Shown: in pieces, positions 1 through 56,777 of the stretch | Layout of the letters: the number at the start of each line of letters is the position of its first letter | Numbering within the stretch: the stretch's first letter is position 1 | NCBI RefSeq assembly: GCF_030012175.1 | Contig: NZ_JASCXW010000010.1 | Location: 1-56,777 of the forward strand | DNA length: 56,777 nucleotides | DNA from: Peloplasma aerotolerans | Lineage (GTDB): Bacteria; Bacillota_I; Bacilli_A; Acholeplasmatales; Acholeplasmataceae | Direction: 5' to 3' | The notes under the pieces: model-generated | What the model was told of the DNA's origin: nothing | The model's input: the letters and a program-made list of their open reading frames with translations, nothing else | Database searches by the model: none | Position numbers and translations under genes: made by a program

Positions 1-16
1 CTATCAGGTGAGGATA

Positions 17-1018
17 ATGAATAAAACATATGTATACTTAAGAGAGTTTAATGAACAGAAGAATGTAGAAATAACTGATGACTTAAAACCAAAAATAACT
101 GATGAAATTCAATCTAAATGGCAAAACATTATGAATGTTATTGCTGATATTTTGAATGTACCCGCAGGTTTAATTATGAAGATTACAAAAACGGATATGG
201 AAGTTTTTATTAAGAGCTCAAATCTAGAAAATCCTTATCCAGCAGATGGAAAAGATCAATTAGGACATGGTCTATATTGTGAAACAGTGATTGGAACCGA
301 TCAACAGCTTATTGTTGAAAATGCATTGAATCATAAACAATGGAAGGACAATCCTGATGTTGCATTGAATATGATTTCATATTTTGGATTGCCAATTAAA
401 TGGCATGATGGTGAAGTTTTTGGAACGATATGTGTTTTAAACAACCAAGAACATAAATATTCAAAAAAGCATCAACAATTATTGAATCTATTCAAAGAAG
501 CAATCGAGTCAGATTTACATAATTTACATCTCATCGATCATTTACAAAAGATATCAACGATTGACGAGTTAACAAAAATAGAAAATAGAAGAAGTGTTTT
601 AGCAAAATTAGAATTTGTACTTGATCAATACCAACAAAACAGTATTAAATTTATGTGTATGATGATTGATTTGAATGAGTTTAAACAGGTTAATGATTCA
701 TATGGACATGAAGTTGGAGATAATGTATTGGTTTCATTTAGTCAAGTGTTAAGGCAAAGTGTTAGAGATACTGATTATATTGGAAGATTAGGTGGCGATG
801 AGTTTTTAGTGATTTTTATGGATGTTGATTCAGATCAAGTTGAATTGCTCACCCAAAAAATTCATCAAAACATTAAGCGGAACAAAGTGCTTAAAAAATA
901 CAAAGTCTCGATATCTTATGGACTTGCTGAGGTTAAGTCAAGTACGCAAAGTGTTAAGGAAATTATAAAAAGTGCAGATGATCAGCTATTAAAGAGCAAA
1001 CAAGCGTTAAAGAACTGA
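17..1018 (+). CDS. GAF-GGDEF diguanylate cyclase
   Basis: Predicted cytoplasmic sensor enzyme making c-di-GMP from two GTP. Residues about 25-170 look like a GAF domain (start of domain around QSKWQNIMNVIADILNVPAG), and about 175-333 are a GGDEF domain. The active-site GGDEF motif is at residues 259-263, and an RxxD inhibitory site (RDTD, residues 250-253) sits five residues before it, so product inhibition is likely. No membrane segment is visible, so the signal is probably intracellular. ATG at 17 is chosen over the in-frame GTG at 8 because AGGTGAGG at 6-13 is its ribosome site. It leads a tight run with the next two genes (20-25 nt gaps). The family call is secure; the ligand of the GAF domain is unknown. 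Its product could act on the c-di-GMP riboswitch at 35012. Confidence 0.93.
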   Translation: MNKTYVYLREFNEQKNVEITDDLKPKITDEIQSKWQNIMNVIADILNVPAGLIMKITKTDMEVFIKSSNLENPYPADGKDQLGHGLYCETVIGTDQQLIVENALNHKQWKDNPDVALNMISYFGLPIKWHDGEVFGTICVLNNQEHKYSKKHQQLLNLFKEAIESDLHNLHLIDHLQKISTIDELTKIENRRSVLAKLEFVLDQYQQNSIKFMCMMIDLNEFKQVNDSYGHEVGDNVLVSFSQVLRQSVRDTDYIGRLGGDEFLVIFMDVDSDQVELLTQKIHQNIKRNKVLKKYKVSISYGLAEVKSSTQSVKEIIKSADDQLLKSKQALKN

Positions 1019-1038
1019 ACTAATCAGGAGGTGAATTT

Positions 1039-2049
1039 ATGGGTTTATCGTCATATTTAAGACCAAAAACAATGATGTATACTGGGAAGCATGATAATGT
1101 TAAAACCGAGATAACTCATTATCAGTACGGTGTAGAATTATTGGATATTATTAAAGAGTATGAACCAACAAGACAAGCAAAGCACTATATTCAAGTTGTT
1201 GGGTTATCTGATGTTGATCAGCTAAAAAAGATTAGAGAATTTTATCAAATTGATCATCTTGTTTTTGAAGATGTACTTAATGTAAATCAAAGAAATAAAA
1301 TCGAGTTGACGAACCAGTATCTTTTTGGAACGTTTAACATATCCTATCTTGAAAACAAGCAGATTAAAAATGATTATCTAAGTTTAATCATGTTTAACGA
1401 CATCATTATTTCTTTTCATGAAACAACACCAGTTTACTTAGCACCTTTAGAACAGCTATTTACAGAATATAAAGAACTTAAAGAAAAAAATATTGATTTC
1501 TTGCTATATGAAATTCTTGATATTATTACAGACGGGCATTTAGATGTTTATGATCACTTAGATTATATGGTTAATCAGTTTGAAGAAGAAATCCTAGAGA
1601 CAAAGAATATTGAACAAGAAGCGTTTTATTTAATTAGAAAACAATTATTGAAACTGAGAAATAATGTTTCACCGGTATATGAACAATTGGAGAAAATCAT
1701 GTTAAAGAAGGAGTTGCTTTTTAATAATGACAATATCCCATATTATGATGATTTAAAGGACCATCTTCAAAGACTAGAGTTACGATTAATTCAAAGTAAA
1801 GAGACAACAAATCATTTGCTTGATTTGCATATCAATAATCAATCAAATAAGATGAATCAAATCATGGCTACGTTAACTCTGTTTTCAGCAATCTTCATAC
1901 CCTTATCTTTTCTAACCGGATTTTTTGGAATGAACTTTGTGTATTTTGAAGTGTTAACATATGAACATGCTTTAATTTTCTTTGTTGCTGTTTGTGCAAT
2001 CATTGCCGGTGCGATGTTTTATATATTTAAGAAGAAGAAATGGTTATAA
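1039..2049 (+). CDS. corA: CorA-type divalent cation transporter
   Basis: 336 residues, the usual CorA length. A long soluble N-terminal part (residues 1-270) is followed by two membrane helices near the C terminus. The family signature GMN is at residues 297-299, just after the first helix (LTGFFGMNF), and the protein ends with a Lys-rich tail (FKKKKWL). CorA proteins form pentameric channels for Mg2+, sometimes Co2+ or Ni2+. AGGAGGTGA at 1026-1034 sets the ATG at 1039. It lies 20 nt after the GGDEF gene and 23 nt before the DUF2785 gene, so the three are probably co-transcribed. Metal specificity cannot be read from sequence. Confidence 0.93.
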   Translation: MGLSSYLRPKTMMYTGKHDNVKTEITHYQYGVELLDIIKEYEPTRQAKHYIQVVGLSDVDQLKKIREFYQIDHLVFEDVLNVNQRNKIELTNQYLFGTFNISYLENKQIKNDYLSLIMFNDIIISFHETTPVYLAPLEQLFTEYKELKEKNIDFLLYEILDIITDGHLDVYDHLDYMVNQFEEEILETKNIEQEAFYLIRKQLLKLRNNVSPVYEQLEKIMLKKELLFNNDNIPYYDDLKDHLQRLELRLIQSKETTNHLLDLHINNQSNKMNQIMATLTLFSAIFIPLSFLTGFFGMNFVYFEVLTYEHALIFFVAVCAIIAGAMFYIFKKKKWL

Positions 2050-2072
2050 ACATTTACTAGGGGGTAAACAAC

Positions 2073-2864
2073 ATGACTGAGAGTATATTGAAAAACAAGT
2101 TTAGAGAAGCATTAAAAGATCAAGATATTAATCAACATAAATATTTATTAAAAGAGGCATTAGAACATATAGGAGATATAGATTCAGAACTTAGAGACGA
2201 TTTAATACTCGAGTATTTGTTTAAGTTATTCATTGAAGCAGATTTAGACACTCAAGAATTAAATGAAATAACACTCGAGTTGATATCAAATCTATATGTA
2301 GGAATATATGAGATAAGTGATTTGGTATTTAAAAGAACTTTTTCGATGCTTGCGCTTGTCGCTTTAATCAAAAGGCACACAATTAAACCTTGGATGAGTT
2401 ATGATTTACAACAAAAGTTGATTTATGAAAGTATCGAATCATTTTCATTAGAAAAAGATATGAGAGGGTACGTTGAACATAAGGGATGGGCACATGCAGG
2501 TGCACATGGAGCAGACCTATTTTTAGCAATATCAAAACTAGAAAGTATTATAGTAAGCGATTTATTTCAAATGCTTGATATTGTTTACGCTAAACTGTGT
2601 AAAGAGCAGTTCACATTTAACTTAGGAGAAGATAAACGAATGGCTAGAGCAGTATCTGAAATACTTAAGCATAAAAGGCTTAATAGAAAAAAAATAACGA
2701 CATGGATAAATACATTTAGAAGGATTGATGGTCATGGCATCTCTATGGTTATTTCAAAAAGCAATGCTAGAAATTTTGTAACTGCATTGAGTGTCTATAT
2801 GAAGCATGATCAAGAAATTGTTGATTTATGCCATGAAATCAACGAAGTTTTAGTTTTAGGATAA
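2073..2864 (+). CDS. DUF2785 family protein
   Basis: 263 residues, mostly helical, with no signal peptide or membrane span, so cytoplasmic. The block KGWAHAGAHGADLFLAIS (about residues 139-156) matches what I recall as the hallmark of the DUF2785 family, whose function is unknown. AGGGGGT precedes the ATG at 2073. It is the last gene of the three-gene run starting with the diguanylate cyclase, and a terminator follows at 2894-2923. The neighbours suggest no particular role. The alternative is an otherwise uncharacterised HEAT-like helical repeat protein. Confidence 0.75.
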   Translation: MTESILKNKFREALKDQDINQHKYLLKEALEHIGDIDSELRDDLILEYLFKLFIEADLDTQELNEITLELISNLYVGIYEISDLVFKRTFSMLALVALIKRHTIKPWMSYDLQQKLIYESIESFSLEKDMRGYVEHKGWAHAGAHGADLFLAISKLESIIVSDLFQMLDIVYAKLCKEQFTFNLGEDKRMARAVSEILKHKRLNRKKITTWINTFRRIDGHGISMVISKSNARNFVTALSVYMKHDQEIVDLCHEINEVLVLG

Positions 2865-2893
2865 GTTAATATACGAAAGTTAATATATCATGA

Positions 2894-2923
2894 CACTTAG
2901 GAATATTTTTAAGTGTTTTTTTA
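2894..2923 (+). terminator. Intrinsic terminator after DUF2785 gene
   Basis: Inverted repeat ACACTTA (2894-2900) / TAAGTGT (2911-2917) with a 10-nt loop and a run of seven T. It closes the GGDEF-corA-DUF2785 run and separates it from the mannan operon. Confidence 0.8.
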
Positions 2924-2983
2924 TGTTCAAACACAACACAAAAAAAGACGTACACAAGTGAGGATGAAAAAAAAGAGTAAAAA

Positions 2984-2997
2984 TGTAAACGGTTTCT
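2984..2997 (+). promoter_or_regulatory. LacI/CcpA-type operator (cre-like) of the mannan operon
   Basis: TGTAAACGGTTTCT matches the cre consensus TGWAARCGYTWNCW at 13 of 14 positions. It abuts and overlaps by one base the -35 box at 2997, where a bound LacI-family protein would block RNA polymerase. A further half-site GTAAACGAT lies at 3029-3037, just after the -10; the two GTAAACG cores are 44 bp apart, about four helical turns. The binder could be the LacI-type regulator encoded inside the operon (7980-8984) or a CcpA-like protein encoded elsewhere. Confidence 0.7.
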
Positions 2998-3024
2998 TGA
3001 CTTGTGAAAATGTTGTGATATAAT
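2997..3024 (+). promoter_or_regulatory. Promoter of the mannan operon
   Basis: TTGACT (2997-3002), 16-nt spacer, TATAAT (3019-3024) with the extended -10 TG at 3016-3017. It is the only convincing promoter I see in front of the 18-gene run that ends at 32335. Confidence 0.85.
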
Positions 3025-3075
3025 TTAGGTAAACGATAAAGTAAAAAAAGTAAATATGATTCTTTGGAGGAAAAA

Positions 3076-4506
3076 ATGAAAAAACTTTTATCCATATTAA
3101 TGTTTGGATTTTTAATTCTATTGTCAGCGTGTACGCCTGAAGAAACTATAAATAAAGTGACTTTAGATTTTCCAAGCAATTTTTCTATAACTGAAACAAT
3201 AATTACCTTTGATGATGTTGAACATGCTGTTCGTTATCGAATAGAAGCTACTAATCTCTCAAATCAGTCGATAAAAAGATATTATATTACTAAAAATCAA
3301 GATATTAATGATCTTTATTTTATACCGGGTAACTATAATATCAAAATACAAGCCATAGGGGATGGGGATCTTTATTTAGACTCAGATTATAGTGCGTCTA
3401 TCCAATACACACAAATTGACCCTTTTTTAGTCAATAGCATATCTGAAGACTTCTTAGCAGATGATATCACCATTAGATGGCTAGGACGAACACATTATAA
3501 TGAAACTGTTAAAACGAATTATTTCTACTTTACAGCGAGTGGATTTGAAGTTAAATTTTATGGTACATCTCTTGAAGCGGAGTTTGTTACTGGAACTAAT
3601 CCACTTGGTAAAGAACCACATCTAGTTGTATTTATCGATGGTGAAACGAATCCTTCAAGTGGAACAACAATAATTCTTGATTCGGGCAAAAAGACTTATA
3701 CGATTGCGGCTGAGTTAGCAGAAGGTGAACATACTGTACGCGTTGTAAAACGTAGTGAGTCAATTGACTCGCTTACTGGGTTATCTAAACTAACAACAGA
3801 TGGTCACTTCCTACAAGCAGATCAATTAAGAAACCGTAAAATTGAAGTTATTGCAGCATCTTCATCAGCAGGATTTGGCAATTTAGCATCTAATACTAAT
3901 GAACCAAAATCTACTCAAAATTCTGATGGTTTAAGAGCATATGCATATTTAACAGCACATATGTTTGATGCAGAACTCAATATTTTTTCTGCGAGTGGAT
4001 GGCCTTTATTAAAAGGACCATGGACAGGAAACAATAATATACCAACAGCTTACGATTATGTCAATGTTAACAGCAATATCGTTTGGTCTCATAACAATTA
4101 CTCACCTGATGTCGTCATTATCAACTTAGGAACGAATGATTGGTCATATATTTCATCTTTATCCGCATACGATAAAATACAAGCATTAGAAAACTTTGAA
4201 ATTGCTTTTGTAGATTTTATTAAAAAAATTAATCAATTGCATCCAGATGCAGTTATTGTTATTGCTTATGGATTGATGAACGAAACAAATATATATAATT
4301 CAACCTTAAATGCTGTACAAGATGCACAAGATGAACTACCGTTGGTAGGTATACATAGTATTCAACTACCAGGTGTGAACTCAATAGATGGTATTGGAAG
4401 TAGTTATCACCCAAGTGTTGCTACACATATTAAGGCTGCTGATGTTTTAGTAGAGGCAATCAGTGAGTGGATGAACTGGGATATCGTAAACGATAATATT
4501 GAATAA
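3076..4506 (+). CDS. SGNH (CE2-like) acetyl esterase lipoprotein
   Basis: Probable surface-anchored carbohydrate acetyl esterase. A lipoprotein signal (MKKLLSILMFGFLILLSAC) ends in the lipobox LSAC at Cys19. After a fibronectin-like segment (about 25-110) comes a CE2-type jelly-roll (YFYFTASGFEVKF region) and then an SGNH hydrolase domain. Block III (NLGTNDW) and the C-terminal His block (SSYHPSVATH) are intact. Block I is unusual: it reads AASSSAGFGN where the paralogue just downstream has GDSSTCGYGN, so the nucleophile Ser is kept but the Gly-Asp before it is lost. The start at ATG 3076 is set by TGGAGG at 3065-3070. It is the first gene of the operon and is paired with a cytoplasmic paralogue. 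It may be a true deacetylase of acetylated mannan or a binding-only derivative. Confidence 0.8.
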   Translation: MKKLLSILMFGFLILLSACTPEETINKVTLDFPSNFSITETIITFDDVEHAVRYRIEATNLSNQSIKRYYITKNQDINDLYFIPGNYNIKIQAIGDGDLYLDSDYSASIQYTQIDPFLVNSISEDFLADDITIRWLGRTHYNETVKTNYFYFTASGFEVKFYGTSLEAEFVTGTNPLGKEPHLVVFIDGETNPSSGTTIILDSGKKTYTIAAELAEGEHTVRVVKRSESIDSLTGLSKLTTDGHFLQADQLRNRKIEVIAASSSAGFGNLASNTNEPKSTQNSDGLRAYAYLTAHMFDAELNIFSASGWPLLKGPWTGNNNIPTAYDYVNVNSNIVWSHNNYSPDVVIINLGTNDWSYISSLSAYDKIQALENFEIAFVDFIKKINQLHPDAVIVIAYGLMNETNIYNSTLNAVQDAQDELPLVGIHSIQLPGVNSIDGIGSSYHPSVATHIKAADVLVEAISEWMNWDIVNDNIE

Positions 4507-4517
4507 GAGGTAAATTT

Positions 4518-5546
4518 GTGACCATTACAACACAAGAACTACTTAAAAGTGACTATATCATATGGCATGGCAGAAAAATGGAAGATGAAAAAGGCATTCA
4601 CTTCTTTTATACTGCAAGTGGTTTTAGTTTTAAATTTACCGGTTCAAAAATTGTTGCAACCTTTGAATCATCATTTGAAGAATTTAACAAAAGACCATTT
4701 ATTGTCATAGATGTTAAAAGTGTAAATCATAAGCATACCTATGTTATGGATTTAAAACAGGGAAAACAAACAATCGAATGTCTAAACTTGCCTTATGATA
4801 CATATGAAGTTGAAGTTAGAAAACGCAGTGAATCATTAATGTCAAAAACAATTTTGAATGAGATTTCTACTGATGGAACATTTTTATATCCAACATCTGT
4901 AAATGATCAGCTAAAGATTGAATGGATTGGAGATTCATCAACTTGTGGCTATGGGAATCTTTCAACTTCTATTGATGAACCTTTTACAACTGAAAGTGAA
5001 GATGGTCTACAGACGTTCGCGTCCATAGCATCGAATATCTTGGATGCTAATTATCAAATTGTTGCAGTTAGCGGTATTGGACTTTATAAAAGTTTTTATG
5101 CTCAAATAACATTACCAAAAATCTATTGTCAAATTGATATTCACAAAAATATCCATTATGATTTTTCATACAATCCAGATTTGATAGTTATCAACTTAGG
5201 TACAAATGATCATAGTTATATGAAGTTTTTAGAACATCAGTCTCTTGCTCACGAACAACGTACTTTTAAAGACGTATACAAATCATTTATTAACGATATC
5301 TTTATTAATCATTTTGGTGCACAAATATTACTGATATCACAAGGTGAAAGACATCACCTTGTTGATCATGTTATTGAGCAAGTTTATCTAGAAATGAGTC
5401 ATCATAAACTCCACCATTTACGCGTTTCAAAAGTAATGACAGAAGATGGTATTGGTGGACAATTTCACCCAACGATAAAAACGCATCAACGTTGGGGTCA
5501 AGAAGTGGCAGTCAAAATAAAACAGATATTGAATTATGAGGTATAA
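4518..5546 (+). CDS. Cytoplasmic SGNH (CE2-like) acetyl esterase
   Basis: 342 residues with no signal peptide. It has the same architecture as the preceding lipoprotein: an N-terminal beta-sandwich (FFYTASGFSFKFTG) and a C-terminal SGNH hydrolase. Block I is WIGDSSTCGYGN with a full GDS, block III is NLGTNDHSYM, and the catalytic His lies in GQFHPTIKTH. The family removes O-acetyl groups from sugars; inside the cell it would deacetylate imported mannooligosaccharides before phosphorolysis. The start is GTG at 4518 with AAGAGGT at 4505-4511, 11 nt after the previous gene. The extracellular/intracellular esterase pair suggests the substrate is acetylated. The CE2 assignment is from pattern memory; a general GDSL esterase is the alternative. 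Confidence 0.82.
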   Translation: MTITTQELLKSDYIIWHGRKMEDEKGIHFFYTASGFSFKFTGSKIVATFESSFEEFNKRPFIVIDVKSVNHKHTYVMDLKQGKQTIECLNLPYDTYEVEVRKRSESLMSKTILNEISTDGTFLYPTSVNDQLKIEWIGDSSTCGYGNLSTSIDEPFTTESEDGLQTFASIASNILDANYQIVAVSGIGLYKSFYAQITLPKIYCQIDIHKNIHYDFSYNPDLIVINLGTNDHSYMKFLEHQSLAHEQRTFKDVYKSFINDIFINHFGAQILLISQGERHHLVDHVIEQVYLEMSHHKLHHLRVSKVMTEDGIGGQFHPTIKTHQRWGQEVAVKIKQILNYEV

Positions 5547-5550
5547 ATAT

Positions 5551-7965
5551 ATGAAAACAACATTGAATGGTAATTGGATACTATACATACCTCATTTAGA
5601 TATGGAAATACCAGGCACTGTTCCTGGATCAGTTTATAACGATCTATTAAATGAGCAAGTAATACCAAATCCTTTTTATAGAATGAATGAGTATGAAGTT
5701 AGAGAATGGATGCGTCATGATTATGTCTATAAGAGAACATTCATAAAGCAAAAGTCAGATTATGATATTTATTTGGTTTGTGAAGGTATCGATACGTTAT
5801 CGGAAATATATATAAATCAACATCATATAGGATCAACGAACAACATGCATCGTTGTTACCGTTTCCTTGTCAACAGTTTTTTAAATGATGGAGAAAATAC
5901 AATTGAAATTCGATTATTATCACCAATAACATTTATTGAGATGAAAGAAGAGGCATGCCCATATAACTTTTATCAAGCAGGCGATGCAATGAGAGGTTTT
6001 ATACATCTTAGAAAAGGACACTCTATGTTTGGATGGGATTGGGGACCACAACTACCTGATGCTGGGTTATGGAGAGATATTTACTTACATGAATCTAGTA
6101 ATGGTTATATTGACTATATTCAATTAAAACAGGTTCACAAAACTAATCAAGTTACTTTAAATTATAAAATTCACATCAAAGATTCTGATCAACCCAAGAT
6201 AAATGTAAAAATAATGAATCCTGATGGACAAGTCATTCATCAATCAAATCAACTTGAGAATGAGTTCATTATTAATAAACCCAAATTATGGTGGCCAATT
6301 GGACTAGGTAATCAAGATTTATACCAAATAGAAATTGAACTAATCGGTCATCACAGTAATGACCAAAAAAATGAAAAATTTGGTTTAAAAACAAGCCGGA
6401 TTAAAATCGAAAATGATCAATATGGTTCATCTTTTACTTACGTTCATAACGGGGTAGAGATGTTCTTAAAAGGTGCTAATTATATCATTGAGGATAATAT
6501 CATTGGAAGAACTAGCATAGAAAAAACAAGATTATTACTTGAGCATGCTGTTCAAGCTAATCATAATGCTATACGTATATGGGGAGGCGGTTTGTACCCC
6601 TCAAATGACTTTTATGCAATGTGTGATGAACTAGGGTTAATCGTATGGCAAGATTTCATGTTTGCTTGTGCTTTTTACAATTTAGAAGATAATCAGTGGC
6701 TAGAAACTGTTGAACAGGAAATCAAAGATAATGTTAAACGTCTATCAAATCATCCTTCTTTAAGTATTCTATGTGGCAATAATGAAAATGAAACTGCTAT
6801 TGTTGATTGGAATGTGCCATCTTTAGAAGTTTCCAAGAAAATGTATCTAGAATTGTATGAAAACTTAATCCCTAAGTGGCTTGGTGAACTAGATAATAAA
6901 ATCCCATATTGGCCATCATCACCGTCATCAGGTGGTGGGTTTGATCGACCAAACTTTGATGGTAAAGGTGATATGCATTATTGGGGTGTTTGGCATGGAA
7001 ATGAACCGATTGAATATTATAGAAAAGTGTTTCCTAGATTTATGAGTGAGTTTGGTATACAGTCATTCCCAGATATAGACACTGTAAAAACATTTGCTGA
7101 ACCACAAGATTTTCACATATATTCGAAAGTGATGAAGAGTCACCAAAAGAATAAGACAGCAAATAAAAAAATTATTGCATATATGAGAAAAATGTTTAAA
7201 TATCCTAAGAAATTTGAAGATATTTTATATGTATCACAATTAATTCAAGCAGAAGGTGTGCGTTATGGCGTCGAACACTTTAGGAGAAATTACGGTAGGT
7301 GTATGGGGAGCATTTATTGGCAACTCAATGATTGTTGGCCAGTCGCTTCATGGTCAAGTATAGATTATGAAGGTAGATGGAAAGCACTACATTACCATAG
7401 TAAAAAGTTCTATCAACCTATATTGCTTTCAATTGAGGAAAACAAAAGAAAGATGACAGCATCGATTGTTATAACTAATGATTTACTTGAAGGATTTGAA
7501 GGACATATCGTTTGGGAAGTTATCCAAATTGATGGAAAACTGATTGAATCTGGAAAAAAGCAAGTATCTATTAATCCTCAAGAGGCGTCCTTAATATATA
7601 AAAAGGAATTAAATCAATATAGAAATCTTAAAAACCAAGTTGTATTCTATGCAAAATTGGTAGATAAGAGTAATCAGTTAATAACCGATAATATGGTGAC
7701 GTTTGTTCAAGATAAAGATTTAACGCTTGTCAAAGATTATATTAACATTGAAGTTCATCAAAATAATGATCAAGTAGAGATTACACTCGTATCTCCTACT
7801 TTGAAGAGATTTGTTCAGTTAAAGTATAAAGATATGATTTTTAGTGATAATTTTTTCCATCTTTTGCCAAATAAAGCAAAAGTTGTAACAATGATTAGTA
7901 GTGATGAAAAAATATCAGATATTTATAATGACATCATAGTCAAAAGTTTAATAGATACATATTAA
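5551..7965 (+). CDS. GH2 beta-mannosidase
   Basis: 804 residues, the usual size for GH2 beta-mannosidases. The order is sugar-binding beta-sandwich (about 1-180), Ig-like domain (about 180-280), TIM barrel (about 280-600) and C-terminal beta domains. Seen motifs are HSMFGWDWGP, IRIWGGGLYPSNDFY, the acid/base in CGNNENE (Glu412) and the nucleophile in MSEFGIQSFP (Glu500), plus YWQLNDCWPVASWSSID. No signal peptide, so it would cleave terminal beta-mannose from imported oligosaccharides in the cytoplasm. ATG 5551 is preferred to the in-frame ATG 5536, which lies inside the previous gene, because GAGGT at 5538-5542 is well placed. Specificity for mannose rather than galactose or glucuronate rests on the WDWGP and WQLNDCWP signatures and on the gene neighbourhood. 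Confidence 0.93.
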   Translation: MKTTLNGNWILYIPHLDMEIPGTVPGSVYNDLLNEQVIPNPFYRMNEYEVREWMRHDYVYKRTFIKQKSDYDIYLVCEGIDTLSEIYINQHHIGSTNNMHRCYRFLVNSFLNDGENTIEIRLLSPITFIEMKEEACPYNFYQAGDAMRGFIHLRKGHSMFGWDWGPQLPDAGLWRDIYLHESSNGYIDYIQLKQVHKTNQVTLNYKIHIKDSDQPKINVKIMNPDGQVIHQSNQLENEFIINKPKLWWPIGLGNQDLYQIEIELIGHHSNDQKNEKFGLKTSRIKIENDQYGSSFTYVHNGVEMFLKGANYIIEDNIIGRTSIEKTRLLLEHAVQANHNAIRIWGGGLYPSNDFYAMCDELGLIVWQDFMFACAFYNLEDNQWLETVEQEIKDNVKRLSNHPSLSILCGNNENETAIVDWNVPSLEVSKKMYLELYENLIPKWLGELDNKIPYWPSSPSSGGGFDRPNFDGKGDMHYWGVWHGNEPIEYYRKVFPRFMSEFGIQSFPDIDTVKTFAEPQDFHIYSKVMKSHQKNKTANKKIIAYMRKMFKYPKKFEDILYVSQLIQAEGVRYGVEHFRRNYGRCMGSIYWQLNDCWPVASWSSIDYEGRWKALHYHSKKFYQPILLSIEENKRKMTASIVITNDLLEGFEGHIVWEVIQIDGKLIESGKKQVSINPQEASLIYKKELNQYRNLKNQVVFYAKLVDKSNQLITDNMVTFVQDKDLTLVKDYINIEVHQNNDQVEITLVSPTLKRFVQLKYKDMIFSDNFFHLLPNKAKVVTMISSDEKISDIYNDIIVKSLIDTY

Positions 7966-7979
7966 AAGGGTGTGAAAGT

Positions 7980-8984
7980 ATGAAAGAAAAAGTGAATATG
8001 GGTAAAATTGCTGAAATGTTTAATGTCAGCATTGTGACTGTTTCTAAAGCTTTAAATGATAAAGATGGTGTCAGTGATGAACTTAGAGAAAAAATTAAAA
8101 AAACAGCAGAAGATCTTGGATATAGACCCAACCACGCAGCAAAGAGTCTAAAGACTCAAAAAGTATACAATGTTGGTATTCTGATTGCTAATCGATATGT
8201 CGATTCACAAGAGGCATACTACTTTAGTGTTTGTGGTGAGTTGATCAAAAAACTAACAGCACTTGAGTATTCTGGAATCATGGAAATTCTTCAACCTGAC
8301 GATGAACGTGATAATAAGATGCCAAGGATGTTTTTAGAGAGTAAAGTCGATGGTATCATCGTATTAGGTCAGCTTGAAGAAGCATATTTAAGACACCTTG
8401 AAACGATAGATATTCCAATGATTTATTTTGACTTCTATGTCAATTATTCGAATATAGATAGTATTATATCTGACAACTTTTTCTCAAGTTATCAAATCAC
8501 TGATTCACTTATAGAAAAAGGGCATAAACAAATAGGATTTGTTGGGAATATTCATTCAACTAGTAGTATTCAGGATCGTTACTTAGGATATTATAAAGCT
8601 TTACTAGAGCATCAAATGGATATTGATAATGAATATATTGTCAGTGATCGTGATGGGTTAGGGAAACTGATTGATTTAAAACTTCCTAGAAAAATGCCAA
8701 CAGCTTTTGTAGCAAACTGTGATCAAGTTGCATATAAACTCATTAACACATTAAAAAAAGAAGGTTACGAAGTTCCAAAAGATGTTTCAGTTGTAAGTTT
8801 TGATAATACGATTTATTCAACAATTGCACAACCTCAAATTACGACAGTAGATAACAATGTTGAAGACATGGTAACAACAGCAACTAGAATTATGATTAAG
8901 AAGATCAATAATCCAATTAGAACATATGGAAGAGTATTAATAAAAGGGAAAGTTATTAAGAGAGAAAGTAGCCAAAACATATAA
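7980..8984 (+). CDS. LacI family transcriptional regulator
   Basis: 334 residues. The N-terminal helix-turn-helix (residues 5-50) includes IVTVSKALNDKDGVSDELR and the hinge helix PNHAAKSLKT; a periplasmic-binding-protein-like sugar sensor domain fills residues 60-330, ending in a typical VSFDN...TTVDNNVEDM pattern. It sits inside the mannan operon between GH2 and the epimerase, with AAGGGTG before the ATG and a 14-nt gap. It probably represses the operon through the operator at 2984-2997 and is released by a mannoside or phosphorylated sugar. No promoter of its own is seen, so it would be autoregulated with the operon. The inducer is not deducible. Confidence 0.93.
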   Translation: MKEKVNMGKIAEMFNVSIVTVSKALNDKDGVSDELREKIKKTAEDLGYRPNHAAKSLKTQKVYNVGILIANRYVDSQEAYYFSVCGELIKKLTALEYSGIMEILQPDDERDNKMPRMFLESKVDGIIVLGQLEEAYLRHLETIDIPMIYFDFYVNYSNIDSIISDNFFSSYQITDSLIEKGHKQIGFVGNIHSTSSIQDRYLGYYKALLEHQMDIDNEYIVSDRDGLGKLIDLKLPRKMPTAFVANCDQVAYKLINTLKKEGYEVPKDVSVVSFDNTIYSTIAQPQITTVDNNVEDMVTTATRIMIKKINNPIRTYGRVLIKGKVIKRESSQNI

Positions 8985-8996
8985 AAGGAGTTTCAC

Positions 8997-10154
8997 ATGA
9001 TAGGTTTAGAAGCACACCTTAAAACCATTATAATTCCATTTTGGAAGAATCTAAAGGACATGGAAAATGGAGGTTTTTTTGGAAAAGTCGATTATCAATT
9101 GAAAACACATAAAAACTCAGATAAGACCTTAATTTCTATTTCTAGATACTTATATGCTTTTAGCCTATGGTATGGATACTTTAAGGAAGATGATTTATTA
9201 GAGGATGCGAGTCATGCGTATCAGTTTTTAATTGAACATCTTAGAGATGAAATACATGGTGGATACTATTGGCAAGTAACTTATGATGGTCTCCCTAGTG
9301 ATGTTACTAAACATGTATACGGGCATGCATTTGCAATATATGCGCTATCAGAATACGCAAAAATTACAGACAATAAAAAATCACTTGAAGAAGCATTAAG
9401 TATTTTCGAACTTATTGAACAAAAAGCTCATTTAGGTGAGTTCTCATATCACGAAGAGTTCACAAATAAATGGTTAATGAAGGACAATGAGTTGCTTTCT
9501 GAACATGGAGCTAATTTACCCTATACCACGAACACATTATTACATTTATTAGAAGCCTATACAAATCTATACCGAGCTAGTAAAAACACAGTTGTTAAAG
9601 CAAGACTAATTGAGTTAATAAACGGCTTTACAAAAACATTGTATGATGATAAAGAAATACTGTTCCACATGTACCTAGATCATAATAAACAAGTCAGAAG
9701 AGTTGGTCAATCATTTGGTCATGACATTGAAACATGCTGGTTGATTGATGATGCATGTCTAGCAATTGATTATCATAGATCTGATATTGAACAAATGACA
9801 AAAAATGTTGCTGAAAAAGTATATGAAAGAGCTTTTACAAAAAATGGCTTATACAGTGAAAGTATTCATGGAAGAATTTGCAAAGACAGAATATGGTGGA
9901 TTCAAGCTGAAGCACTTGTTGGTTTTTATAATCATTATCAAAAATATAAAGATAATCGGTATGCACAAGCTACGATAAGTATCTATGAGTTTATTAAAAC
10001 ATATATAGTTGATGATAGACCAAATAGTGAATGGTTGTGGGGGGTGGATGAAAATCTAGAACCACTTAAATATCGGGGTATTGCTGAAGGTTGGAAAGCA
10101 GCTTATCACAATGGTAGAGCTATCATAGAACTCTTAAAAAGGGGGTTGTCATAA
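8997..10154 (+). CDS. AGE family epimerase, probable mannobiose/cellobiose 2-epimerase
   Basis: 385 residues, an (alpha/alpha)6 barrel of the N-acylglucosamine 2-epimerase family. Typical motifs are VYGHAFAIYALSEYA, the catalytic-region GHDIETCWLIDDA, RIWWIQAEALVGF, and the C-terminal YRGIAEGWKAAYHNGRA. Family members with adjacent GH130 genes convert beta-1,4-mannobiose to beta-1,4-mannosyl-glucose, the substrate of mannosylglucose phosphorylase; the next gene is exactly that type, so this role is favoured over GlcNAc 2-epimerase. It is cytoplasmic with no signal. Its stop overlaps the next start by one base (TAATG at 10152-10156), indicating translational coupling. Confidence 0.88.
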   Translation: MIGLEAHLKTIIIPFWKNLKDMENGGFFGKVDYQLKTHKNSDKTLISISRYLYAFSLWYGYFKEDDLLEDASHAYQFLIEHLRDEIHGGYYWQVTYDGLPSDVTKHVYGHAFAIYALSEYAKITDNKKSLEEALSIFELIEQKAHLGEFSYHEEFTNKWLMKDNELLSEHGANLPYTTNTLLHLLEAYTNLYRASKNTVVKARLIELINGFTKTLYDDKEILFHMYLDHNKQVRRVGQSFGHDIETCWLIDDACLAIDYHRSDIEQMTKNVAEKVYERAFTKNGLYSESIHGRICKDRIWWIQAEALVGFYNHYQKYKDNRYAQATISIYEFIKTYIVDDRPNSEWLWGVDENLEPLKYRGIAEGWKAAYHNGRAIIELLKRGLS

Positions 10155-11326
10155 TGATTCATCCAAAGTATGATGAACTTAAGATTAAGCAAAAAGACCT
10201 TTTAAATAGAAAAAATGAAGTGGACCTTAGGTTTTATAATGGTATTTATGATAGATACTTATACCCTGTCATAACTAGACATCATGTTCCAATTGAATGG
10301 AGATTTGATTTGAATCAAAGCAAAAATCCATATTTCATGGAAAGGTTAATGGTCAATGCAACTTTTAATTCAGGTGCTATATATCATGAAGGAAAACATT
10401 ATCTAGTTGTTCGACTTGAAGGTGCTGATAGAAAATCAATATTTGCACTAGCGTCTAGTCGAACTGGAGTTGATGGATTTGAGTTTGAAAGATTGATACA
10501 TTGGGATGATTTCGATAAGCAAGAAACCAATCGATACGACATGAGATTGGTGAAGCACGAAGATGGGTATATCTATGGGACATATTGTGCCGAGAAGAAG
10601 GATTTATTACATAATGATACATCAAGTGCTGTGGCTGATGTTGGTATTGTTCGAACAAAAGACTTAATGACATGGGAGAAACTACCAAATCTATTGACAA
10701 AAGCTAGTCAACAACGAAATGTTGTCTTACATCCAGAGTTTGTTTCAGGTAAATATGCATTTTATACTAGACCACAAGATGGATTTATAGATGTTGGAGA
10801 TGGTGGTGGTATCTATTTCGGATGTGCTGATAACATTGAAAAAGCGGAAATACATGAGGAAAAAATAATTGCAGGTAAAAAGTACCATACAATTTATGAA
10901 TATAAAAATGGACAAGGACCTGCACCAATAAAGACATCAAAAGGTTGGATTCATTTAGCGCATGGAGTAAGACAAACGGCCGCAGGGTTAAGATATGTAT
11001 TATACATGTTTGCAACAGATTTAACTCATTTAACACAAGTGATTGCTAAGCCAAGTGGATATTTTATTGCACCATTTGATGATGAACGTATTGGTGATGT
11101 GTCAAATGTTGTATTCTCAAATGGATGGACAGAAAAAAATAACCAAGTATTTATATACTATGCTTCATCAGATACGAGAATTCATGTTGCTACAACAACA
11201 ATCGATAAACTTATAGATTATGTCTTCAATACACCACAAGAGGTTTATCGTTCAAACGACAGTACAGTTCAAAGGCAACAATTAATTGATAACAATAAAA
11301 AAATTAAGGAGAAAACTCATGGCTAA
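10154..11326 (+). CDS. GH130 beta-1,4-mannosylglucose phosphorylase-like
   Basis: 390 residues, a five-bladed beta-propeller GH130 enzyme. The catalytic Asp region reads RYDMRLVKHEDG, followed by RNVVLHPEFVSGKYAFYTRP and the phosphate-site His in HLAHGVR. The HPE...YAFYTRPQDGFI pattern and the longer length are those I associate with GH130 subfamily 1, which phosphorolyses mannosyl-glucose to mannose 1-phosphate and glucose. Placement straight after a 2-epimerase supports this. It is cytoplasmic. It overlaps the next GH130 gene by 8 nt (11319-11326). Exact substrate preference is inferred. Confidence 0.88.
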   Translation: MIHPKYDELKIKQKDLLNRKNEVDLRFYNGIYDRYLYPVITRHHVPIEWRFDLNQSKNPYFMERLMVNATFNSGAIYHEGKHYLVVRLEGADRKSIFALASSRTGVDGFEFERLIHWDDFDKQETNRYDMRLVKHEDGYIYGTYCAEKKDLLHNDTSSAVADVGIVRTKDLMTWEKLPNLLTKASQQRNVVLHPEFVSGKYAFYTRPQDGFIDVGDGGGIYFGCADNIEKAEIHEEKIIAGKKYHTIYEYKNGQGPAPIKTSKGWIHLAHGVRQTAAGLRYVLYMFATDLTHLTQVIAKPSGYFIAPFDDERIGDVSNVVFSNGWTEKNNQVFIYYASSDTRIHVATTTIDKLIDYVFNTPQEVYRSNDSTVQRQQLIDNNKKIKEKTHG

Positions 11327-12332
11327 GATTATTGGAAGTCCATTGGCAAACATACCATGGCAAGATAAACCTAAAGATACTCATGGACCCGTATGGAGAT
11401 ATACTAAAAACCCAATCATTCATAGAAATCCCGCACCAGGTGTTTCAAGAATATTTAATAGTGCAATTGTAGCTTATAAGAACAAGTTCGTTGGGGTATT
11501 TAGAGCTGAAACAACAGCAACCTTACCACATTTGAGATTGGGTTATAGTGATGATGGCATTCAATGGAATATCGAACAACACCCTATTCAATTTGTAGAT
11601 GAGAAAGGGAATCCATGGCAGCCATATTACGCATATGATCCTAGATTAATTGAAATAGAAGGCATTTACTATATCGTTTGGTGTACTGATTTTCATGGAC
11701 CAACGATTGGTTTAGCCAAAACAACTGACTTTAAAACTTTTATACGTTTGGAAAATCCATTTATACCATATAACAGAAATGGTGTTCTATTCCCGAGAAA
11801 GATTGATGGAGCTTTCAAGATATTAAGTAGAGCATCGGATAATGGACATACGCCATTTGGAGACATCTTTTTATCAGAAAGCTTTAATTTGGTTCATTGG
11901 GGTAAACATCGTCATGTTATGGCAAGAGGTGGCTCAGGATGGTGGCAAGGATTAAAAATAGGTGGTGGACCTGCACCCATTGAGACGGATGAAGGTTGGT
12001 TGATGCTTTATCATGGTGTATGCAATACATGCAATGGATATGTTTACAGTATGGGTATTGCTTTGCTAGATATTGACGAGCCATCAAAAGTATTATATAG
12101 AGCTGGGCACTATGTTTTAACACCAGAAATGCCTTATGAGGAAGTTGGATTTGTCCCGAATGTAGTGTTTCCATGTGCAACACTTCATGATTCAAAAACA
12201 GGACGTATCGCAATCTATTATGGTGCTGCAGACTCCTATGTTGCCTTAGCATTTACAACCGTAGATGAACTGATTCAATTCGCAAAAGACAATCATGAAA
12301 AAGTAGGGGATGATGATGCAATTGGACGCTAA
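11319..12332 (+). CDS. GH130 beta-1,4-mannooligosaccharide phosphorylase-like
   Basis: 337 residues from ATG 11319, chosen because AAGGAG (11306-11311) lies 7 nt upstream; the in-frame TTG at 11286 lacks a ribosome site. Motifs are YAYDPRLIEIEG (catalytic Asp), RNGVLFPRKIDG, SDNGHTPFGDIFLSES and the phosphate-site LYHGV. The GVLFPRKI...NGHTPFGDIF pattern is that of GH130 subfamily 2 phosphorylases, which shorten beta-1,4-mannooligosaccharides from the non-reducing end and give mannose 1-phosphate. It would act before the epimerase and mannosylglucose phosphorylase. It overlaps both neighbours, so the three are coupled in translation. Confidence 0.87.
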   Translation: MAKIIGSPLANIPWQDKPKDTHGPVWRYTKNPIIHRNPAPGVSRIFNSAIVAYKNKFVGVFRAETTATLPHLRLGYSDDGIQWNIEQHPIQFVDEKGNPWQPYYAYDPRLIEIEGIYYIVWCTDFHGPTIGLAKTTDFKTFIRLENPFIPYNRNGVLFPRKIDGAFKILSRASDNGHTPFGDIFLSESFNLVHWGKHRHVMARGGSGWWQGLKIGGGPAPIETDEGWLMLYHGVCNTCNGYVYSMGIALLDIDEPSKVLYRAGHYVLTPEMPYEEVGFVPNVVFPCATLHDSKTGRIAIYYGAADSYVALAFTTVDELIQFAKDNHEKVGDDDAIGR

Positions 12333-14211
12333 ATATAAAAGAATCTATTTAATTATACTTTCAATAAGTTTTCTTCTGTTTTTATCCTCATGTAAGCCTA
12401 GTGAAACAGAAGTGACAGATCCAACAGAAACCATAATACCAACCGAGGTGACACCTATGAATCTAATTTCACAAATCAACTTAGTAACTGAACATCCAAA
12501 AGCATATGAAAAAATTGAGTTTGAGCTGACTGATACAGAAACATTTAAATCATTAGAAACAAACCCATTTGATTATCGAGATGTTCATATTCAAGGTGTT
12601 TTTACAAGTCCTTCAGGAGAAGTATATGCTATACCAGCATTTTGGTATCAAGATTATGAAATCGTTTTAAACACATCATGGACAGCACCACCAAATGGAA
12701 TTTCTGGAAGAGCTAGTACAAATCCTGATGAGCCACAAGGTTTAGAAATGGTTAATTATATAGGAGACCCTCATTACCGCTTACGTTACTTACCAGAGGA
12801 AGCTGGACTTCACACATTGCATTTAGAAGTTAAGAAAGAGGGAGTTATTGTTCAGATACTTCAAACTTCAGTAACTATAGATGAAGGTACTAAAGATTAT
12901 AAAGGTGTTATTAAAGTTGAAGAAACACATAAAAGAAATTTTGTCTTTGAGGATGGTTCAACATTTATGCCAGTTGGACAAAATAATGCTTGGTATACCT
13001 CTTCAACAAGACAAACAGAAGATTATCGTGTTTGGTTTGAGTTAATGCATGACAATTTTGCTAATTTTACGAGAATTTGGATGGGGACTTGGTCGTTTGC
13101 ATTACATTGGGGTAATGCTCATGATGATTTCACATCAAGACTCAATCAAGCTGCAAGACTTGATAAAGTTTTTGATCTAGCAGCTGAGTATGATATTTAC
13201 TTCATGCTTGCATTGCTGAATCATGGTCAGTTTTCTGCAATTGTCAATCCTCAATGGGCTTCAAATCCTTGGAATGAAGCAAATGGAGGACCTCTATCAT
13301 ACCCATCACAGTTCTTTTCTCATTTAGGAGCGAAAGAAACATACAAACAACAACTTCTCTATATATTAGGTCGTTATGGATATTCGACACAAGTCATGGC
13401 ATGGGAACTATTTAATGAAGTTGATTGGACAGATAACTTTAATAGCGCAATCGTTTATATGTGGCATTCAGAAATGTCCCAGTTCATTAAAGAAAATGAT
13501 CCATATAATAGAATGGTTACAACGAGCTATAAGGGTCATACAGGTGGTGCATATCAATCTCCTTGGATTGATTTCGCAAACCCACACAGTTATGATTACA
13601 CCTCAAAAAATATTATGGTTCATCTACCTCCGGTATTGAATAATTTATTCACACAATATAATAAACCAATTCTTCAATCTGAAATTGGAATTAATTGGAG
13701 AAATGGAACAGATACAACTGCAGCAGATCCAACGGGCATCAGTCTTAAACAAGCGCAATGGGCAGGTATCATGGGTGGTGGAGCAGGTGCAGCAATGAAT
13801 TGGTGGTGGGATAGTTGGGTACATCCAAACAATCTATATTATCGATTTATTGGTGTAGGAAAATACGCTCAACAAATGGACATGGTTGGCGATTATTATG
13901 ATCGACTCCCTGCATTACCAGGTGTTCATGTGTCAAATAGTCAAACAGGTTTATTAGGATATCGTATAGACAATAGAGTTTATGGTTATGCATTTGATAA
14001 TAATTGGAGACATAATTATACAACTATTAATCAAAAAAACGTAACCTATAGAATACCTATAACTACAGGTGCATACTCGTTATCCATATATAACACAGAT
14101 AGTGGAGAAATCATCGAAACAAGAACGATTTCAACGTTTAATGATTTTCTAGAGTTTGATTTAACATTTACTGAAGATATTGCTTTTATTATTGTGGAGG
14201 ATAATCAATGA
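12316..14211 (+). CDS. GH5-like glycoside hydrolase lipoprotein with DUF5060-like domain
   Basis: Probable surface endo-mannanase or related hydrolase. The lipoprotein signal ends in LSSC, followed by a Thr/Pro-rich linker (residues about 30-50). A beta-sandwich like DUF5060 (about 50-195) is followed by a TIM barrel (about 205-540) and a C-terminal beta domain. The barrel has the clan GH-A acid/base in WELFNEVDW (Glu368) and the nucleophile in LQSEIGINW (Glu456), with NPHSYDY between. Three in-frame ATGs (12310, 12313, 12316) are possible; 12316 has the best spacing from AGGGG. It is the only exported glycosidase in the operon, so it is the best candidate for first cleavage of the polysaccharide. 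The linkage it cuts is inferred from context. Confidence 0.82.
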   Translation: MQLDAKYKRIYLIILSISFLLFLSSCKPSETEVTDPTETIIPTEVTPMNLISQINLVTEHPKAYEKIEFELTDTETFKSLETNPFDYRDVHIQGVFTSPSGEVYAIPAFWYQDYEIVLNTSWTAPPNGISGRASTNPDEPQGLEMVNYIGDPHYRLRYLPEEAGLHTLHLEVKKEGVIVQILQTSVTIDEGTKDYKGVIKVEETHKRNFVFEDGSTFMPVGQNNAWYTSSTRQTEDYRVWFELMHDNFANFTRIWMGTWSFALHWGNAHDDFTSRLNQAARLDKVFDLAAEYDIYFMLALLNHGQFSAIVNPQWASNPWNEANGGPLSYPSQFFSHLGAKETYKQQLLYILGRYGYSTQVMAWELFNEVDWTDNFNSAIVYMWHSEMSQFIKENDPYNRMVTTSYKGHTGGAYQSPWIDFANPHSYDYTSKNIMVHLPPVLNNLFTQYNKPILQSEIGINWRNGTDTTAADPTGISLKQAQWAGIMGGGAGAAMNWWWDSWVHPNNLYYRFIGVGKYAQQMDMVGDYYDRLPALPGVHVSNSQTGLLGYRIDNRVYGYAFDNNWRHNYTTINQKNVTYRIPITTGAYSLSIYNTDSGEIIETRTISTFNDFLEFDLTFTEDIAFIIVEDNQ

Positions 14212-15218
14212 AATTAACTAAAGCTAAAGAAAATCCGATTATAAAACCAGAACCAAATAACACATGGGAAAGCATGGTCGTATGTAACCCAGGTGCTTGG
14301 TACGAGCATGGCGTATTCTATTTATTATATCGTGGTGCAGGTAATGATGAAGAACATCTTATTCACTTAGGTTTAGCAACTAGTACTGATGGTATCAACT
14401 TTCAGCGTGTATCAGATCAACCAGTTATGTCACCTACACCAAATGGATATGATGCAGGTTGTGTTGAAGATCCAAGAATTGTTAAATTTGATGACCTGTT
14501 TTATGTTACCTATGCATATCGTCCATTCCCCCCAGGACAGTATTGGTTAAAAAAATCATATGATCATGGTTGGCCATTAGGTCAATCATCGCCAAAAGGT
14601 TTATTATACAATACGACAAATACTGGACTAGCGATATCAAAAGATTTAAAAACATTTAAAAAACTTGGAAGAATTACTCCACACGATATCGATAATCGCG
14701 ATGTCATCCTTTTTCCAGAAAAAATAAATGGAGAATACGTTATGCTTCATCGACCTGTCGAATGGGTTGGAAAGGATTATGGATGTGATGTTCCATCTAT
14801 TTGGTTAGCATACTCTGATGATTTAATGCGTTGGAAAAATGATTATTTATTAGCAACTCCAACTTTTGATTGGGAACTTAAAAAAATTGGAGGATCCACA
14901 CCTCCTTTGAAAACAAAACATGGTTGGCTAGTCATCTATCATGGTGTAAGCCAACAAGATGAACAGTATCGAGTTGGGGCAATGTTACTTGATTTAAATG
15001 ACCCTAAAAAAATTATTGCAAGAAGCTCAAGCTATATTATGGAACCCGAATATTCATACGAAACAGATGGATATTATACAGGATGTGTATTCCCAACTGG
15101 AAACGTTATTGTAGATGACACACTTTATGTTTACTATGGTGGTGCTGACAAGTTTGTTTGTGTTGCAACATGTGATATCAATGAACTATTAGAATTTTTA
15201 CTAGAGCAAAAACAATAA
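14208..15218 (+). CDS. GH130 family protein, third copy, subfamily unassigned
   Basis: 336 residues, starting within the stop of the GH5-like gene (ATGA overlap 14208-14211). GH130 motifs are VEDPRIVKFDD (catalytic Asp), NRDVILFPEKINGEYVMLHRP and VIYHGVSQ with the His expected at the phosphate site. It differs clearly from the two upstream GH130 genes. The retained His and Arg favour a phosphorylase over a beta-1,2-mannosidase. It might act on mannosyl-N-acetylglucosamine, beta-1,2-mannosides or other mannosides; I cannot choose. There is no signal peptide, so it is cytoplasmic. It ends the enzyme block; the transport block begins 20 nt downstream. Confidence 0.85.
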   Translation: MKLTKAKENPIIKPEPNNTWESMVVCNPGAWYEHGVFYLLYRGAGNDEEHLIHLGLATSTDGINFQRVSDQPVMSPTPNGYDAGCVEDPRIVKFDDLFYVTYAYRPFPPGQYWLKKSYDHGWPLGQSSPKGLLYNTTNTGLAISKDLKTFKKLGRITPHDIDNRDVILFPEKINGEYVMLHRPVEWVGKDYGCDVPSIWLAYSDDLMRWKNDYLLATPTFDWELKKIGGSTPPLKTKHGWLVIYHGVSQQDEQYRVGAMLLDLNDPKKIIARSSSYIMEPEYSYETDGYYTGCVFPTGNVIVDDTLYVYYGGADKFVCVATCDINELLEFLLEQKQ

Positions 15219-15238
15219 AATTAGAAAGAGGTATAAAA

Positions 15239-16711
15239 ATGAAAAAAGTGATGAGTATTGGATTGATAGTTATGGTGCTACTCTTTTTAGCGGCATGTAA
15301 AGGTGATCCAACAGTTCCAACGATTCCAACAGATACTGGAAATCCTACGGATCCAACAGATGAGTATTGGGATCAAAATGGAAATGGAATACCTGATTGG
15401 CAAGAAGAAGAAATTACATTAACATATGCAACTTGGCAATATACTCAACCAGATATGGTCACCATTGACCTATTGATGATAGAAGCGTTTGCTGAAAAGT
15501 ATCCGAATATCAATGTTGAAATGAAAGTTGTTGCTGAATGGTATGATTGGGACACTGCATTCTTAGGTTTACTTGAAGCTAATGATTTACCCGACGTATT
15601 TTTGATTCAACGTTTAGGTTCATTCCTACCATTTAATATGTTAGCAGACATTAGTGAAATGTATGAAAATGATCCATCAACACAACATATTTTTGAATCT
15701 GTATCTGGACTTGGAACTTATGGTGGAAAAAGATTTGCTGTACCAACATTTATCTATCCAACAGCATGGTTTGTTAACCTAGATTTATTAGATAAAGCAA
15801 GTATAAATAAACCAGGTTATGACTGGACTTATGCACAAATGGAAAGCATAGCAAGATCAACGACAAATTTAACAAGTCATGAATTTGGGTTATCCGGATG
15901 CAACTTTTACAGCCGTGTTTATCCAAAAGTATTGAAAATGCAAGAAGATTTAGTAACCGGACGCACATGGTATGCATTTGGTTATGATGGAGAAAGATTT
16001 AATTTTGATGACCCTGTTATGCAAACTGGAGCGAATAAATATAGTGAATCCATTCAACAAGGTTATTGTAAACCAGGGTTCTCACCTGAGGAATTAGAAG
16101 AATGGTATGCTGATCCTACATTCGTACCAACCTATGGTGGAAAAGTGGCAATCTGGCCAGAAGCAACTTGGTCTGCAAAAGATTATTTTGATTCATTTAC
16201 ATTTAATTGGGATGTATATCCTGGTCCTGGTGGTGTCACAGGTGGTAATACCGATATTGGCGGTGTGTCAAGCTTATCTCAACACAAACAAGCTGCATAT
16301 CAACTACTGAAATGGATGAGTTTTGGTGAAGATGGTTTGCTAAAGAGATTTGAAATATATGCTGATGTTGGTCAAGAACTATTCCAACAAGGTAATAATT
16401 TTCCCTATCCAATTATAGATTATGGAATTGATGGACAAGGTGTTAATAAAGTATGGGAAGCAATCCCTTATGGAGGTGTCGCTCCTGGATTTGTGTCACC
16501 AGAGTTTGTTGAAGGATTAAGAAATGGTGCTTTTTGGGCAAACAAAGAAGTGATTGGTTGGGATGCTGTTGACTCAGCTACAGGACCATATTTTGTTGAA
16601 ATCATGAATGGAACAAATACCTATGCAGCACTTAAAGATATGATTCAAGCTGCTGCAAATGCAGCCTTAAATGAGGCACAACAAGCAATGAAGGATATGA
16701 TTGGTTTTTAG
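15239..16711 (+). CDS. Sugar ABC transporter solute-binding lipoprotein
   Basis: 490 residues. The lipoprotein signal ends in FLAAC (Cys20), followed by a Pro/Thr linker and a DQNGNGIPDWQEEE segment that looks like a calcium-binding spacer. The rest is a family 1 extracellular solute-binding fold (starts LTYATWQY, then LPDVFLIQR and GGVSSLSQHKQAAYQLLKWMS). It would capture mannooligosaccharides at the outer face of the membrane and hand them to one of the two permease pairs downstream. AAAGAGGT precedes the ATG. The operon has a second, larger binding protein next, so two substrates or two size classes may be imported. Confidence 0.9.
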   Translation: MKKVMSIGLIVMVLLFLAACKGDPTVPTIPTDTGNPTDPTDEYWDQNGNGIPDWQEEEITLTYATWQYTQPDMVTIDLLMIEAFAEKYPNINVEMKVVAEWYDWDTAFLGLLEANDLPDVFLIQRLGSFLPFNMLADISEMYENDPSTQHIFESVSGLGTYGGKRFAVPTFIYPTAWFVNLDLLDKASINKPGYDWTYAQMESIARSTTNLTSHEFGLSGCNFYSRVYPKVLKMQEDLVTGRTWYAFGYDGERFNFDDPVMQTGANKYSESIQQGYCKPGFSPEELEEWYADPTFVPTYGGKVAIWPEATWSAKDYFDSFTFNWDVYPGPGGVTGGNTDIGGVSSLSQHKQAAYQLLKWMSFGEDGLLKRFEIYADVGQELFQQGNNFPYPIIDYGIDGQGVNKVWEAIPYGGVAPGFVSPEFVEGLRNGAFWANKEVIGWDAVDSATGPYFVEIMNGTNTYAALKDMIQAAANAALNEAQQAMKDMIGF

Positions 16712-16732
16712 AATTCATTAAGGGGTGATTCA

Positions 16733-19657
16733 ATGAAGAAAGGTATTATCTTTATATTGTTAACCATGTGTATTGGATTATACATACTTAAGTTAACACC
16801 ACCAGTTATGGCAAATAACCAAGACTGGGTTTTTGACTTGGGACAGTTTAGAGAAAATACATACTATCGCACACTGAATCGTTGGATAGAAACATATAAC
16901 AAATATGAAGATGAACCACTCACATTTAGTATTAACGATCAAGAAATATACAATAATCACCTAATGTTTGAAGATGGTATTGTTTCAGTTCAAAGATACG
17001 ATCAACTTGTTTATTATGTTCAAGCCCCCCACACAGGTCTTTATCAACTTGAATTAAGTTTCTATATTGATAACAACTTCTCTACTTCACCTACGGTTCA
17101 TATAAACATCAACGATGATATACCCTTTAATGAGATGTCGGGTTTTGCTTTAGATGTCAAATGGGAGATGGAAAGTAGAGAAGAACATGAAAGATATAAT
17201 AGATTTGGCAATGAACTACTTCCTCGTACAGTACCTGTAAAAGGATGGTATAGACAAACACTATCTGATACAAATGGAAGATTTAATGATAGCTTTTGGT
17301 TTCAATTTAATGAAGGAATAAACAAAATATCAATTGAACCAGTCAATCAGAATCTCAGTTTTGGAGATATGACACTGCATGGTGCAAAACCAATGGTGAG
17401 CTATCAAGATTATTTTGATATGGTCAGTCATCATGAACATGTGAGTTCAATATTGACATTAGAAGGGCAATCTTTTACTTCGAAAAATGATATTGAAATC
17501 AAAGCAGGCTATTTTAAAGGGCCAAACATGTCTCCAACATCTTATAAGATAAACATCTTGAATATTTTAGATGGGCAATCTATGGTACGTTCTGGAATGA
17601 CAGTAGATTACGAGTTTAATATTGAAACCAGTGGTCTTTATCGAATCAACTTTAAGTATTTACAAAGAGATATGGTTGGCATGAGTAGTGCAAGACGCAT
17701 ACGCATAAATGATGAAGTGCCATTTCAAGAACTAGATACGTATCTATTTCCATATGTTAAAAATTGGACAAATCATACTCTTGGTAGCGACGATGGTGAA
17801 TTCTGGTTTTATTTCGAATCGGGAGAGCATACAATTTCGCTAGAAGTAACAACAGCTCATCTCATAAACTATATTGACACATTGCACAATGTTATGGATC
17901 AGATTAATAGTTTAGGTTTAGCAGTTTCACAAATTACCGGTAATTCAACAGATGTATTAATTGACTGGGACATTTTAAGATACTTACCAACTATAAAAGA
18001 AGATTTGTTATCTTATGCGGATACACTTGATATGATTTATGATGAGATAAATCAAATTACACCATCAAGTTCAAGAGCAACTGGCGTTTCTACTTTACAA
18101 ATTGCGAGCAAGCAATTAAGACGTTTAGCTCAAAATCCCAATCGTATTCCTAATAAGATATCTGAACTTAATGTTGGAAGTGGATCAAGTTATCAATTAA
18201 TTGGTATCGCAATCAATCAAATGAATGTGCAACCCCTTCATATCGATCAAATACATTTATTTGGTAATGATATAGAATTAGACAAAGCACATCCTAATAT
18301 ATGGCAAAGAGTTATATTCTCAGTGCAATCATTTGTATATTCATTTTTTGATCAACGGTACCGTCTTACATCTAATCCTAACGATGACGTATTAGAAGTA
18401 TGGATCGGACAATCTAGTTTATATCTAGATATTATGCAAAATATGATAGATGATGGGTTTACAAAAGAAACTGGAATACCTGTTAGATTAAGTGTATTAC
18501 CTAATACACAACGCATCATTTTAAATAATGCAACAGGAACGAACCCTGATGTTGTTTTAAGCATAGATAGTTGGGAACCCTATGCGTATGCACTTCGAGG
18601 AATGTTAGCTGATTTAAGGCAATTTGATGGATTTGCTGAACTCGTTCAACCTTATCACCCAAACAATTTCACACCTATGATCTTTGAAGATGGTGTATAC
18701 GGAGTTCCAGAGACACAAGGAGTTTCTCTGATGTTCTACCGAAAAGATATCTTGAACTTTTTAGGCATTGAACCACCCGATACATGGGATGATGTTTTAG
18801 GTATTTTGCCAATCCTTCAAAGTTACCAAATGAATTTTTATCATCCACTTGGTGGCGAAGGTGCATATAAGGGATTTGGCTTAACAGCACCATTTATCTA
18901 TCAATTTGGCGGTGATATATATACAGAAAATGGTATGTCAACGACGTTTAATGAAGCTAAGAATATTGAAGCAATTACTTTTATGACAGACATATTTAAC
19001 ATTTATAATTTACCACAACAAGTCCCTAACTTTTTTGAGCATTTTAGATCGGGATCATTACCAATTGGTGTGGCATCTGTTGATCTATATCTTCAACTCA
19101 AGTATGCAGCACCAGAACTTGCAGGGCAATGGGGTGTTTTGCCAATCCCAGGAGTCTATGATGATACTTTAGGAGAAGTTGCAAGATGGGCACCTACTTA
19201 TGGTAAAGCAAGTATTCTATTCGAAAAATCTAATATGAAAGACGAAGGTTTTCAACTCATTCAGTGGTGGAATAAAGTAGAAACACAATTGACCTTACTA
19301 GAAACAGTAAAAATGGTTTTAGGTGAACGCTATTTGTTTTTACCTGCAAATCTTGATGCTTTGGAACAATCAATTTGGGACGACGAAGTCAAAGTACAAT
19401 CGTTATTACAAGCACAGTGGTCAAGAATCCCTGCAGTTACACCAGGTAGCTATATCGTTGAAAGAGAACTAACTAATATTTGGAACAAAATCGTAATCGA
19501 TCAAATGAATCCAAGAGTAGCTATCGATCAATCGATACCAAGAATTAATCGTGAGTTAATGAGAAAATACGAAGAATTTGGATATTATAAAGGAGGTGTG
19601 ACTGTTCGTGAATACATCGTTCCGAGAAACGACAACATCCAAAACTGGATCCCATAA
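16733..19657 (+). CDS. Large two-part solute-binding protein with N-terminal beta-sandwich modules
   Basis: 974 residues, roughly twice a normal binding protein. An N-terminal signal or anchor helix (residues 5-25) is followed by two similar beta-rich modules (about 40-215 and 235-400; compare HININDDIPFNEM and RIRINDEVPFQEL), a helical linker (about 400-540), and a family 1 solute-binding domain (about 548-900; VLEVWIGQSS, PDVVLSIDSWE). No clear lipobox: the Cys in LLTMCIG is in a poor context. The duplicated modules may bind polysaccharide so that the transporter sits on its substrate. The last 17 codons overlap the next gene, and its ribosome site (AGGAGGTG, 19591-19598) is read here as coding sequence. 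Confidence 0.82.
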   Translation: MKKGIIFILLTMCIGLYILKLTPPVMANNQDWVFDLGQFRENTYYRTLNRWIETYNKYEDEPLTFSINDQEIYNNHLMFEDGIVSVQRYDQLVYYVQAPHTGLYQLELSFYIDNNFSTSPTVHININDDIPFNEMSGFALDVKWEMESREEHERYNRFGNELLPRTVPVKGWYRQTLSDTNGRFNDSFWFQFNEGINKISIEPVNQNLSFGDMTLHGAKPMVSYQDYFDMVSHHEHVSSILTLEGQSFTSKNDIEIKAGYFKGPNMSPTSYKINILNILDGQSMVRSGMTVDYEFNIETSGLYRINFKYLQRDMVGMSSARRIRINDEVPFQELDTYLFPYVKNWTNHTLGSDDGEFWFYFESGEHTISLEVTTAHLINYIDTLHNVMDQINSLGLAVSQITGNSTDVLIDWDILRYLPTIKEDLLSYADTLDMIYDEINQITPSSSRATGVSTLQIASKQLRRLAQNPNRIPNKISELNVGSGSSYQLIGIAINQMNVQPLHIDQIHLFGNDIELDKAHPNIWQRVIFSVQSFVYSFFDQRYRLTSNPNDDVLEVWIGQSSLYLDIMQNMIDDGFTKETGIPVRLSVLPNTQRIILNNATGTNPDVVLSIDSWEPYAYALRGMLADLRQFDGFAELVQPYHPNNFTPMIFEDGVYGVPETQGVSLMFYRKDILNFLGIEPPDTWDDVLGILPILQSYQMNFYHPLGGEGAYKGFGLTAPFIYQFGGDIYTENGMSTTFNEAKNIEAITFMTDIFNIYNLPQQVPNFFEHFRSGSLPIGVASVDLYLQLKYAAPELAGQWGVLPIPGVYDDTLGEVARWAPTYGKASILFEKSNMKDEGFQLIQWWNKVETQLTLLETVKMVLGERYLFLPANLDALEQSIWDDEVKVQSLLQAQWSRIPAVTPGSYIVERELTNIWNKIVIDQMNPRVAIDQSIPRINRELMRKYEEFGYYKGGVTVREYIVPRNDNIQNWIP

Positions 19658-20540
19658 GAACAAGTTCAATACCTCATACTTATTCATTCTTCCTTATGCT
19701 ACATTTTTCATTCTTTTTGTTGTTGTATTAATCGTTATTGCAATACTATTATCATTTACATACTATGATACTGTCAATTTCCCATCTTTTGTAGGTATGA
19801 GAAACTATATTAATCTTTTTACCCAAGATACTGATTTTATGCAATTTGCTTTACCAACAACGATTCGTTACGCATTAATCATTGGTCCTGGTGGATATGC
19901 TTTATCATTTATGCTAGCTTGGATTTTAGCACAAATACCACATCGTGCAAGAACATTTAGTGCAATTATCATTTATTCACCAGCGTTGACAAGTGGTGTT
20001 CTAATGACTGTTGTTTGGCGTGTCTTGTTTTCAGGAGATAATAGAGGATATCTCAATAATATGCTCATAAACTATGGTGTAATCAATACGCCTGTTCAAT
20101 GGTTACAAGACCCGAGTGCAATTATGATCATCATGCTTTTTGTTGGATTATGGTCAAGCATGGGCATTGGATTTTTAGCAATGTTGTCTGGGATTCTAAA
20201 TATAAATAGAGAAATATATGAAGCAGCTTATATTGATGGATTAAAAAATAGGTGGCAAGAAATATTTTATATAACGATACCATCAATGAAACCTCAAATG
20301 TTGTTTGGTGCAGTCATGGCAATCGTATCAACTTTTAATGCTGCAGGTATAGCCACAGCATTGACGATGTCCTTCCCGCCTCCTCAGATGGCTGGCTGGT
20401 TAATTGTTGATCATATGAATGATTACGGATTCGCAAGATTTGAAATGGGTTATGCAAGCGCAGTTTCCGTAATGCTTTTATTGCTTGTACTATTTTTCAG
20501 TCGAGTCGCACACAAACTCTTTGGAGGTGAACGCGATTGA
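19608..20540 (+). CDS. Sugar ABC transporter permease (MalF/UgpA type)
   Basis: 310 residues with six predicted membrane helices. The binding-protein-dependent permease EAA loop reads EAAYIDGLKNRWQEIFYIT with the conserved Gly, where the shared ATPase docks. The start is GTG at 19608, 11 nt after AGGAGG, giving a 50-nt overlap with the large binding protein, so the pair is tightly coupled. It should heterodimerise with the product of the next gene. No ATPase gene is in the operon. Confidence 0.92.
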   Translation: MNTSFRETTTSKTGSHKNKFNTSYLFILPYATFFILFVVVLIVIAILLSFTYYDTVNFPSFVGMRNYINLFTQDTDFMQFALPTTIRYALIIGPGGYALSFMLAWILAQIPHRARTFSAIIIYSPALTSGVLMTVVWRVLFSGDNRGYLNNMLINYGVINTPVQWLQDPSAIMIIMLFVGLWSSMGIGFLAMLSGILNINREIYEAAYIDGLKNRWQEIFYITIPSMKPQMLFGAVMAIVSTFNAAGIATALTMSFPPPQMAGWLIVDHMNDYGFARFEMGYASAVSVMLLLLVLFFSRVAHKLFGGERD

Positions 20541-21424
20541 AAAAGCGTAAAAAGTCTAGTTACTTTGGTGCAATGATTAATCCTACAAATTTTCACCGAA
20601 GTCAAATAAAGTTTTATATGATTTTAATCCCCATATTACTTTTAATGGTATTACCAATTATTTTCATTATCTCGCATGCATTTAAACCTCTAGATGAGCT
20701 ATATGCTTATCCACCAAGATTTTTCGCTTCAAGAGTCACATTTGATAACTTTAGACAACTTATGAATGCTTCACAGCAATCTGGTATACCTTTTGGACGC
20801 TATTTGTTTAACAGTTTAATGTCAGCATCAATCGTCATTTTCTTGAGTTTATTACTTTCATCACTAGCAGCATTTGCATTCTCTTTCTTAGACTTTAAGG
20901 GAAAAAAATGGTTGTTTGCTGCTAACCAAGTTGCAATTATGTTTGTGGCAATCGCAGTTGCGGTTCCAAGATACATTGTCATGAATGTTTTAGGTGTTAC
21001 GAATTCATTTGCTGCACATATTGTTCCATTGATTGCGATGCCAGTTGGGGTATTCCTACTAAAGCAGTTTATGGATCAAATACCACGAGAACTGCATGAT
21101 GCAGCAAAAATTGATGGTGCTAATCGATTCCAAATATATCGAATGATTGTTTTACCACTCGTTAAACCTGCACTTGCAACGATTGCAATTTTAGCATTCC
21201 AAAGTGCTTGGAATAACGTTGAAACTTCACAGCTCTTCATTTCTGATGAAGCATTAAAAACATTGCCATACTATTTTAGTACATTAACATTAGGAACGAG
21301 CGGAATAGCTGCTCAAGGAATGGCTGCGGCAGCCTCCTTGATTATCTTCCTCCCTAATATCATCTTGTTTATTATCTTACAGAAAAATGTTATGAACACA
21401 ATGGCACATTCGGGGTTGAAATAA
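20537..21424 (+). CDS. Sugar ABC transporter permease (MalG/UgpE type)
   Basis: 295 residues, six helices, with the EAA-type loop DAAKIDGANRFQIYRMIVLP. The start codon is TTG at 20537, overlapping the previous stop (TTGA), with GGAGGTGA at 20523-20530 six bases upstream. Partner of the preceding permease. The next gene begins on its stop codon (TAATG). Confidence 0.92.
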   Translation: MKKRKKSSYFGAMINPTNFHRSQIKFYMILIPILLLMVLPIIFIISHAFKPLDELYAYPPRFFASRVTFDNFRQLMNASQQSGIPFGRYLFNSLMSASIVIFLSLLLSSLAAFAFSFLDFKGKKWLFAANQVAIMFVAIAVAVPRYIVMNVLGVTNSFAAHIVPLIAMPVGVFLLKQFMDQIPRELHDAAKIDGANRFQIYRMIVLPLVKPALATIAILAFQSAWNNVETSQLFISDEALKTLPYYFSTLTLGTSGIAAQGMAAAASLIIFLPNIILFIILQKNVMNTMAHSGLK

Positions 21425-23499
21425 TGAAGAAGATATTAATAACACTACTCATTATAATCTTGTTGCTATTTGCTTTGCCGCAATTTTCAATACTAGCTCA
21501 AGCACCTTATATTACACAATCGCCAAATAGATATGGTGAGTTTGTCGTTACACAAGATGCATACGAACCAATACAAGATATACGTTCATTTGAAAATCAG
21601 TTAACATTCTCTAACCCAAGGGATATATTTGTTGATCATCTCGATTATTTATATGTTTTAGATTCAGGAAATAGAAGAGTTGTAATATTTGACGAAAATC
21701 ACTTATATTTAACTCACTTTGGTGCTGATTTGCTAGTACGTCCAACTGGTATTTTCGTTAGAAACAACAAAATATATATTGCCGATTATGGTACTCCAGA
21801 AGATGTTACAAGCGGACGAATACATATATATCTTTTTAATCGAGAACTCAATCAGGTCAATCTTTTAGATTCTTTCCAAAGACCTGCAAGCCCTGTTCTC
21901 GAGATTAACCAATTCATTTATCGGCCACAAAAAATTGCCGTCGATTATAATGAAACAATGTATGTAGTATCAGAAGGCTCATATAATGGTATATTAATGA
22001 TTAACTCTGAAAACAGATTTTTAAGTTTCTTTGCACCTAATAGAGTTCAAGGAACTTTATTGGATCGAGTTATTCAAGTCCTTTACGGAAACAATGAAAG
22101 AGCACAACTCACAAAAAAAATACCACCAGCACCATCCAATGTTTTTCTAGATGATTCTGGTTACGTTTTTACAGTTACTCAAACTACAATTACTGGCTCA
22201 AGAGGAGATACATTAAAAAAGGTTAACAATGGTGGATTAAACTTTTTCCCCGACAACATGTTTACTGCTAGTGATTTCACATCAATTGCTGTCGGTCAAG
22301 TAGATAATGTATATGCTATTACTCGATCTGGTTTCATATACGAATACGACCGAGAAGGAAACTTGATGTTTGTCTTTGCGGGTAGTAGCCAAGGGCAAGA
22401 TCGTATTGGTCTATTTCAAAATGCATCTGCGATAGCGGTTAATAGTCAAAATTATATTATCGTGGCTGACGAAGTAAGCAATAATATTCATATATTTAAG
22501 CCTACAGCGTTTGCAAATGTTGTCCATGAAGCACTAGGGTTATACAATCAGGGAAAATATGTAGAAAGTCAATCCTTATGGGAAGAAGTTCTTAGATATA
22601 ATGCATTGTTTGACTTAGCCCACGAAGGCATTGGCTTATCATATTTGATGCAAGGTCAATATAAAGAAGCTCTAAACAAGTTTGAAATAGCAAATGCTCA
22701 AGAGGAATACTCTCTAGCTTATTGGGAAGTCAGAAACGATTGGTTGATGAGTAATGCTGGCTTCTATATGGTAGGCATCATTATTTTGTATTTAGGATTA
22801 GTTGTTATTAAAAAGGTTGACACAAATGATGTTGTGTTTAAACCGACTAAAAAATTGATAAATCATATGGGCAAATATAGATTTGTCCAAGAAATATCTT
22901 TTATGACTCATTTTATTAAAAATCCAGCAGATGCAGTTTATGAGGTTAAAACACATAAAAGAGTCTCGTTTTATTCAGGTCTAATCTATGCACTTGGCTT
23001 AGTCGTTTTATACATTCTACATTTACTATTTACTGGATTTTTATTTACCCCAATTATCCTAGAGAGAGCGGACTTTCTTGAGGAGTTATTGAAAATATTA
23101 GCACCATTTATAACATTTGTTTTTGCAAATTATCTTATATCTTCTCTTATGGAAGGAGAAGGAACATTTAAAGCGATTTTCATTAACACGTGTGGCGCTC
23201 TAATTCCAGTCTACTTGATACTACCTATTTTAATCATATTATCTAATGTCTTAACCTATAATGAGCAATTTATTTACCAATTTGGTTTGACAATTATGAT
23301 AGGTTGGTCAGCTGTTCTTGTTTTCTTTATCATTAAAGATACACATAATTACACAATTAAGGAAACCATCTACAATTTAATTATGACTATACTGATGATG
23401 GTTGTGATGATTATTCTTGTCATTATGGTCTATATGATGATGATGCAAGTTGTTGAGTTTGTTGCTGATTTATTTAAGGAGGTAATTATCAATGCGTAA
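21424..23499 (+). CDS. NHL-repeat/TPR/Yip1-like membrane protein
   Basis: 691 residues with an unusual architecture. A signal peptide (residues 1-26) is followed by an NHL-type beta-propeller (about 55-360; repeats such as NPRDIFVDHLDYLYVLDSGNRRV, shortened here to DYLYVLDSGNRRV, and QNYIIVADEVSNNIHIF), a TPR-like pair of helices (about 365-440; EALGLYNQGKYVES and LMQGQYKEALNKF), one membrane helix (about 446-465) and a C-terminal membrane domain with about five helices resembling Yip1 (about 510-690). The propeller would face outside. It lies between the two permease pairs next to a DUF5696 gene; I recall this pairing from other Bacillota sugar transporter loci. Function is not established. 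It may be a transporter accessory or assembly factor. Confidence 0.75.
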   Translation: MKKILITLLIIILLLFALPQFSILAQAPYITQSPNRYGEFVVTQDAYEPIQDIRSFENQLTFSNPRDIFVDHLDYLYVLDSGNRRVVIFDENHLYLTHFGADLLVRPTGIFVRNNKIYIADYGTPEDVTSGRIHIYLFNRELNQVNLLDSFQRPASPVLEINQFIYRPQKIAVDYNETMYVVSEGSYNGILMINSENRFLSFFAPNRVQGTLLDRVIQVLYGNNERAQLTKKIPPAPSNVFLDDSGYVFTVTQTTITGSRGDTLKKVNNGGLNFFPDNMFTASDFTSIAVGQVDNVYAITRSGFIYEYDREGNLMFVFAGSSQGQDRIGLFQNASAIAVNSQNYIIVADEVSNNIHIFKPTAFANVVHEALGLYNQGKYVESQSLWEEVLRYNALFDLAHEGIGLSYLMQGQYKEALNKFEIANAQEEYSLAYWEVRNDWLMSNAGFYMVGIIILYLGLVVIKKVDTNDVVFKPTKKLINHMGKYRFVQEISFMTHFIKNPADAVYEVKTHKRVSFYSGLIYALGLVVLYILHLLFTGFLFTPIILERADFLEELLKILAPFITFVFANYLISSLMEGEGTFKAIFINTCGALIPVYLILPILIILSNVLTYNEQFIYQFGLTIMIGWSAVLVFFIIKDTHNYTIKETIYNLIMTILMMVVMIILVIMVYMMMMQVVEFVADLFKEVIINA

Positions 23500-25777
23500 A
23501 TTTAAAGTATTAATCGTGATGCTAATTATCTCTATGATGATTGGACTTGTTACAGTATATTCAATAGGGCAAAAACGTACAAGTACATTTGAAGTCTATA
23601 CATCTAGTTTCGAAGGCAATTCAAGATCCTTAGGTGTTGTTGAAGATACAAGGCAAGTTTATGAAAACTACGATGAGCAAGACTTAATTGATCGGAATTT
23701 TGAGTTGATTTCAAGTACCGAAGAAATCTCAATGTACCTTAATCGGCAAATATTTAATATAGCAATTGTTGATCACTCAACCAATTATGTATGGTATGGA
23801 TATTATCCAGAATATAAAAATAAAGGTTATACGAATAGTGTCAATCAATTGATCGAATCAGGAGTTACTGTAGCTTATTACGACGCTTCTACGCTTAATG
23901 AAGCTAGAATGTCAATTAGTAATCCTGATTCCGGAACTGTCATCACTTATGAAAACATTTCTAATGGAATTAGGGCAAACCTTGATATTGTTAGAATCGG
24001 TATTTCATTTGCCGTAGAGGTTAGTATTTCAGCGGACCAATTGAATGTAAAAATACCTCATGATAGCATTGTCGAAGTTCCTTATCAAACTGCAGCTATG
24101 CGTTTTCCTCGAGAATATAAACTACATTCTGTTTATGTATTCCCTTATTTTGGTTCACAAAATTATGAAATAAATGGTTATGCATTTGTTCCGGATGGAT
24201 CTGGAGCATTGATTAGATATACAGATACACCGTACAATTCAGCATACATCAGAAGAATATATGGGAGAGATTTAGGGTTTCAATCAGCTGTAACTACATT
24301 AGCACATTTAAAAACTGAAGCACCGATTACCTTACCAATTTTTGGTATTAATCACGGATATCAACAATCAGCGTTTATAGCTGAAGTTAAAAGTGGTTAT
24401 GGAGCTGTTGAACTCCATAGTTATCCATATCGATATAATAATGTTGATATTAATACGACATTCTTTGTGTATAGAACTCGAGATCGATCAATTATTCGCT
24501 TATCAGGTGGTGATACATCGACAATTCCGCTCATCAATAAAGATCCATATCCCTTTGATTTTGAGATGTTATATTCATTTTTAAGTCAAGAGCAAGCCAG
24601 TTATTCTGGTATGGCAAATCGATATAGAGAAAACTTAAATCTTGATTATATTGAAGAGAATCAATCTATATCTGTACATCTTGAAGTTATAGGAATTGAT
24701 GATAAACCGTCGTTGCTTGGGAAGTCAAATGTGAAGTTAACAACTTATTCAGAATTAGCTTACATAGTTGAGGATTTAGGTATGTTGGGACAAAATGATT
24801 TATTAATCTCATATCGAAGCTGGAATCAAGGTGGTTTCTTTGGATCAAAACCTAATAAGTTCAATCCATCATCTCAACTAGGTGGAAAAAAACAGTTTAA
24901 TCATTTAATGAGCGTTTTGAATAGTAAAGAGGACGTTGAATTATCGTTATATCATGATCCATTGGTTGCTCCATCACAAAAAGCATTCCAAACAGTACTA
25001 AGAAGAACAACATTGGATATGTTTTATGCTCCAATTGATAGTTCAAGAATTGAACGAGGATATTATCGATCAATTGAAGGTTTATCGAACAGATTACTAA
25101 CAAATGAGAAAAAATATCAAAGTCATTTAATAACAAATTTATCCATAGAGTCTGTTGGACACTTGCAGTTCTCATATCAGTTAGGCAGAAAAACAACATA
25201 TCGTGAGCAAATGATTGATGAGATTATGGCAGAATTAGAAAAATTAACAGATTATCAAATTGGATTATATCAACCTGCAGATTATACATTTAATTATATA
25301 AGTCGATATTATGATATGTTTCATCAGTCGAATTTGTATAGTTTCATGACTGATTCAATTCCCTTTGTGAGCATGGTTTTGAGTGGGCATGTTGAACTCT
25401 ATACGTCACATTTGAACTATGTCAATGATTTAGAAATGATGAAGTTACGGATGATTGAGTATGGCTTAAGTCCATCTTTCATGATTACGTATGAGGAAAG
25501 TTATAAACTACGATATACGAATTATGAATATCTTTATACAACACAATATGAGTTGTGGAAAGATAAGATAATTGACACAAGTCATTATGTAGGTTCTATA
25601 TTAAATCATGTTGTTGGCGAAAATATAATAAACCATCGATTCATCGATGAGAAAGTTGTAGAAATTACTTATAGTAATGGTGTCACAATATATGTTAATT
25701 ATTCAGACCAGATAGTTTTAATCAACGATCTTACGATTGAACCACTGAGTGCAACTTATACGGAGGTGGGTTCATGA
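23492..25777 (+). CDS. DUF5696 family exported protein
   Basis: 761 residues. An N-terminal hydrophobic signal or anchor (KVLIVMLIISMMIGLVTVY) precedes a large extracytoplasmic part. The first third is beta-rich (FAFVPDGSGALIRY, a pattern common in this family) and the second part looks like a TIM-barrel-like fold (DLLISYRSWNQGGFFGSKPN). I recognise it as DUF5696, a family that accompanies sugar ABC transporters; no enzymatic activity is known to me. It overlaps the previous gene by 8 nt and the next by 4 nt (ATGA), so it is made together with the transporter. A glycosidase-like role on the outer face is possible but not shown. Confidence 0.75.
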   Translation: MRKFKVLIVMLIISMMIGLVTVYSIGQKRTSTFEVYTSSFEGNSRSLGVVEDTRQVYENYDEQDLIDRNFELISSTEEISMYLNRQIFNIAIVDHSTNYVWYGYYPEYKNKGYTNSVNQLIESGVTVAYYDASTLNEARMSISNPDSGTVITYENISNGIRANLDIVRIGISFAVEVSISADQLNVKIPHDSIVEVPYQTAAMRFPREYKLHSVYVFPYFGSQNYEINGYAFVPDGSGALIRYTDTPYNSAYIRRIYGRDLGFQSAVTTLAHLKTEAPITLPIFGINHGYQQSAFIAEVKSGYGAVELHSYPYRYNNVDINTTFFVYRTRDRSIIRLSGGDTSTIPLINKDPYPFDFEMLYSFLSQEQASYSGMANRYRENLNLDYIEENQSISVHLEVIGIDDKPSLLGKSNVKLTTYSELAYIVEDLGMLGQNDLLISYRSWNQGGFFGSKPNKFNPSSQLGGKKQFNHLMSVLNSKEDVELSLYHDPLVAPSQKAFQTVLRRTTLDMFYAPIDSSRIERGYYRSIEGLSNRLLTNEKKYQSHLITNLSIESVGHLQFSYQLGRKTTYREQMIDEIMAELEKLTDYQIGLYQPADYTFNYISRYYDMFHQSNLYSFMTDSIPFVSMVLSGHVELYTSHLNYVNDLEMMKLRMIEYGLSPSFMITYEESYKLRYTNYEYLYTTQYELWKDKIIDTSHYVGSILNHVVGENIINHRFIDEKVVEITYSNGVTIYVNYSDQIVLINDLTIEPLSATYTEVGS

Positions 25778-26796
25778 GTCATATAAAAGTATGGTTTAAG
25801 ACTATATATAAAAAAATAAGTTTAGTATATAAAGTTAAAATTAAACCAGTTATAAACAAATCTATGTTGTTTTTAGCTAAATATCTAGGATTAAACTGGC
25901 TACTAAAGAAGTATCAATCACTAAAACATGCGACAAGAAATGCAATAACAGGTATATTGTTCATCTCACCATGGTTATTAGGCTTATATCTTTTTGGACT
26001 TCGTCCATTTGCTTCTTCACTGAGAATGAGTTTTGCTGATTCAGCACTTTATGTCATCAATAGTGAAACACAAACTGTAGATTTTATTGTAAGAGGATGG
26101 ACCATTAGACATTTCACCTCCTTGATTCAAAATCAACCGGAGCATGTTGGAACAGTCATTAACGTTTTTCTCGATATAGCATTAATCGTTCCATTGGTCA
26201 TGATATTCGCTTTATTGCTGGCATTGATGTTGAATCAACCATTAAAAGGTAAAGGTATTTTTAGAGTCATATTCTTCATACCAGTTATTTTGTTAAGTGG
26301 AAATATGCTGTCTTATTTTAATCAGTATAACCTTCTATCTGTACCAGCGATTCAAAGTGGAGCAATTGCTCAAGGCATTAATGCATATCTTCCAAGGCAA
26401 TTTTCAATACTTATAACTGGTGTATTTGAAAGAATTGTTTTAATTTTATGGCTCAGTGGTGTTCAAATGTTAATCTTCTTAGCAGGCTTGCAGAAAAACG
26501 ATCGAGCAATCTATGAAGCAGCAGCCATAGATGGGGCATCTGTTTGGGATAGTTTCTGGAAAATAACATTACCTGGACTTCACAGCTTGATGATTATTAA
26601 TATCATTTATACGACAGTCATTTATGCTAATCTTTCCAACAATGCCTTGATTGGATTAATCAATCAAACCTTAGTTGATGTTAGATTTGGTAGAGCATAT
26701 TCATCAGCACTATCTTGGGTTTTATTCGTGATTCAACTTTTAATCATTGGTATATACACATTGATGATTAAACTGTCGAATCGACGATATGAATAG
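25774..26796 (+). CDS. Sugar ABC transporter permease (MalF type), second pair
   Basis: 340 residues: a basic N-terminal tail of about 60 residues, then six membrane helices. The EAA loop is EAAAIDGASVWDSFWKITLP. ATGA overlap with the DUF5696 gene. It is longer than the other MalF-type permease at 19608 and not a recent copy of it. It should pair with the product of 26810-27739. Confidence 0.91.
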   Translation: MSHIKVWFKTIYKKISLVYKVKIKPVINKSMLFLAKYLGLNWLLKKYQSLKHATRNAITGILFISPWLLGLYLFGLRPFASSLRMSFADSALYVINSETQTVDFIVRGWTIRHFTSLIQNQPEHVGTVINVFLDIALIVPLVMIFALLLALMLNQPLKGKGIFRVIFFIPVILLSGNMLSYFNQYNLLSVPAIQSGAIAQGINAYLPRQFSILITGVFERIVLILWLSGVQMLIFLAGLQKNDRAIYEAAAIDGASVWDSFWKITLPGLHSLMIINIIYTTVIYANLSNNALIGLINQTLVDVRFGRAYSSALSWVLFVIQLLIIGIYTLMIKLSNRRYE

Positions 26797-26809
26797 GAGG
26801 TGATTAACA

Positions 26810-27739
26810 TTGAATCAAATTAAATGGAAAAAACGCCTCTTTGGAATGTATGGAAATGATGGTTTGCTAAACAAAATTATTTTATATATTCTCTTTATAG
26901 GTATTGGATTTATCTTTCTCTATCCATTAATGCAAATGCTTGTCACTAGCTTTATGCCGTTAATTGATTTGGTAGATCCAACGACAATATGGATACCGAA
27001 AAACTTCACTTTTAGAAACTATATTCGAGCCATTGAAGCACTCAATGCTTCAAAAGCCTTAATAGATTCAATAGTTGTATCTATATTACCTACAATATTT
27101 ATTGTAATAAGTTCTGCGATGATTGGATATGGGTTTGCTTCTTACGATTTCCCATTAAAAAAATTGATGATGTCTATATTGTTAATGATTTTCTTGATAC
27201 CAACAATTTTAATGGCAATTCCAACTTATGTCATTTATCGTGAACTTCAAATACTTGACTCGCTCAAAGCATTTATATATCCTGCGATGACTGGATTTGG
27301 ATTTAGACAAACCATATTCATTCTTATCTTCTACCAATTCTTCAAAATGATTCCAAAAGAGTTGAAAGAAGCAGCAGAGGTTGACGGAGCTAGTGCAGTT
27401 AAAGTATTTATACAAATTGCAATACCACTTGCATTACCAGCTTTTCTTATTACATCATTGTATGCTTTTGTATGGTATTGGAATGAAACAAGCCTAGCAC
27501 TGCTATATTTTCCAAACAAATATAGTACATTACCAATGGCAGTTATAGGGTTTAGAACACTTTATGAGAATTTGTATCCTTCGGGAACCATAGGTTTAGA
27601 AGGTGCAAGTGAGACATTCAATCAAGGTGTTCAATTTGCAGGGACAATACTTTCGATTTTACCTTTATTAATTGTATACTTTATTGCCCAGAAATGGTTT
27701 ATTGAAGGTGTTGATCGCTCAGGTATTGCAGGAAATTAA
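26810..27739 (+). CDS. Sugar ABC transporter permease (MalG type), second pair
   Basis: 309 residues, six helices, EAA loop EAAEVDGASAVKVFIQIAIP. The start is TTG at 26810 behind a full AGGAGGTGATT ribosome site. It completes the second permease pair of the operon; the giant CBM lipoprotein follows after 39 nt. Confidence 0.91.
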   Translation: MNQIKWKKRLFGMYGNDGLLNKIILYILFIGIGFIFLYPLMQMLVTSFMPLIDLVDPTTIWIPKNFTFRNYIRAIEALNASKALIDSIVVSILPTIFIVISSAMIGYGFASYDFPLKKLMMSILLMIFLIPTILMAIPTYVIYRELQILDSLKAFIYPAMTGFGFRQTIFILIFYQFFKMIPKELKEAAEVDGASAVKVFIQIAIPLALPAFLITSLYAFVWYWNETSLALLYFPNKYSTLPMAVIGFRTLYENLYPSGTIGLEGASETFNQGVQFAGTILSILPLLIVYFIAQKWFIEGVDRSGIAGN

Positions 27740-27778
27740 GAAATGAAAATAAAAAAGAATTACGAAAGGGAGAAAAAA

Positions 27779-30700
27779 ATGAAACAAAAATTTAAGTTGT
27801 TATTAATCATCTTTGCTTTGTTACTTGTTGTTGTAGCGTGTAAACCAGAAGATCCTACACCATCAGATCCTACACCTACAGATAATGTGCCTGTTATCTC
27901 TGGTGCTGTTGATAAAACGATTGAAAGAGGTTCAACATTTGTTCCTCTTCAAGGAATCACAGCATCCGACGTTGAAGATGGAGATTTAACAGGAGATATC
28001 GTTTATTCGGGTAATGTGAATCCAAATGTTGTTGGTGTTTATCAAGCAACTTACACAGTTACTGATTCAGATGGAAATACAACGTCAGTCACAATAACTG
28101 TTACAGTTGTTTTGGTTGATACTGAAGAACCACTGATTTCTGGTGCTGGAGACATTACTATTTTCGTTGGAGACATGTCATTCAATGTTATGAACGGTGT
28201 GACAGCTGAAGATACAGTTGATGGTACATTAACTGATGAAGTTGAGTATACTGGAGTTGTCGATGTCTGGACACCAGGTGAATATAACATCACATATACA
28301 GTATCTGATGCTGCTGGGAATCAAGCATCTAGAGTTCGTAAAGTAACGGTAAGTCTTGGTTACTTCGCATTTTCTGATGATAATGCACTTATGAATGGTG
28401 AGTTTACTGTTGACGATAGTGAGTGGGATATTGTAGGTGCAACAAGTTCAGTAACAGATGGAATTCTTAGTCTAGATATAACATCTGCAGCAACATTATC
28501 ACAGTCTGATTTATCAGGTGGTGTCATTAATCTTGATGTTGCTAACTTTACTTTAGTTAAACTAGTATTAACCGCAAAAGCTAATGCTAATCGTGATATT
28601 CATGCATCTATTGAACAAGCATCAACTACTGCAGATCCAATATCATTAACAACAACTATGGCAGAATATGTACAATACTTTAGAATGACTGAACCGTTAG
28701 ATCTTGCAACGTTTGAGTTAGATTTAGGAAGTGCTACTGGTGTTGTTGATATTCAATCAATCGAGTTATTCTTTGGTATTCCATCAGATGATGAAGCACC
28801 TGTTTTAAATGTTCCTCAAACAGATGTATTTGCTCCAATTGACAATATGAGTGCATTAAGATCACTTGTATTAAGAGGAGTAACTGCTATTGATAATATT
28901 GATGGCAATATAACTTCTAAATTGACACTAGATCTTGATGGTATTGATATTACAGTACCTGGAACTGTTGAGATTCCAATAGTTGCAAGAGATAATGCAG
29001 GCAACGAAACAGTTGTCGAAAGAACAGTTCACCTAAATATTCCTTTTGATACAAATGTAATTAAAGACCCAACATTTGATGATGAATTAGATAGCACGCA
29101 ATGGGGATTATCTGGCGGTGGTGAACAAGTTACTATGTACACTTCAAATGGTTCACTTATTGTTGATGTTGTTAGTCCAGGTGGATGGGATTCTGCAACC
29201 AGTCCATATTTGAGAAATGTAACAACAAATCAATTATTACCAGAAAATTACTACATGTTCCAATTTGATGTTAAAGCTGAAAAAGCTCGTCAAATGAGAA
29301 TTCGTTCAGGGTTAGAGTTATGGTCAGATCCTTGGATTGAAGATTTCCAAGATGGCGCAGTGAAAAACTTACAATACCAAATAACAACAGAATGGACAAC
29401 GATTTATTATGTTTTCTATATTGATCAAGCATTGTCAGCAGCGGGATCAAATGTTGTTAAGTTTGAAATCAAACTTGGAACGATAACTTGGGGATCAGAA
29501 GAATCAAATAATAAGATTTCTATAGATAATGCACAATTCTATTTATTGACGATGGAAGATGATGATCCTGTAATCAGTCCTGTTGCAGATAAACAATTGA
29601 CTTTTGCTGTTGGAGATACTGCACCAGATTGGACTGAATATGTAACAATTTTTGACACAGAAGATGGAAGTATTCCAGTTACTGCAGCAATGGTCGATGA
29701 TTCAGATGTCGATATGGATGCTGTAGGAACATATGATGTTGTGTTTACAGTAACAGATTCAGGTGGTAATACGGTTAGCTATACAATTCAAATCAATGTA
29801 TTAGCTGAAGCAGATGTTACACCACCGGTCTTAACTATTAATGATGCACTAGAAACTACTTTTGATCAGTTTGCTGATATAACAGTTGACTTAAAGGCTT
29901 ATATAACTGCAGTTGATGATATCGATGGTGAAATCATAATTACTTCAGCAATGATTGAAAATGATGGATTTAATATCAATATTGCTGGTACTTATCAAGT
30001 TGTTTACACAGTTCAAGATTCTTCTGGAAATATAGCAACTGAAACAATTGAATTTACGGTTGTTGATAAGGAAGGACCAGTCATAAGTGGAGCAGCAGAT
30101 AAAACTATTACTATTGGTGAGATGTTTAATCCTCTAGATGGTGTAACTGTTACTGATAATGTTGATGGAGCAATTGTTCTAGAATTATCAAATGTAGCTG
30201 GTTATGAATTATTTGTTGATGAGTCGTTTGTTGCTAACGCAGTTGGTGAGTTTGAGGTTACATACCTAGTTGCTGATGCATTAGGGAATGAAACAGAATT
30301 AGTGATAACCATTACAGTATTACAAATTGAGTTTGATGAAACACTTGAAACTGACTTATTAGCACTTCAAATACCAGTTCAAAATGACGGTGGAACGATT
30401 GAGTCTGTCGGTGTATACAATCCAGACGGATCATTGACAGTTACATATAATGGTGTTAAAGGCTGGTATGGTTCATACTCTAAGATTACCTACTCAGGTG
30501 TTACTTTACTTGAAGATCGTATGTACAAACTAGTTATTGAAGCAGAAGCAGAATCAGCAAGAGATGTATTGGTTCGATTTGTTGGTGAAAATGGGACTGC
30601 TGTTCAAGCATTCACGGGTCGTTTAGTAGTACCAATTGGTGAAACTTCAGCAATTTATGAGTTGATTTTCTCACTAGACCAAACAGGACCATATAATGTT

Positions 30701-32335
30701 CAACTGCAATTTGGATGGGAAGGCAATTTAAACAATGCAAGCGATGCTAATGTAATGACATTTACACAGTTTAAATTAGTACCAGAAAAAGTTATCGAGT
30801 ATGATATGGACAATGCAGCAGATCTACTAGCTCTCGAAAATGCAGTTGGCAATGATGGTGGTAATATTGAATCAGTTGGAGAATATAACGTTGATGGATC
30901 ATTAACCGTTACTTATAATGGTGTTCAAGGATGGTATGCATCATATTCTAAGATTACATACTATCAATCATTGACAGAAGGATTACATTACAAACTGATT
31001 CTAGAAGGGAAAGCAGAAACAGCTCGTGATATGCTCATACGTTTCGTTGATGGTTCAGGGGTTGCAGTTCCAGAGTTTGATGGAAGACTTGTTGTAAGTT
31101 TGGGAACTGATTTCAATCTATTAGAAGTTACATTTGTAGCTCCTTCAACGGATACCTATAACATTCAGTTACAATTTGGTTGGGAAGGCTTTTTAACAAA
31201 TGCATCAGATGCAAACGTGATGACATTCACTCAATTCTTGTTAGTTCCAGAAAAAACGGATGTTGTTCCTATTGAATCTTATTATATGCTAGATGATTTT
31301 GAAGGATATGCAGATCAAGCAGCTTTAGAATTGGTCTACACACATAGAGTACCTAATGCTGGTGCAAACCATAATGATGAGCATGTTTTATTAAGTCCAA
31401 CTTCTGGAGCTTATGGAACACAAGGTGTTGCATTTACATATGGAGCTCATTCTGTTACCGGATGGGACTTATTAAGAACAAAGAGCAACATTGATAATAC
31501 GGGCTTAACAAATGACCATTTGTACTTCGCATTTTGGTTTAAAGGCGATGGAGTTGTTACCAATATATATGTATGGCTATATTGGAGTGGAAGTCAAAAC
31601 TCGAAACTAGTTAATGTATCAGATGTTCCTGCAGAAGGTGGATATGTTTATATTGCACTTTCAGAATGGGGAAAAACGGCAACTGATATCACACAATATG
31701 CATTTGGATATGATAACCCTTCGACTACAGGAACTGTTTATATAGATCAAATCATGTTTATTACAGGGCCTGGTGCGTTTGAACTACTTGAACCTATATC
31801 AGAACCAGAAGCACTAGTGTTTGTTATTGATGATTTTGAAGGTTATGCAGATCAAACAGCGATGAATGCAATCTATACTCATCGTGTACCAAGTGCAGGT
31901 GCAAACCATGATGATGAACATATACTTCTAGGTGATTTCGGTTCAGAAGGATCAAAAGGTGTTAAGTTTACAGCAGGGGATCATGGGGTAACTGGTTGGG
32001 ATATATTCAGAACTGAAAATGGTTTTGACAATACCGGTTTAACTGATGATTATGAGTATTTTGCATTTTGGTTTAAAGGCGATGGTATTGTAACGTCGAT
32101 TTATGTTTGGTTATATTGGTCAGGTAGCCAAGACTCAAAAACAATAGATGTATCTGGAGTTCCTGTTGATGGAGGATATGTATACATTGCTTTATCAAAC
32201 TGGAGCAAAACAGCTACTCAAATTACAAATTTTGGTGTCGCATTTAATTATGCTACAGTTCCAGCATCACCTACAGTTGTTTACATAGATGATTTTATGT
32301 TTATTGAAAATCCAAGTGTATTTGACGTAGAATAA
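27779..32335 (+). CDS. Giant non-catalytic lipoprotein with Ig-like and carbohydrate-binding-like modules
   Basis: 1518 residues; start ATG 27779 with AAAGGGAG at 27765-27772 (in-frame ATG 27743 is less likely). Lipobox VVAC puts lipidated Cys at residue 21. The rest is modular: two DUF5011/HYR-like Ig domains (about 37-112, 115-192), a CBM4/9-like jelly-roll (about 195-335), one Ig domain (about 338-420), a second CBM4/9-like module (about 424-594), three Ig domains (about 596-850), a tandem pair of similar modules (about 850-1005 and 1006-1160; shared SLTVTYNGVKGWYGSYSKIT-like and QLQFGWEG blocks), and a second tandem pair (about 1168-1335 and 1346-1518; shared DDFEGYADQ, WFKGDG and YVWLYWSGSQ blocks). 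I see no catalytic module and no wall anchor. It probably holds mannan at the cell surface for the GH5-like lipoprotein and binding proteins. The specificity of each module is unknown. Confidence 0.82.
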   Translation: MKQKFKLLLIIFALLLVVVACKPEDPTPSDPTPTDNVPVISGAVDKTIERGSTFVPLQGITASDVEDGDLTGDIVYSGNVNPNVVGVYQATYTVTDSDGNTTSVTITVTVVLVDTEEPLISGAGDITIFVGDMSFNVMNGVTAEDTVDGTLTDEVEYTGVVDVWTPGEYNITYTVSDAAGNQASRVRKVTVSLGYFAFSDDNALMNGEFTVDDSEWDIVGATSSVTDGILSLDITSAATLSQSDLSGGVINLDVANFTLVKLVLTAKANANRDIHASIEQASTTADPISLTTTMAEYVQYFRMTEPLDLATFELDLGSATGVVDIQSIELFFGIPSDDEAPVLNVPQTDVFAPIDNMSALRSLVLRGVTAIDNIDGNITSKLTLDLDGIDITVPGTVEIPIVARDNAGNETVVERTVHLNIPFDTNVIKDPTFDDELDSTQWGLSGGGEQVTMYTSNGSLIVDVVSPGGWDSATSPYLRNVTTNQLLPENYYMFQFDVKAEKARQMRIRSGLELWSDPWIEDFQDGAVKNLQYQITTEWTTIYYVFYIDQALSAAGSNVVKFEIKLGTITWGSEESNNKISIDNAQFYLLTMEDDDPVISPVADKQLTFAVGDTAPDWTEYVTIFDTEDGSIPVTAAMVDDSDVDMDAVGTYDVVFTVTDSGGNTVSYTIQINVLAEADVTPPVLTINDALETTFDQFADITVDLKAYITAVDDIDGEIIITSAMIENDGFNINIAGTYQVVYTVQDSSGNIATETIEFTVVDKEGPVISGAADKTITIGEMFNPLDGVTVTDNVDGAIVLELSNVAGYELFVDESFVANAVGEFEVTYLVADALGNETELVITITVLQIEFDETLETDLLALQIPVQNDGGTIESVGVYNPDGSLTVTYNGVKGWYGSYSKITYSGVTLLEDRMYKLVIEAEAESARDVLVRFVGENGTAVQAFTGRLVVPIGETSAIYELIFSLDQTGPYNVQLQFGWEGNLNNASDANVMTFTQFKLVPEKVIEYDMDNAADLLALENAVGNDGGNIESVGEYNVDGSLTVTYNGVQGWYASYSKITYYQSLTEGLHYKLILEGKAETARDMLIRFVDGSGVAVPEFDGRLVVSLGTDFNLLEVTFVAPSTDTYNIQLQFGWEGFLTNASDANVMTFTQFLLVPEKTDVVPIESYYMLDDFEGYADQAALELVYTHRVPNAGANHNDEHVLLSPTSGAYGTQGVAFTYGAHSVTGWDLLRTKSNIDNTGLTNDHLYFAFWFKGDGVVTNIYVWLYWSGSQNSKLVNVSDVPAEGGYVYIALSEWGKTATDITQYAFGYDNPSTTGTVYIDQIMFITGPGAFELLEPISEPEALVFVIDDFEGYADQTAMNAIYTHRVPSAGANHDDEHILLGDFGSEGSKGVKFTAGDHGVTGWDIFRTENGFDNTGLTDDYEYFAFWFKGDGIVTSIYVWLYWSGSQDSKTIDVSGVPVDGGYVYIALSNWSKTATQITNFGVAFNYATVPASPTVVYIDDFMFIENPSVFDVE

Positions 32336-32359
32336 TACTATTTATAAATTTTAATAAGA

Positions 32360-32398
32360 ACATTCCTAATTGGGCATTCCATTAGGAATGTTTTTTTT
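32360..32398 (+). terminator. Strong intrinsic terminator of the mannan operon
   Basis: Perfect 11-bp inverted repeat ACATTCCTAAT (32360-32370) / ATTAGGAATGT (32381-32391), 10-nt loop, followed by eight T. It is the first good terminator after the promoter at 2997. Confidence 0.92.
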
Positions 32399-32432
32399 AT
32401 AATCAACAATAATTAAAAAAGTGTATTTTTGG

Positions 32433-32463
32433 TATTGTGTTACAAATAGTACTGTGTTATAAT
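32433..32463 (+). promoter_or_regulatory. Promoter and possible operator repeats of the padR operon
   Basis: TTGTGT (32435-32440), 17-nt spacer, TATAAT (32458-32463) with extended -10 TG. Two imperfect 13-bp direct repeats, TATTGTGTTACAA (32433) and TACTGTGTTATAA (32450), 17 nt apart, cover the -35 and the -10. They could be the PadR binding site, although PadR proteins more often bind inverted repeats. Confidence 0.65.
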
Positions 32464-32483
32464 CAGTGTGTAGGAGGTATTGT

Positions 32484-32858
32484 ATGAATGCACAGTTTAA
32501 GAGAGGTATCATTGAATTATGTGTCTTATCTATCTTAGTAGAAGAAGACAATTACGGGTATGAAATTATTAGTAAGTTATCACAACACATCGATGTTAGC
32601 GAAAACACGATTTACCCAATATTAAGAAGACTTACAAGTGAAGATTACTTTAAAACATATTTACAAGAATCAAATGAAGGTGCACCGAGGAAATATTACT
32701 CGATGACAGAAAAAGGATTTATTTATTATTTAACATTAAGAGAAGAATGGGACGAATTTATTGGTGGTGTATACCACATCATAAACCAAGGAGGTAAAAA
32801 AAATGAAGAAATATTTAGAAGATTTAAAGCAAGAATTAATGAAAAGAAACATGAGTAG
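32484..32858 (+). CDS. PadR family transcriptional regulator
   Basis: 124 residues; start ATG 32484, six bases after AGGAGG. Winged-helix PadR domain: GIIELCVLSILVEEDNYGYE, then VSENTIYPILRRLTSEDYF and the wing GAPRKYYSMTEKG. The C terminus overlaps the next gene by 56 nt. PadR genes followed by a HAAS-domain/DUF4097 gene form a common Bacillota pair, in which the regulator controls its own operon. The effector is unknown. Confidence 0.92.
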   Translation: MNAQFKRGIIELCVLSILVEEDNYGYEIISKLSQHIDVSENTIYPILRRLTSEDYFKTYLQESNEGAPRKYYSMTEKGFIYYLTLREEWDEFIGGVYHIINQGGKKNEEIFRRFKARINEKKHE

Positions 32859-33759
32859 TGATGAAATTGATGAGATCCTAAGAGATCATGAAGAAATGAT
32901 TGAATCAGCACTTGCTAAAGGTATCGATGAAGAAGCTTTAAAAACACAATTTGGTGATCCTAAAAAATTGGCAGATGATTTGGTTGGAACTGAAAATACA
33001 GAAGAGACAATAAAGACAGAAGTTAAAGATTATGAAGTATATAAATCTTTTGATCCTTCTGGAGAGTCAATCAGTGTTTTTGTCAAACTTGTTTCAGAAG
33101 ATGTTGTCTATCAACCTTCAAGTAATGAAAAAATCAACGTGTTATATAAGGGCACAAAAAATCTAGATGATTATGAGATTAAGTATGAAAACAGTGAACT
33201 AATCATTGAAGCTCCAAAACAAGTAGGGTTCTTCTTTATGAGAACATCTTCATCAGATGCAAGTCTAATTGTTGAAGTTCCTAAGACATTAGACTTCATC
33301 CAATTAAGACATAAATCAGTAAGCTCTGATGTTAAGGTTAAAGACCTCAATGTGAAATCATTTGAGTTAAGTTCTACAAGTGGAGATATCGAAGTTGAAG
33401 GTGCAAAATTTGGACAGACAAAATGGAATACAGTTAGCGGAGATATTCAAGTTAAAAACGCTGTAATAGATATTTTAAACTCATCACAAGTCAGTGGAGA
33501 TTTAGCACTTCATCAAGTGAAGTTTACAGGTGACATTAAACTCAACACAGTGAGTGGGGATGTTGATGCTGAGGATACGACATGCGAGACATGTGATTAT
33601 AGCTCAGTCAGTGGAGACCTAAAAGGTAGAGAATTTTATCCAAAGGCAGTCATGCTAAAATCTGTAAGCGGAGATATCAAGATTTCTAACAAAGAAGTAA
33701 CTGATATTAAAGTTATTAGAAAATCTTCTGTTTCAGGTAAGATTAGTATTAAAGATTAA
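32803..33759 (+). CDS. HAAS (DUF1700)/DUF4097 beta-helix protein
   Basis: 318 residues. The N-terminal 65 residues form a helical HAAS/DUF1700-like domain (EILRDHEEMIESALAKG, FGDPKKLADDL). The rest is a DUF4097 beta-repeat with recurring VSGDI/VSGDL/VSGDV turns about every 20 residues. No signal peptide or membrane helix is seen, which is unusual because many relatives carry a membrane segment between the two parts. AAGGAGGT at 32789-32796 sets the ATG. Its role is unknown; linkage to PadR suggests an envelope-stress type response. Confidence 0.82.
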   Translation: MKKYLEDLKQELMKRNMSSDEIDEILRDHEEMIESALAKGIDEEALKTQFGDPKKLADDLVGTENTEETIKTEVKDYEVYKSFDPSGESISVFVKLVSEDVVYQPSSNEKINVLYKGTKNLDDYEIKYENSELIIEAPKQVGFFFMRTSSSDASLIVEVPKTLDFIQLRHKSVSSDVKVKDLNVKSFELSSTSGDIEVEGAKFGQTKWNTVSGDIQVKNAVIDILNSSQVSGDLALHQVKFTGDIKLNTVSGDVDAEDTTCETCDYSSVSGDLKGREFYPKAVMLKSVSGDIKISNKEVTDIKVIRKSSVSGKISIKD

Positions 33760-33783
33760 ACACAATAAAATAAGTTATACACT

Positions 33784-33806
33784 GAAAAAGGCAGCTTGCC
33801 TTTTTC
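33784..33806 (+). terminator. Terminator after HAAS/DUF4097 gene
   Basis: Perfect 10-bp stem GAAAAAGGCA / TGCCTTTTTC with a 3-nt loop. The A-rich left and T-rich right arms would let it work in either direction. Confidence 0.8.
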
Positions 33807-34093
33807 TTTATTTATGCAATATGTTAAAATAAATATATGAGTCCCATTATTAATCATTTTTTATAAGTTAATATGAATGTTTCTAGATCCGTATTTGTAC
33901 AAATTGCTTTATTAAATTTATTGTTTTTATTATAATTACTTCATTTTTGAATATAAAGAAGATAATTACTCGAAATCGCTATATGAACTGATATACCAAC
34001 TGTTATGAATTATCAAAATAGGCATAAAAGATTAAAAATGAAATCATAATACACGCAAAAAAAAGAAAGGAAATTGCATTTAGCATTTAATTG
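33807..34093. other. AT-rich intergenic region
   Basis: About 290 nt without a convincing gene. It holds scattered TATAAT-like strings (for example 33931-33936) but no well-spaced -35 partner that I trust. A 20-codon hydrophobic ORF (ATG at 33873) lacks a ribosome site. The promoter of the following methyltransferase must lie here but I cannot place it. Confidence 0.5.
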
Positions 34094-34939
34094 ATGACTA
34101 AATCAATAAACAAAAAAATGAACATAAAAAATCTAGAAAAATATTTAAAAAAACCAATGATATACTCAAAGGGAAATGCTGAGATGTGGACAGATCCTTA
34201 TATCAGTAAACATTTACTAAGCGCACATCTCAATCAAGATGTTGATGCAGCAAGTAGAACATATAAAAAGATTGATAAAACAGTTGATTGGTTATCAGGT
34301 TTGCTGGAAACAGATGATGCGAATATCATAGACTTAGGTTGTGGCCCAGGATTATACACACAAGGGTTAGCTAAAAAAGGATATCGAGTGACAGGTGTTG
34401 ATTTTTCAAAATCTTCGATTGATTATGCTATAGAACAAGCAACTAAAAGCAATCTGAATATAACTTATCATAACAATAATTACCTAAGTTATGAATTTAA
34501 AGAAAAGTATGATTTAATCTACATGATTTTCTGTGACTTTGGTGTGCTTTCATTTGCTGAAAGAAAGATATTGGTAACCCATATTTATAACGCATTAAAA
34601 CCTGGAGGGATATTTGTTTTTGATGCATATAACGAATCCATGATTAAATCTAAATCTTTTATGCAAGACTTTGAATATGAACAATCTGGGTTCTGGAATC
34701 ATGCCCCATATTTATGTTTAAATCAAAGTTTTTACTATCAAGAAAATAAAGTTATTCTTGATCAACATATTGTTTTAACTGATGAGGGAGATCCAAAAGT
34801 ATATCGCTTTTATAATCAGTATATGAGCATAAAAGATGTTAACCAATACTTCCTACCTTTTGGATTTTCTAGCATAAAAGCTTATGAAAATGTTGTCGAG
34901 GATTCAGAAATTATCTTTTACTCAATGAGCAAAATATAG
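34094..34939 (+). CDS. Class I SAM-dependent methyltransferase
   Basis: 281 residues. The SAM-binding motif I is IIDLGCGPGLYTQGLAKKG (about residues 81-99), followed by the acidic VTGVDFS of motif II and a post-I block LIYMIFCDFGVLS. It resembles small-molecule methyltransferases of the Methyltransf_25/11 type. The substrate is unknown. No clear ribosome site lies directly before ATG 34094; an internal ATG at 34118 is possible. No operon partner: the riboswitch-controlled gene begins its own transcript downstream. Confidence 0.8.
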   Translation: MTKSINKKMNIKNLEKYLKKPMIYSKGNAEMWTDPYISKHLLSAHLNQDVDAASRTYKKIDKTVDWLSGLLETDDANIIDLGCGPGLYTQGLAKKGYRVTGVDFSKSSIDYAIEQATKSNLNITYHNNNYLSYEFKEKYDLIYMIFCDFGVLSFAERKILVTHIYNALKPGGIFVFDAYNESMIKSKSFMQDFEYEQSGFWNHAPYLCLNQSFYYQENKVILDQHIVLTDEGDPKVYRFYNQYMSIKDVNQYFLPFGFSSIKAYENVVEDSEIIFYSMSKI

Positions 34940-34966
34940 TTAATTATTTTCTTATTGTTTATTACT

Positions 34967-34994
34967 TTGTTTCTAAAGTGATTCATGCTATAAT
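34967..34994 (+). promoter_or_regulatory. Promoter of the riboswitch/GLUG gene
   Basis: TTGTTT (34967-34972), 16-nt spacer, TATAAT (34989-34994) preceded by TG of an extended -10 (TGCTATAAT). Transcription would begin about 35001, just before the aptamer. Confidence 0.75.
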
Positions 34995-35011
34995 CATTTT
35001 GAATTAAATCA

Positions 35012-35080
35012 ATGTAAAAGGCAAACCTAGAGAAATCTAGCGACGCAAAACTATAGGGCCTTGAAGGGTTGCCAGTTGTC
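35012..35080 (+). ncRNA. c-di-GMP-I (GEMM-I) riboswitch aptamer
   Basis: All conserved parts of the class I c-di-GMP aptamer are visible. The outer stem pairs GGCAA (35020-35024) with TTGCC (35069-35073). GGCAAACC leads into a GAAA-capped hairpin (CCTAGA-GAAA-TCTAG), then the near-invariant GACGCAAA (35042-35049), CTATAGGG, and GCCAGTT at the 3' side. It lies on the leader of the GLUG protein gene. The downstream hairpin at 35084-35106 is the likely expression platform. Whether c-di-GMP turns the gene on or off cannot be decided by eye. Confidence 0.92.
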
Positions 35081-35083
35081 ATG

Positions 35084-35106
35084 AAAGTTACTTAAGTAAT
35101 TTTTTT
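35084..35106 (+). terminator. Possible riboswitch expression-platform terminator
   Basis: Weak stem AAAGTTA (35084-35090) / TAATTTT (35097-35103) with a CTTAAG loop and a T run, right after the aptamer and ahead of the ribosome site of the GLUG gene. Its low stability makes it sensitive to a competing fold. Confidence 0.5.
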
Positions 35107-35139
35107 GACTTTTTTTATTGCCAAAAAGGAGGTGCTGAA

Positions 35140-36306
35140 ATGAAATGTAAGTTGAATAAAAAATCAATTATTGCTTTCTTAGGAACAGTTCTTTTATTGT
35201 TTAATTTCGGTATCACGTATGCTTTTTGGGCATCCTCTATTCAAGGAGATATTAATCAAGCAAATGCTAATGTATCCATTGGTTCATGGCAATTCCTACC
35301 TCCTGGATTCGTTGGGGTTAGTCAAAATGGTAATGGCAACTTTATAACCCTTGATCAAATAGGAACTCCAGAGTATCCAGCATCAGGAAATTATAAGCTT
35401 GTGGAAAATATAAACTACTTGAATAATAGCTTTACACCTATAGCAAATTTTAGTGGTCAATTTCATGGTGACGGGTTTGTCATCTCTAATTTAACAGTCT
35501 CTAGTACTGCTAGCGTTATAGGTATCTTTGCACAAAATAGTGGCTTAATTACACAAGTAGGTTTTCAAAATATCAATATATCTTCAAGTACGACAAATGA
35601 TTTAACTGTTGGTGGTGTTGTTGGAAACAATATGGGAACAATTAGCTTTGTTTATTCAACTGGAAGTATAGATGTTGATTCAATCAAATCAACGACTGTA
35701 AATAATGAAACAATGACTCAACAACTATTTGTTGGTGGTATTGCAGGTCTGAATTCAGGAACAATTCATCACACACATTCTAGTATGTCTATTATTGCTG
35801 ATTCTACAGCTTCTGCAGCAAGTCCAAGAAGTATTGTAACTGCAAATACATATGCTGGTGGTTTAGTCGGACGAAACGCTTCTACAGGAAGTATTACCAT
35901 AAGCTATGCAACTGGATCCATTAACGCAAGTGCAACCGGTATTCGAAGTAATGGTAATTCAACATCAAACGCTTATAGTTATGCAGGTGGATTAGTTGGA
36001 GAAAACATAAACACAGCATCTGTTTCCCATAGTTTTGCGATTGGGAATATAACGTCAGTAGCAACTTCAACCAACACCCAAATAAGTTACGCTGGTGGTT
36101 TGATAGGTCAAGGTAGTTCAACAACTAGTTATCGATTGAACACTCAATCTATTACTGGTGGTACGATAAACACTACAGGTATTTCAACAACTGCCACAAA
36201 TCTTCAATCAGAATCATTTGTTACAGCAAATTTAGGATGGAGTACTGACAATTGGTTATTTCAAACATCACTTTATCCAAGACTAAAATCAAATTTGTAT
36301 AACTAA
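35140..36306 (+). CDS. Secreted GLUG-repeat surface protein with SipW-type leader
   Basis: 388 residues. The leader (LNKKSIIAFLGTVLLLFNFG ITYAF region, cleavage probably near ITYA) followed by FWASSIQGDINQANANVSIGSW looks like the SipW-dependent/TasA-like exported class. The body is a beta-helix with GLUG motifs, e.g. VGGIAGLNSGTI, YAGGLVGRNASTGS, YAGGLVGENINT, YAGGLIGQGSS. No LPXTG, C-terminal helix or lipobox, so it is released or polymerises outside. AAAGGAGGTG fixes the start. GLUG proteins are often adhesins or matrix proteins, and control by a c-di-GMP riboswitch fits a surface-attachment role, which is inference. Confidence 0.82.
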   Translation: MKCKLNKKSIIAFLGTVLLLFNFGITYAFWASSIQGDINQANANVSIGSWQFLPPGFVGVSQNGNGNFITLDQIGTPEYPASGNYKLVENINYLNNSFTPIANFSGQFHGDGFVISNLTVSSTASVIGIFAQNSGLITQVGFQNINISSSTTNDLTVGGVVGNNMGTISFVYSTGSIDVDSIKSTTVNNETMTQQLFVGGIAGLNSGTIHHTHSSMSIIADSTASAASPRSIVTANTYAGGLVGRNASTGSITISYATGSINASATGIRSNGNSTSNAYSYAGGLVGENINTASVSHSFAIGNITSVATSTNTQISYAGGLIGQGSSTTSYRLNTQSITGGTINTTGISTTATNLQSESFVTANLGWSTDNWLFQTSLYPRLKSNLYN

Positions 36307-36311
36307 ACTTT

Positions 36312-36341
36312 AAGGACAAACGGTTATATCCGCTTGTCCTT
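36312..36341 (+). terminator. Hairpin after GLUG gene
   Basis: AAGGACAAACGG (36312-36323) / CCGCTTGTCCTT (36330-36341), one mismatch, 6-nt loop. The T run after it is weak (TTATG), so termination may be partial. Confidence 0.55.
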
Positions 36342-36346
36342 TATGT

Positions 36347-36352
36347 TATAAT
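36347..36352 (+). promoter_or_regulatory. -10 element of the gltS gene
   Basis: TATAAT at 36347-36352 preceded by TG at 36344-36345 (TGTTATAAT, extended -10). The -35 position is poor (TTATAT at 36324, 17-nt spacer). Confidence 0.55.
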
Positions 36353-36374
36353 CATACTTAAGAGGGGTGAGTTG

Positions 36375-37787
36375 ATGAGCGCAAATATGATCGGTGCAAG
36401 CATCATTATTTTAGCAGTTAGCCTTTTAATAGCAAAACTCATTCGAGTAAACTTTAAAATATTTTCAACATTCTTTTTACCTAGTTCGGTTATTGCTGGG
36501 TTTTTATTGTTATTATTAGGACCGGAGGTATTAGGCAAAATACCTTTAGGCGAGCAGTTTTCATATGGTCTATTTAATGAGGATATCCTCATTGTATTTG
36601 GCTCTCTTCCAGGCTTGTTAATCACCATAATATTTGCAAGTCTTTTTATAGGAAAAAAGATTCCAAGTATAAAAAACATTTGGTTGACTGCAGGTCCACA
36701 AGTTTCTTTTGGTCAAACAGTAGCTTGGGGGCAATATGTTGTTGGTGCGCTAGTAACAATGCTTTTCTTAGTCCCTGTTTTAGGTGCGAATCCCATGGTT
36801 GGGGCGTTAATAGAAATTGCATTTGAAGGAGGCCATGGTACCGCTGCTGGACTCGCTGATACCTTTGATGAGTTAGGTTTTCCAGAAGGTCGTGATTTAG
36901 CAATGGGATTAGCAACAGTTGGTGTTGTCTTTGGAGTGATTTCCGGAGTTATTCTCATCAATTGGGCGGTCAGGAAATCTCATACAGTTCACTTAAAATC
37001 AAAAGATGGCATGGATCAAGGAGAAATTACTGGTATTATTCCTATAGAAGATAGAAAACCAACATCATCTTTGACAGTGTCACCTGAATCCATTGAACCT
37101 TTAGCACTTCATTTAGGTATTGTTGCTTTAGCAGTTGTATTTGGGAAATTAATGCTTGAAGGATTGATATTACTTGAAAATATGACATGGGGAAGAGCAG
37201 AAGGGTTTCTCATTATGAGATATATACCTTTGTTTCCTCTAGCCATGTTAGGTGGAGTTATTGTGCAACTTTTGCTAACAAAATTTGACAAGCATCATAT
37301 GATCAGTAGACAGATGATTGTTAGACTTCAAGGACTTTCACTAGATTTACTGATTGTAAGTGCAATAGCTAGTCTCTCGCTTTCTGTTATTGGTGAAAAC
37401 TTAATAGTATTCTTGACATTGGCATTTGTTGGTATCACTTGGAATATACTCATGTTTGTATTTGTCGCAAGACGAATGATTCCAAAATATTGGTTTGAAA
37501 GAGGAATTGGTGATTTTGGTCAATCTATGGGAATGACAGCAATAGGTTTAATGTTAATTAGAATTGTGGATACAGATAACAAATCAAATGCTCTTGCTGC
37601 TTTTGGGTATAAACAACTTTTGTTCGAACCAATTGTAGGTGGGGGAATTATGACAGCGATTAGTGTTCCTTTAATATTCAATTTTGGAATAGTTACAGTT
37701 TTGATTATTAGTTTGATTGTTATGACATTTTGGTTCATTTTAGGATTATTCTATTTTGGTAAAATGGATCCCGAAGAAGTTATATAA
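36375..37787 (+). CDS. gltS: GltS-type sodium/glutamate symporter
   Basis: 470 residues, about 11-12 membrane helices. The family signature FEGGHGTAAGLAD is present (about residues 151-163), and a second matching half lies near GDFGQSMGMTAIGLMLIR, consistent with the inverted-repeat fold of this family. GltS imports glutamate with Na+. It is longer than E. coli GltS (about 400 residues). ATG 36375 has AGGGGTGA before it; the TTG at 36372 is less likely. Some relatives carry other carboxylates, so glutamate is the family default. Confidence 0.88.
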   Translation: MSANMIGASIIILAVSLLIAKLIRVNFKIFSTFFLPSSVIAGFLLLLLGPEVLGKIPLGEQFSYGLFNEDILIVFGSLPGLLITIIFASLFIGKKIPSIKNIWLTAGPQVSFGQTVAWGQYVVGALVTMLFLVPVLGANPMVGALIEIAFEGGHGTAAGLADTFDELGFPEGRDLAMGLATVGVVFGVISGVILINWAVRKSHTVHLKSKDGMDQGEITGIIPIEDRKPTSSLTVSPESIEPLALHLGIVALAVVFGKLMLEGLILLENMTWGRAEGFLIMRYIPLFPLAMLGGVIVQLLLTKFDKHHMISRQMIVRLQGLSLDLLIVSAIASLSLSVIGENLIVFLTLAFVGITWNILMFVFVARRMIPKYWFERGIGDFGQSMGMTAIGLMLIRIVDTDNKSNALAAFGYKQLLFEPIVGGGIMTAISVPLIFNFGIVTVLIISLIVMTFWFILGLFYFGKMDPEEVI

Positions 37788-37806
37788 AATAAATAAGAGT
37801 AGAACA

Positions 37807-37856
37807 TAAAAAAAGTGATGAACTTATGATTACATAAAGTTTTCATCACTATTTTT
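37807..37856. terminator. Bidirectional terminator between gltS and the rhomboid gene
   Basis: AGTGATGAA (37814-37822) / TTCATCACT (37842-37850), flanked by seven A on the left and five T on the right, so it can serve both converging genes. The right arm lies inside the last codons of the rhomboid gene. Confidence 0.75.
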
Positions 37857-38483
37857 ATTTTCATTCATCATTTTAACTTGCTGTACATAATAATATGGGT
37901 ATTCAGGTGTTATAAAGAAGAATAATATGAGCCCAACAACAAGTCCTCCTATATGACCTGCTCTACTAATGCCAGGAATTACAAATGTAATAACTAAATT
38001 GATAAGCATCAGTTGACGAATGGATCGAATTGCTTGAGGATTCAACCATTGTTTCCTAATGAAGGTCAGCGTCAATAGACCACCCATTACACCAAAGATT
38101 GCTCCGCTTGCACCAATTGTTGCTGCATTTGGACCAAAGAAAACAACAAATAAACTAGATACAATTCCTGATAATAAATAAACAATAAAATACTTAATGG
38201 GTCCTATGAGTCGTTCCATATGGCCACCAAGGTAATATAAAACAAATGAGTTCATCAAAAAGTGTAAGATGCTACCGTGTAAAATCATAGCTGTTAATAT
38301 TCTATAATACTCACCTTCTTGTATAACTAGTGATGGCACAAGTGCTCCATAGTGAATTAAGTTTTGAACTGTAAATCCATTCGTTAGAAGTAATACAATA
38401 ACCATCATGAGATTGATCAATAAAATCAAACTTGTAACCGGATGTAATCTATAATAGATTTGTAATTTTTTAATAAGATTCAT
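37830..38483 (-). CDS. Rhomboid intramembrane serine protease
   Basis: 217 residues, six membrane helices. The catalytic Ser is in GASGAIFG (Ser126) and the catalytic His in AGHIGG (His177); HFLMNSF carries the oxyanion Asn (Asn78). Rhomboids cut membrane proteins within helices; the substrate is unknown. ATG 38483 is preferred to the upstream TTG at 38510, because the likely transcript start (about 38506) lies inside that extension. Stands alone on the minus strand. Confidence 0.92.
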   Translation of the reverse strand: MNLIKKLQIYYRLHPVTSLILLINLMMVIVLLLTNGFTVQNLIHYGALVPSLVIQEGEYYRILTAMILHGSILHFLMNSFVLYYLGGHMERLIGPIKYFIVYLLSGIVSSLFVVFFGPNAATIGASGAIFGVMGGLLTLTFIRKQWLNPQAIRSIRQLMLINLVITFVIPGISRAGHIGGLVVGLILFFFITPEYPYYYVQQVKMMNENKNSDENFM

Positions 38484-38512
38484 AGAGACACCACATTTCT
38501 TGATACGCAATC

Positions 38513-38541
38513 ATTATACATGGATAAGGAAACACATTCAA
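38513..38541 (-). promoter_or_regulatory. Promoter of the rhomboid gene
   Basis: On the minus strand TTGAAT (38541-38536), 17-nt spacer, TATAAT (38518-38513). Confidence 0.7.
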
Positions 38542-38586
38542 GTATATTATTTGTATCACTTATAAGACATATAACTGCAATAGGTG

Positions 38587-38592
38587 TATAAT
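38587..38592 (+). promoter_or_regulatory. -10 element of the GtrA-like gene
   Basis: TATAAT at 38587-38592, 38 nt before the start codon. No good -35 at 17 nt. Divergent from the rhomboid promoter. Confidence 0.5.
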
Positions 38593-38630
38593 CAGTTCAA
38601 ATCAACATTAAATTTCTTGTGGGAGTGAAA

Positions 38631-39065
38631 ATGGAAAAATCTATATTTACTAAGGGAAACAATCAAAATCTCATCCAACTGGTTAAATTTGTAGGTTTTT
38701 CAATATCAGCTGGCATAATTCAAGTTATTACATTTACCCTATTATTTGAATTAACTCATTTTCCTTATTGGCCAGCATACTTGATAGCACTAACACTATC
38801 TGTTTTATGGAATTTTACACTAAACAGAAAATTCACCTTTAAATCAGCGAATAATATACCAATTGCGATGCTAAAAGTTACATTGTTTTATTCAATCTTT
38901 ACACCACTATCAACATGGTGGGGACATGCATTGACCGAAATTGGATGGAATGAATATTTTGTATTGTTTATAACGATGATATCAAACTTATTAACAGAGT
39001 TTCTTTATACCAAATATTATGTTTATAAAAACAGTATTTACACTGCAATCAAATATGTGAGATAA
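38631..39065 (+). CDS. GtrA-like membrane protein
   Basis: 144 residues, four membrane helices, matching the GtrA family (LIQLVKFVGFSISAGIIQV at the start; WNFTLNRKFTFKS in the middle, the most conserved GtrA block). GtrA proteins are thought to help flip polyprenyl-linked sugars across the membrane. No glycosyltransferase partner lies nearby, so the pathway is not clear. ATG 38631 is preceded by GGGAGTG. Confidence 0.87.
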   Translation: MEKSIFTKGNNQNLIQLVKFVGFSISAGIIQVITFTLLFELTHFPYWPAYLIALTLSVLWNFTLNRKFTFKSANNIPIAMLKVTLFYSIFTPLSTWWGHALTEIGWNEYFVLFITMISNLLTEFLYTKYYVYKNSIYTAIKYVR

Positions 39066-39073
39066 CGTTTTCA
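39060..39073 (-). promoter_or_regulatory. Perfect cre-like site ahead of the helicase leader
   Basis: On the minus strand TGAAAACGTTATCT matches TGWAARCGYTWNCW at all 14 positions. It covers the stop codon of the GtrA gene and lies one base before the -35 of the promoter at 39075, a position where a CcpA/LacI-type protein would affect that promoter. Confidence 0.6.
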
Positions 39074-39074
39074 A

Positions 39075-39103
39075 TTGCTAATCTAAGATGTTTATGTTAC
39101 TAT
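39075..39103 (+). promoter_or_regulatory. Promoter of the helicase leader
   Basis: TTGCTA (39075-39080), 17-nt spacer, TACTAT (39098-39103) with extended -10 TG (TGTTACTAT). It would give an untranslated leader of about 220 nt. Confidence 0.6.
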
Positions 39104-39109
39104 GAAGTG

Positions 39110-39328
39110 TACTTCTTGATGGATTTGTGAGTAAGAAGACAAGTTTAATGCAACTGCCTATCTGATATAGATATGACGAATTTATAATAATATATGTTTT
39201 GAAAAAATCAAAATCAATACTATTAATAATTTAAAGCGTTGTGTGGCTTTCACCTACAGCGTTTTTTATTATGCTAAAAATTCATCATACAGTGATTAAA
39301 CGAGAAAACAAATCAAAGGAGAAAAAAT
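39110..39328 (+). promoter_or_regulatory. Structured 5' leader of the DEAD-box helicase gene
   Basis: No ORF of note. It contains a hairpin with a T run: AAAGCGTTGTG (39233-39243) pairs with TACAGCGTTTT (39255-39265) using a few G-U pairs, followed by more T. This may be an attenuator in the leader, or the terminator of a short RNA. DEAD-box helicase genes in other Bacillota often have long cold-responsive leaders. Confidence 0.5.
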
Positions 39329-40774
39329 ATGAAATTTGAAGATCTCAATATTATCGCACCAATATTGGATGCGATCAAAAATGAAGGGTATACAATCCCT
39401 ACACCAATACAAGAACAATCTATTCCAGTATTACTAGAGGGAAGAGATGTTTTAGGAAGTGCTCAAACGGGTACAGGAAAGACTGCAGCTTTCGCAGTAC
39501 CAATTTTACAAGGCATTTACGAGGACAAGAAATATAGCCAAGGACCCAAACAAATCAAAGCTTTGGTTTTAGCACCAACAAGAGAACTAGCTGAACAAAT
39601 TAAGGATAGTTTTAGAGCATATGGAAAAGCATTAGGTATTCGCTCCGATGTTGTCTATGGTGGTGTAAACCAAAAAAGCCAAGTTGTGTCCATTAAAAAA
39701 GGTCTTGATGTGTTAATTGCAACACCTGGTCGTCTACTAGATTTAATGAATCAAGGTATTGTTGATATCAGACATATTAGATACTTTGTTTTAGATGAAG
39801 CAGATCGTATGCTTGATATGGGATTTATTATCGATGTTAATAGAATCGTTGATAAAATTCCTAAGGATAGACAAACGATGTTGTTTTCGGCTACTGTGCC
39901 TAAAGAAATAACAAAGTTAGCAAACTCATTATTAAAAGATCCAGTAAGAATTGAAATAACACCTCCAGAAACGATGCTAGAGATGATTAAGCAATCTTTA
40001 TACCATGTTGCTAAAAAAGATAAAACTAATTTACTATTAGATTTATTAGTTGATCCAAAAGTTGTTTCTGTCCTAATTTTTACAAGAACAAAACATGGAG
40101 CTAATAAATTGGTTAAAGAGTTAATAGCTTATGGTGTTAAAGCAGATGCTATACATGGCAATAAATCTCAAAACAAAAGACAACAAGCTTTGCAAGACTT
40201 TAAAAAAGGTAAAATTAGAGTTTTAGTAGCAACAGATATCGCAGCTAGAGGTATTGATATTGACGAGTTATCACATGTTATCAATTATGATCTACCAGAA
40301 TCTCCTGAAACGTATATCCATAGAATGGGTAGAACAGGACGTGCTGGTTTATCAGGAGAAGCATTCACATTTTGTAGTGCTGAAGAAGGACATTTGCTAA
40401 AGGCAATCGAAAAACATAACAAAATGAGTATTCCTCTAATTCAACATCATCAATATACAACCAATTTTACAGGACTTATCTTAACAAAACCGAGTAAAAC
40501 AAAGCCACAAACTAGAAAAAGCACACAACCTGGCAAGAAAAAAGGTTTATCGAAACCTAGAATGCTAGATGAAGATCCAAATGCTAAAGCTAATGAAAAA
40601 AGAAATAGTCAAAAGAAAAATGCTTTTGCACAATCATTTTCTGATAGTCCAAGCAAAAGAAGTCGTTATAACAAATATGGTCAACAAAAAAGAGACAAAA
40701 ATCAATCAGATAACGATAGAACCGGAGAAACAAAGACTTTTTCTGGAAACAAAAGAAAATCAAAATATAAATAA
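39329..40774 (+). CDS. DEAD-box ATP-dependent RNA helicase
   Basis: 481 residues. All core motifs are present: Q motif PTPIQEQSIP, motif I AQTGTGKT, Ia PTRELAEQ, II DEAD (in VLDEADRMLDMGF), III SAT, V RGIDID and VI HRMGRTGR. Residues 1-375 are the helicase core; the tail (about 385-481) is rich in Lys, Arg, Asn and Gln and should bind RNA without a set fold, like RhlE/CshA proteins. It would unwind RNA in ribosome assembly or decay, especially in the cold. AAAGGAG precedes the ATG; a terminator follows. Confidence 0.95.
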   Translation: MKFEDLNIIAPILDAIKNEGYTIPTPIQEQSIPVLLEGRDVLGSAQTGTGKTAAFAVPILQGIYEDKKYSQGPKQIKALVLAPTRELAEQIKDSFRAYGKALGIRSDVVYGGVNQKSQVVSIKKGLDVLIATPGRLLDLMNQGIVDIRHIRYFVLDEADRMLDMGFIIDVNRIVDKIPKDRQTMLFSATVPKEITKLANSLLKDPVRIEITPPETMLEMIKQSLYHVAKKDKTNLLLDLLVDPKVVSVLIFTRTKHGANKLVKELIAYGVKADAIHGNKSQNKRQQALQDFKKGKIRVLVATDIAARGIDIDELSHVINYDLPESPETYIHRMGRTGRAGLSGEAFTFCSAEEGHLLKAIEKHNKMSIPLIQHHQYTTNFTGLILTKPSKTKPQTRKSTQPGKKKGLSKPRMLDEDPNAKANEKRNSQKKNAFAQSFSDSPSKRSRYNKYGQQKRDKNQSDNDRTGETKTFSGNKRKSKYK

Positions 40775-40782
40775 TATATAGT

Positions 40783-40810
40783 CCTCTATTTTTTAGAGGG
40801 TTATTTTTTT
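40783..40810 (+). terminator. Terminator after the helicase gene
   Basis: CCTCTA (40783-40788) / TAGAGG (40794-40799), T-rich loop, then GTTATTTTTTT. Confidence 0.8.
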
Positions 40811-40829
40811 AGTTCAAAACGCTTTTTCA

Positions 40830-40858
40830 TTGACACCTTATAGAGTAGATGCTATAAT
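40830..40858 (+). promoter_or_regulatory. Consensus promoter of the RND-tetR operon
   Basis: TTGACA (40830-40835), 17-nt spacer, TATAAT (40853-40858), also with the extended -10 TG. It matches the sigma-A consensus fully, so it should be very strong unless repressed. Confidence 0.93.
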
Positions 40859-40871
40859 CATCCCATACCGA

Positions 40872-40887
40872 CCGACCGTTCGGTCGG
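40872..40887 (+). promoter_or_regulatory. TetR-type operator
   Basis: CCGACCGTTCGGTCGG: 7-bp half-sites CCGACCG/CGGTCGG are perfect inverted repeats around a TT centre, with a further CCGA copy just upstream. GC-rich in an AT-rich genome, it covers roughly +7 to +22 of the transcript, a blocking position. The TetR gene at the end of this operon is the obvious binder. Confidence 0.88.
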
Positions 40888-40921
40888 ATTAGTTGAATGA
40901 ACAACAAGGAGATTATAAAAA

Positions 40922-43900
40922 ATGAGTGCATACAGTGTTAAAAGACCGATAACAGTTTTAATGGGAATCCTAATCATTATCGTATTAGGTATTTTTTCAG
41001 TATCAAGATTACCATTAACATTGTTCCCTGATATTAACTTACCATTTGTCGTAACGATTACGCCATATGAAGGAGCAACCCCAGAAGAGGTTGAGTTTGA
41101 AGTTTCAAGAAGGATTGAGTCAACGGTTGCTACGATTGGGAATTTTCAAGAAGTACAATCCATGTCGAACGAACACTTCGGGATTTCAATTGTGACGTTT
41201 GCTGAATCATCCAATATGGATAGTGTTGTTATTGAGTTAAGGGAATTATTAAACAACATTAGTTTTGCTGATGGTGTGGGTAACACAAGAATTTTAAGAA
41301 TTAGTCCTGATATGCTTCCTGTCATGACGGTTACATTATTTAGAACATACGATGATGAGTTAACCGATGATGAAGCTTTAATTAGAAATACAGAGTGGAT
41401 TAATAGAGAAGTTCTTTTAGATCTAATGAGTATCCCAGGTGTTGCCGATGTTAATGTATCTGGAGCTGCAGATATTGTGCTTCAAGTAAACTTAGACCAA
41501 AACATCCTTGACAGTTATAGCATAACGCATGATGAAGTATTATCAATTATTGAAGATCAAAACGTTGGAGGTCTTATAGGAGTAGCACTTGATTCGGGAG
41601 AATTAAGAATGCTTTATTTAGGTGATCGTCCTAGTTTATTATCAGATATAGAATCATTACCTATTTTAAATGATAGTGGTAATATCGTTTATTTGAGCGA
41701 TTTAACAGTTGAAAATGGTATTCGCTATATTAATGCAAATACAGAGACGTACTCGAAAATCAACGGTATACAAGGCATTCAAGTATCATTTCAAAAACAA
41801 TCAGATTATGGAATTACTGAGGTCACAGAAAATATAATAAATCGTTTAAATTTAATCATAAATGAAGATGATGGAGATGCACATTATACAATCCTTTTGG
41901 ACCAAGGTGAGTACATCAATCAAGCTGTTGGATCAGTTTTACAAAATATTATTATCGGTGGTGTATTAGCCATCATCGTCTTATTTGTGTTTTTAAGAAA
42001 TGTTAAACCAACATTAATTGTAGGTTTAGCAATTCCTATCTCTGTGATTGCTGCATTTATGTTAATGTATTTTACGAATGTAACATTAAACCTTGTCTCC
42101 ATGGGAGGTTTAGCATTAGGCATTGGGATGCTTGTCGACAATGCAGTTGTTGTTATTGAAAATATATATCGAATGATCGGTGAAGGTAAGACAAGATCTG
42201 AAGCTGCCATTCAAGGATCAAAACAAGTAGCAGGAGCGATCACTGCTTCAACTTTTACAACGATTGCTGTGTTCCTTCCAATTGCATTTATTGAAGGTAT
42301 GGTTGCTGATGTCTTTATGAGTATGGCGTTAACGATTGCGTATTCTTTAGGTGCAAGTTTGATTATTGCATTAACACTTGTTCCAAGTATGGCATCGAGA
42401 ATGCTTGATGACCAAAAAGTACAAAAAGAAGGAAAAACAATTTTAGGGTTAAAGAAATGGTATAAGTCATCGGTTTTGTTTACAATTAAACATAAAGCAT
42501 TAACACTGCTTACAGTTATTGTTCTATTAGCAGGTTCTTTGTTTTTAGTTATATCAAAAGGATTTATTATGTTGCCGACTTCCGATGAAGGAACAATCAA
42601 TGTTTCAATATCAACAACAAGTCAAACAACATTTGTAGCAAAAGCAAATTATGCCGACTATGTTACGAATCAATTGATGCAAATTGATGATATTGAAACT
42701 GTGTCAACAACAATTGGTGGTAGTGGAGGTTTTGGATTTATGAGTATGATGGGTGGTGGGTCAAACACATCAATCAATTTTACAATCAATCTTGTTGATA
42801 ACAGAACTAGAACCACACAATTTTATGATACATATATTGAAGCTTTAATTCAGAATGTCGATTTAGATGAGATTGAAGGTATGAATCAAGATCAAATTCT
42901 TGAAATTAATGTTTCTGCTCAAAATAGCACAGGTGCATTAGGTGGGACTCAAGGTATTCGAATCAAGGTAAGTGGATATAATTTAGAGACTCTAGAAATA
43001 ATTGCTAACGATCTTACTGATATCTTAAATGATATTGAACATGTGATTAAAGCAGATAATGGTGTTATTCAAGGACAAAATAATGTAAAAATTACTGTTG
43101 ATCGTGATCAAGCTATGACATATGGTTTAACCAGCCAAGATGTTATGAATAATGTTGGATACTTATATACCAATCTTGAAGGATTAGGGCAAACCCAATC
43201 ATTAACGGTAACTATTGAAGGTATAGAGTATACATTGGATTTACCTGTTGAAACATTTGGTGGTGGAATATCATTTGATTTGTTTGGTGATTATTTAACC
43301 TTCTTGGGTGAGATTAAGCTTTTTGATTCAGCAACACAAGCCATGATAAATACATATATAGAAAATACCGGACAAGGTATATATGTACCTAACATCATGT
43401 TACCAACATATACAGAAGGTGACCCAATTCAGTTTGTTGTAAATCCTTATTTAAAAGTGACTGGAACCAATACAATTGAAATGAATCCAATGAGTGCAGA
43501 TCCTACTTTAACATCATTAAGTGTTGCACCATTATATGATGCGAATTCTGAAAACAATGTCACTTCTATAGATTTAATAACTGGATTTGCAACAATTAAC
43601 ACTGATGGGTCGAACCGTTATTTAAATGTCTCTGCACAAGTAGCAGAAGGACAAAATGTGACAATTGTTAGTCAAGAAGTAACACGAAGAGTAAATGAAT
43701 ATTTAAGTAGTTCAAACTTCACACAACATGGTTTAGGCTACCATGTATCATTTGCAGGTGAAAATGAAGAAATTTTGGATGCTGTATCAGAGTTAGCATT
43801 AGCAGCTCTTGTAGCAATCTTATTAGTCTATATGGTCATGGCAATTCAATTTCAATCTCTACTATATCCATTAATTATTTTAGGAACAATTCCTCTAGCC

Positions 43901-44305
43901 TTCACAGGTGGTATGATGGCACTGTTAATAACAAACTCATATTTAAGTTTAATTTCTATTATGGGTCTAATCATATTGATTGGTATTGTTGTTAATAATG
44001 GTATTGTATTAATTGATTATATTAATAAGTTAAGAGAACAAGGTAAAACAGTTATGGATGCTATTGTTGAAGCAGGACAAACAAGATTAAGACCAATCTT
44101 TATGACGGCATTAACAACGATATTAGCCTTAACGACGATGGCAATCGGATTCGGTGAAGGTTCTGAGTTGTTACAACCTATGGCAATCACAGCAATCGGT
44201 GGACTGATTTATGCTACTGTATTAACATTAGTTGTAGTACCAACGATTTATGCATTATTCAACTATAGAAGAATCAAAGCGGAGGCAAAAGATGCAAACA
44301 ACTAA
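40922..44305 (+). CDS. RND family efflux transporter
   Basis: 1127 residues with the RND layout: one helix, a large outer loop, six helices, a second large loop and five helices. Motifs include the N-terminal KRPITVLMGILIIIVLGIFS, TPEEVEFEVSRRIE, and LVDNAVVVIENI in the fourth-helix region with the proton-relay Asp. It resembles AcrB/MdtB and the Gram-positive SwrC/YerP exporters of lipophilic or peptide compounds. Cells without an outer membrane use such pumps alone; no adaptor or outer-membrane channel gene is here. Followed, with a 14-nt overlap, by a TetR regulator. The substrate is unknown. Confidence 0.93.
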   Translation: MSAYSVKRPITVLMGILIIIVLGIFSVSRLPLTLFPDINLPFVVTITPYEGATPEEVEFEVSRRIESTVATIGNFQEVQSMSNEHFGISIVTFAESSNMDSVVIELRELLNNISFADGVGNTRILRISPDMLPVMTVTLFRTYDDELTDDEALIRNTEWINREVLLDLMSIPGVADVNVSGAADIVLQVNLDQNILDSYSITHDEVLSIIEDQNVGGLIGVALDSGELRMLYLGDRPSLLSDIESLPILNDSGNIVYLSDLTVENGIRYINANTETYSKINGIQGIQVSFQKQSDYGITEVTENIINRLNLIINEDDGDAHYTILLDQGEYINQAVGSVLQNIIIGGVLAIIVLFVFLRNVKPTLIVGLAIPISVIAAFMLMYFTNVTLNLVSMGGLALGIGMLVDNAVVVIENIYRMIGEGKTRSEAAIQGSKQVAGAITASTFTTIAVFLPIAFIEGMVADVFMSMALTIAYSLGASLIIALTLVPSMASRMLDDQKVQKEGKTILGLKKWYKSSVLFTIKHKALTLLTVIVLLAGSLFLVISKGFIMLPTSDEGTINVSISTTSQTTFVAKANYADYVTNQLMQIDDIETVSTTIGGSGGFGFMSMMGGGSNTSINFTINLVDNRTRTTQFYDTYIEALIQNVDLDEIEGMNQDQILEINVSAQNSTGALGGTQGIRIKVSGYNLETLEIIANDLTDILNDIEHVIKADNGVIQGQNNVKITVDRDQAMTYGLTSQDVMNNVGYLYTNLEGLGQTQSLTVTIEGIEYTLDLPVETFGGGISFDLFGDYLTFLGEIKLFDSATQAMINTYIENTGQGIYVPNIMLPTYTEGDPIQFVVNPYLKVTGTNTIEMNPMSADPTLTSLSVAPLYDANSENNVTSIDLITGFATINTDGSNRYLNVSAQVAEGQNVTIVSQEVTRRVNEYLSSSNFTQHGLGYHVSFAGENEEILDAVSELALAALVAILLVYMVMAIQFQSLLYPLIILGTIPLAFTGGMMALLITNSYLSLISIMGLIILIGIVVNNGIVLIDYINKLREQGKTVMDAIVEAGQTRLRPIFMTALTTILALTTMAIGFGEGSELLQPMAITAIGGLIYATVLTLVVVPTIYALFNYRRIKAEAKDANN

Positions 44306-44879
44306 AGATAAAATATTGAGCATCGTCATATCACACATCAAGGATGGTTCAAATTTAATAAACGTATCTCTTGCTAAGATTGCGTCAGAAGCAGAAATCG
44401 GAAAAAGTACGGTTTATGAATATTTTAATAGTAAGGAAGAATTAATTTCAGAAACATATATGTATTTGCTTAAGCATTATGAATCCATTTTAACAAGTGA
44501 TATTGAGCAGATGGATTTTAAAGGTGCCTTTATTGAGCAGATTAAAAAGATTTTAGTTGTTATGAAGGATGCACGATCGATTATGGATGCAATTATGAAT
44601 CATCAACAAGGATCTTTTATTGGTTTTGGGAAAAATATTGAGGTGTGTATTCATGGCATTCAAAAGAAAATGGAAGAGCGCTTTGAAAGTATTATTAAAT
44701 TAGGCTTAATCGAAGGTGTCATTGAGTATAAAGAACCAAAACCTTATGTTAAAAACGTGATTCAAGCAGTTATATCAGGTTTGCTTTATCAATACGTTAA
44801 TTTAGAAATGTATATTGAAGAAGATGAGTTATTTGAGTTGATCTATCATCAAGTTTTATTGTTCATTAAAAACAATTAA
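44292..44879 (+). CDS. TetR family repressor of the RND operon
   Basis: 195 residues from ATG 44292, chosen by GGAGG at 44281-44285; longer in-frame starts lie deep inside the RND gene. The N-terminal HTH has VSLAKIASEAEIGKSTVY and then EYFNSKEEL, the typical TetR recognition block; the rest is a helical ligand domain. It should bind the palindrome at 40872-40887 and repress both the pump and itself until a pump substrate binds. Confidence 0.92.
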   Translation: MQTTKDKILSIVISHIKDGSNLINVSLAKIASEAEIGKSTVYEYFNSKEELISETYMYLLKHYESILTSDIEQMDFKGAFIEQIKKILVVMKDARSIMDAIMNHQQGSFIGFGKNIEVCIHGIQKKMEERFESIIKLGLIEGVIEYKEPKPYVKNVIQAVISGLLYQYVNLEMYIEEDELFELIYHQVLLFIKNN

Positions 44880-44885
44880 TAAAAG

Positions 44886-44919
44886 AAATCTCTGTTTCGT
44901 TTGAAATAGAGATTTTTTA
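44886..44919 (+). terminator. Terminator of the RND-tetR operon
   Basis: AAATCTCTGTTTC (44886-44898) / GAAATAGAGATTT (44903-44915), one G-U pair, 4-nt loop, then TTTT. Confidence 0.88.
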
Positions 44920-45016
44920 TCGTTATATGGGAACAACCTAGAAACAAGTATACATCATTTTTAATAAGTTTAATAGATAATTGTTGAGCATTCATTATGT
45001 ATTCACATTTAATGAG

Positions 45017-45022
45017 TATAAT
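45017..45022 (+). promoter_or_regulatory. TATAAT ahead of the SHOCT gene
   Basis: TATAAT at 45017-45022 with no clear -35; the transcript would start near the ribosome site at 45029, leaving a very short leader. Tentative. Confidence 0.35.
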
Positions 45023-45040
45023 GTAGCTGAGGTGAAATAT

Positions 45041-45364
45041 ATGAAAAAAATAAAAGCACTTGTATATATATTATCTATATTGTTGATTGTCGGAGTCATT
45101 TTGACTACTATTGGATTTTATTATTTTGACTGGTTTCCAGAAAGAGAGTATTATGGTCACATGTATTCCGGATGGATGATGCCTTTTGGAATGATTGGTA
45201 TGGTTTTATTTTGGATTTTCATTGCTTTTGTGGTCATTACATTTTTTGAAGACAGAGAAAATTCTAAAAAAGACAATGCACTTGAGCTCTTAAAAGAAAG
45301 GTTATCTAAAGGTGAAATTAGCATACAAGAATACGAGACAATATATAAAAGGCTAAAGGACTAA
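45041..45364 (+). CDS. Two-helix membrane protein with C-terminal SHOCT domain
   Basis: 107 residues. Two membrane helices (about 8-26 and 50-69) flank an outer loop rich in Met and His (YYGHMYSGWMMPFGMIGM). The C-terminal 30 residues are a SHOCT domain (LELLKERLSKGEISIQEYE). ATG 45041 is fixed by GAGGTGA at 45029-45035. Small SHOCT proteins of this type often lie beside copper-export genes, and the Met-rich loop could bind Cu(I). First gene of the metal cluster. Confidence 0.8.
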   Translation: MKKIKALVYILSILLIVGVILTTIGFYYFDWFPEREYYGHMYSGWMMPFGMIGMVLFWIFIAFVVITFFEDRENSKKDNALELLKERLSKGEISIQEYETIYKRLKD

Positions 45365-45368
45365 ATAA

Positions 45369-45914
45369 ATGAAAAAGTACATTATAATATTATCAATTGT
45401 TATTGGTGTTATTGCATTGATAGTTATTGCATCACCTAATCAAGAGTCAAAATTACTAAAGACTTATGGAATCAATAATCTATCAACACAAAAAATGGTT
45501 GAAAGTTTAGAGAAACAAACGATTAATCCAGAAGCTCTTATTGCGAGCATTTCAGCAACTACTTTAACATTAACTACACCAAATCAGGTTTACACATATC
45601 AAGTACCTAACACATTATTTTATCTATCGGTTGCACCATATATTAACAATACACATCCTTGTGGTACTCACAATTTGACGACATGTAGAGGTGAATTAGC
45701 AAATGAGACATTTGAAGTAAGAGTTGTAACACAATCTGGTTTAATTATATTGCATGAGAATATAACAACAAACGATAATGGATTTATGGGTATATGGTTA
45801 CCAAGAAATATTGAAGGAACCATCGAAGTGAATTACCAAGGTATGTTATCATCCTATGAAATAAGCACATCAATAGATTCAGATACATGTTTAACAACAA
45901 TGAGGTTGACGTAA
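45369..45914 (+). CDS. cueP: CueP family copper-binding protein
   Basis: 181 residues with an N-terminal hydrophobic signal (residues 4-22). The C-terminal half carries the CueP signatures SVAPYINNTHPC, HNLTTCRGELAN, NGFMGIWLPRNIEGT and TCLTTMRL. Cys98, Cys106 and Cys174 have the 8 and 68 spacing that I recall for the three conserved Cys (96, 104, 172) of Salmonella CueP. CueP holds copper in the periplasm of Salmonella; here it would be outside the membrane, anchored by its uncleaved leader or released. The gene sits between SHOCT and HMA genes. Confidence 0.9.
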   Translation: MKKYIIILSIVIGVIALIVIASPNQESKLLKTYGINNLSTQKMVESLEKQTINPEALIASISATTLTLTTPNQVYTYQVPNTLFYLSVAPYINNTHPCGTHNLTTCRGELANETFEVRVVTQSGLIILHENITTNDNGFMGIWLPRNIEGTIEVNYQGMLSSYEISTSIDSDTCLTTMRLT

Positions 45915-45915
45915 C

Positions 45916-46149
45916 ATGAAAAATTACCAGTTGATTATTCGAATAGAGAGTATTACCTGTGTTGGATGTATGAATCGAATTACTCAAACTTTGACAGCAA
46001 TGGGTGCAGAACAAGTTGATATCGATATTTCAACAAAGATTGCAAAGATATTTTATGAAGGAAAAAAAGAAGATGGTACAACTTACTTTGAAGCTGTCAA
46101 TCATATGGGATATCCTAGTGAATATCTAATTTTAATGGAAGTAGATTAG
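45916..46149 (+). CDS. HMA-domain metal chaperone (CopZ-like)
   Basis: 77 residues, a single heavy-metal-associated domain with the metal site TCVGCMN (Cys15, Cys18), beta-alpha-beta pattern and MGAEQVDIDISTKIAKIFY. The Met usually preceding the first Cys is replaced (SITC). It would carry Cu(I) in the cytoplasm. One base separates it from cueP, and a terminator follows. No copper ATPase is in the window; the partner must be elsewhere. Confidence 0.87.
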   Translation: MKNYQLIIRIESITCVGCMNRITQTLTAMGAEQVDIDISTKIAKIFYEGKKEDGTTYFEAVNHMGYPSEYLILMEVD

Positions 46150-46161
46150 TAAACATTAAAC

Positions 46162-46192
46162 AAAGCATGCTCTTAATGGACCATGCTTTTTG
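46162..46192 (+). terminator. Terminator between the HMA gene and the two-component genes
   Basis: AAAGCATG (46162-46169) / CATGCTTT (46182-46189), 12-nt loop, then T run. Confidence 0.7.
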
Positions 46193-46232
46193 ATTTGTGA
46201 AGTATAATGGATATGAAAGCAGGTGCATGTTT

Positions 46233-46916
46233 ATGCGGATACTTGTCGTCGAAGATCACAAAAAAATAAATGATTTATTAGCTTTGTTTGCAAAGCAAGA
46301 TGGCCATGAAGTTTTGCAAACTTATAATGCAGAAGATGCCTTAGATTTACTAGCAAATCAGGCTTTTGACATTGTAATTACAGATTTGATGTTACCGGGT
46401 ATGCAAGGTGAAACGTTAATTCAAAATATAAGAAATACCAGCGATATTTATATTATTGTTATCTCAGCAAAAACCGATATTGATAACAAGCTTGATGTTT
46501 TATCAATTGGTGCTGATGACTATATTACAAAACCTTTTTCAGTTGACGAAGTCATGATGAAACTTAAAAATATTTCAAAAAGACAAGTACTGATGAAGCC
46601 ATCTGTACAATCTTACAACCAAAAGTGTTTGGTTATCAAACCTTTATTGAGAGAGGTATATTATAACAATAAACTTATATCTTTAACAAAATATGAATAT
46701 GACGTTTTATTCTATTTGGTTAATCATCCAAACAAGGTTTTTAGTAGAAATGAATTGATGACTGCATGTTTTACAGATAGTGATGCATATGATCGTGTTA
46801 TTGATGCGTATATTAAAAATATTAGGAAAAAACTAAACGATAACCCTTCGAATCCTCAATTTATCAAAACTTTTTACGGTATTGGGTACCAATTTATAGG
46901 TGATTCTGATGATTAG
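46233..46916 (+). CDS. OmpR/PhoB-type response regulator
   Basis: 227 residues. Receiver domain (1-115) with acidic pair ED (7-8), phospho-acceptor Asp51 in VITDLMLPG, and Lys in YITKPFS. C-terminal winged helix (about 130-225), ending GIGYQFIGDSDD. ATG 46233 follows AGGTG at 46221-46225; ATG 46227 is an alternative. A TATAAT at 46203 may be its own -10. It overlaps the sensor kinase gene by 8 nt. Its place next to copper genes suggests it may control them. Confidence 0.92.
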   Translation: MRILVVEDHKKINDLLALFAKQDGHEVLQTYNAEDALDLLANQAFDIVITDLMLPGMQGETLIQNIRNTSDIYIIVISAKTDIDNKLDVLSIGADDYITKPFSVDEVMMKLKNISKRQVLMKPSVQSYNQKCLVIKPLLREVYYNNKLISLTKYEYDVLFYLVNHPNKVFSRNELMTACFTDSDAYDRVIDAYIKNIRKKLNDNPSNPQFIKTFYGIGYQFIGDSDD

Positions 46917-48150
46917 TTTTAATACTTTTTTCAAACAAAAGATGACAAGATTTTTCATTATTGTTTTTTCATCTTTACTCATTATCTTTAATGTTGGATT
47001 TTTTGTTTTCTCAATCATTCAATATAATAGGCAAATAGAACGTCAAGAAGATTCTTTTATTGAAATGATGGGACATTTAATTGTTTTAGAAAGCATCGAT
47101 GCATCTATTACTTATGTTGAACACTATGATCATACACATGGCGTTAGTGTTATTTATTATAATACGGACAATCAAGTGTTATATCAAAGTGAACAGATTC
47201 CAAATCACTTAAATCGTTTACAAATAAAAGATTCATCAGACAACATTTTAGGTGAAGTCGTGTTGGATTATCAAAAATCAGTGGTTGGAAAAGAACTAAC
47301 GGTTGGATTAGTTTCATTCAATCTTTTTTCGCTTATCATTTTTTTGATTGGAATCATTATTTTGTATAAATACATAAATAGTCAATACAAGTTTATAGTT
47401 GATGATATGAATAATATAGGAAAAGGCAATTCAGTTTTCAAGTTTAGTGATATTGAAAACATTCATGATCGCTATATAGAAGCTTTAGAGTCGGAAAAGG
47501 AAATCAAAAATATCCAAGAGCATTATGTTAAAGTCTTAGCCCATGATGTCAAGACACCACTAACTGTAATTAAAGCATATTTAGATGGAATTCAATCAAA
47601 GAGAATACAATTTGACTCTCGCATAAATCAAGATATGTTGAATGAAGTCAAAGTAATCGAAAAGCTTATTCCTCAACTTATGGTGACGAGCTTGAAACAA
47701 GTTTCGGTTGAGCAAGATATTGCTATTCCAATTAAAGCTACATTAAGCAAACTAGAAGATGTATTCAATACTAAAGGTATAAAAGTAAAACAGAATATTG
47801 AATCATTTATTATTCAGATTTCAACTATTGATATCGTGAGATTGTTAGAACATCTGGTATTTAATGCATTCTATTATAGTGATTTTGGTGGTGAAATTAA
47901 TATTTCTTTGGACAAGAAGACTTCACAGCTTATTGTTGAAGATTTTGGGATAGGAATGTCTGAAGAGACACTTAAGCATATTTATAACGGACCATATCGA
48001 GATTCAAAAGCTAAACAGTATCACCAAACAGGCAGCGGTGTTGGGTTACAAATCGTATTTAACATAGTTAAAAAAATTGGAGCTATGATCAAAATTGATA
48101 GTGAGGAAAGCAAAGGAACAAAAGTGACAATCACATTTTCCAACCATTAA
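46909..48150 (+). CDS. Sensor histidine kinase
   Basis: 413 residues. Two membrane helices (about 15-38 and 130-153) enclose an outer loop of about 90 residues with a His cluster EHYDHTHG. The kinase core has the H box VLAHDVKTPLTVIKAYLDG (His212), N box EHLVFNAFYYSD, G1 VEDFGIGMS and G2 TGSGVGLQIVF. ATG 46909 is five bases after AGGTGA; the GTG at 46900 is part of that site. It partners the preceding regulator. The His cluster and neighbours suggest a metal signal, which is inference. Confidence 0.92.
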   Translation: MISFNTFFKQKMTRFFIIVFSSLLIIFNVGFFVFSIIQYNRQIERQEDSFIEMMGHLIVLESIDASITYVEHYDHTHGVSVIYYNTDNQVLYQSEQIPNHLNRLQIKDSSDNILGEVVLDYQKSVVGKELTVGLVSFNLFSLIIFLIGIIILYKYINSQYKFIVDDMNNIGKGNSVFKFSDIENIHDRYIEALESEKEIKNIQEHYVKVLAHDVKTPLTVIKAYLDGIQSKRIQFDSRINQDMLNEVKVIEKLIPQLMVTSLKQVSVEQDIAIPIKATLSKLEDVFNTKGIKVKQNIESFIIQISTIDIVRLLEHLVFNAFYYSDFGGEINISLDKKTSQLIVEDFGIGMSEETLKHIYNGPYRDSKAKQYHQTGSGVGLQIVFNIVKKIGAMIKIDSEESKGTKVTITFSNH

Positions 48151-48173
48151 TTAATTAAAGAAATGTTATACTA

Positions 48174-48192
48174 ATATAGTAAAGTACTATAT
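48174..48192 (+). promoter_or_regulatory. Inverted repeat before a methyltransferase gene
   Basis: ATATAGT (48174-48180), AAAGT spacer, ACTATAT (48186-48192). It lies just after a possible extended -10 (TGTTATACT, 48164-48172) and just before the ribosome site, so it could be an operator or a hairpin that hides the start. Confidence 0.45.
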
Positions 48193-48202
48193 GAGGTGAA
48201 TT

Positions 48203-48994
48203 ATGAAAGAAATATTAGAAAACAAAAAAGCATGGAACATGCTCGCAAAAGATCATTATGAGACATTCAAGAAAAAACTTGGAGATCCGTATCAAACATT
48301 AAGTGAAATTATTTTATCGGAGTTAGGCAATATTAAAAATCAAAATATCATCCACCTTCAATGTAATACAGGTTATGATACGATCCTTTTAGCCCGTCAA
48401 GGTGCTAAAAAGGTTGTTGGAGTTGATTTCTCTGACCAAAACATTTTATATGCGAATCAGCTAAAAAATGATTTTAAAGTCAAAGAAGTAGAATTTATCG
48501 AATCAGATGTGCTTGATTTGCCTAAGATTCACCATGATACATATGACATGGTCTTCACTAGTGAAGGTGTGTTAGGCTGGATACCTGATATTAAGCAATG
48601 GGCAAAAGTTGTTTATGGTTTGTTAAAAGCTGGAGGGTATTTGTATATCCATGATGCACATCCTGTATTTATGACTTTAGATGAAGAAAAACTTGCTGAA
48701 TCAAGGGTACTTGAAGTTAAATACCCATACTTTTCTAACACATATGACGTCAGTGATACAATAGGTGGTTATGCATCAGAACAAAAACAAGCGACCAATT
48801 ACTTTTGGTCACATAAATTTTCAGATATTATCACAGCCCTCGCAGACGCAGGATTAAGAATTGAATATTTGCATGAATATGATTTATTATGTTGGGATAA
48901 TGGAAATATGAAAGAAGTTAAAAAAGGTTTATTCCGGTATGAAGATTTTGCTGGAAAACTTCCGTTTTCCTATTCATTAAGAGCGAGAAAATAG
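48203..48994 (+). CDS. Class I SAM-dependent methyltransferase
   Basis: 263 residues. Motif I is degenerate but recognisable: IIHLQCNTGYDTILLARQGA, followed by VVGVDFSDQNI and the post-I block DMVFTSEGVLGW. This HLQCNTGYDT form is common in Bacillota proteins annotated as class I methyltransferases, with small-molecule substrates unknown. GAGGTGA precedes the ATG. Single gene, closed by a bidirectional terminator shared with the helicase on the other strand. Not closely similar to the methyltransferase at 34094. Confidence 0.85.
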   Translation: MKEILENKKAWNMLAKDHYETFKKKLGDPYQTLSEIILSELGNIKNQNIIHLQCNTGYDTILLARQGAKKVVGVDFSDQNILYANQLKNDFKVKEVEFIESDVLDLPKIHHDTYDMVFTSEGVLGWIPDIKQWAKVVYGLLKAGGYLYIHDAHPVFMTLDEEKLAESRVLEVKYPYFSNTYDVSDTIGGYASEQKQATNYFWSHKFSDIITALADAGLRIEYLHEYDLLCWDNGNMKEVKKGLFRYEDFAGKLPFSYSLRARK

Positions 48995-48996
48995 AA

Positions 48997-49030
48997 AAAA
49001 TGAAGGTATCAGATTGATATCTTCATTTTT
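48997..49030. terminator. Bidirectional terminator
   Basis: AAAATGAAGGTATCA (48997-49011) / TGATATCTTCATTTT (49015-49029), 15-bp stem with one G-U pair and 3-nt loop. It serves the converging methyltransferase and helicase genes. Confidence 0.85.
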
Positions 49031-51365
49031 ATTTCATCTTACCCCAAAAAGTTGTAAGTTCTTTTTCAAGTTGGACAATATTTTTGATAACACTTTGCTT
49101 TTTCCATTCCATTGGAAAGAGTTTTTTATATTTAGCTTGACTGAATCTATCATCTATAAGGATAGCTACACCATAGTCATCATCGCTTCGAATCACGCGA
49201 CCAACTGCTTGGACAACTTTATTCATCCCTGGATAAGTGTAGGCATAATCAAAACCTTGTGAGAATTGATCTTGATAGTATTTTTTGAGTTGATTATTGG
49301 TTTCATTGAGCATAGGTAAGCCAACACCGACAATAATAACACCATTAAGCATATCACCTATATAGTCAATGCCTTCAGCAAACATACCACCCATAACGAA
49401 GAAAGCGAGTTGTGATAAGTGGTTTATACTTTTGAAGCGATCTACAGTTAAGACTCTTAATGCCTGGTCCATTTCTTTTTCTTGAATAATTAAGTCTGCA
49501 TTTAAATCATTTGGAAGTTGATCAATGACTTGGTTCATATATTGATAAGATGGGAAGAATGCAATATAATTACCCTTTTTAGAGTTAACAACGGTTTGAA
49601 TGGTATCCACGACTTGATGAATAGATTGTTTTCTATCTTGATATCTGGTTGAGATTTGATTCATTAAAACGATTCTTAAATGACTAGAATCAAAAGGTGA
49701 TTGAATTTTTAAAGTTTCTCCTTGGCCTTTTGATAGAAGTTTCATGTAGTACTCGATAGGATATAGGGTTGCACTAAAGAATACAGCTCCATAGGTTTTG
49801 TTTTTTAAGGTGTCTAATATAAAAGAACTTGCATCTAAGCACTGAATTGTGATTTGAATATCATCATCTAGTCTTTCAACATTAGTTAAATAAGCATCAT
49901 TATAAAATTCATATATTCTTGAAAATCCTAATAAGTTAAAATAACCTTCTAATACATCAGTCTTTTTAGGGTATTTCGGATTTTCTTTTAAACTGTTTTC
50001 TATTTTTCTTAATAAGTTTCTTACAGCATCCAAAAAATCTTCATCAAGCACTTGATGTGAGTAAAATAAGGTATCACCCAATTTTTCTTCATAAATATCA
50101 AACGCGTCTAATACTTTTCTAACAGCATTCTTAATGCTAGGTTTTAGTTTAGAAGCTAAGCGTCTTAGCTTAATAAAATCTGACTTATATAATGTTGAAG
50201 AATACATATCTCTAGATCTTGAAACCATGTTATGTGCTTCATCTATGAGTAAAAGTGGTTTATATTGATCTTCATCAAAATATCGAATCAAATGAGTTCT
50301 AGGATCGAAAACATAGTTGTAGTCACAAATAATTACATCAACATAATAAGATACATATAAACCAAACTCAAATGGGCAAACCATATGTTTTCTAGCATAT
50401 CTTTCAACCGTTTTTCTATCTAGCAAAGTTTCATTATCGAAAATATCTTTAGTAGCTTCTTGTAAGCGATCAAAAAAACCTTTTGCAAAAGGACATTTTT
50501 CAGGAGCACATTCTCTTTTATCCAAAAAACATATAGCATCCTTTGATGTGATCTCCAATGTTTTTGTATGAAGTCCGGCTTCATGAAGCATATCCATTGT
50601 TTGCAAAGCGATTTGTTTACCAGCAGTTTTTGCAGTTAAGTAAAATATTTTTTGGTTATCCTCATGTAGTGACTTTAATGTTGAAAACAATGAAGCCATG
50701 GTTTTACCAATACCTGTTGGTGCGATTGCGTAAAGGATATCGTCTTCCATCATCGTTTGATAGACTGCACTCATCATTTCACGTTGACCCCTTCTATATT
50801 GGTCAAATGGAAAATAAAGACTTTCTAAAGATGATTTTTTCTTTTCTTGATGAGCCTCAAGACGTAACATCCATTCCATATATAAAGCGATAGATTCATT
50901 AAAAAAAGTTTCTAACAAATCAACATCAAAGATAAACTCAAAATATCTTGTTTGATAATCTGATAACTGAATATATGTAACTCGTGCTGATATATCGGTT
51001 AAGTTGTTATTTCTCATATACATATAGCAATACATCTTGAGTTGTGCAAGATGTTCGTTATTGAAACTAAAATCATCAGAAAAAATGAGAAGCCTAGTTG
51101 ATTTGATTTCCTCTATTATTAAAATCTCATCTTTTAAAAGAAGGCCATCAATACGACCAGATAGCAAAATCATGTAATCATCATTATGCCACTCAAAATG
51201 AATTGGGACTTCAGCCTGATCGGTTAAGCTATATTTACTTTGTAAATGTTGATGAGCTCTTGTTCCATCAAGTAAAGAAACGTTTTGAAAAGTTTCACTA
51301 GATAAATCTCCACTTGAATAAAGAAAGGATACAAGTTCGCCAACGCCAGACTTAAATACTTTCAT
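49029..51365 (-). CDS. XPD/DinG-like helicase with N-terminal PD-(D/E)XK nuclease domain
   Basis: 778 residues. Residues about 50-120 have RecB/Cas4-type nuclease motifs: GRIDG (Asp73), EEIK (Glu86, Lys88) and QLKMY. The superfamily 2 helicase part has Walker A APTGIGKT (Lys221), DEAH (375-378), SATLYP, and motif VI AVGRVIRSDDD. Four Cys (279, 286, 291, 330) between motif I and DEAH are placed like the iron-sulfur cluster of XPD/DinG. It would be a 5'-3' DNA helicase-nuclease for repair. GAGGTG on the minus strand precedes ATG 51365; GTG 51371 overlaps that site. Single gene. Confidence 0.87.
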   Translation of the reverse strand: MKVFKSGVGELVSFLYSSGDLSSETFQNVSLLDGTRAHQHLQSKYSLTDQAEVPIHFEWHNDDYMILLSGRIDGLLLKDEILIIEEIKSTRLLIFSDDFSFNNEHLAQLKMYCYMYMRNNNLTDISARVTYIQLSDYQTRYFEFIFDVDLLETFFNESIALYMEWMLRLEAHQEKKKSSLESLYFPFDQYRRGQREMMSAVYQTMMEDDILYAIAPTGIGKTMASLFSTLKSLHEDNQKIFYLTAKTAGKQIALQTMDMLHEAGLHTKTLEITSKDAICFLDKRECAPEKCPFAKGFFDRLQEATKDIFDNETLLDRKTVERYARKHMVCPFEFGLYVSYYVDVIICDYNYVFDPRTHLIRYFDEDQYKPLLLIDEAHNMVSRSRDMYSSTLYKSDFIKLRRLASKLKPSIKNAVRKVLDAFDIYEEKLGDTLFYSHQVLDEDFLDAVRNLLRKIENSLKENPKYPKKTDVLEGYFNLLGFSRIYEFYNDAYLTNVERLDDDIQITIQCLDASSFILDTLKNKTYGAVFFSATLYPIEYYMKLLSKGQGETLKIQSPFDSSHLRIVLMNQISTRYQDRKQSIHQVVDTIQTVVNSKKGNYIAFFPSYQYMNQVIDQLPNDLNADLIIQEKEMDQALRVLTVDRFKSINHLSQLAFFVMGGMFAEGIDYIGDMLNGVIIVGVGLPMLNETNNQLKKYYQDQFSQGFDYAYTYPGMNKVVQAVGRVIRSDDDYGVAILIDDRFSQAKYKKLFPMEWKKQSVIKNIVQLEKELTTFWGKMK

Positions 51366-51387
51366 AAACACCTCGTTGTTTAAGTCT

Positions 51388-51393
51388 ATTATA
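51388..51393 (-). promoter_or_regulatory. -10 of the helicase gene
   Basis: TATAAT on the minus strand at 51393-51388, 22 nt before the start. The -35 is poor (ATTAAA-like). Confidence 0.45.
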
Positions 51394-51567
51394 CACTATG
51401 AGTTTGATAATTTAATTTAACAAACGTGATAAAAATATAGGTATTAATAAACACAATATTTTGAGCGTTTACCTTTATTAAGCCATTTTATTTTGAATGA
51501 AATAAATGCTTCATTAACCCTATTTAAGAAGTGACAAAAAAAGAATGAAATATATGAAACTCTTTTA
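51394..51567. other. Intergenic region with possible NrdR boxes
   Basis: AT-rich with no ORF. ACACAATATTTTGAGC (51451-51466) agrees with the NrdR box ACACWATATATWGTGT at 13 of 16 positions. A weaker copy, CCATTTTATTTTGAAT (51483-51498), lies exactly 32 bp further on, the spacing of tandem NrdR boxes. They lie 70-117 bp upstream of the -35 of nrdJ, farther than usual for repression. Confidence 0.35.
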
Positions 51568-51596
51568 TTGAAATCAGCACCAATAAAGGTTATAAT
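51568..51596 (+). promoter_or_regulatory. Promoter of the ribonucleotide reductase gene
   Basis: TTGAAA (51568-51573), 17-nt spacer, TATAAT (51591-51596). Confidence 0.88.
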
Positions 51597-51665
51597 ACTT
51601 TTAAACCAATATGGTATTTTATCAGGTACGATAAGGGGATTAGAAAATTAAAGAGGTGGAAAAAG

Positions 51666-53852
51666 ATGTATGTAGTAAAACGTAATGGGGCTCAAGAACC
51701 GTTTGATTTAAACAAAATTGCTAATGCAATGCAAAAAGCATATAAAAGTGTAGGTATTGTCTTTTCTGATGAAGATTGCCTTAAACAAGCAACTGAAATC
51801 ACTAAAGCGTATTCAAAGAATCAAGAAGTTAGCATTGAAACAATTCAAGATGATGTTGAATTGTATTTAATGAAGAAGAAGCATTATGAAGCTGCTAAAT
51901 CTTATATCAAGTATCGTGAAAAACAAAAAACTGATCGTGATAATCCATGGGCAGATAATGATGAAAGACAAGATTTAATTTTAAATAAGTACCTGATTCC
52001 AGGAGAAGGAAAAAAAGAATTTCTTAAACGAATTGCATTCGGTCGTTCTGCTCTTGAAAAAATATTAAGAAGAAAAGAAGCTATTTTTGGAGGAAGAAAT
52101 CTTTACGCAATTGGTAGAGATGGTAACATAACAGGTAGTAACTGTTATGTAACACAAGATCCTGAAGATAGTTTGGAAAGTATTTATAAAGTTGATTACC
52201 AAATTGCTAGAACATATAGCTATGGTGGTGGACAAGGGATGAACTTATCAAAGATTCGTCCAAAAGGTGCGAAAGTAAACAACAGTAGTAACACGACACC
52301 TGGTGTTATGGTGTTCGCTGAAAAATATTCACATACAACTTTAAACACGCAACAAGATAATAGACGTGGAGCATTGATGTTGGTTTTAAACATTGATCAT
52401 CCAGATATTATTGATTTTATAACGACTAAACTTGACTTAAGTAAAGTCAATGGTGCAAATATTAGTATTGCAATTACTGATGAATTTATGGAAGCTGCGA
52501 GAAATGATGAAGTATGGGTAATGCGTTTTGAAACCCCATATGAAAAGATTGAAAAGAAAATCAAAGCTAGAGACCTATTGAAACTCGTTGGATACTCTGC
52601 GCATACCATGGGAGATCCGGGTGTTATCTTTATCGATCATATGAATGGATATCATTTCCTAAGCGAATATGACGATGTTAAATTTACTGCAACAAACCCA
52701 TGTGGTGAACAACCATTAATGCCGCACGGTTCATGTAATTTAGGTAGCATTAATTTAAATGCATTTATCAAAAATCCATTTACTGAAAATGCAACTTATG
52801 ATTGGGATCGATTTGATTTTGTTGTTACAGAAATGATTTATTCTCTAGATGATCTGCTAACAATGTTAGGTGATCGCCATGCGCTACCAGAACAAAGAGA
52901 ACACGTGAAGTTATATCGTGAAGTTGGACTTGGAGTGATGGGGTTAGCTGATGTTGCACTAAGTATGAGATTGCCTTATGGTAGTAAAGAATTTATTGAG
53001 TTTTTAGATCAGTTGATGAGAAGAATGCTGAATACAGCAGCTAAGGCATCAGCTCTAAGAGCTAAAGAATTAGGGACATTCCCAAGATTTGATTATGAGA
53101 AAGTTTCAAAATCTAAATTTTATCAAACAGGTATTGATAAAGATACAGATGAACTAATCAAGCAATATGGTTTAAGAAACAGTAGATTATTAAGTATTGC
53201 ACCAACAGGTTCTATTAGCAATATACTCGGTGTGAGTGGCGGTGTTGAGCCATTCTTCCAAATTAATTATACAAGAAGAATTGTTAGTATGTTTGAAGAA
53301 GAAAAGACAATTACTATTTGGGAAAAGACACCACTTGCATTAGCAAAAGCGATGGGCATTAGTCCAGCTGAACTTCCTGATTGGGCATTAATCACTTCTC
53401 AAAACATCGATTTTATGGAGCGTGCTGAAGTTCAAGCTACGATTCAAAAGTATGTTGATACAGCAATTAGTTCTACATTCAACTTGCCAAACAGTGCATC
53501 AGTTGCTGATGTGATGAGTATTTATCAAACAGCATGGGAAAAGGGATTTAAAGGTGCAACAGTATTTAGAGATCGATGTGCGAAGATAGGTATCTTGGCT
53601 GGCATCAATGAAAACACAGAAGATCTAAATCCAGCAACACCTCCAACTGTTCATCTTGAAGAAAAATGGACTGACAAAAAAACAAATACAGTTAAAGAAT
53701 ATATAACCCATATTGCAGTGAGTCAAAATGGACATACACCAGAAAAAATAGAAAAAGAATTATGTCCTTTATGTGGTGATGTACTCGTTAAAAAGCAAGG
53801 TTGCATTCAATGTAATAATAATGACTGCGATTACGAAAAATGCGCAATTTAA
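51666..53852 (+). CDS. nrdJ: Class II (adenosylcobalamin-dependent) ribonucleotide reductase
   Basis: 728 residues. An ATP-cone (1-95; MYVVKRNGAQEPFDLNKI) is followed by the ten-stranded barrel with active-site NPCGEQ (Asn344, Cys346, Glu348) and the substrate-binding loop SIAPTGSISNI. The C-terminal tail carries a Cys-rich zinc-ribbon-like segment (CPLCGD, GCIQCNNNDC), usual for single-chain NrdJ. It makes deoxyribonucleotides with cobalamin instead of a separate radical subunit, consistent with no NrdB/NrdF or NrdG gene next to it. No cobalamin riboswitch is seen upstream. The start follows AGAGGTGG. The terminator at 53876 follows. Confidence 0.94.
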   Translation: MYVVKRNGAQEPFDLNKIANAMQKAYKSVGIVFSDEDCLKQATEITKAYSKNQEVSIETIQDDVELYLMKKKHYEAAKSYIKYREKQKTDRDNPWADNDERQDLILNKYLIPGEGKKEFLKRIAFGRSALEKILRRKEAIFGGRNLYAIGRDGNITGSNCYVTQDPEDSLESIYKVDYQIARTYSYGGGQGMNLSKIRPKGAKVNNSSNTTPGVMVFAEKYSHTTLNTQQDNRRGALMLVLNIDHPDIIDFITTKLDLSKVNGANISIAITDEFMEAARNDEVWVMRFETPYEKIEKKIKARDLLKLVGYSAHTMGDPGVIFIDHMNGYHFLSEYDDVKFTATNPCGEQPLMPHGSCNLGSINLNAFIKNPFTENATYDWDRFDFVVTEMIYSLDDLLTMLGDRHALPEQREHVKLYREVGLGVMGLADVALSMRLPYGSKEFIEFLDQLMRRMLNTAAKASALRAKELGTFPRFDYEKVSKSKFYQTGIDKDTDELIKQYGLRNSRLLSIAPTGSISNILGVSGGVEPFFQINYTRRIVSMFEEEKTITIWEKTPLALAKAMGISPAELPDWALITSQNIDFMERAEVQATIQKYVDTAISSTFNLPNSASVADVMSIYQTAWEKGFKGATVFRDRCAKIGILAGINENTEDLNPATPPTVHLEEKWTDKKTNTVKEYITHIAVSQNGHTPEKIEKELCPLCGDVLVKKQGCIQCNNNDCDYEKCAI

Positions 53853-53875
53853 AACCTATTCAAAACTAAAGATAA

Positions 53876-53906
53876 AATGGGCTGATATTTTCAGCCCATT
53901 ATGTTT
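53876..53906 (+). terminator. Terminator after nrdJ
   Basis: Perfect 10-bp stem AATGGGCTGA (53876-53885) / TCAGCCCATT (53891-53900), 5-nt loop, then ATGTTTT. Confidence 0.85.
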
Positions 53907-53925
53907 TCAAGTGTTAATAGATTAC

Positions 53926-53954
53926 TTGACAATTCACAAAAATTTTACTAAAAT
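53926..53954 (+). promoter_or_regulatory. Promoter of htpG
   Basis: TTGACA (53926-53931), 17-nt spacer, TAAAAT (53949-53954). Transcription would start just before GGAGGCG, leaving about 12 nt of leader. No CIRCE heat-shock element is seen. Confidence 0.8.
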
Positions 53955-53972
53955 TTTCATGGAGGCGATAAC

Positions 53973-55847
53973 ATGGCAAAAACAAAACAATTTAAAACAG
54001 AATCTCAAAAATTATTACATTTAATGACACATTCAATCTACACACAAAAAGAAATTTTTTTAAGAGAATTAATCTCCAATGCGAGTGATGCGATTGATAA
54101 ACGTCATTACCTATCACTAACAGATTCATCAATTCCAACAGATACTTATGAAATTTGGTTGACACCAAATGCGAAAGATCGCACTTTAGTTGTTGCAGAT
54201 AATGGTATTGGATTTACTGAAAAAGAATTGATCGAAAATCTTGGAACCATTGCACAAAGTGGCTCAAAATCATTTCTTGAAAAAATCGAACAAAAAGATG
54301 TCGATATAATTGGACAATTTGGTGTTGGCTTTTACAGTGCTTTTATGGTTTCAGATAAAGTCATTGTTGAAACAAAGTCACCATACTCAAATACCGGATA
54401 TCGTTGGTCATCAAAAGGTGAATCTAGTTACACGATTGAAGAAATTGAAAGAGAAGAAATAGGAACAACTATTATTTTGCAACTCAGAGATGATGACGAA
54501 GAAAATGAAGAAGATTTCACAAAGTTCACGAGTGAGTACACACTTAAAAGTTTAGTTAAAAAATATAGTGATTATGTTCGTTATCCAATTAATATGATGA
54601 TTGAAAAGAAAGAAAAGGAAAAATCAACACAAGTCAAAGAAACACTCAATCAAATGACACCAATCTGGAAACGTTCAAAGCAAGATATTAAGCCAGAGGA
54701 TATGAATCAGTTTTATAAACATCAATTTAATGATTTTGAAGATCCATTAAAAGTCATTCATACTAATGTTGAAGGTATGTTAACATATACTGCTTTGTTA
54801 TTTATACCTAAAAAACCAGCATTTGACTTTTATAGTGAGCATTACGAAAAAGGCCTTCAACTTTATACAAAAGGTGTGTTTATTCAAGACAAAAATAAAG
54901 AACTCATTCCCGATTATTTTAAATTTGTTAAAGGTTTAGTGGATTCAGCAGATCTATCGTTAAACATCTCAAGAGAGATGTTACAACACGATCGTCAACT
55001 CAAAAAAATTGCTTCACATTTGGAAAAGAAAATCAAAAGTGAACTTGAAAACATGATGTTGCATGATCGAGATCAATACATTGAGTTTTATGAAGCATAT
55101 AAAACAACCCTAAAATATGGCATCTATGATCAATATGGTTTAAACAAAGAAAAATTACAAGACCTCATTATGTTTCAAACAAACAAGAGTGATGACTATA
55201 TTTCTTTTAAAGATTATATAGAAAGAAAACCCGAAGAACAAAAAGCTATATATTATGCTACAGGTAAAACGAAGCAAAGCATTCTTTCATTACCTCAAAT
55301 GGATATCATGAAAGAAAACGGATATGAAGTTTTACTATTTACTGAAGATATTGATGAATTTATGATTCAAGTACTACAAAATTATCAAGATGTCCCATTT
55401 AAATCAGTTCAGCAAGGTGAATCTGATTTGATCGATGATACTAAAAAAGAAGATCTAAAGGAAAAAGAAAAAGAAAACAAAGATATTTTAAAGGCTATTA
55501 AGAAAGCTCTAAAGGAAAAAGTAAAGGATGTTAAGTTATCTGCAAGGCTTAAAGAATCAGCAGTTTGCCTAGTTTCAGGAGAAGGTTTAAGCTTGGAAAT
55601 GGAAAAAATACTAAAACAAATGCCTAACCAGACAGATCTTAAAGCTGACCGTATACTAGAAATCAATCCAGATCATGATCTTTTTAAAGCACTTCAAAAG
55701 ATATATGAAGTAGATGCAAAAAAAATAGATGGTTATGCATCAATTCTTTACCATCAAGCATTGCTAATCGAAGGTTTACCTATAGAGGATCCAACAGAGT
55801 TCTCAAATAACCTCGTAAAACTAATGATTGAATCTTCAAAATCATGA
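53973..55847 (+). CDS. htpG: Hsp90 chaperone HtpG
   Basis: 624 residues, full bacterial Hsp90 length. ATP-binding GHKL domain (1-210) with FLRELISNASDAIDK, DNGIGFT and GQFGVGFYSAF; middle domain (about 220-480) with ISREMLQHDRQLKKI containing the catalytic Arg; C-terminal dimer domain to 624. It assists folding of client proteins in the cytoplasm. A charged Lys/Glu stretch (about 485-512) links middle and C-terminal parts. Overlaps the next gene by 4 nt (ATGA), so a GNAT gene and a ridA gene are co-expressed with it. Confidence 0.96.
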   Translation: MAKTKQFKTESQKLLHLMTHSIYTQKEIFLRELISNASDAIDKRHYLSLTDSSIPTDTYEIWLTPNAKDRTLVVADNGIGFTEKELIENLGTIAQSGSKSFLEKIEQKDVDIIGQFGVGFYSAFMVSDKVIVETKSPYSNTGYRWSSKGESSYTIEEIEREEIGTTIILQLRDDDEENEEDFTKFTSEYTLKSLVKKYSDYVRYPINMMIEKKEKEKSTQVKETLNQMTPIWKRSKQDIKPEDMNQFYKHQFNDFEDPLKVIHTNVEGMLTYTALLFIPKKPAFDFYSEHYEKGLQLYTKGVFIQDKNKELIPDYFKFVKGLVDSADLSLNISREMLQHDRQLKKIASHLEKKIKSELENMMLHDRDQYIEFYEAYKTTLKYGIYDQYGLNKEKLQDLIMFQTNKSDDYISFKDYIERKPEEQKAIYYATGKTKQSILSLPQMDIMKENGYEVLLFTEDIDEFMIQVLQNYQDVPFKSVQQGESDLIDDTKKEDLKEKEKENKDILKAIKKALKEKVKDVKLSARLKESAVCLVSGEGLSLEMEKILKQMPNQTDLKADRILEINPDHDLFKALQKIYEVDAKKIDGYASILYHQALLIEGLPIEDPTEFSNNLVKLMIESSKS

Positions 55848-56368
55848 ACTTATATTTAAAAAAACCTTCAATCGAAGACGAAGAAAACTATTATGTTTAT
55901 CTAAAAGAATGGAAGGATGAGTTTATCTACCCTACAGCATCAAGTTATGGGAAAAACTCATATCAAGAGCTATTAAAAAGATTAGAATTAGATGAACTTA
56001 ATTTAATCGATCCAAAAACTCGTGTTCCAGCGTCTACGTATATGCTTATTGATCAATCTAATGAAATATATGGTTTCATTAATATTAGACATAGACTTAA
56101 TGATGACCTTTTGTTGTATAATGGGAATATAGGTTATGGAATAAAACCATCAAAACGTCTACAAAGTTATGGAAAACTTATACTTAAGCTTGGTTTAGAA
56201 AAAGCTAAAGAACTTGGGTTACATAAAGTCTTAATCACCTGCAATGAGGAAAATATAGCTTCAAGAAAAACGATTGAAGCGAATCATGGCGTGTTAGAAA
56301 ATAAAATCTTTAAGACAGATGGTTATATTTTGCGATATTGGATTGATCTAACGAAGGAGAACAAATGA
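55844..56368 (+). CDS. GNAT family N-acetyltransferase
   Basis: 174 residues with the GNAT fold: YGFINIRHRLND (strand 4), IGYGIKPSKRLQSYGK (the acetyl-CoA pyrophosphate loop, a variant of Q/RxxGxG/A) and LHKVLITCNEENIASRKTIEANHG near the end, given here in part (TCNEENIASRKTIE). Relatives are often annotated as acetyltransferases of small molecules or ribosomal proteins; the substrate is unknown. Start and stop overlap both neighbours by 4 nt. Confidence 0.9.
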   Translation: MNLYLKKPSIEDEENYYVYLKEWKDEFIYPTASSYGKNSYQELLKRLELDELNLIDPKTRVPASTYMLIDQSNEIYGFINIRHRLNDDLLLYNGNIGYGIKPSKRLQSYGKLILKLGLEKAKELGLHKVLITCNEENIASRKTIEANHGVLENKIFKTDGYILRYWIDLTKENK

Positions 56369-56742
56369 AAAAAATAGAAACAAATAAAGCACCACGCGCA
56401 GTTGGTGCTTACAGTCAAGGTGTATTGGTTAATGAAACACTTTATGTATCTGGACAAATACCATTTGTACCAGATACCATGGAACTTGTATCTAACGATA
56501 TTAAAGAGCAAACAAGACAATCTTTAGATAATATTTTAGGTATTGTTGAAGCTGCGGGTTTGAAAAAAGAAAACATCGTACGTTGTGGTGTTTTTATGAC
56601 TGACTTAGGAGATTTTCAAAAAATGAATGAAGTTTATGCAAGTTTCTTTGGTGATCATAAACCAGCTAGAGCTGCGGTAGAAGTACGTCGATTACCAAAA
56701 GATGTTCAAATAGAAATAGATGCTATCGCAATTAAATATTAA
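56365..56742 (+). CDS. ridA: RidA family enamine/imine deaminase
   Basis: 125 residues, full length for RidA (YjgF/YER057c/UK114). Motifs are PRAVGAYSQGVLV, YVSGQIPF, the substrate-binding Arg in ENIVRCGVFMTDLGDF, and PARAAVEVRRLPKDVQIEID. Arg105-region and Glu120 positions are kept. It hydrolyses reactive enamine/imine by-products of PLP enzymes such as threonine dehydratase. ATGA overlap with the GNAT gene; a terminator hairpin follows at the window edge. Confidence 0.95.
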   Translation: MKKIETNKAPRAVGAYSQGVLVNETLYVSGQIPFVPDTMELVSNDIKEQTRQSLDNILGIVEAAGLKKENIVRCGVFMTDLGDFQKMNEVYASFFGDHKPARAAVEVRRLPKDVQIEIDAIAIKY

Positions 56743-56752
56743 AATATTTTTA

Positions 56753-56777
56753 ACAGTGCTCGGAAGATGAGCACTGT
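56753..56777 (+). terminator. Terminator hairpin at the window edge
   Basis: Perfect 9-bp stem ACAGTGCTC (56753-56761) / GAGCACTGT (56769-56777), 7-nt loop. The T run expected after it lies outside the window. Confidence 0.75.

Follow-up and report, generated by a model that had tools for sequence, protein, structure and literature searches.

A putative surface glycan-binding lipoprotein closes a beta-mannan uptake operon of a wall-less bacterium

The SusE and SusF proteins of Bacteroidota are non-catalytic lipoproteins that combine Ig-type and binding modules and are encoded in glycan-uptake operons. The mannan PUL of Bacteroides ovatus encodes two separate surface binding proteins, and the mannan loci of Roseburia intestinalis comprise GH130, epimerase, CE2, a solute-binding protein (SBP) and two permeases for beta-mannan, with CBM27 and CBM23 sitting on the GH26 mannanase itself (PMC6385246). 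Sas20 of Ruminococcus bromii is a starch-binding protein of amylosomes with two binding domains (PMC9112005).

Here, we analyse a 56,777-nucleotide stretch of the genome of Peloplasma aerotolerans (hereafter the window), which carries a 1518-residue lipoprotein gene behind a set of mannan-related genes. Like SusE/SusF, the encoded protein is a non-catalytic lipoprotein of Ig-type and binding modules from a glycan-uptake operon. However, its host is wall-less with a single membrane, no SusC/SusD neighbour was found among the upstream genes scanned, an ABC importer with DUF5696 and YIP1-like proteins replaces these two, and its twelve domains include CBM4-type and CBM11-like modules. By analogy it would work like SusE/SusF, with glycan binding as its presumed role, while not being a member of that group. 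As in B. ovatus, the presumed binding is kept apart from the mannanase, although the import machinery is unrelated. GH130, epimerase, CE2, SBP and permeases are shared with R. intestinalis, whereas the binding modules here reside on a separate lipoprotein. With Sas20 the protein would share the non-catalytic, cell-surface glycan-binding type outside the Bacteroidota, but Sas20 has starch as its ligand and a different architecture.

Architecture of the lipoprotein

The open reading frame translates into 1518 residues with no internal stop (Table 1). An alternative in-frame ATG lies at 27743, 12 codons upstream, but the start at 27779 fits both the ribosome site AAAGGGAG and the signal sequence MKQKFKLLLIIFALLLVVVAC, whose lipobox cysteine is residue 21. 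Because of this lipobox, the ribosome site and three Lgt genes in the host genome, we assign the product as a lipoprotein, in agreement with the original prediction. One terminator-like hairpin was found in the region, against 2.3 expected by chance, but it sits at the expected place.

Table 1. Features of the lipoprotein gene and of the operon it closes (window coordinates)
Feature	Position	Strand	Basis
Three GH130 genes	10154-11326, 11286-12332, 14208-15218	+	sequence searches
GH5-mannanase-like lipoprotein, 633 aa	12310..14211	+	DUF5060 structure 9gmj E 1e-62; GH5 mannanases E 1e-5
Two SBPs: 490-aa lipoprotein; 974 aa with PF01547 in C-terminal half	15239..19657	+	
Permease, permease, YIP1/NHL/TPR protein, DUF5696 protein, permease, permease	19608..27739	+	
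Ribosome-binding site GAAAGGGAG	27764..27772	+	sequence, 6-7 bases before ATG 27779
Lipoprotein gene, 1518 aa	27779..32335	+	ORF translation
Lipoprotein signal peptide ending at lipobox Cys21	27779..27841	+	sequence VVVAC
Ig1 and Ig2 (PF16403)	27881..28357	+	Pfam; PDB match to chitinase 60 Ig domains, E 1.2e-20
Module A, CBM4-like predicted fold	28358..28786	+	model pLDDT 84.7
Ig3	28787..29041	+	Pfam PF16403, self-comparison
Module B, CBM4/9	29042..29560	+	PF02018
Ig4, Ig5, Ig6	29561..30325	+	Pfam PF16403, self-comparison
Module C1, divergent CBM4/9	30326..30793	+	family profile, hhalign
Module C2, divergent CBM4/9	30794..31267	+	identity to C1
Module D1, CBM11-like jelly roll, no sequence family	31271..31786	+	model pLDDT 86.1
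Module D2	31808..32332	+	about 60% identical to D1
Terminator-like hairpin closing the operon	32372..32393	+	3' of lipoprotein gene

Pfam, self-comparison and alignments gave the order Ig1-Ig2-A-Ig3-B-Ig4-Ig5-Ig6-C1-C2-D1-D2, with six Ig domains of PF16403 and the same number of binding-type modules, each of these about 140-175 residues long. The predicted counts of both kinds were recovered, as were the coordinates of two tandem pairs (30330-31260 and 31279-32332, here C1/C2 and D1/D2), but the strict alternation of Ig and binding modules was not. Membership of the Ig domains in PF16403 (bacterial surface Ig-like, formerly DUF5011) is far beyond chance, with six stretches matching at E 2.3e-50 and 168.9 bits against a curated cut-off of 27. 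No catalytic family was detected in Pfam, NCBIfam or PDB sequence searches, consistent with the claim that the protein holds only Ig-like and binding-type modules. Two other identities were rejected, namely a further SBP, since the protein has no SBP domain, and a broken enzyme, since nearly every stretch after the signal peptide is an Ig or jelly-roll module.

The modules A, B and C relate to CBM4/9 (PF02018), B and C by profile and A by predicted fold, although the copies in the window are divergent. The fold predicted for A is that of CBM4: its model aligned to CBM4 1gu3 with Z 12.4 (2.5 A over 119 residues) and CBM4 entries topped the structure list, with CBM16 and CBM29 within about 1 Z. 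A PDB profile search found no sequence relative of A, hhalign gave 22% for A against B, and A is poorly conserved outside the genus (26-40%). Module B scored E 7.1e-5 and 23.6 bits against PF02018, just below the cut-off of 25.9, and three of five orthologues match. C1 and C2 are about 62-63% identical to each other. Their family profile, which takes in two more typical copies from G046 (a genome otherwise left out, as its 3.5-kb contig gives no context), found the CBM4 of laminarinase 16A (1gui) at E 7.5e-5 and reached 97.4% against B in hhalign. PF02018 was matched independently by 8/15 C relatives, but not by C1 of the window alone. Because of these three lines of evidence we regard the first tandem pair as divergent CBM4/9, with homology at the profile level, and therefore as neither a new fold nor a new superfamily.

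Module D is different. Neither D nor its 9-member family has a sequence relative in Pfam or the PDB, Pfam returning chance hits only. Profile searches of the PDB yielded no useful match for A, B or D, hhalign found no alignment between D and B (4%), and by sequence profile neither D1 nor D2 would be placed in CBM11. The model of D nonetheless has a CBM11-like jelly-roll fold, aligning to 6r31 of Clostridium thermocellum Lic26A-Cel5E with Z 14.1 (2.8 A, 143 residues, 20% identity). However, two non-CBM jelly rolls tied with CBM11, 7zkq (CIA30-type, from a complex I assembly intermediate) and 5z06 (a beta-1,2-glucanase), and the fold of D is therefore by itself no proof of sugar binding. CBM families 8, 11, 16, 22, 27, 28, 29, 30 and 61 were present among the best 50 Foldseek matches. 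Among the aromatic residues of D1, W89, W102, Y104 and W105 (numbered within the domain) are conserved and might line a binding site. Of the families singled out for comparison by the original prediction, CBM4/9 accommodates A, B and C, and the CBM fold nearest to D is that of CBM11. CBM27 and CBM35, like CBM29, come lower than CBM4 in the structure list of A and lower than CBM11 in that of D, a matter of rank that excludes none of them. Both tandem pairs had been suggested as possible new CBM families. That suggestion falls for C1/C2, and among all modules only D, lacking any Pfam or PDB sequence relative, could still be a candidate.

Operon, host and conservation

The genes run on one strand from a GH130/GH5-like/epimerase/CE2 region through an eight-gene transporter set to the lipoprotein, which is last. 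The upstream part holds two CE2-type esterases, a GH2 mannosidase-like protein, a LacI regulator, a 2-epimerase, the three GH130 genes and the 633-aa lipoprotein. The transporter set consists of two SBPs, four permeases, a YIP1-like protein and a DUF5696 protein. The smaller SBP (490 aa) had no Pfam match and owes its label to sequence and place. The YIP1/NHL/TPR protein is a membrane protein, and the DUF5696 protein has one N-terminal membrane segment. No ABC ATPase gene was found among the genes scanned, and no SusC/SusD family member in any upstream gene scanned to position 1039, ABC permeases being found instead. In the open-access literature we found no paper naming the DUF5696 transporter set and none on non-catalytic CBM lipoproteins with ABC transporters.

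Mycoplasmatota are usually viewed as minimal parasites. The host genome is a Mycoplasmatota MAG of Acholeplasmataceae type (2.04 Mb, 99.58% complete), in which the penicillin-binding transpeptidase domain PF00905 is absent; the same search was positive in 10/14 control genomes. This absence fits a wall-less bacterium. Of the prediction that a multi-CBM lipoprotein closes a Bacillota mannan operon, the place at the end of a mannan operon stands, but the host is no walled Bacillota. In a wall-less cell, a lipid anchor would set the protein directly on the outer cell face.

We annotated the loci around DUF5696 genes of the phylum (n = 39). The order permease-permease-YIP1-DUF5696-permease-permease is nearly always kept in complete loci, and the slot after the last permease is often taken by a surface lipoprotein, which may be a GH16 protein (L107, L119, L137), a PF10091 enzyme (L106, L116) or an Ig/CBM protein. 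The latter occurs in ten loci, the window and nine other genomes, representing seven families; it fills the slot in the window, G006, G091, G425, G315, G331, G289, G296 and G253, and lies one gene beyond it in G105. The core Ig-Ig-A-Ig-B-Ig-Ig-Ig is complete in eight of the ten genomes. The exceptions are G105, whose ORF as called begins only towards the end of Ig2, and G253, a more divergent copy in which A was not detected. The tail varies: C-C-D-D in the window, C-C-D in G006, C-D in G091, C-C in G289 and in G315 (cut by the contig end), C plus two D-like modules in G331, and C-C-C-D-D-Ig-D in G425.

At all ten loci (10/10) a GH130 gene shares contig and strand with the lipoprotein gene at a distance of no more than about 15 kb, but none of the 15 other DUF5696 clusters of these genomes (0/15), all of which lack the core, has one in that range. 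The Fisher values (p = 3e-7, or 3e-4 when each family contributes a single cluster to a 7-versus-7 table) serve as guides, because these are related genomes and not ten independent trials, scoring covered only the three best DUF5696 candidates of each genome, and some of the contigs are short.

Function and rival explanations

Fold and gene context favour surface glycan binding. The likely role of the protein is to bind glycan at the surface of a wall-less cell, as the lipoprotein of an operon for beta-mannan uptake. Since it comes last in a beta-mannan operon and this place is kept in ten related genomes, its probable task is to hold plant mannan at the cell surface, where it can be digested and imported. 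The lipidated N-terminal cysteine would anchor it in the single membrane, and the six Ig domains may act as spacers that push the six binding modules (four CBM4-type and two CBM11-like) outward. Bound by these modules, beta-mannan chains would stay close to the GH5-like mannanase lipoprotein on the surface. The released oligosaccharides would be taken over by the operon's own SBPs and permeases and broken down inside the cell by the GH130 phosphorylases, the epimerase and the GH2 mannosidase. From architecture and fold we infer the surface location, the spacing and the holding of mannan in particular; hand-over through contact with the importer is suggested by gene order.

Instead of beta-1,4-mannan the ligand may be some other glycan, for example beta-1,2-mannan or a mixed glucan. 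Indeed, the GH130 at 14208 is nearest to a 1,2-beta-oligomannan phosphorylase (E 1.2e-63), and the structural matches are mainly binders of other beta-glycans. We regard this as unlikely, as the GH130 at 11286 resembles beta-1,4-mannooligosaccharide phosphorylases (E 1.8e-111), the surface lipoprotein of 633 residues matches GH5 mannanases, and the set of GH130, epimerase and CE2 resembles the Roseburia beta-mannan loci (PMC6385246). Similarly doubtful is a role as a scaffold or docking part of the transporter, in which the core would contact the SBPs or the ectodomains of the DUF5696 and YIP1-like proteins and only the variable tail would bind glycan. The constant order of the core in eight genomes, beside a tail that varies in the number and kind of modules, would suit such a role, but B within the core is a CBM4/9 module, and most DUF5696 clusters lack the core, which is therefore not required by the transporter as such. 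Many adhesins are long surface proteins rich in Ig domains, and PF16403 and HYR domains occur among them, so the modules might mainly attach the cell as a whole to plant fibre or to other cells' glycans with no direct help to uptake. Against this stand the constant position as last gene of a transporter operon and the specific association with GH130, and adhesion and uptake could also coexist; as the main role, adhesion seems improbable.

The reading as a surface binding lipoprotein for beta-mannan uptake can be extended further, though only speculatively. The conserved core might be an arm of an undescribed complex of wall-less Mycoplasmatota for mannan capture and import, made up of two SBPs, four permeases and the YIP1-like and DUF5696 proteins. 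Such a complex would be the single-membrane equivalent of SusCD-SusE/F, with D as the founding member of a mannan-binding CBM family; we consider this extended version unlikely. In any case, the lipoprotein gives a handle on the DUF5696 transporter set, and D is offered as a candidate CBM family.

Other copies and related clusters

A scan of genome contigs with C-D patterns recovered four loci, all from Acholeplasmataceae or Acholeplasma MAGs, which is no measure of the true spread because two strict peptide patterns were used. Matches to module B in G461 and G238 were set aside as other kinds of protein. Separate binding lipoproteins look like a habit of the lineage, because a paralogous cluster (C11), with a GH94 gene and a GH16 lipoprotein, has its own 834-aa lipoprotein with three CBM4/9 modules and one Ig domain. 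The copy in G031 (L054, L062) was rejected as an orthologue, being a truncated remnant of C-D only with no signal peptide; it lies near GH130 and phosphomannomutase genes.

A conserved transporter set

Four permeases and two solute-binding proteins (SBPs), together with the DUF5696 and YIP1/NHL/TPR proteins, form a set that is strongly conserved across Mycoplasmatota, in the window as well as at loci L106-L144. The name DUF5696 was not mentioned in the open-access literature searched.

In one related genome, the MAG G006, the DUF5696 gene is split and made up of two ORFs. The window also encodes a large SBP in which PF01547 is confined to residues 567-848, and no family match was found for its N-terminal half.

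Features and their positions
Feature	Source	Position	Length (aa)
Large SBP	window	16733-19657	974
YIP1/NHL/TPR and DUF5696 proteins of the conserved set	window	21424-25777	
AcrB/ACR_tran family transporter	window	40922-44305	1127
Ig/CBM4/9 protein	own genome, C31	L056:3014-7105	1363
Ig/CBM4/9 lipoprotein	own genome, C11	L055:9259-11763	834
Split DUF5696 gene	G006	L050:1200-3400	
DUF4886 lipoprotein gene	G105	L051:8141-9685	
Ig/CBM lipoprotein gene, C60 part	G105	L051 end	
Ig/CBM lipoprotein gene, C26 part	G105	L060:8746-10116	

Related proteins and membrane genes in the same genome

Two further proteins of the genome combine Ig and CBM4/9 domains. The larger has five CBM4/9 and five Ig stretches, no enzyme family was found in it, and its gene adjoins a GDPD gene. 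The smaller, a lipoprotein with one Ig and three CBM4/9 domains, comes from a GH94/GH16 cluster whose transporter set matches that of the window, and proteins resembling it are present in several relatives. Three Lgt genes (contigs C12, C4 and C6) occur in this one 2-Mb genome; its bearer, which also encodes the AcrB/ACR_tran transporter, seems to be single-membraned.

The G105 locus

In the related genome G105, a DUF4886 lipoprotein gene is inserted between the last permease gene and that of the Ig/CBM lipoprotein. The latter appears to be divided between contigs C60 and C26, and its C26 part encodes a C module (a divergent CBM4/9 type) followed by a Flg_new repeat.
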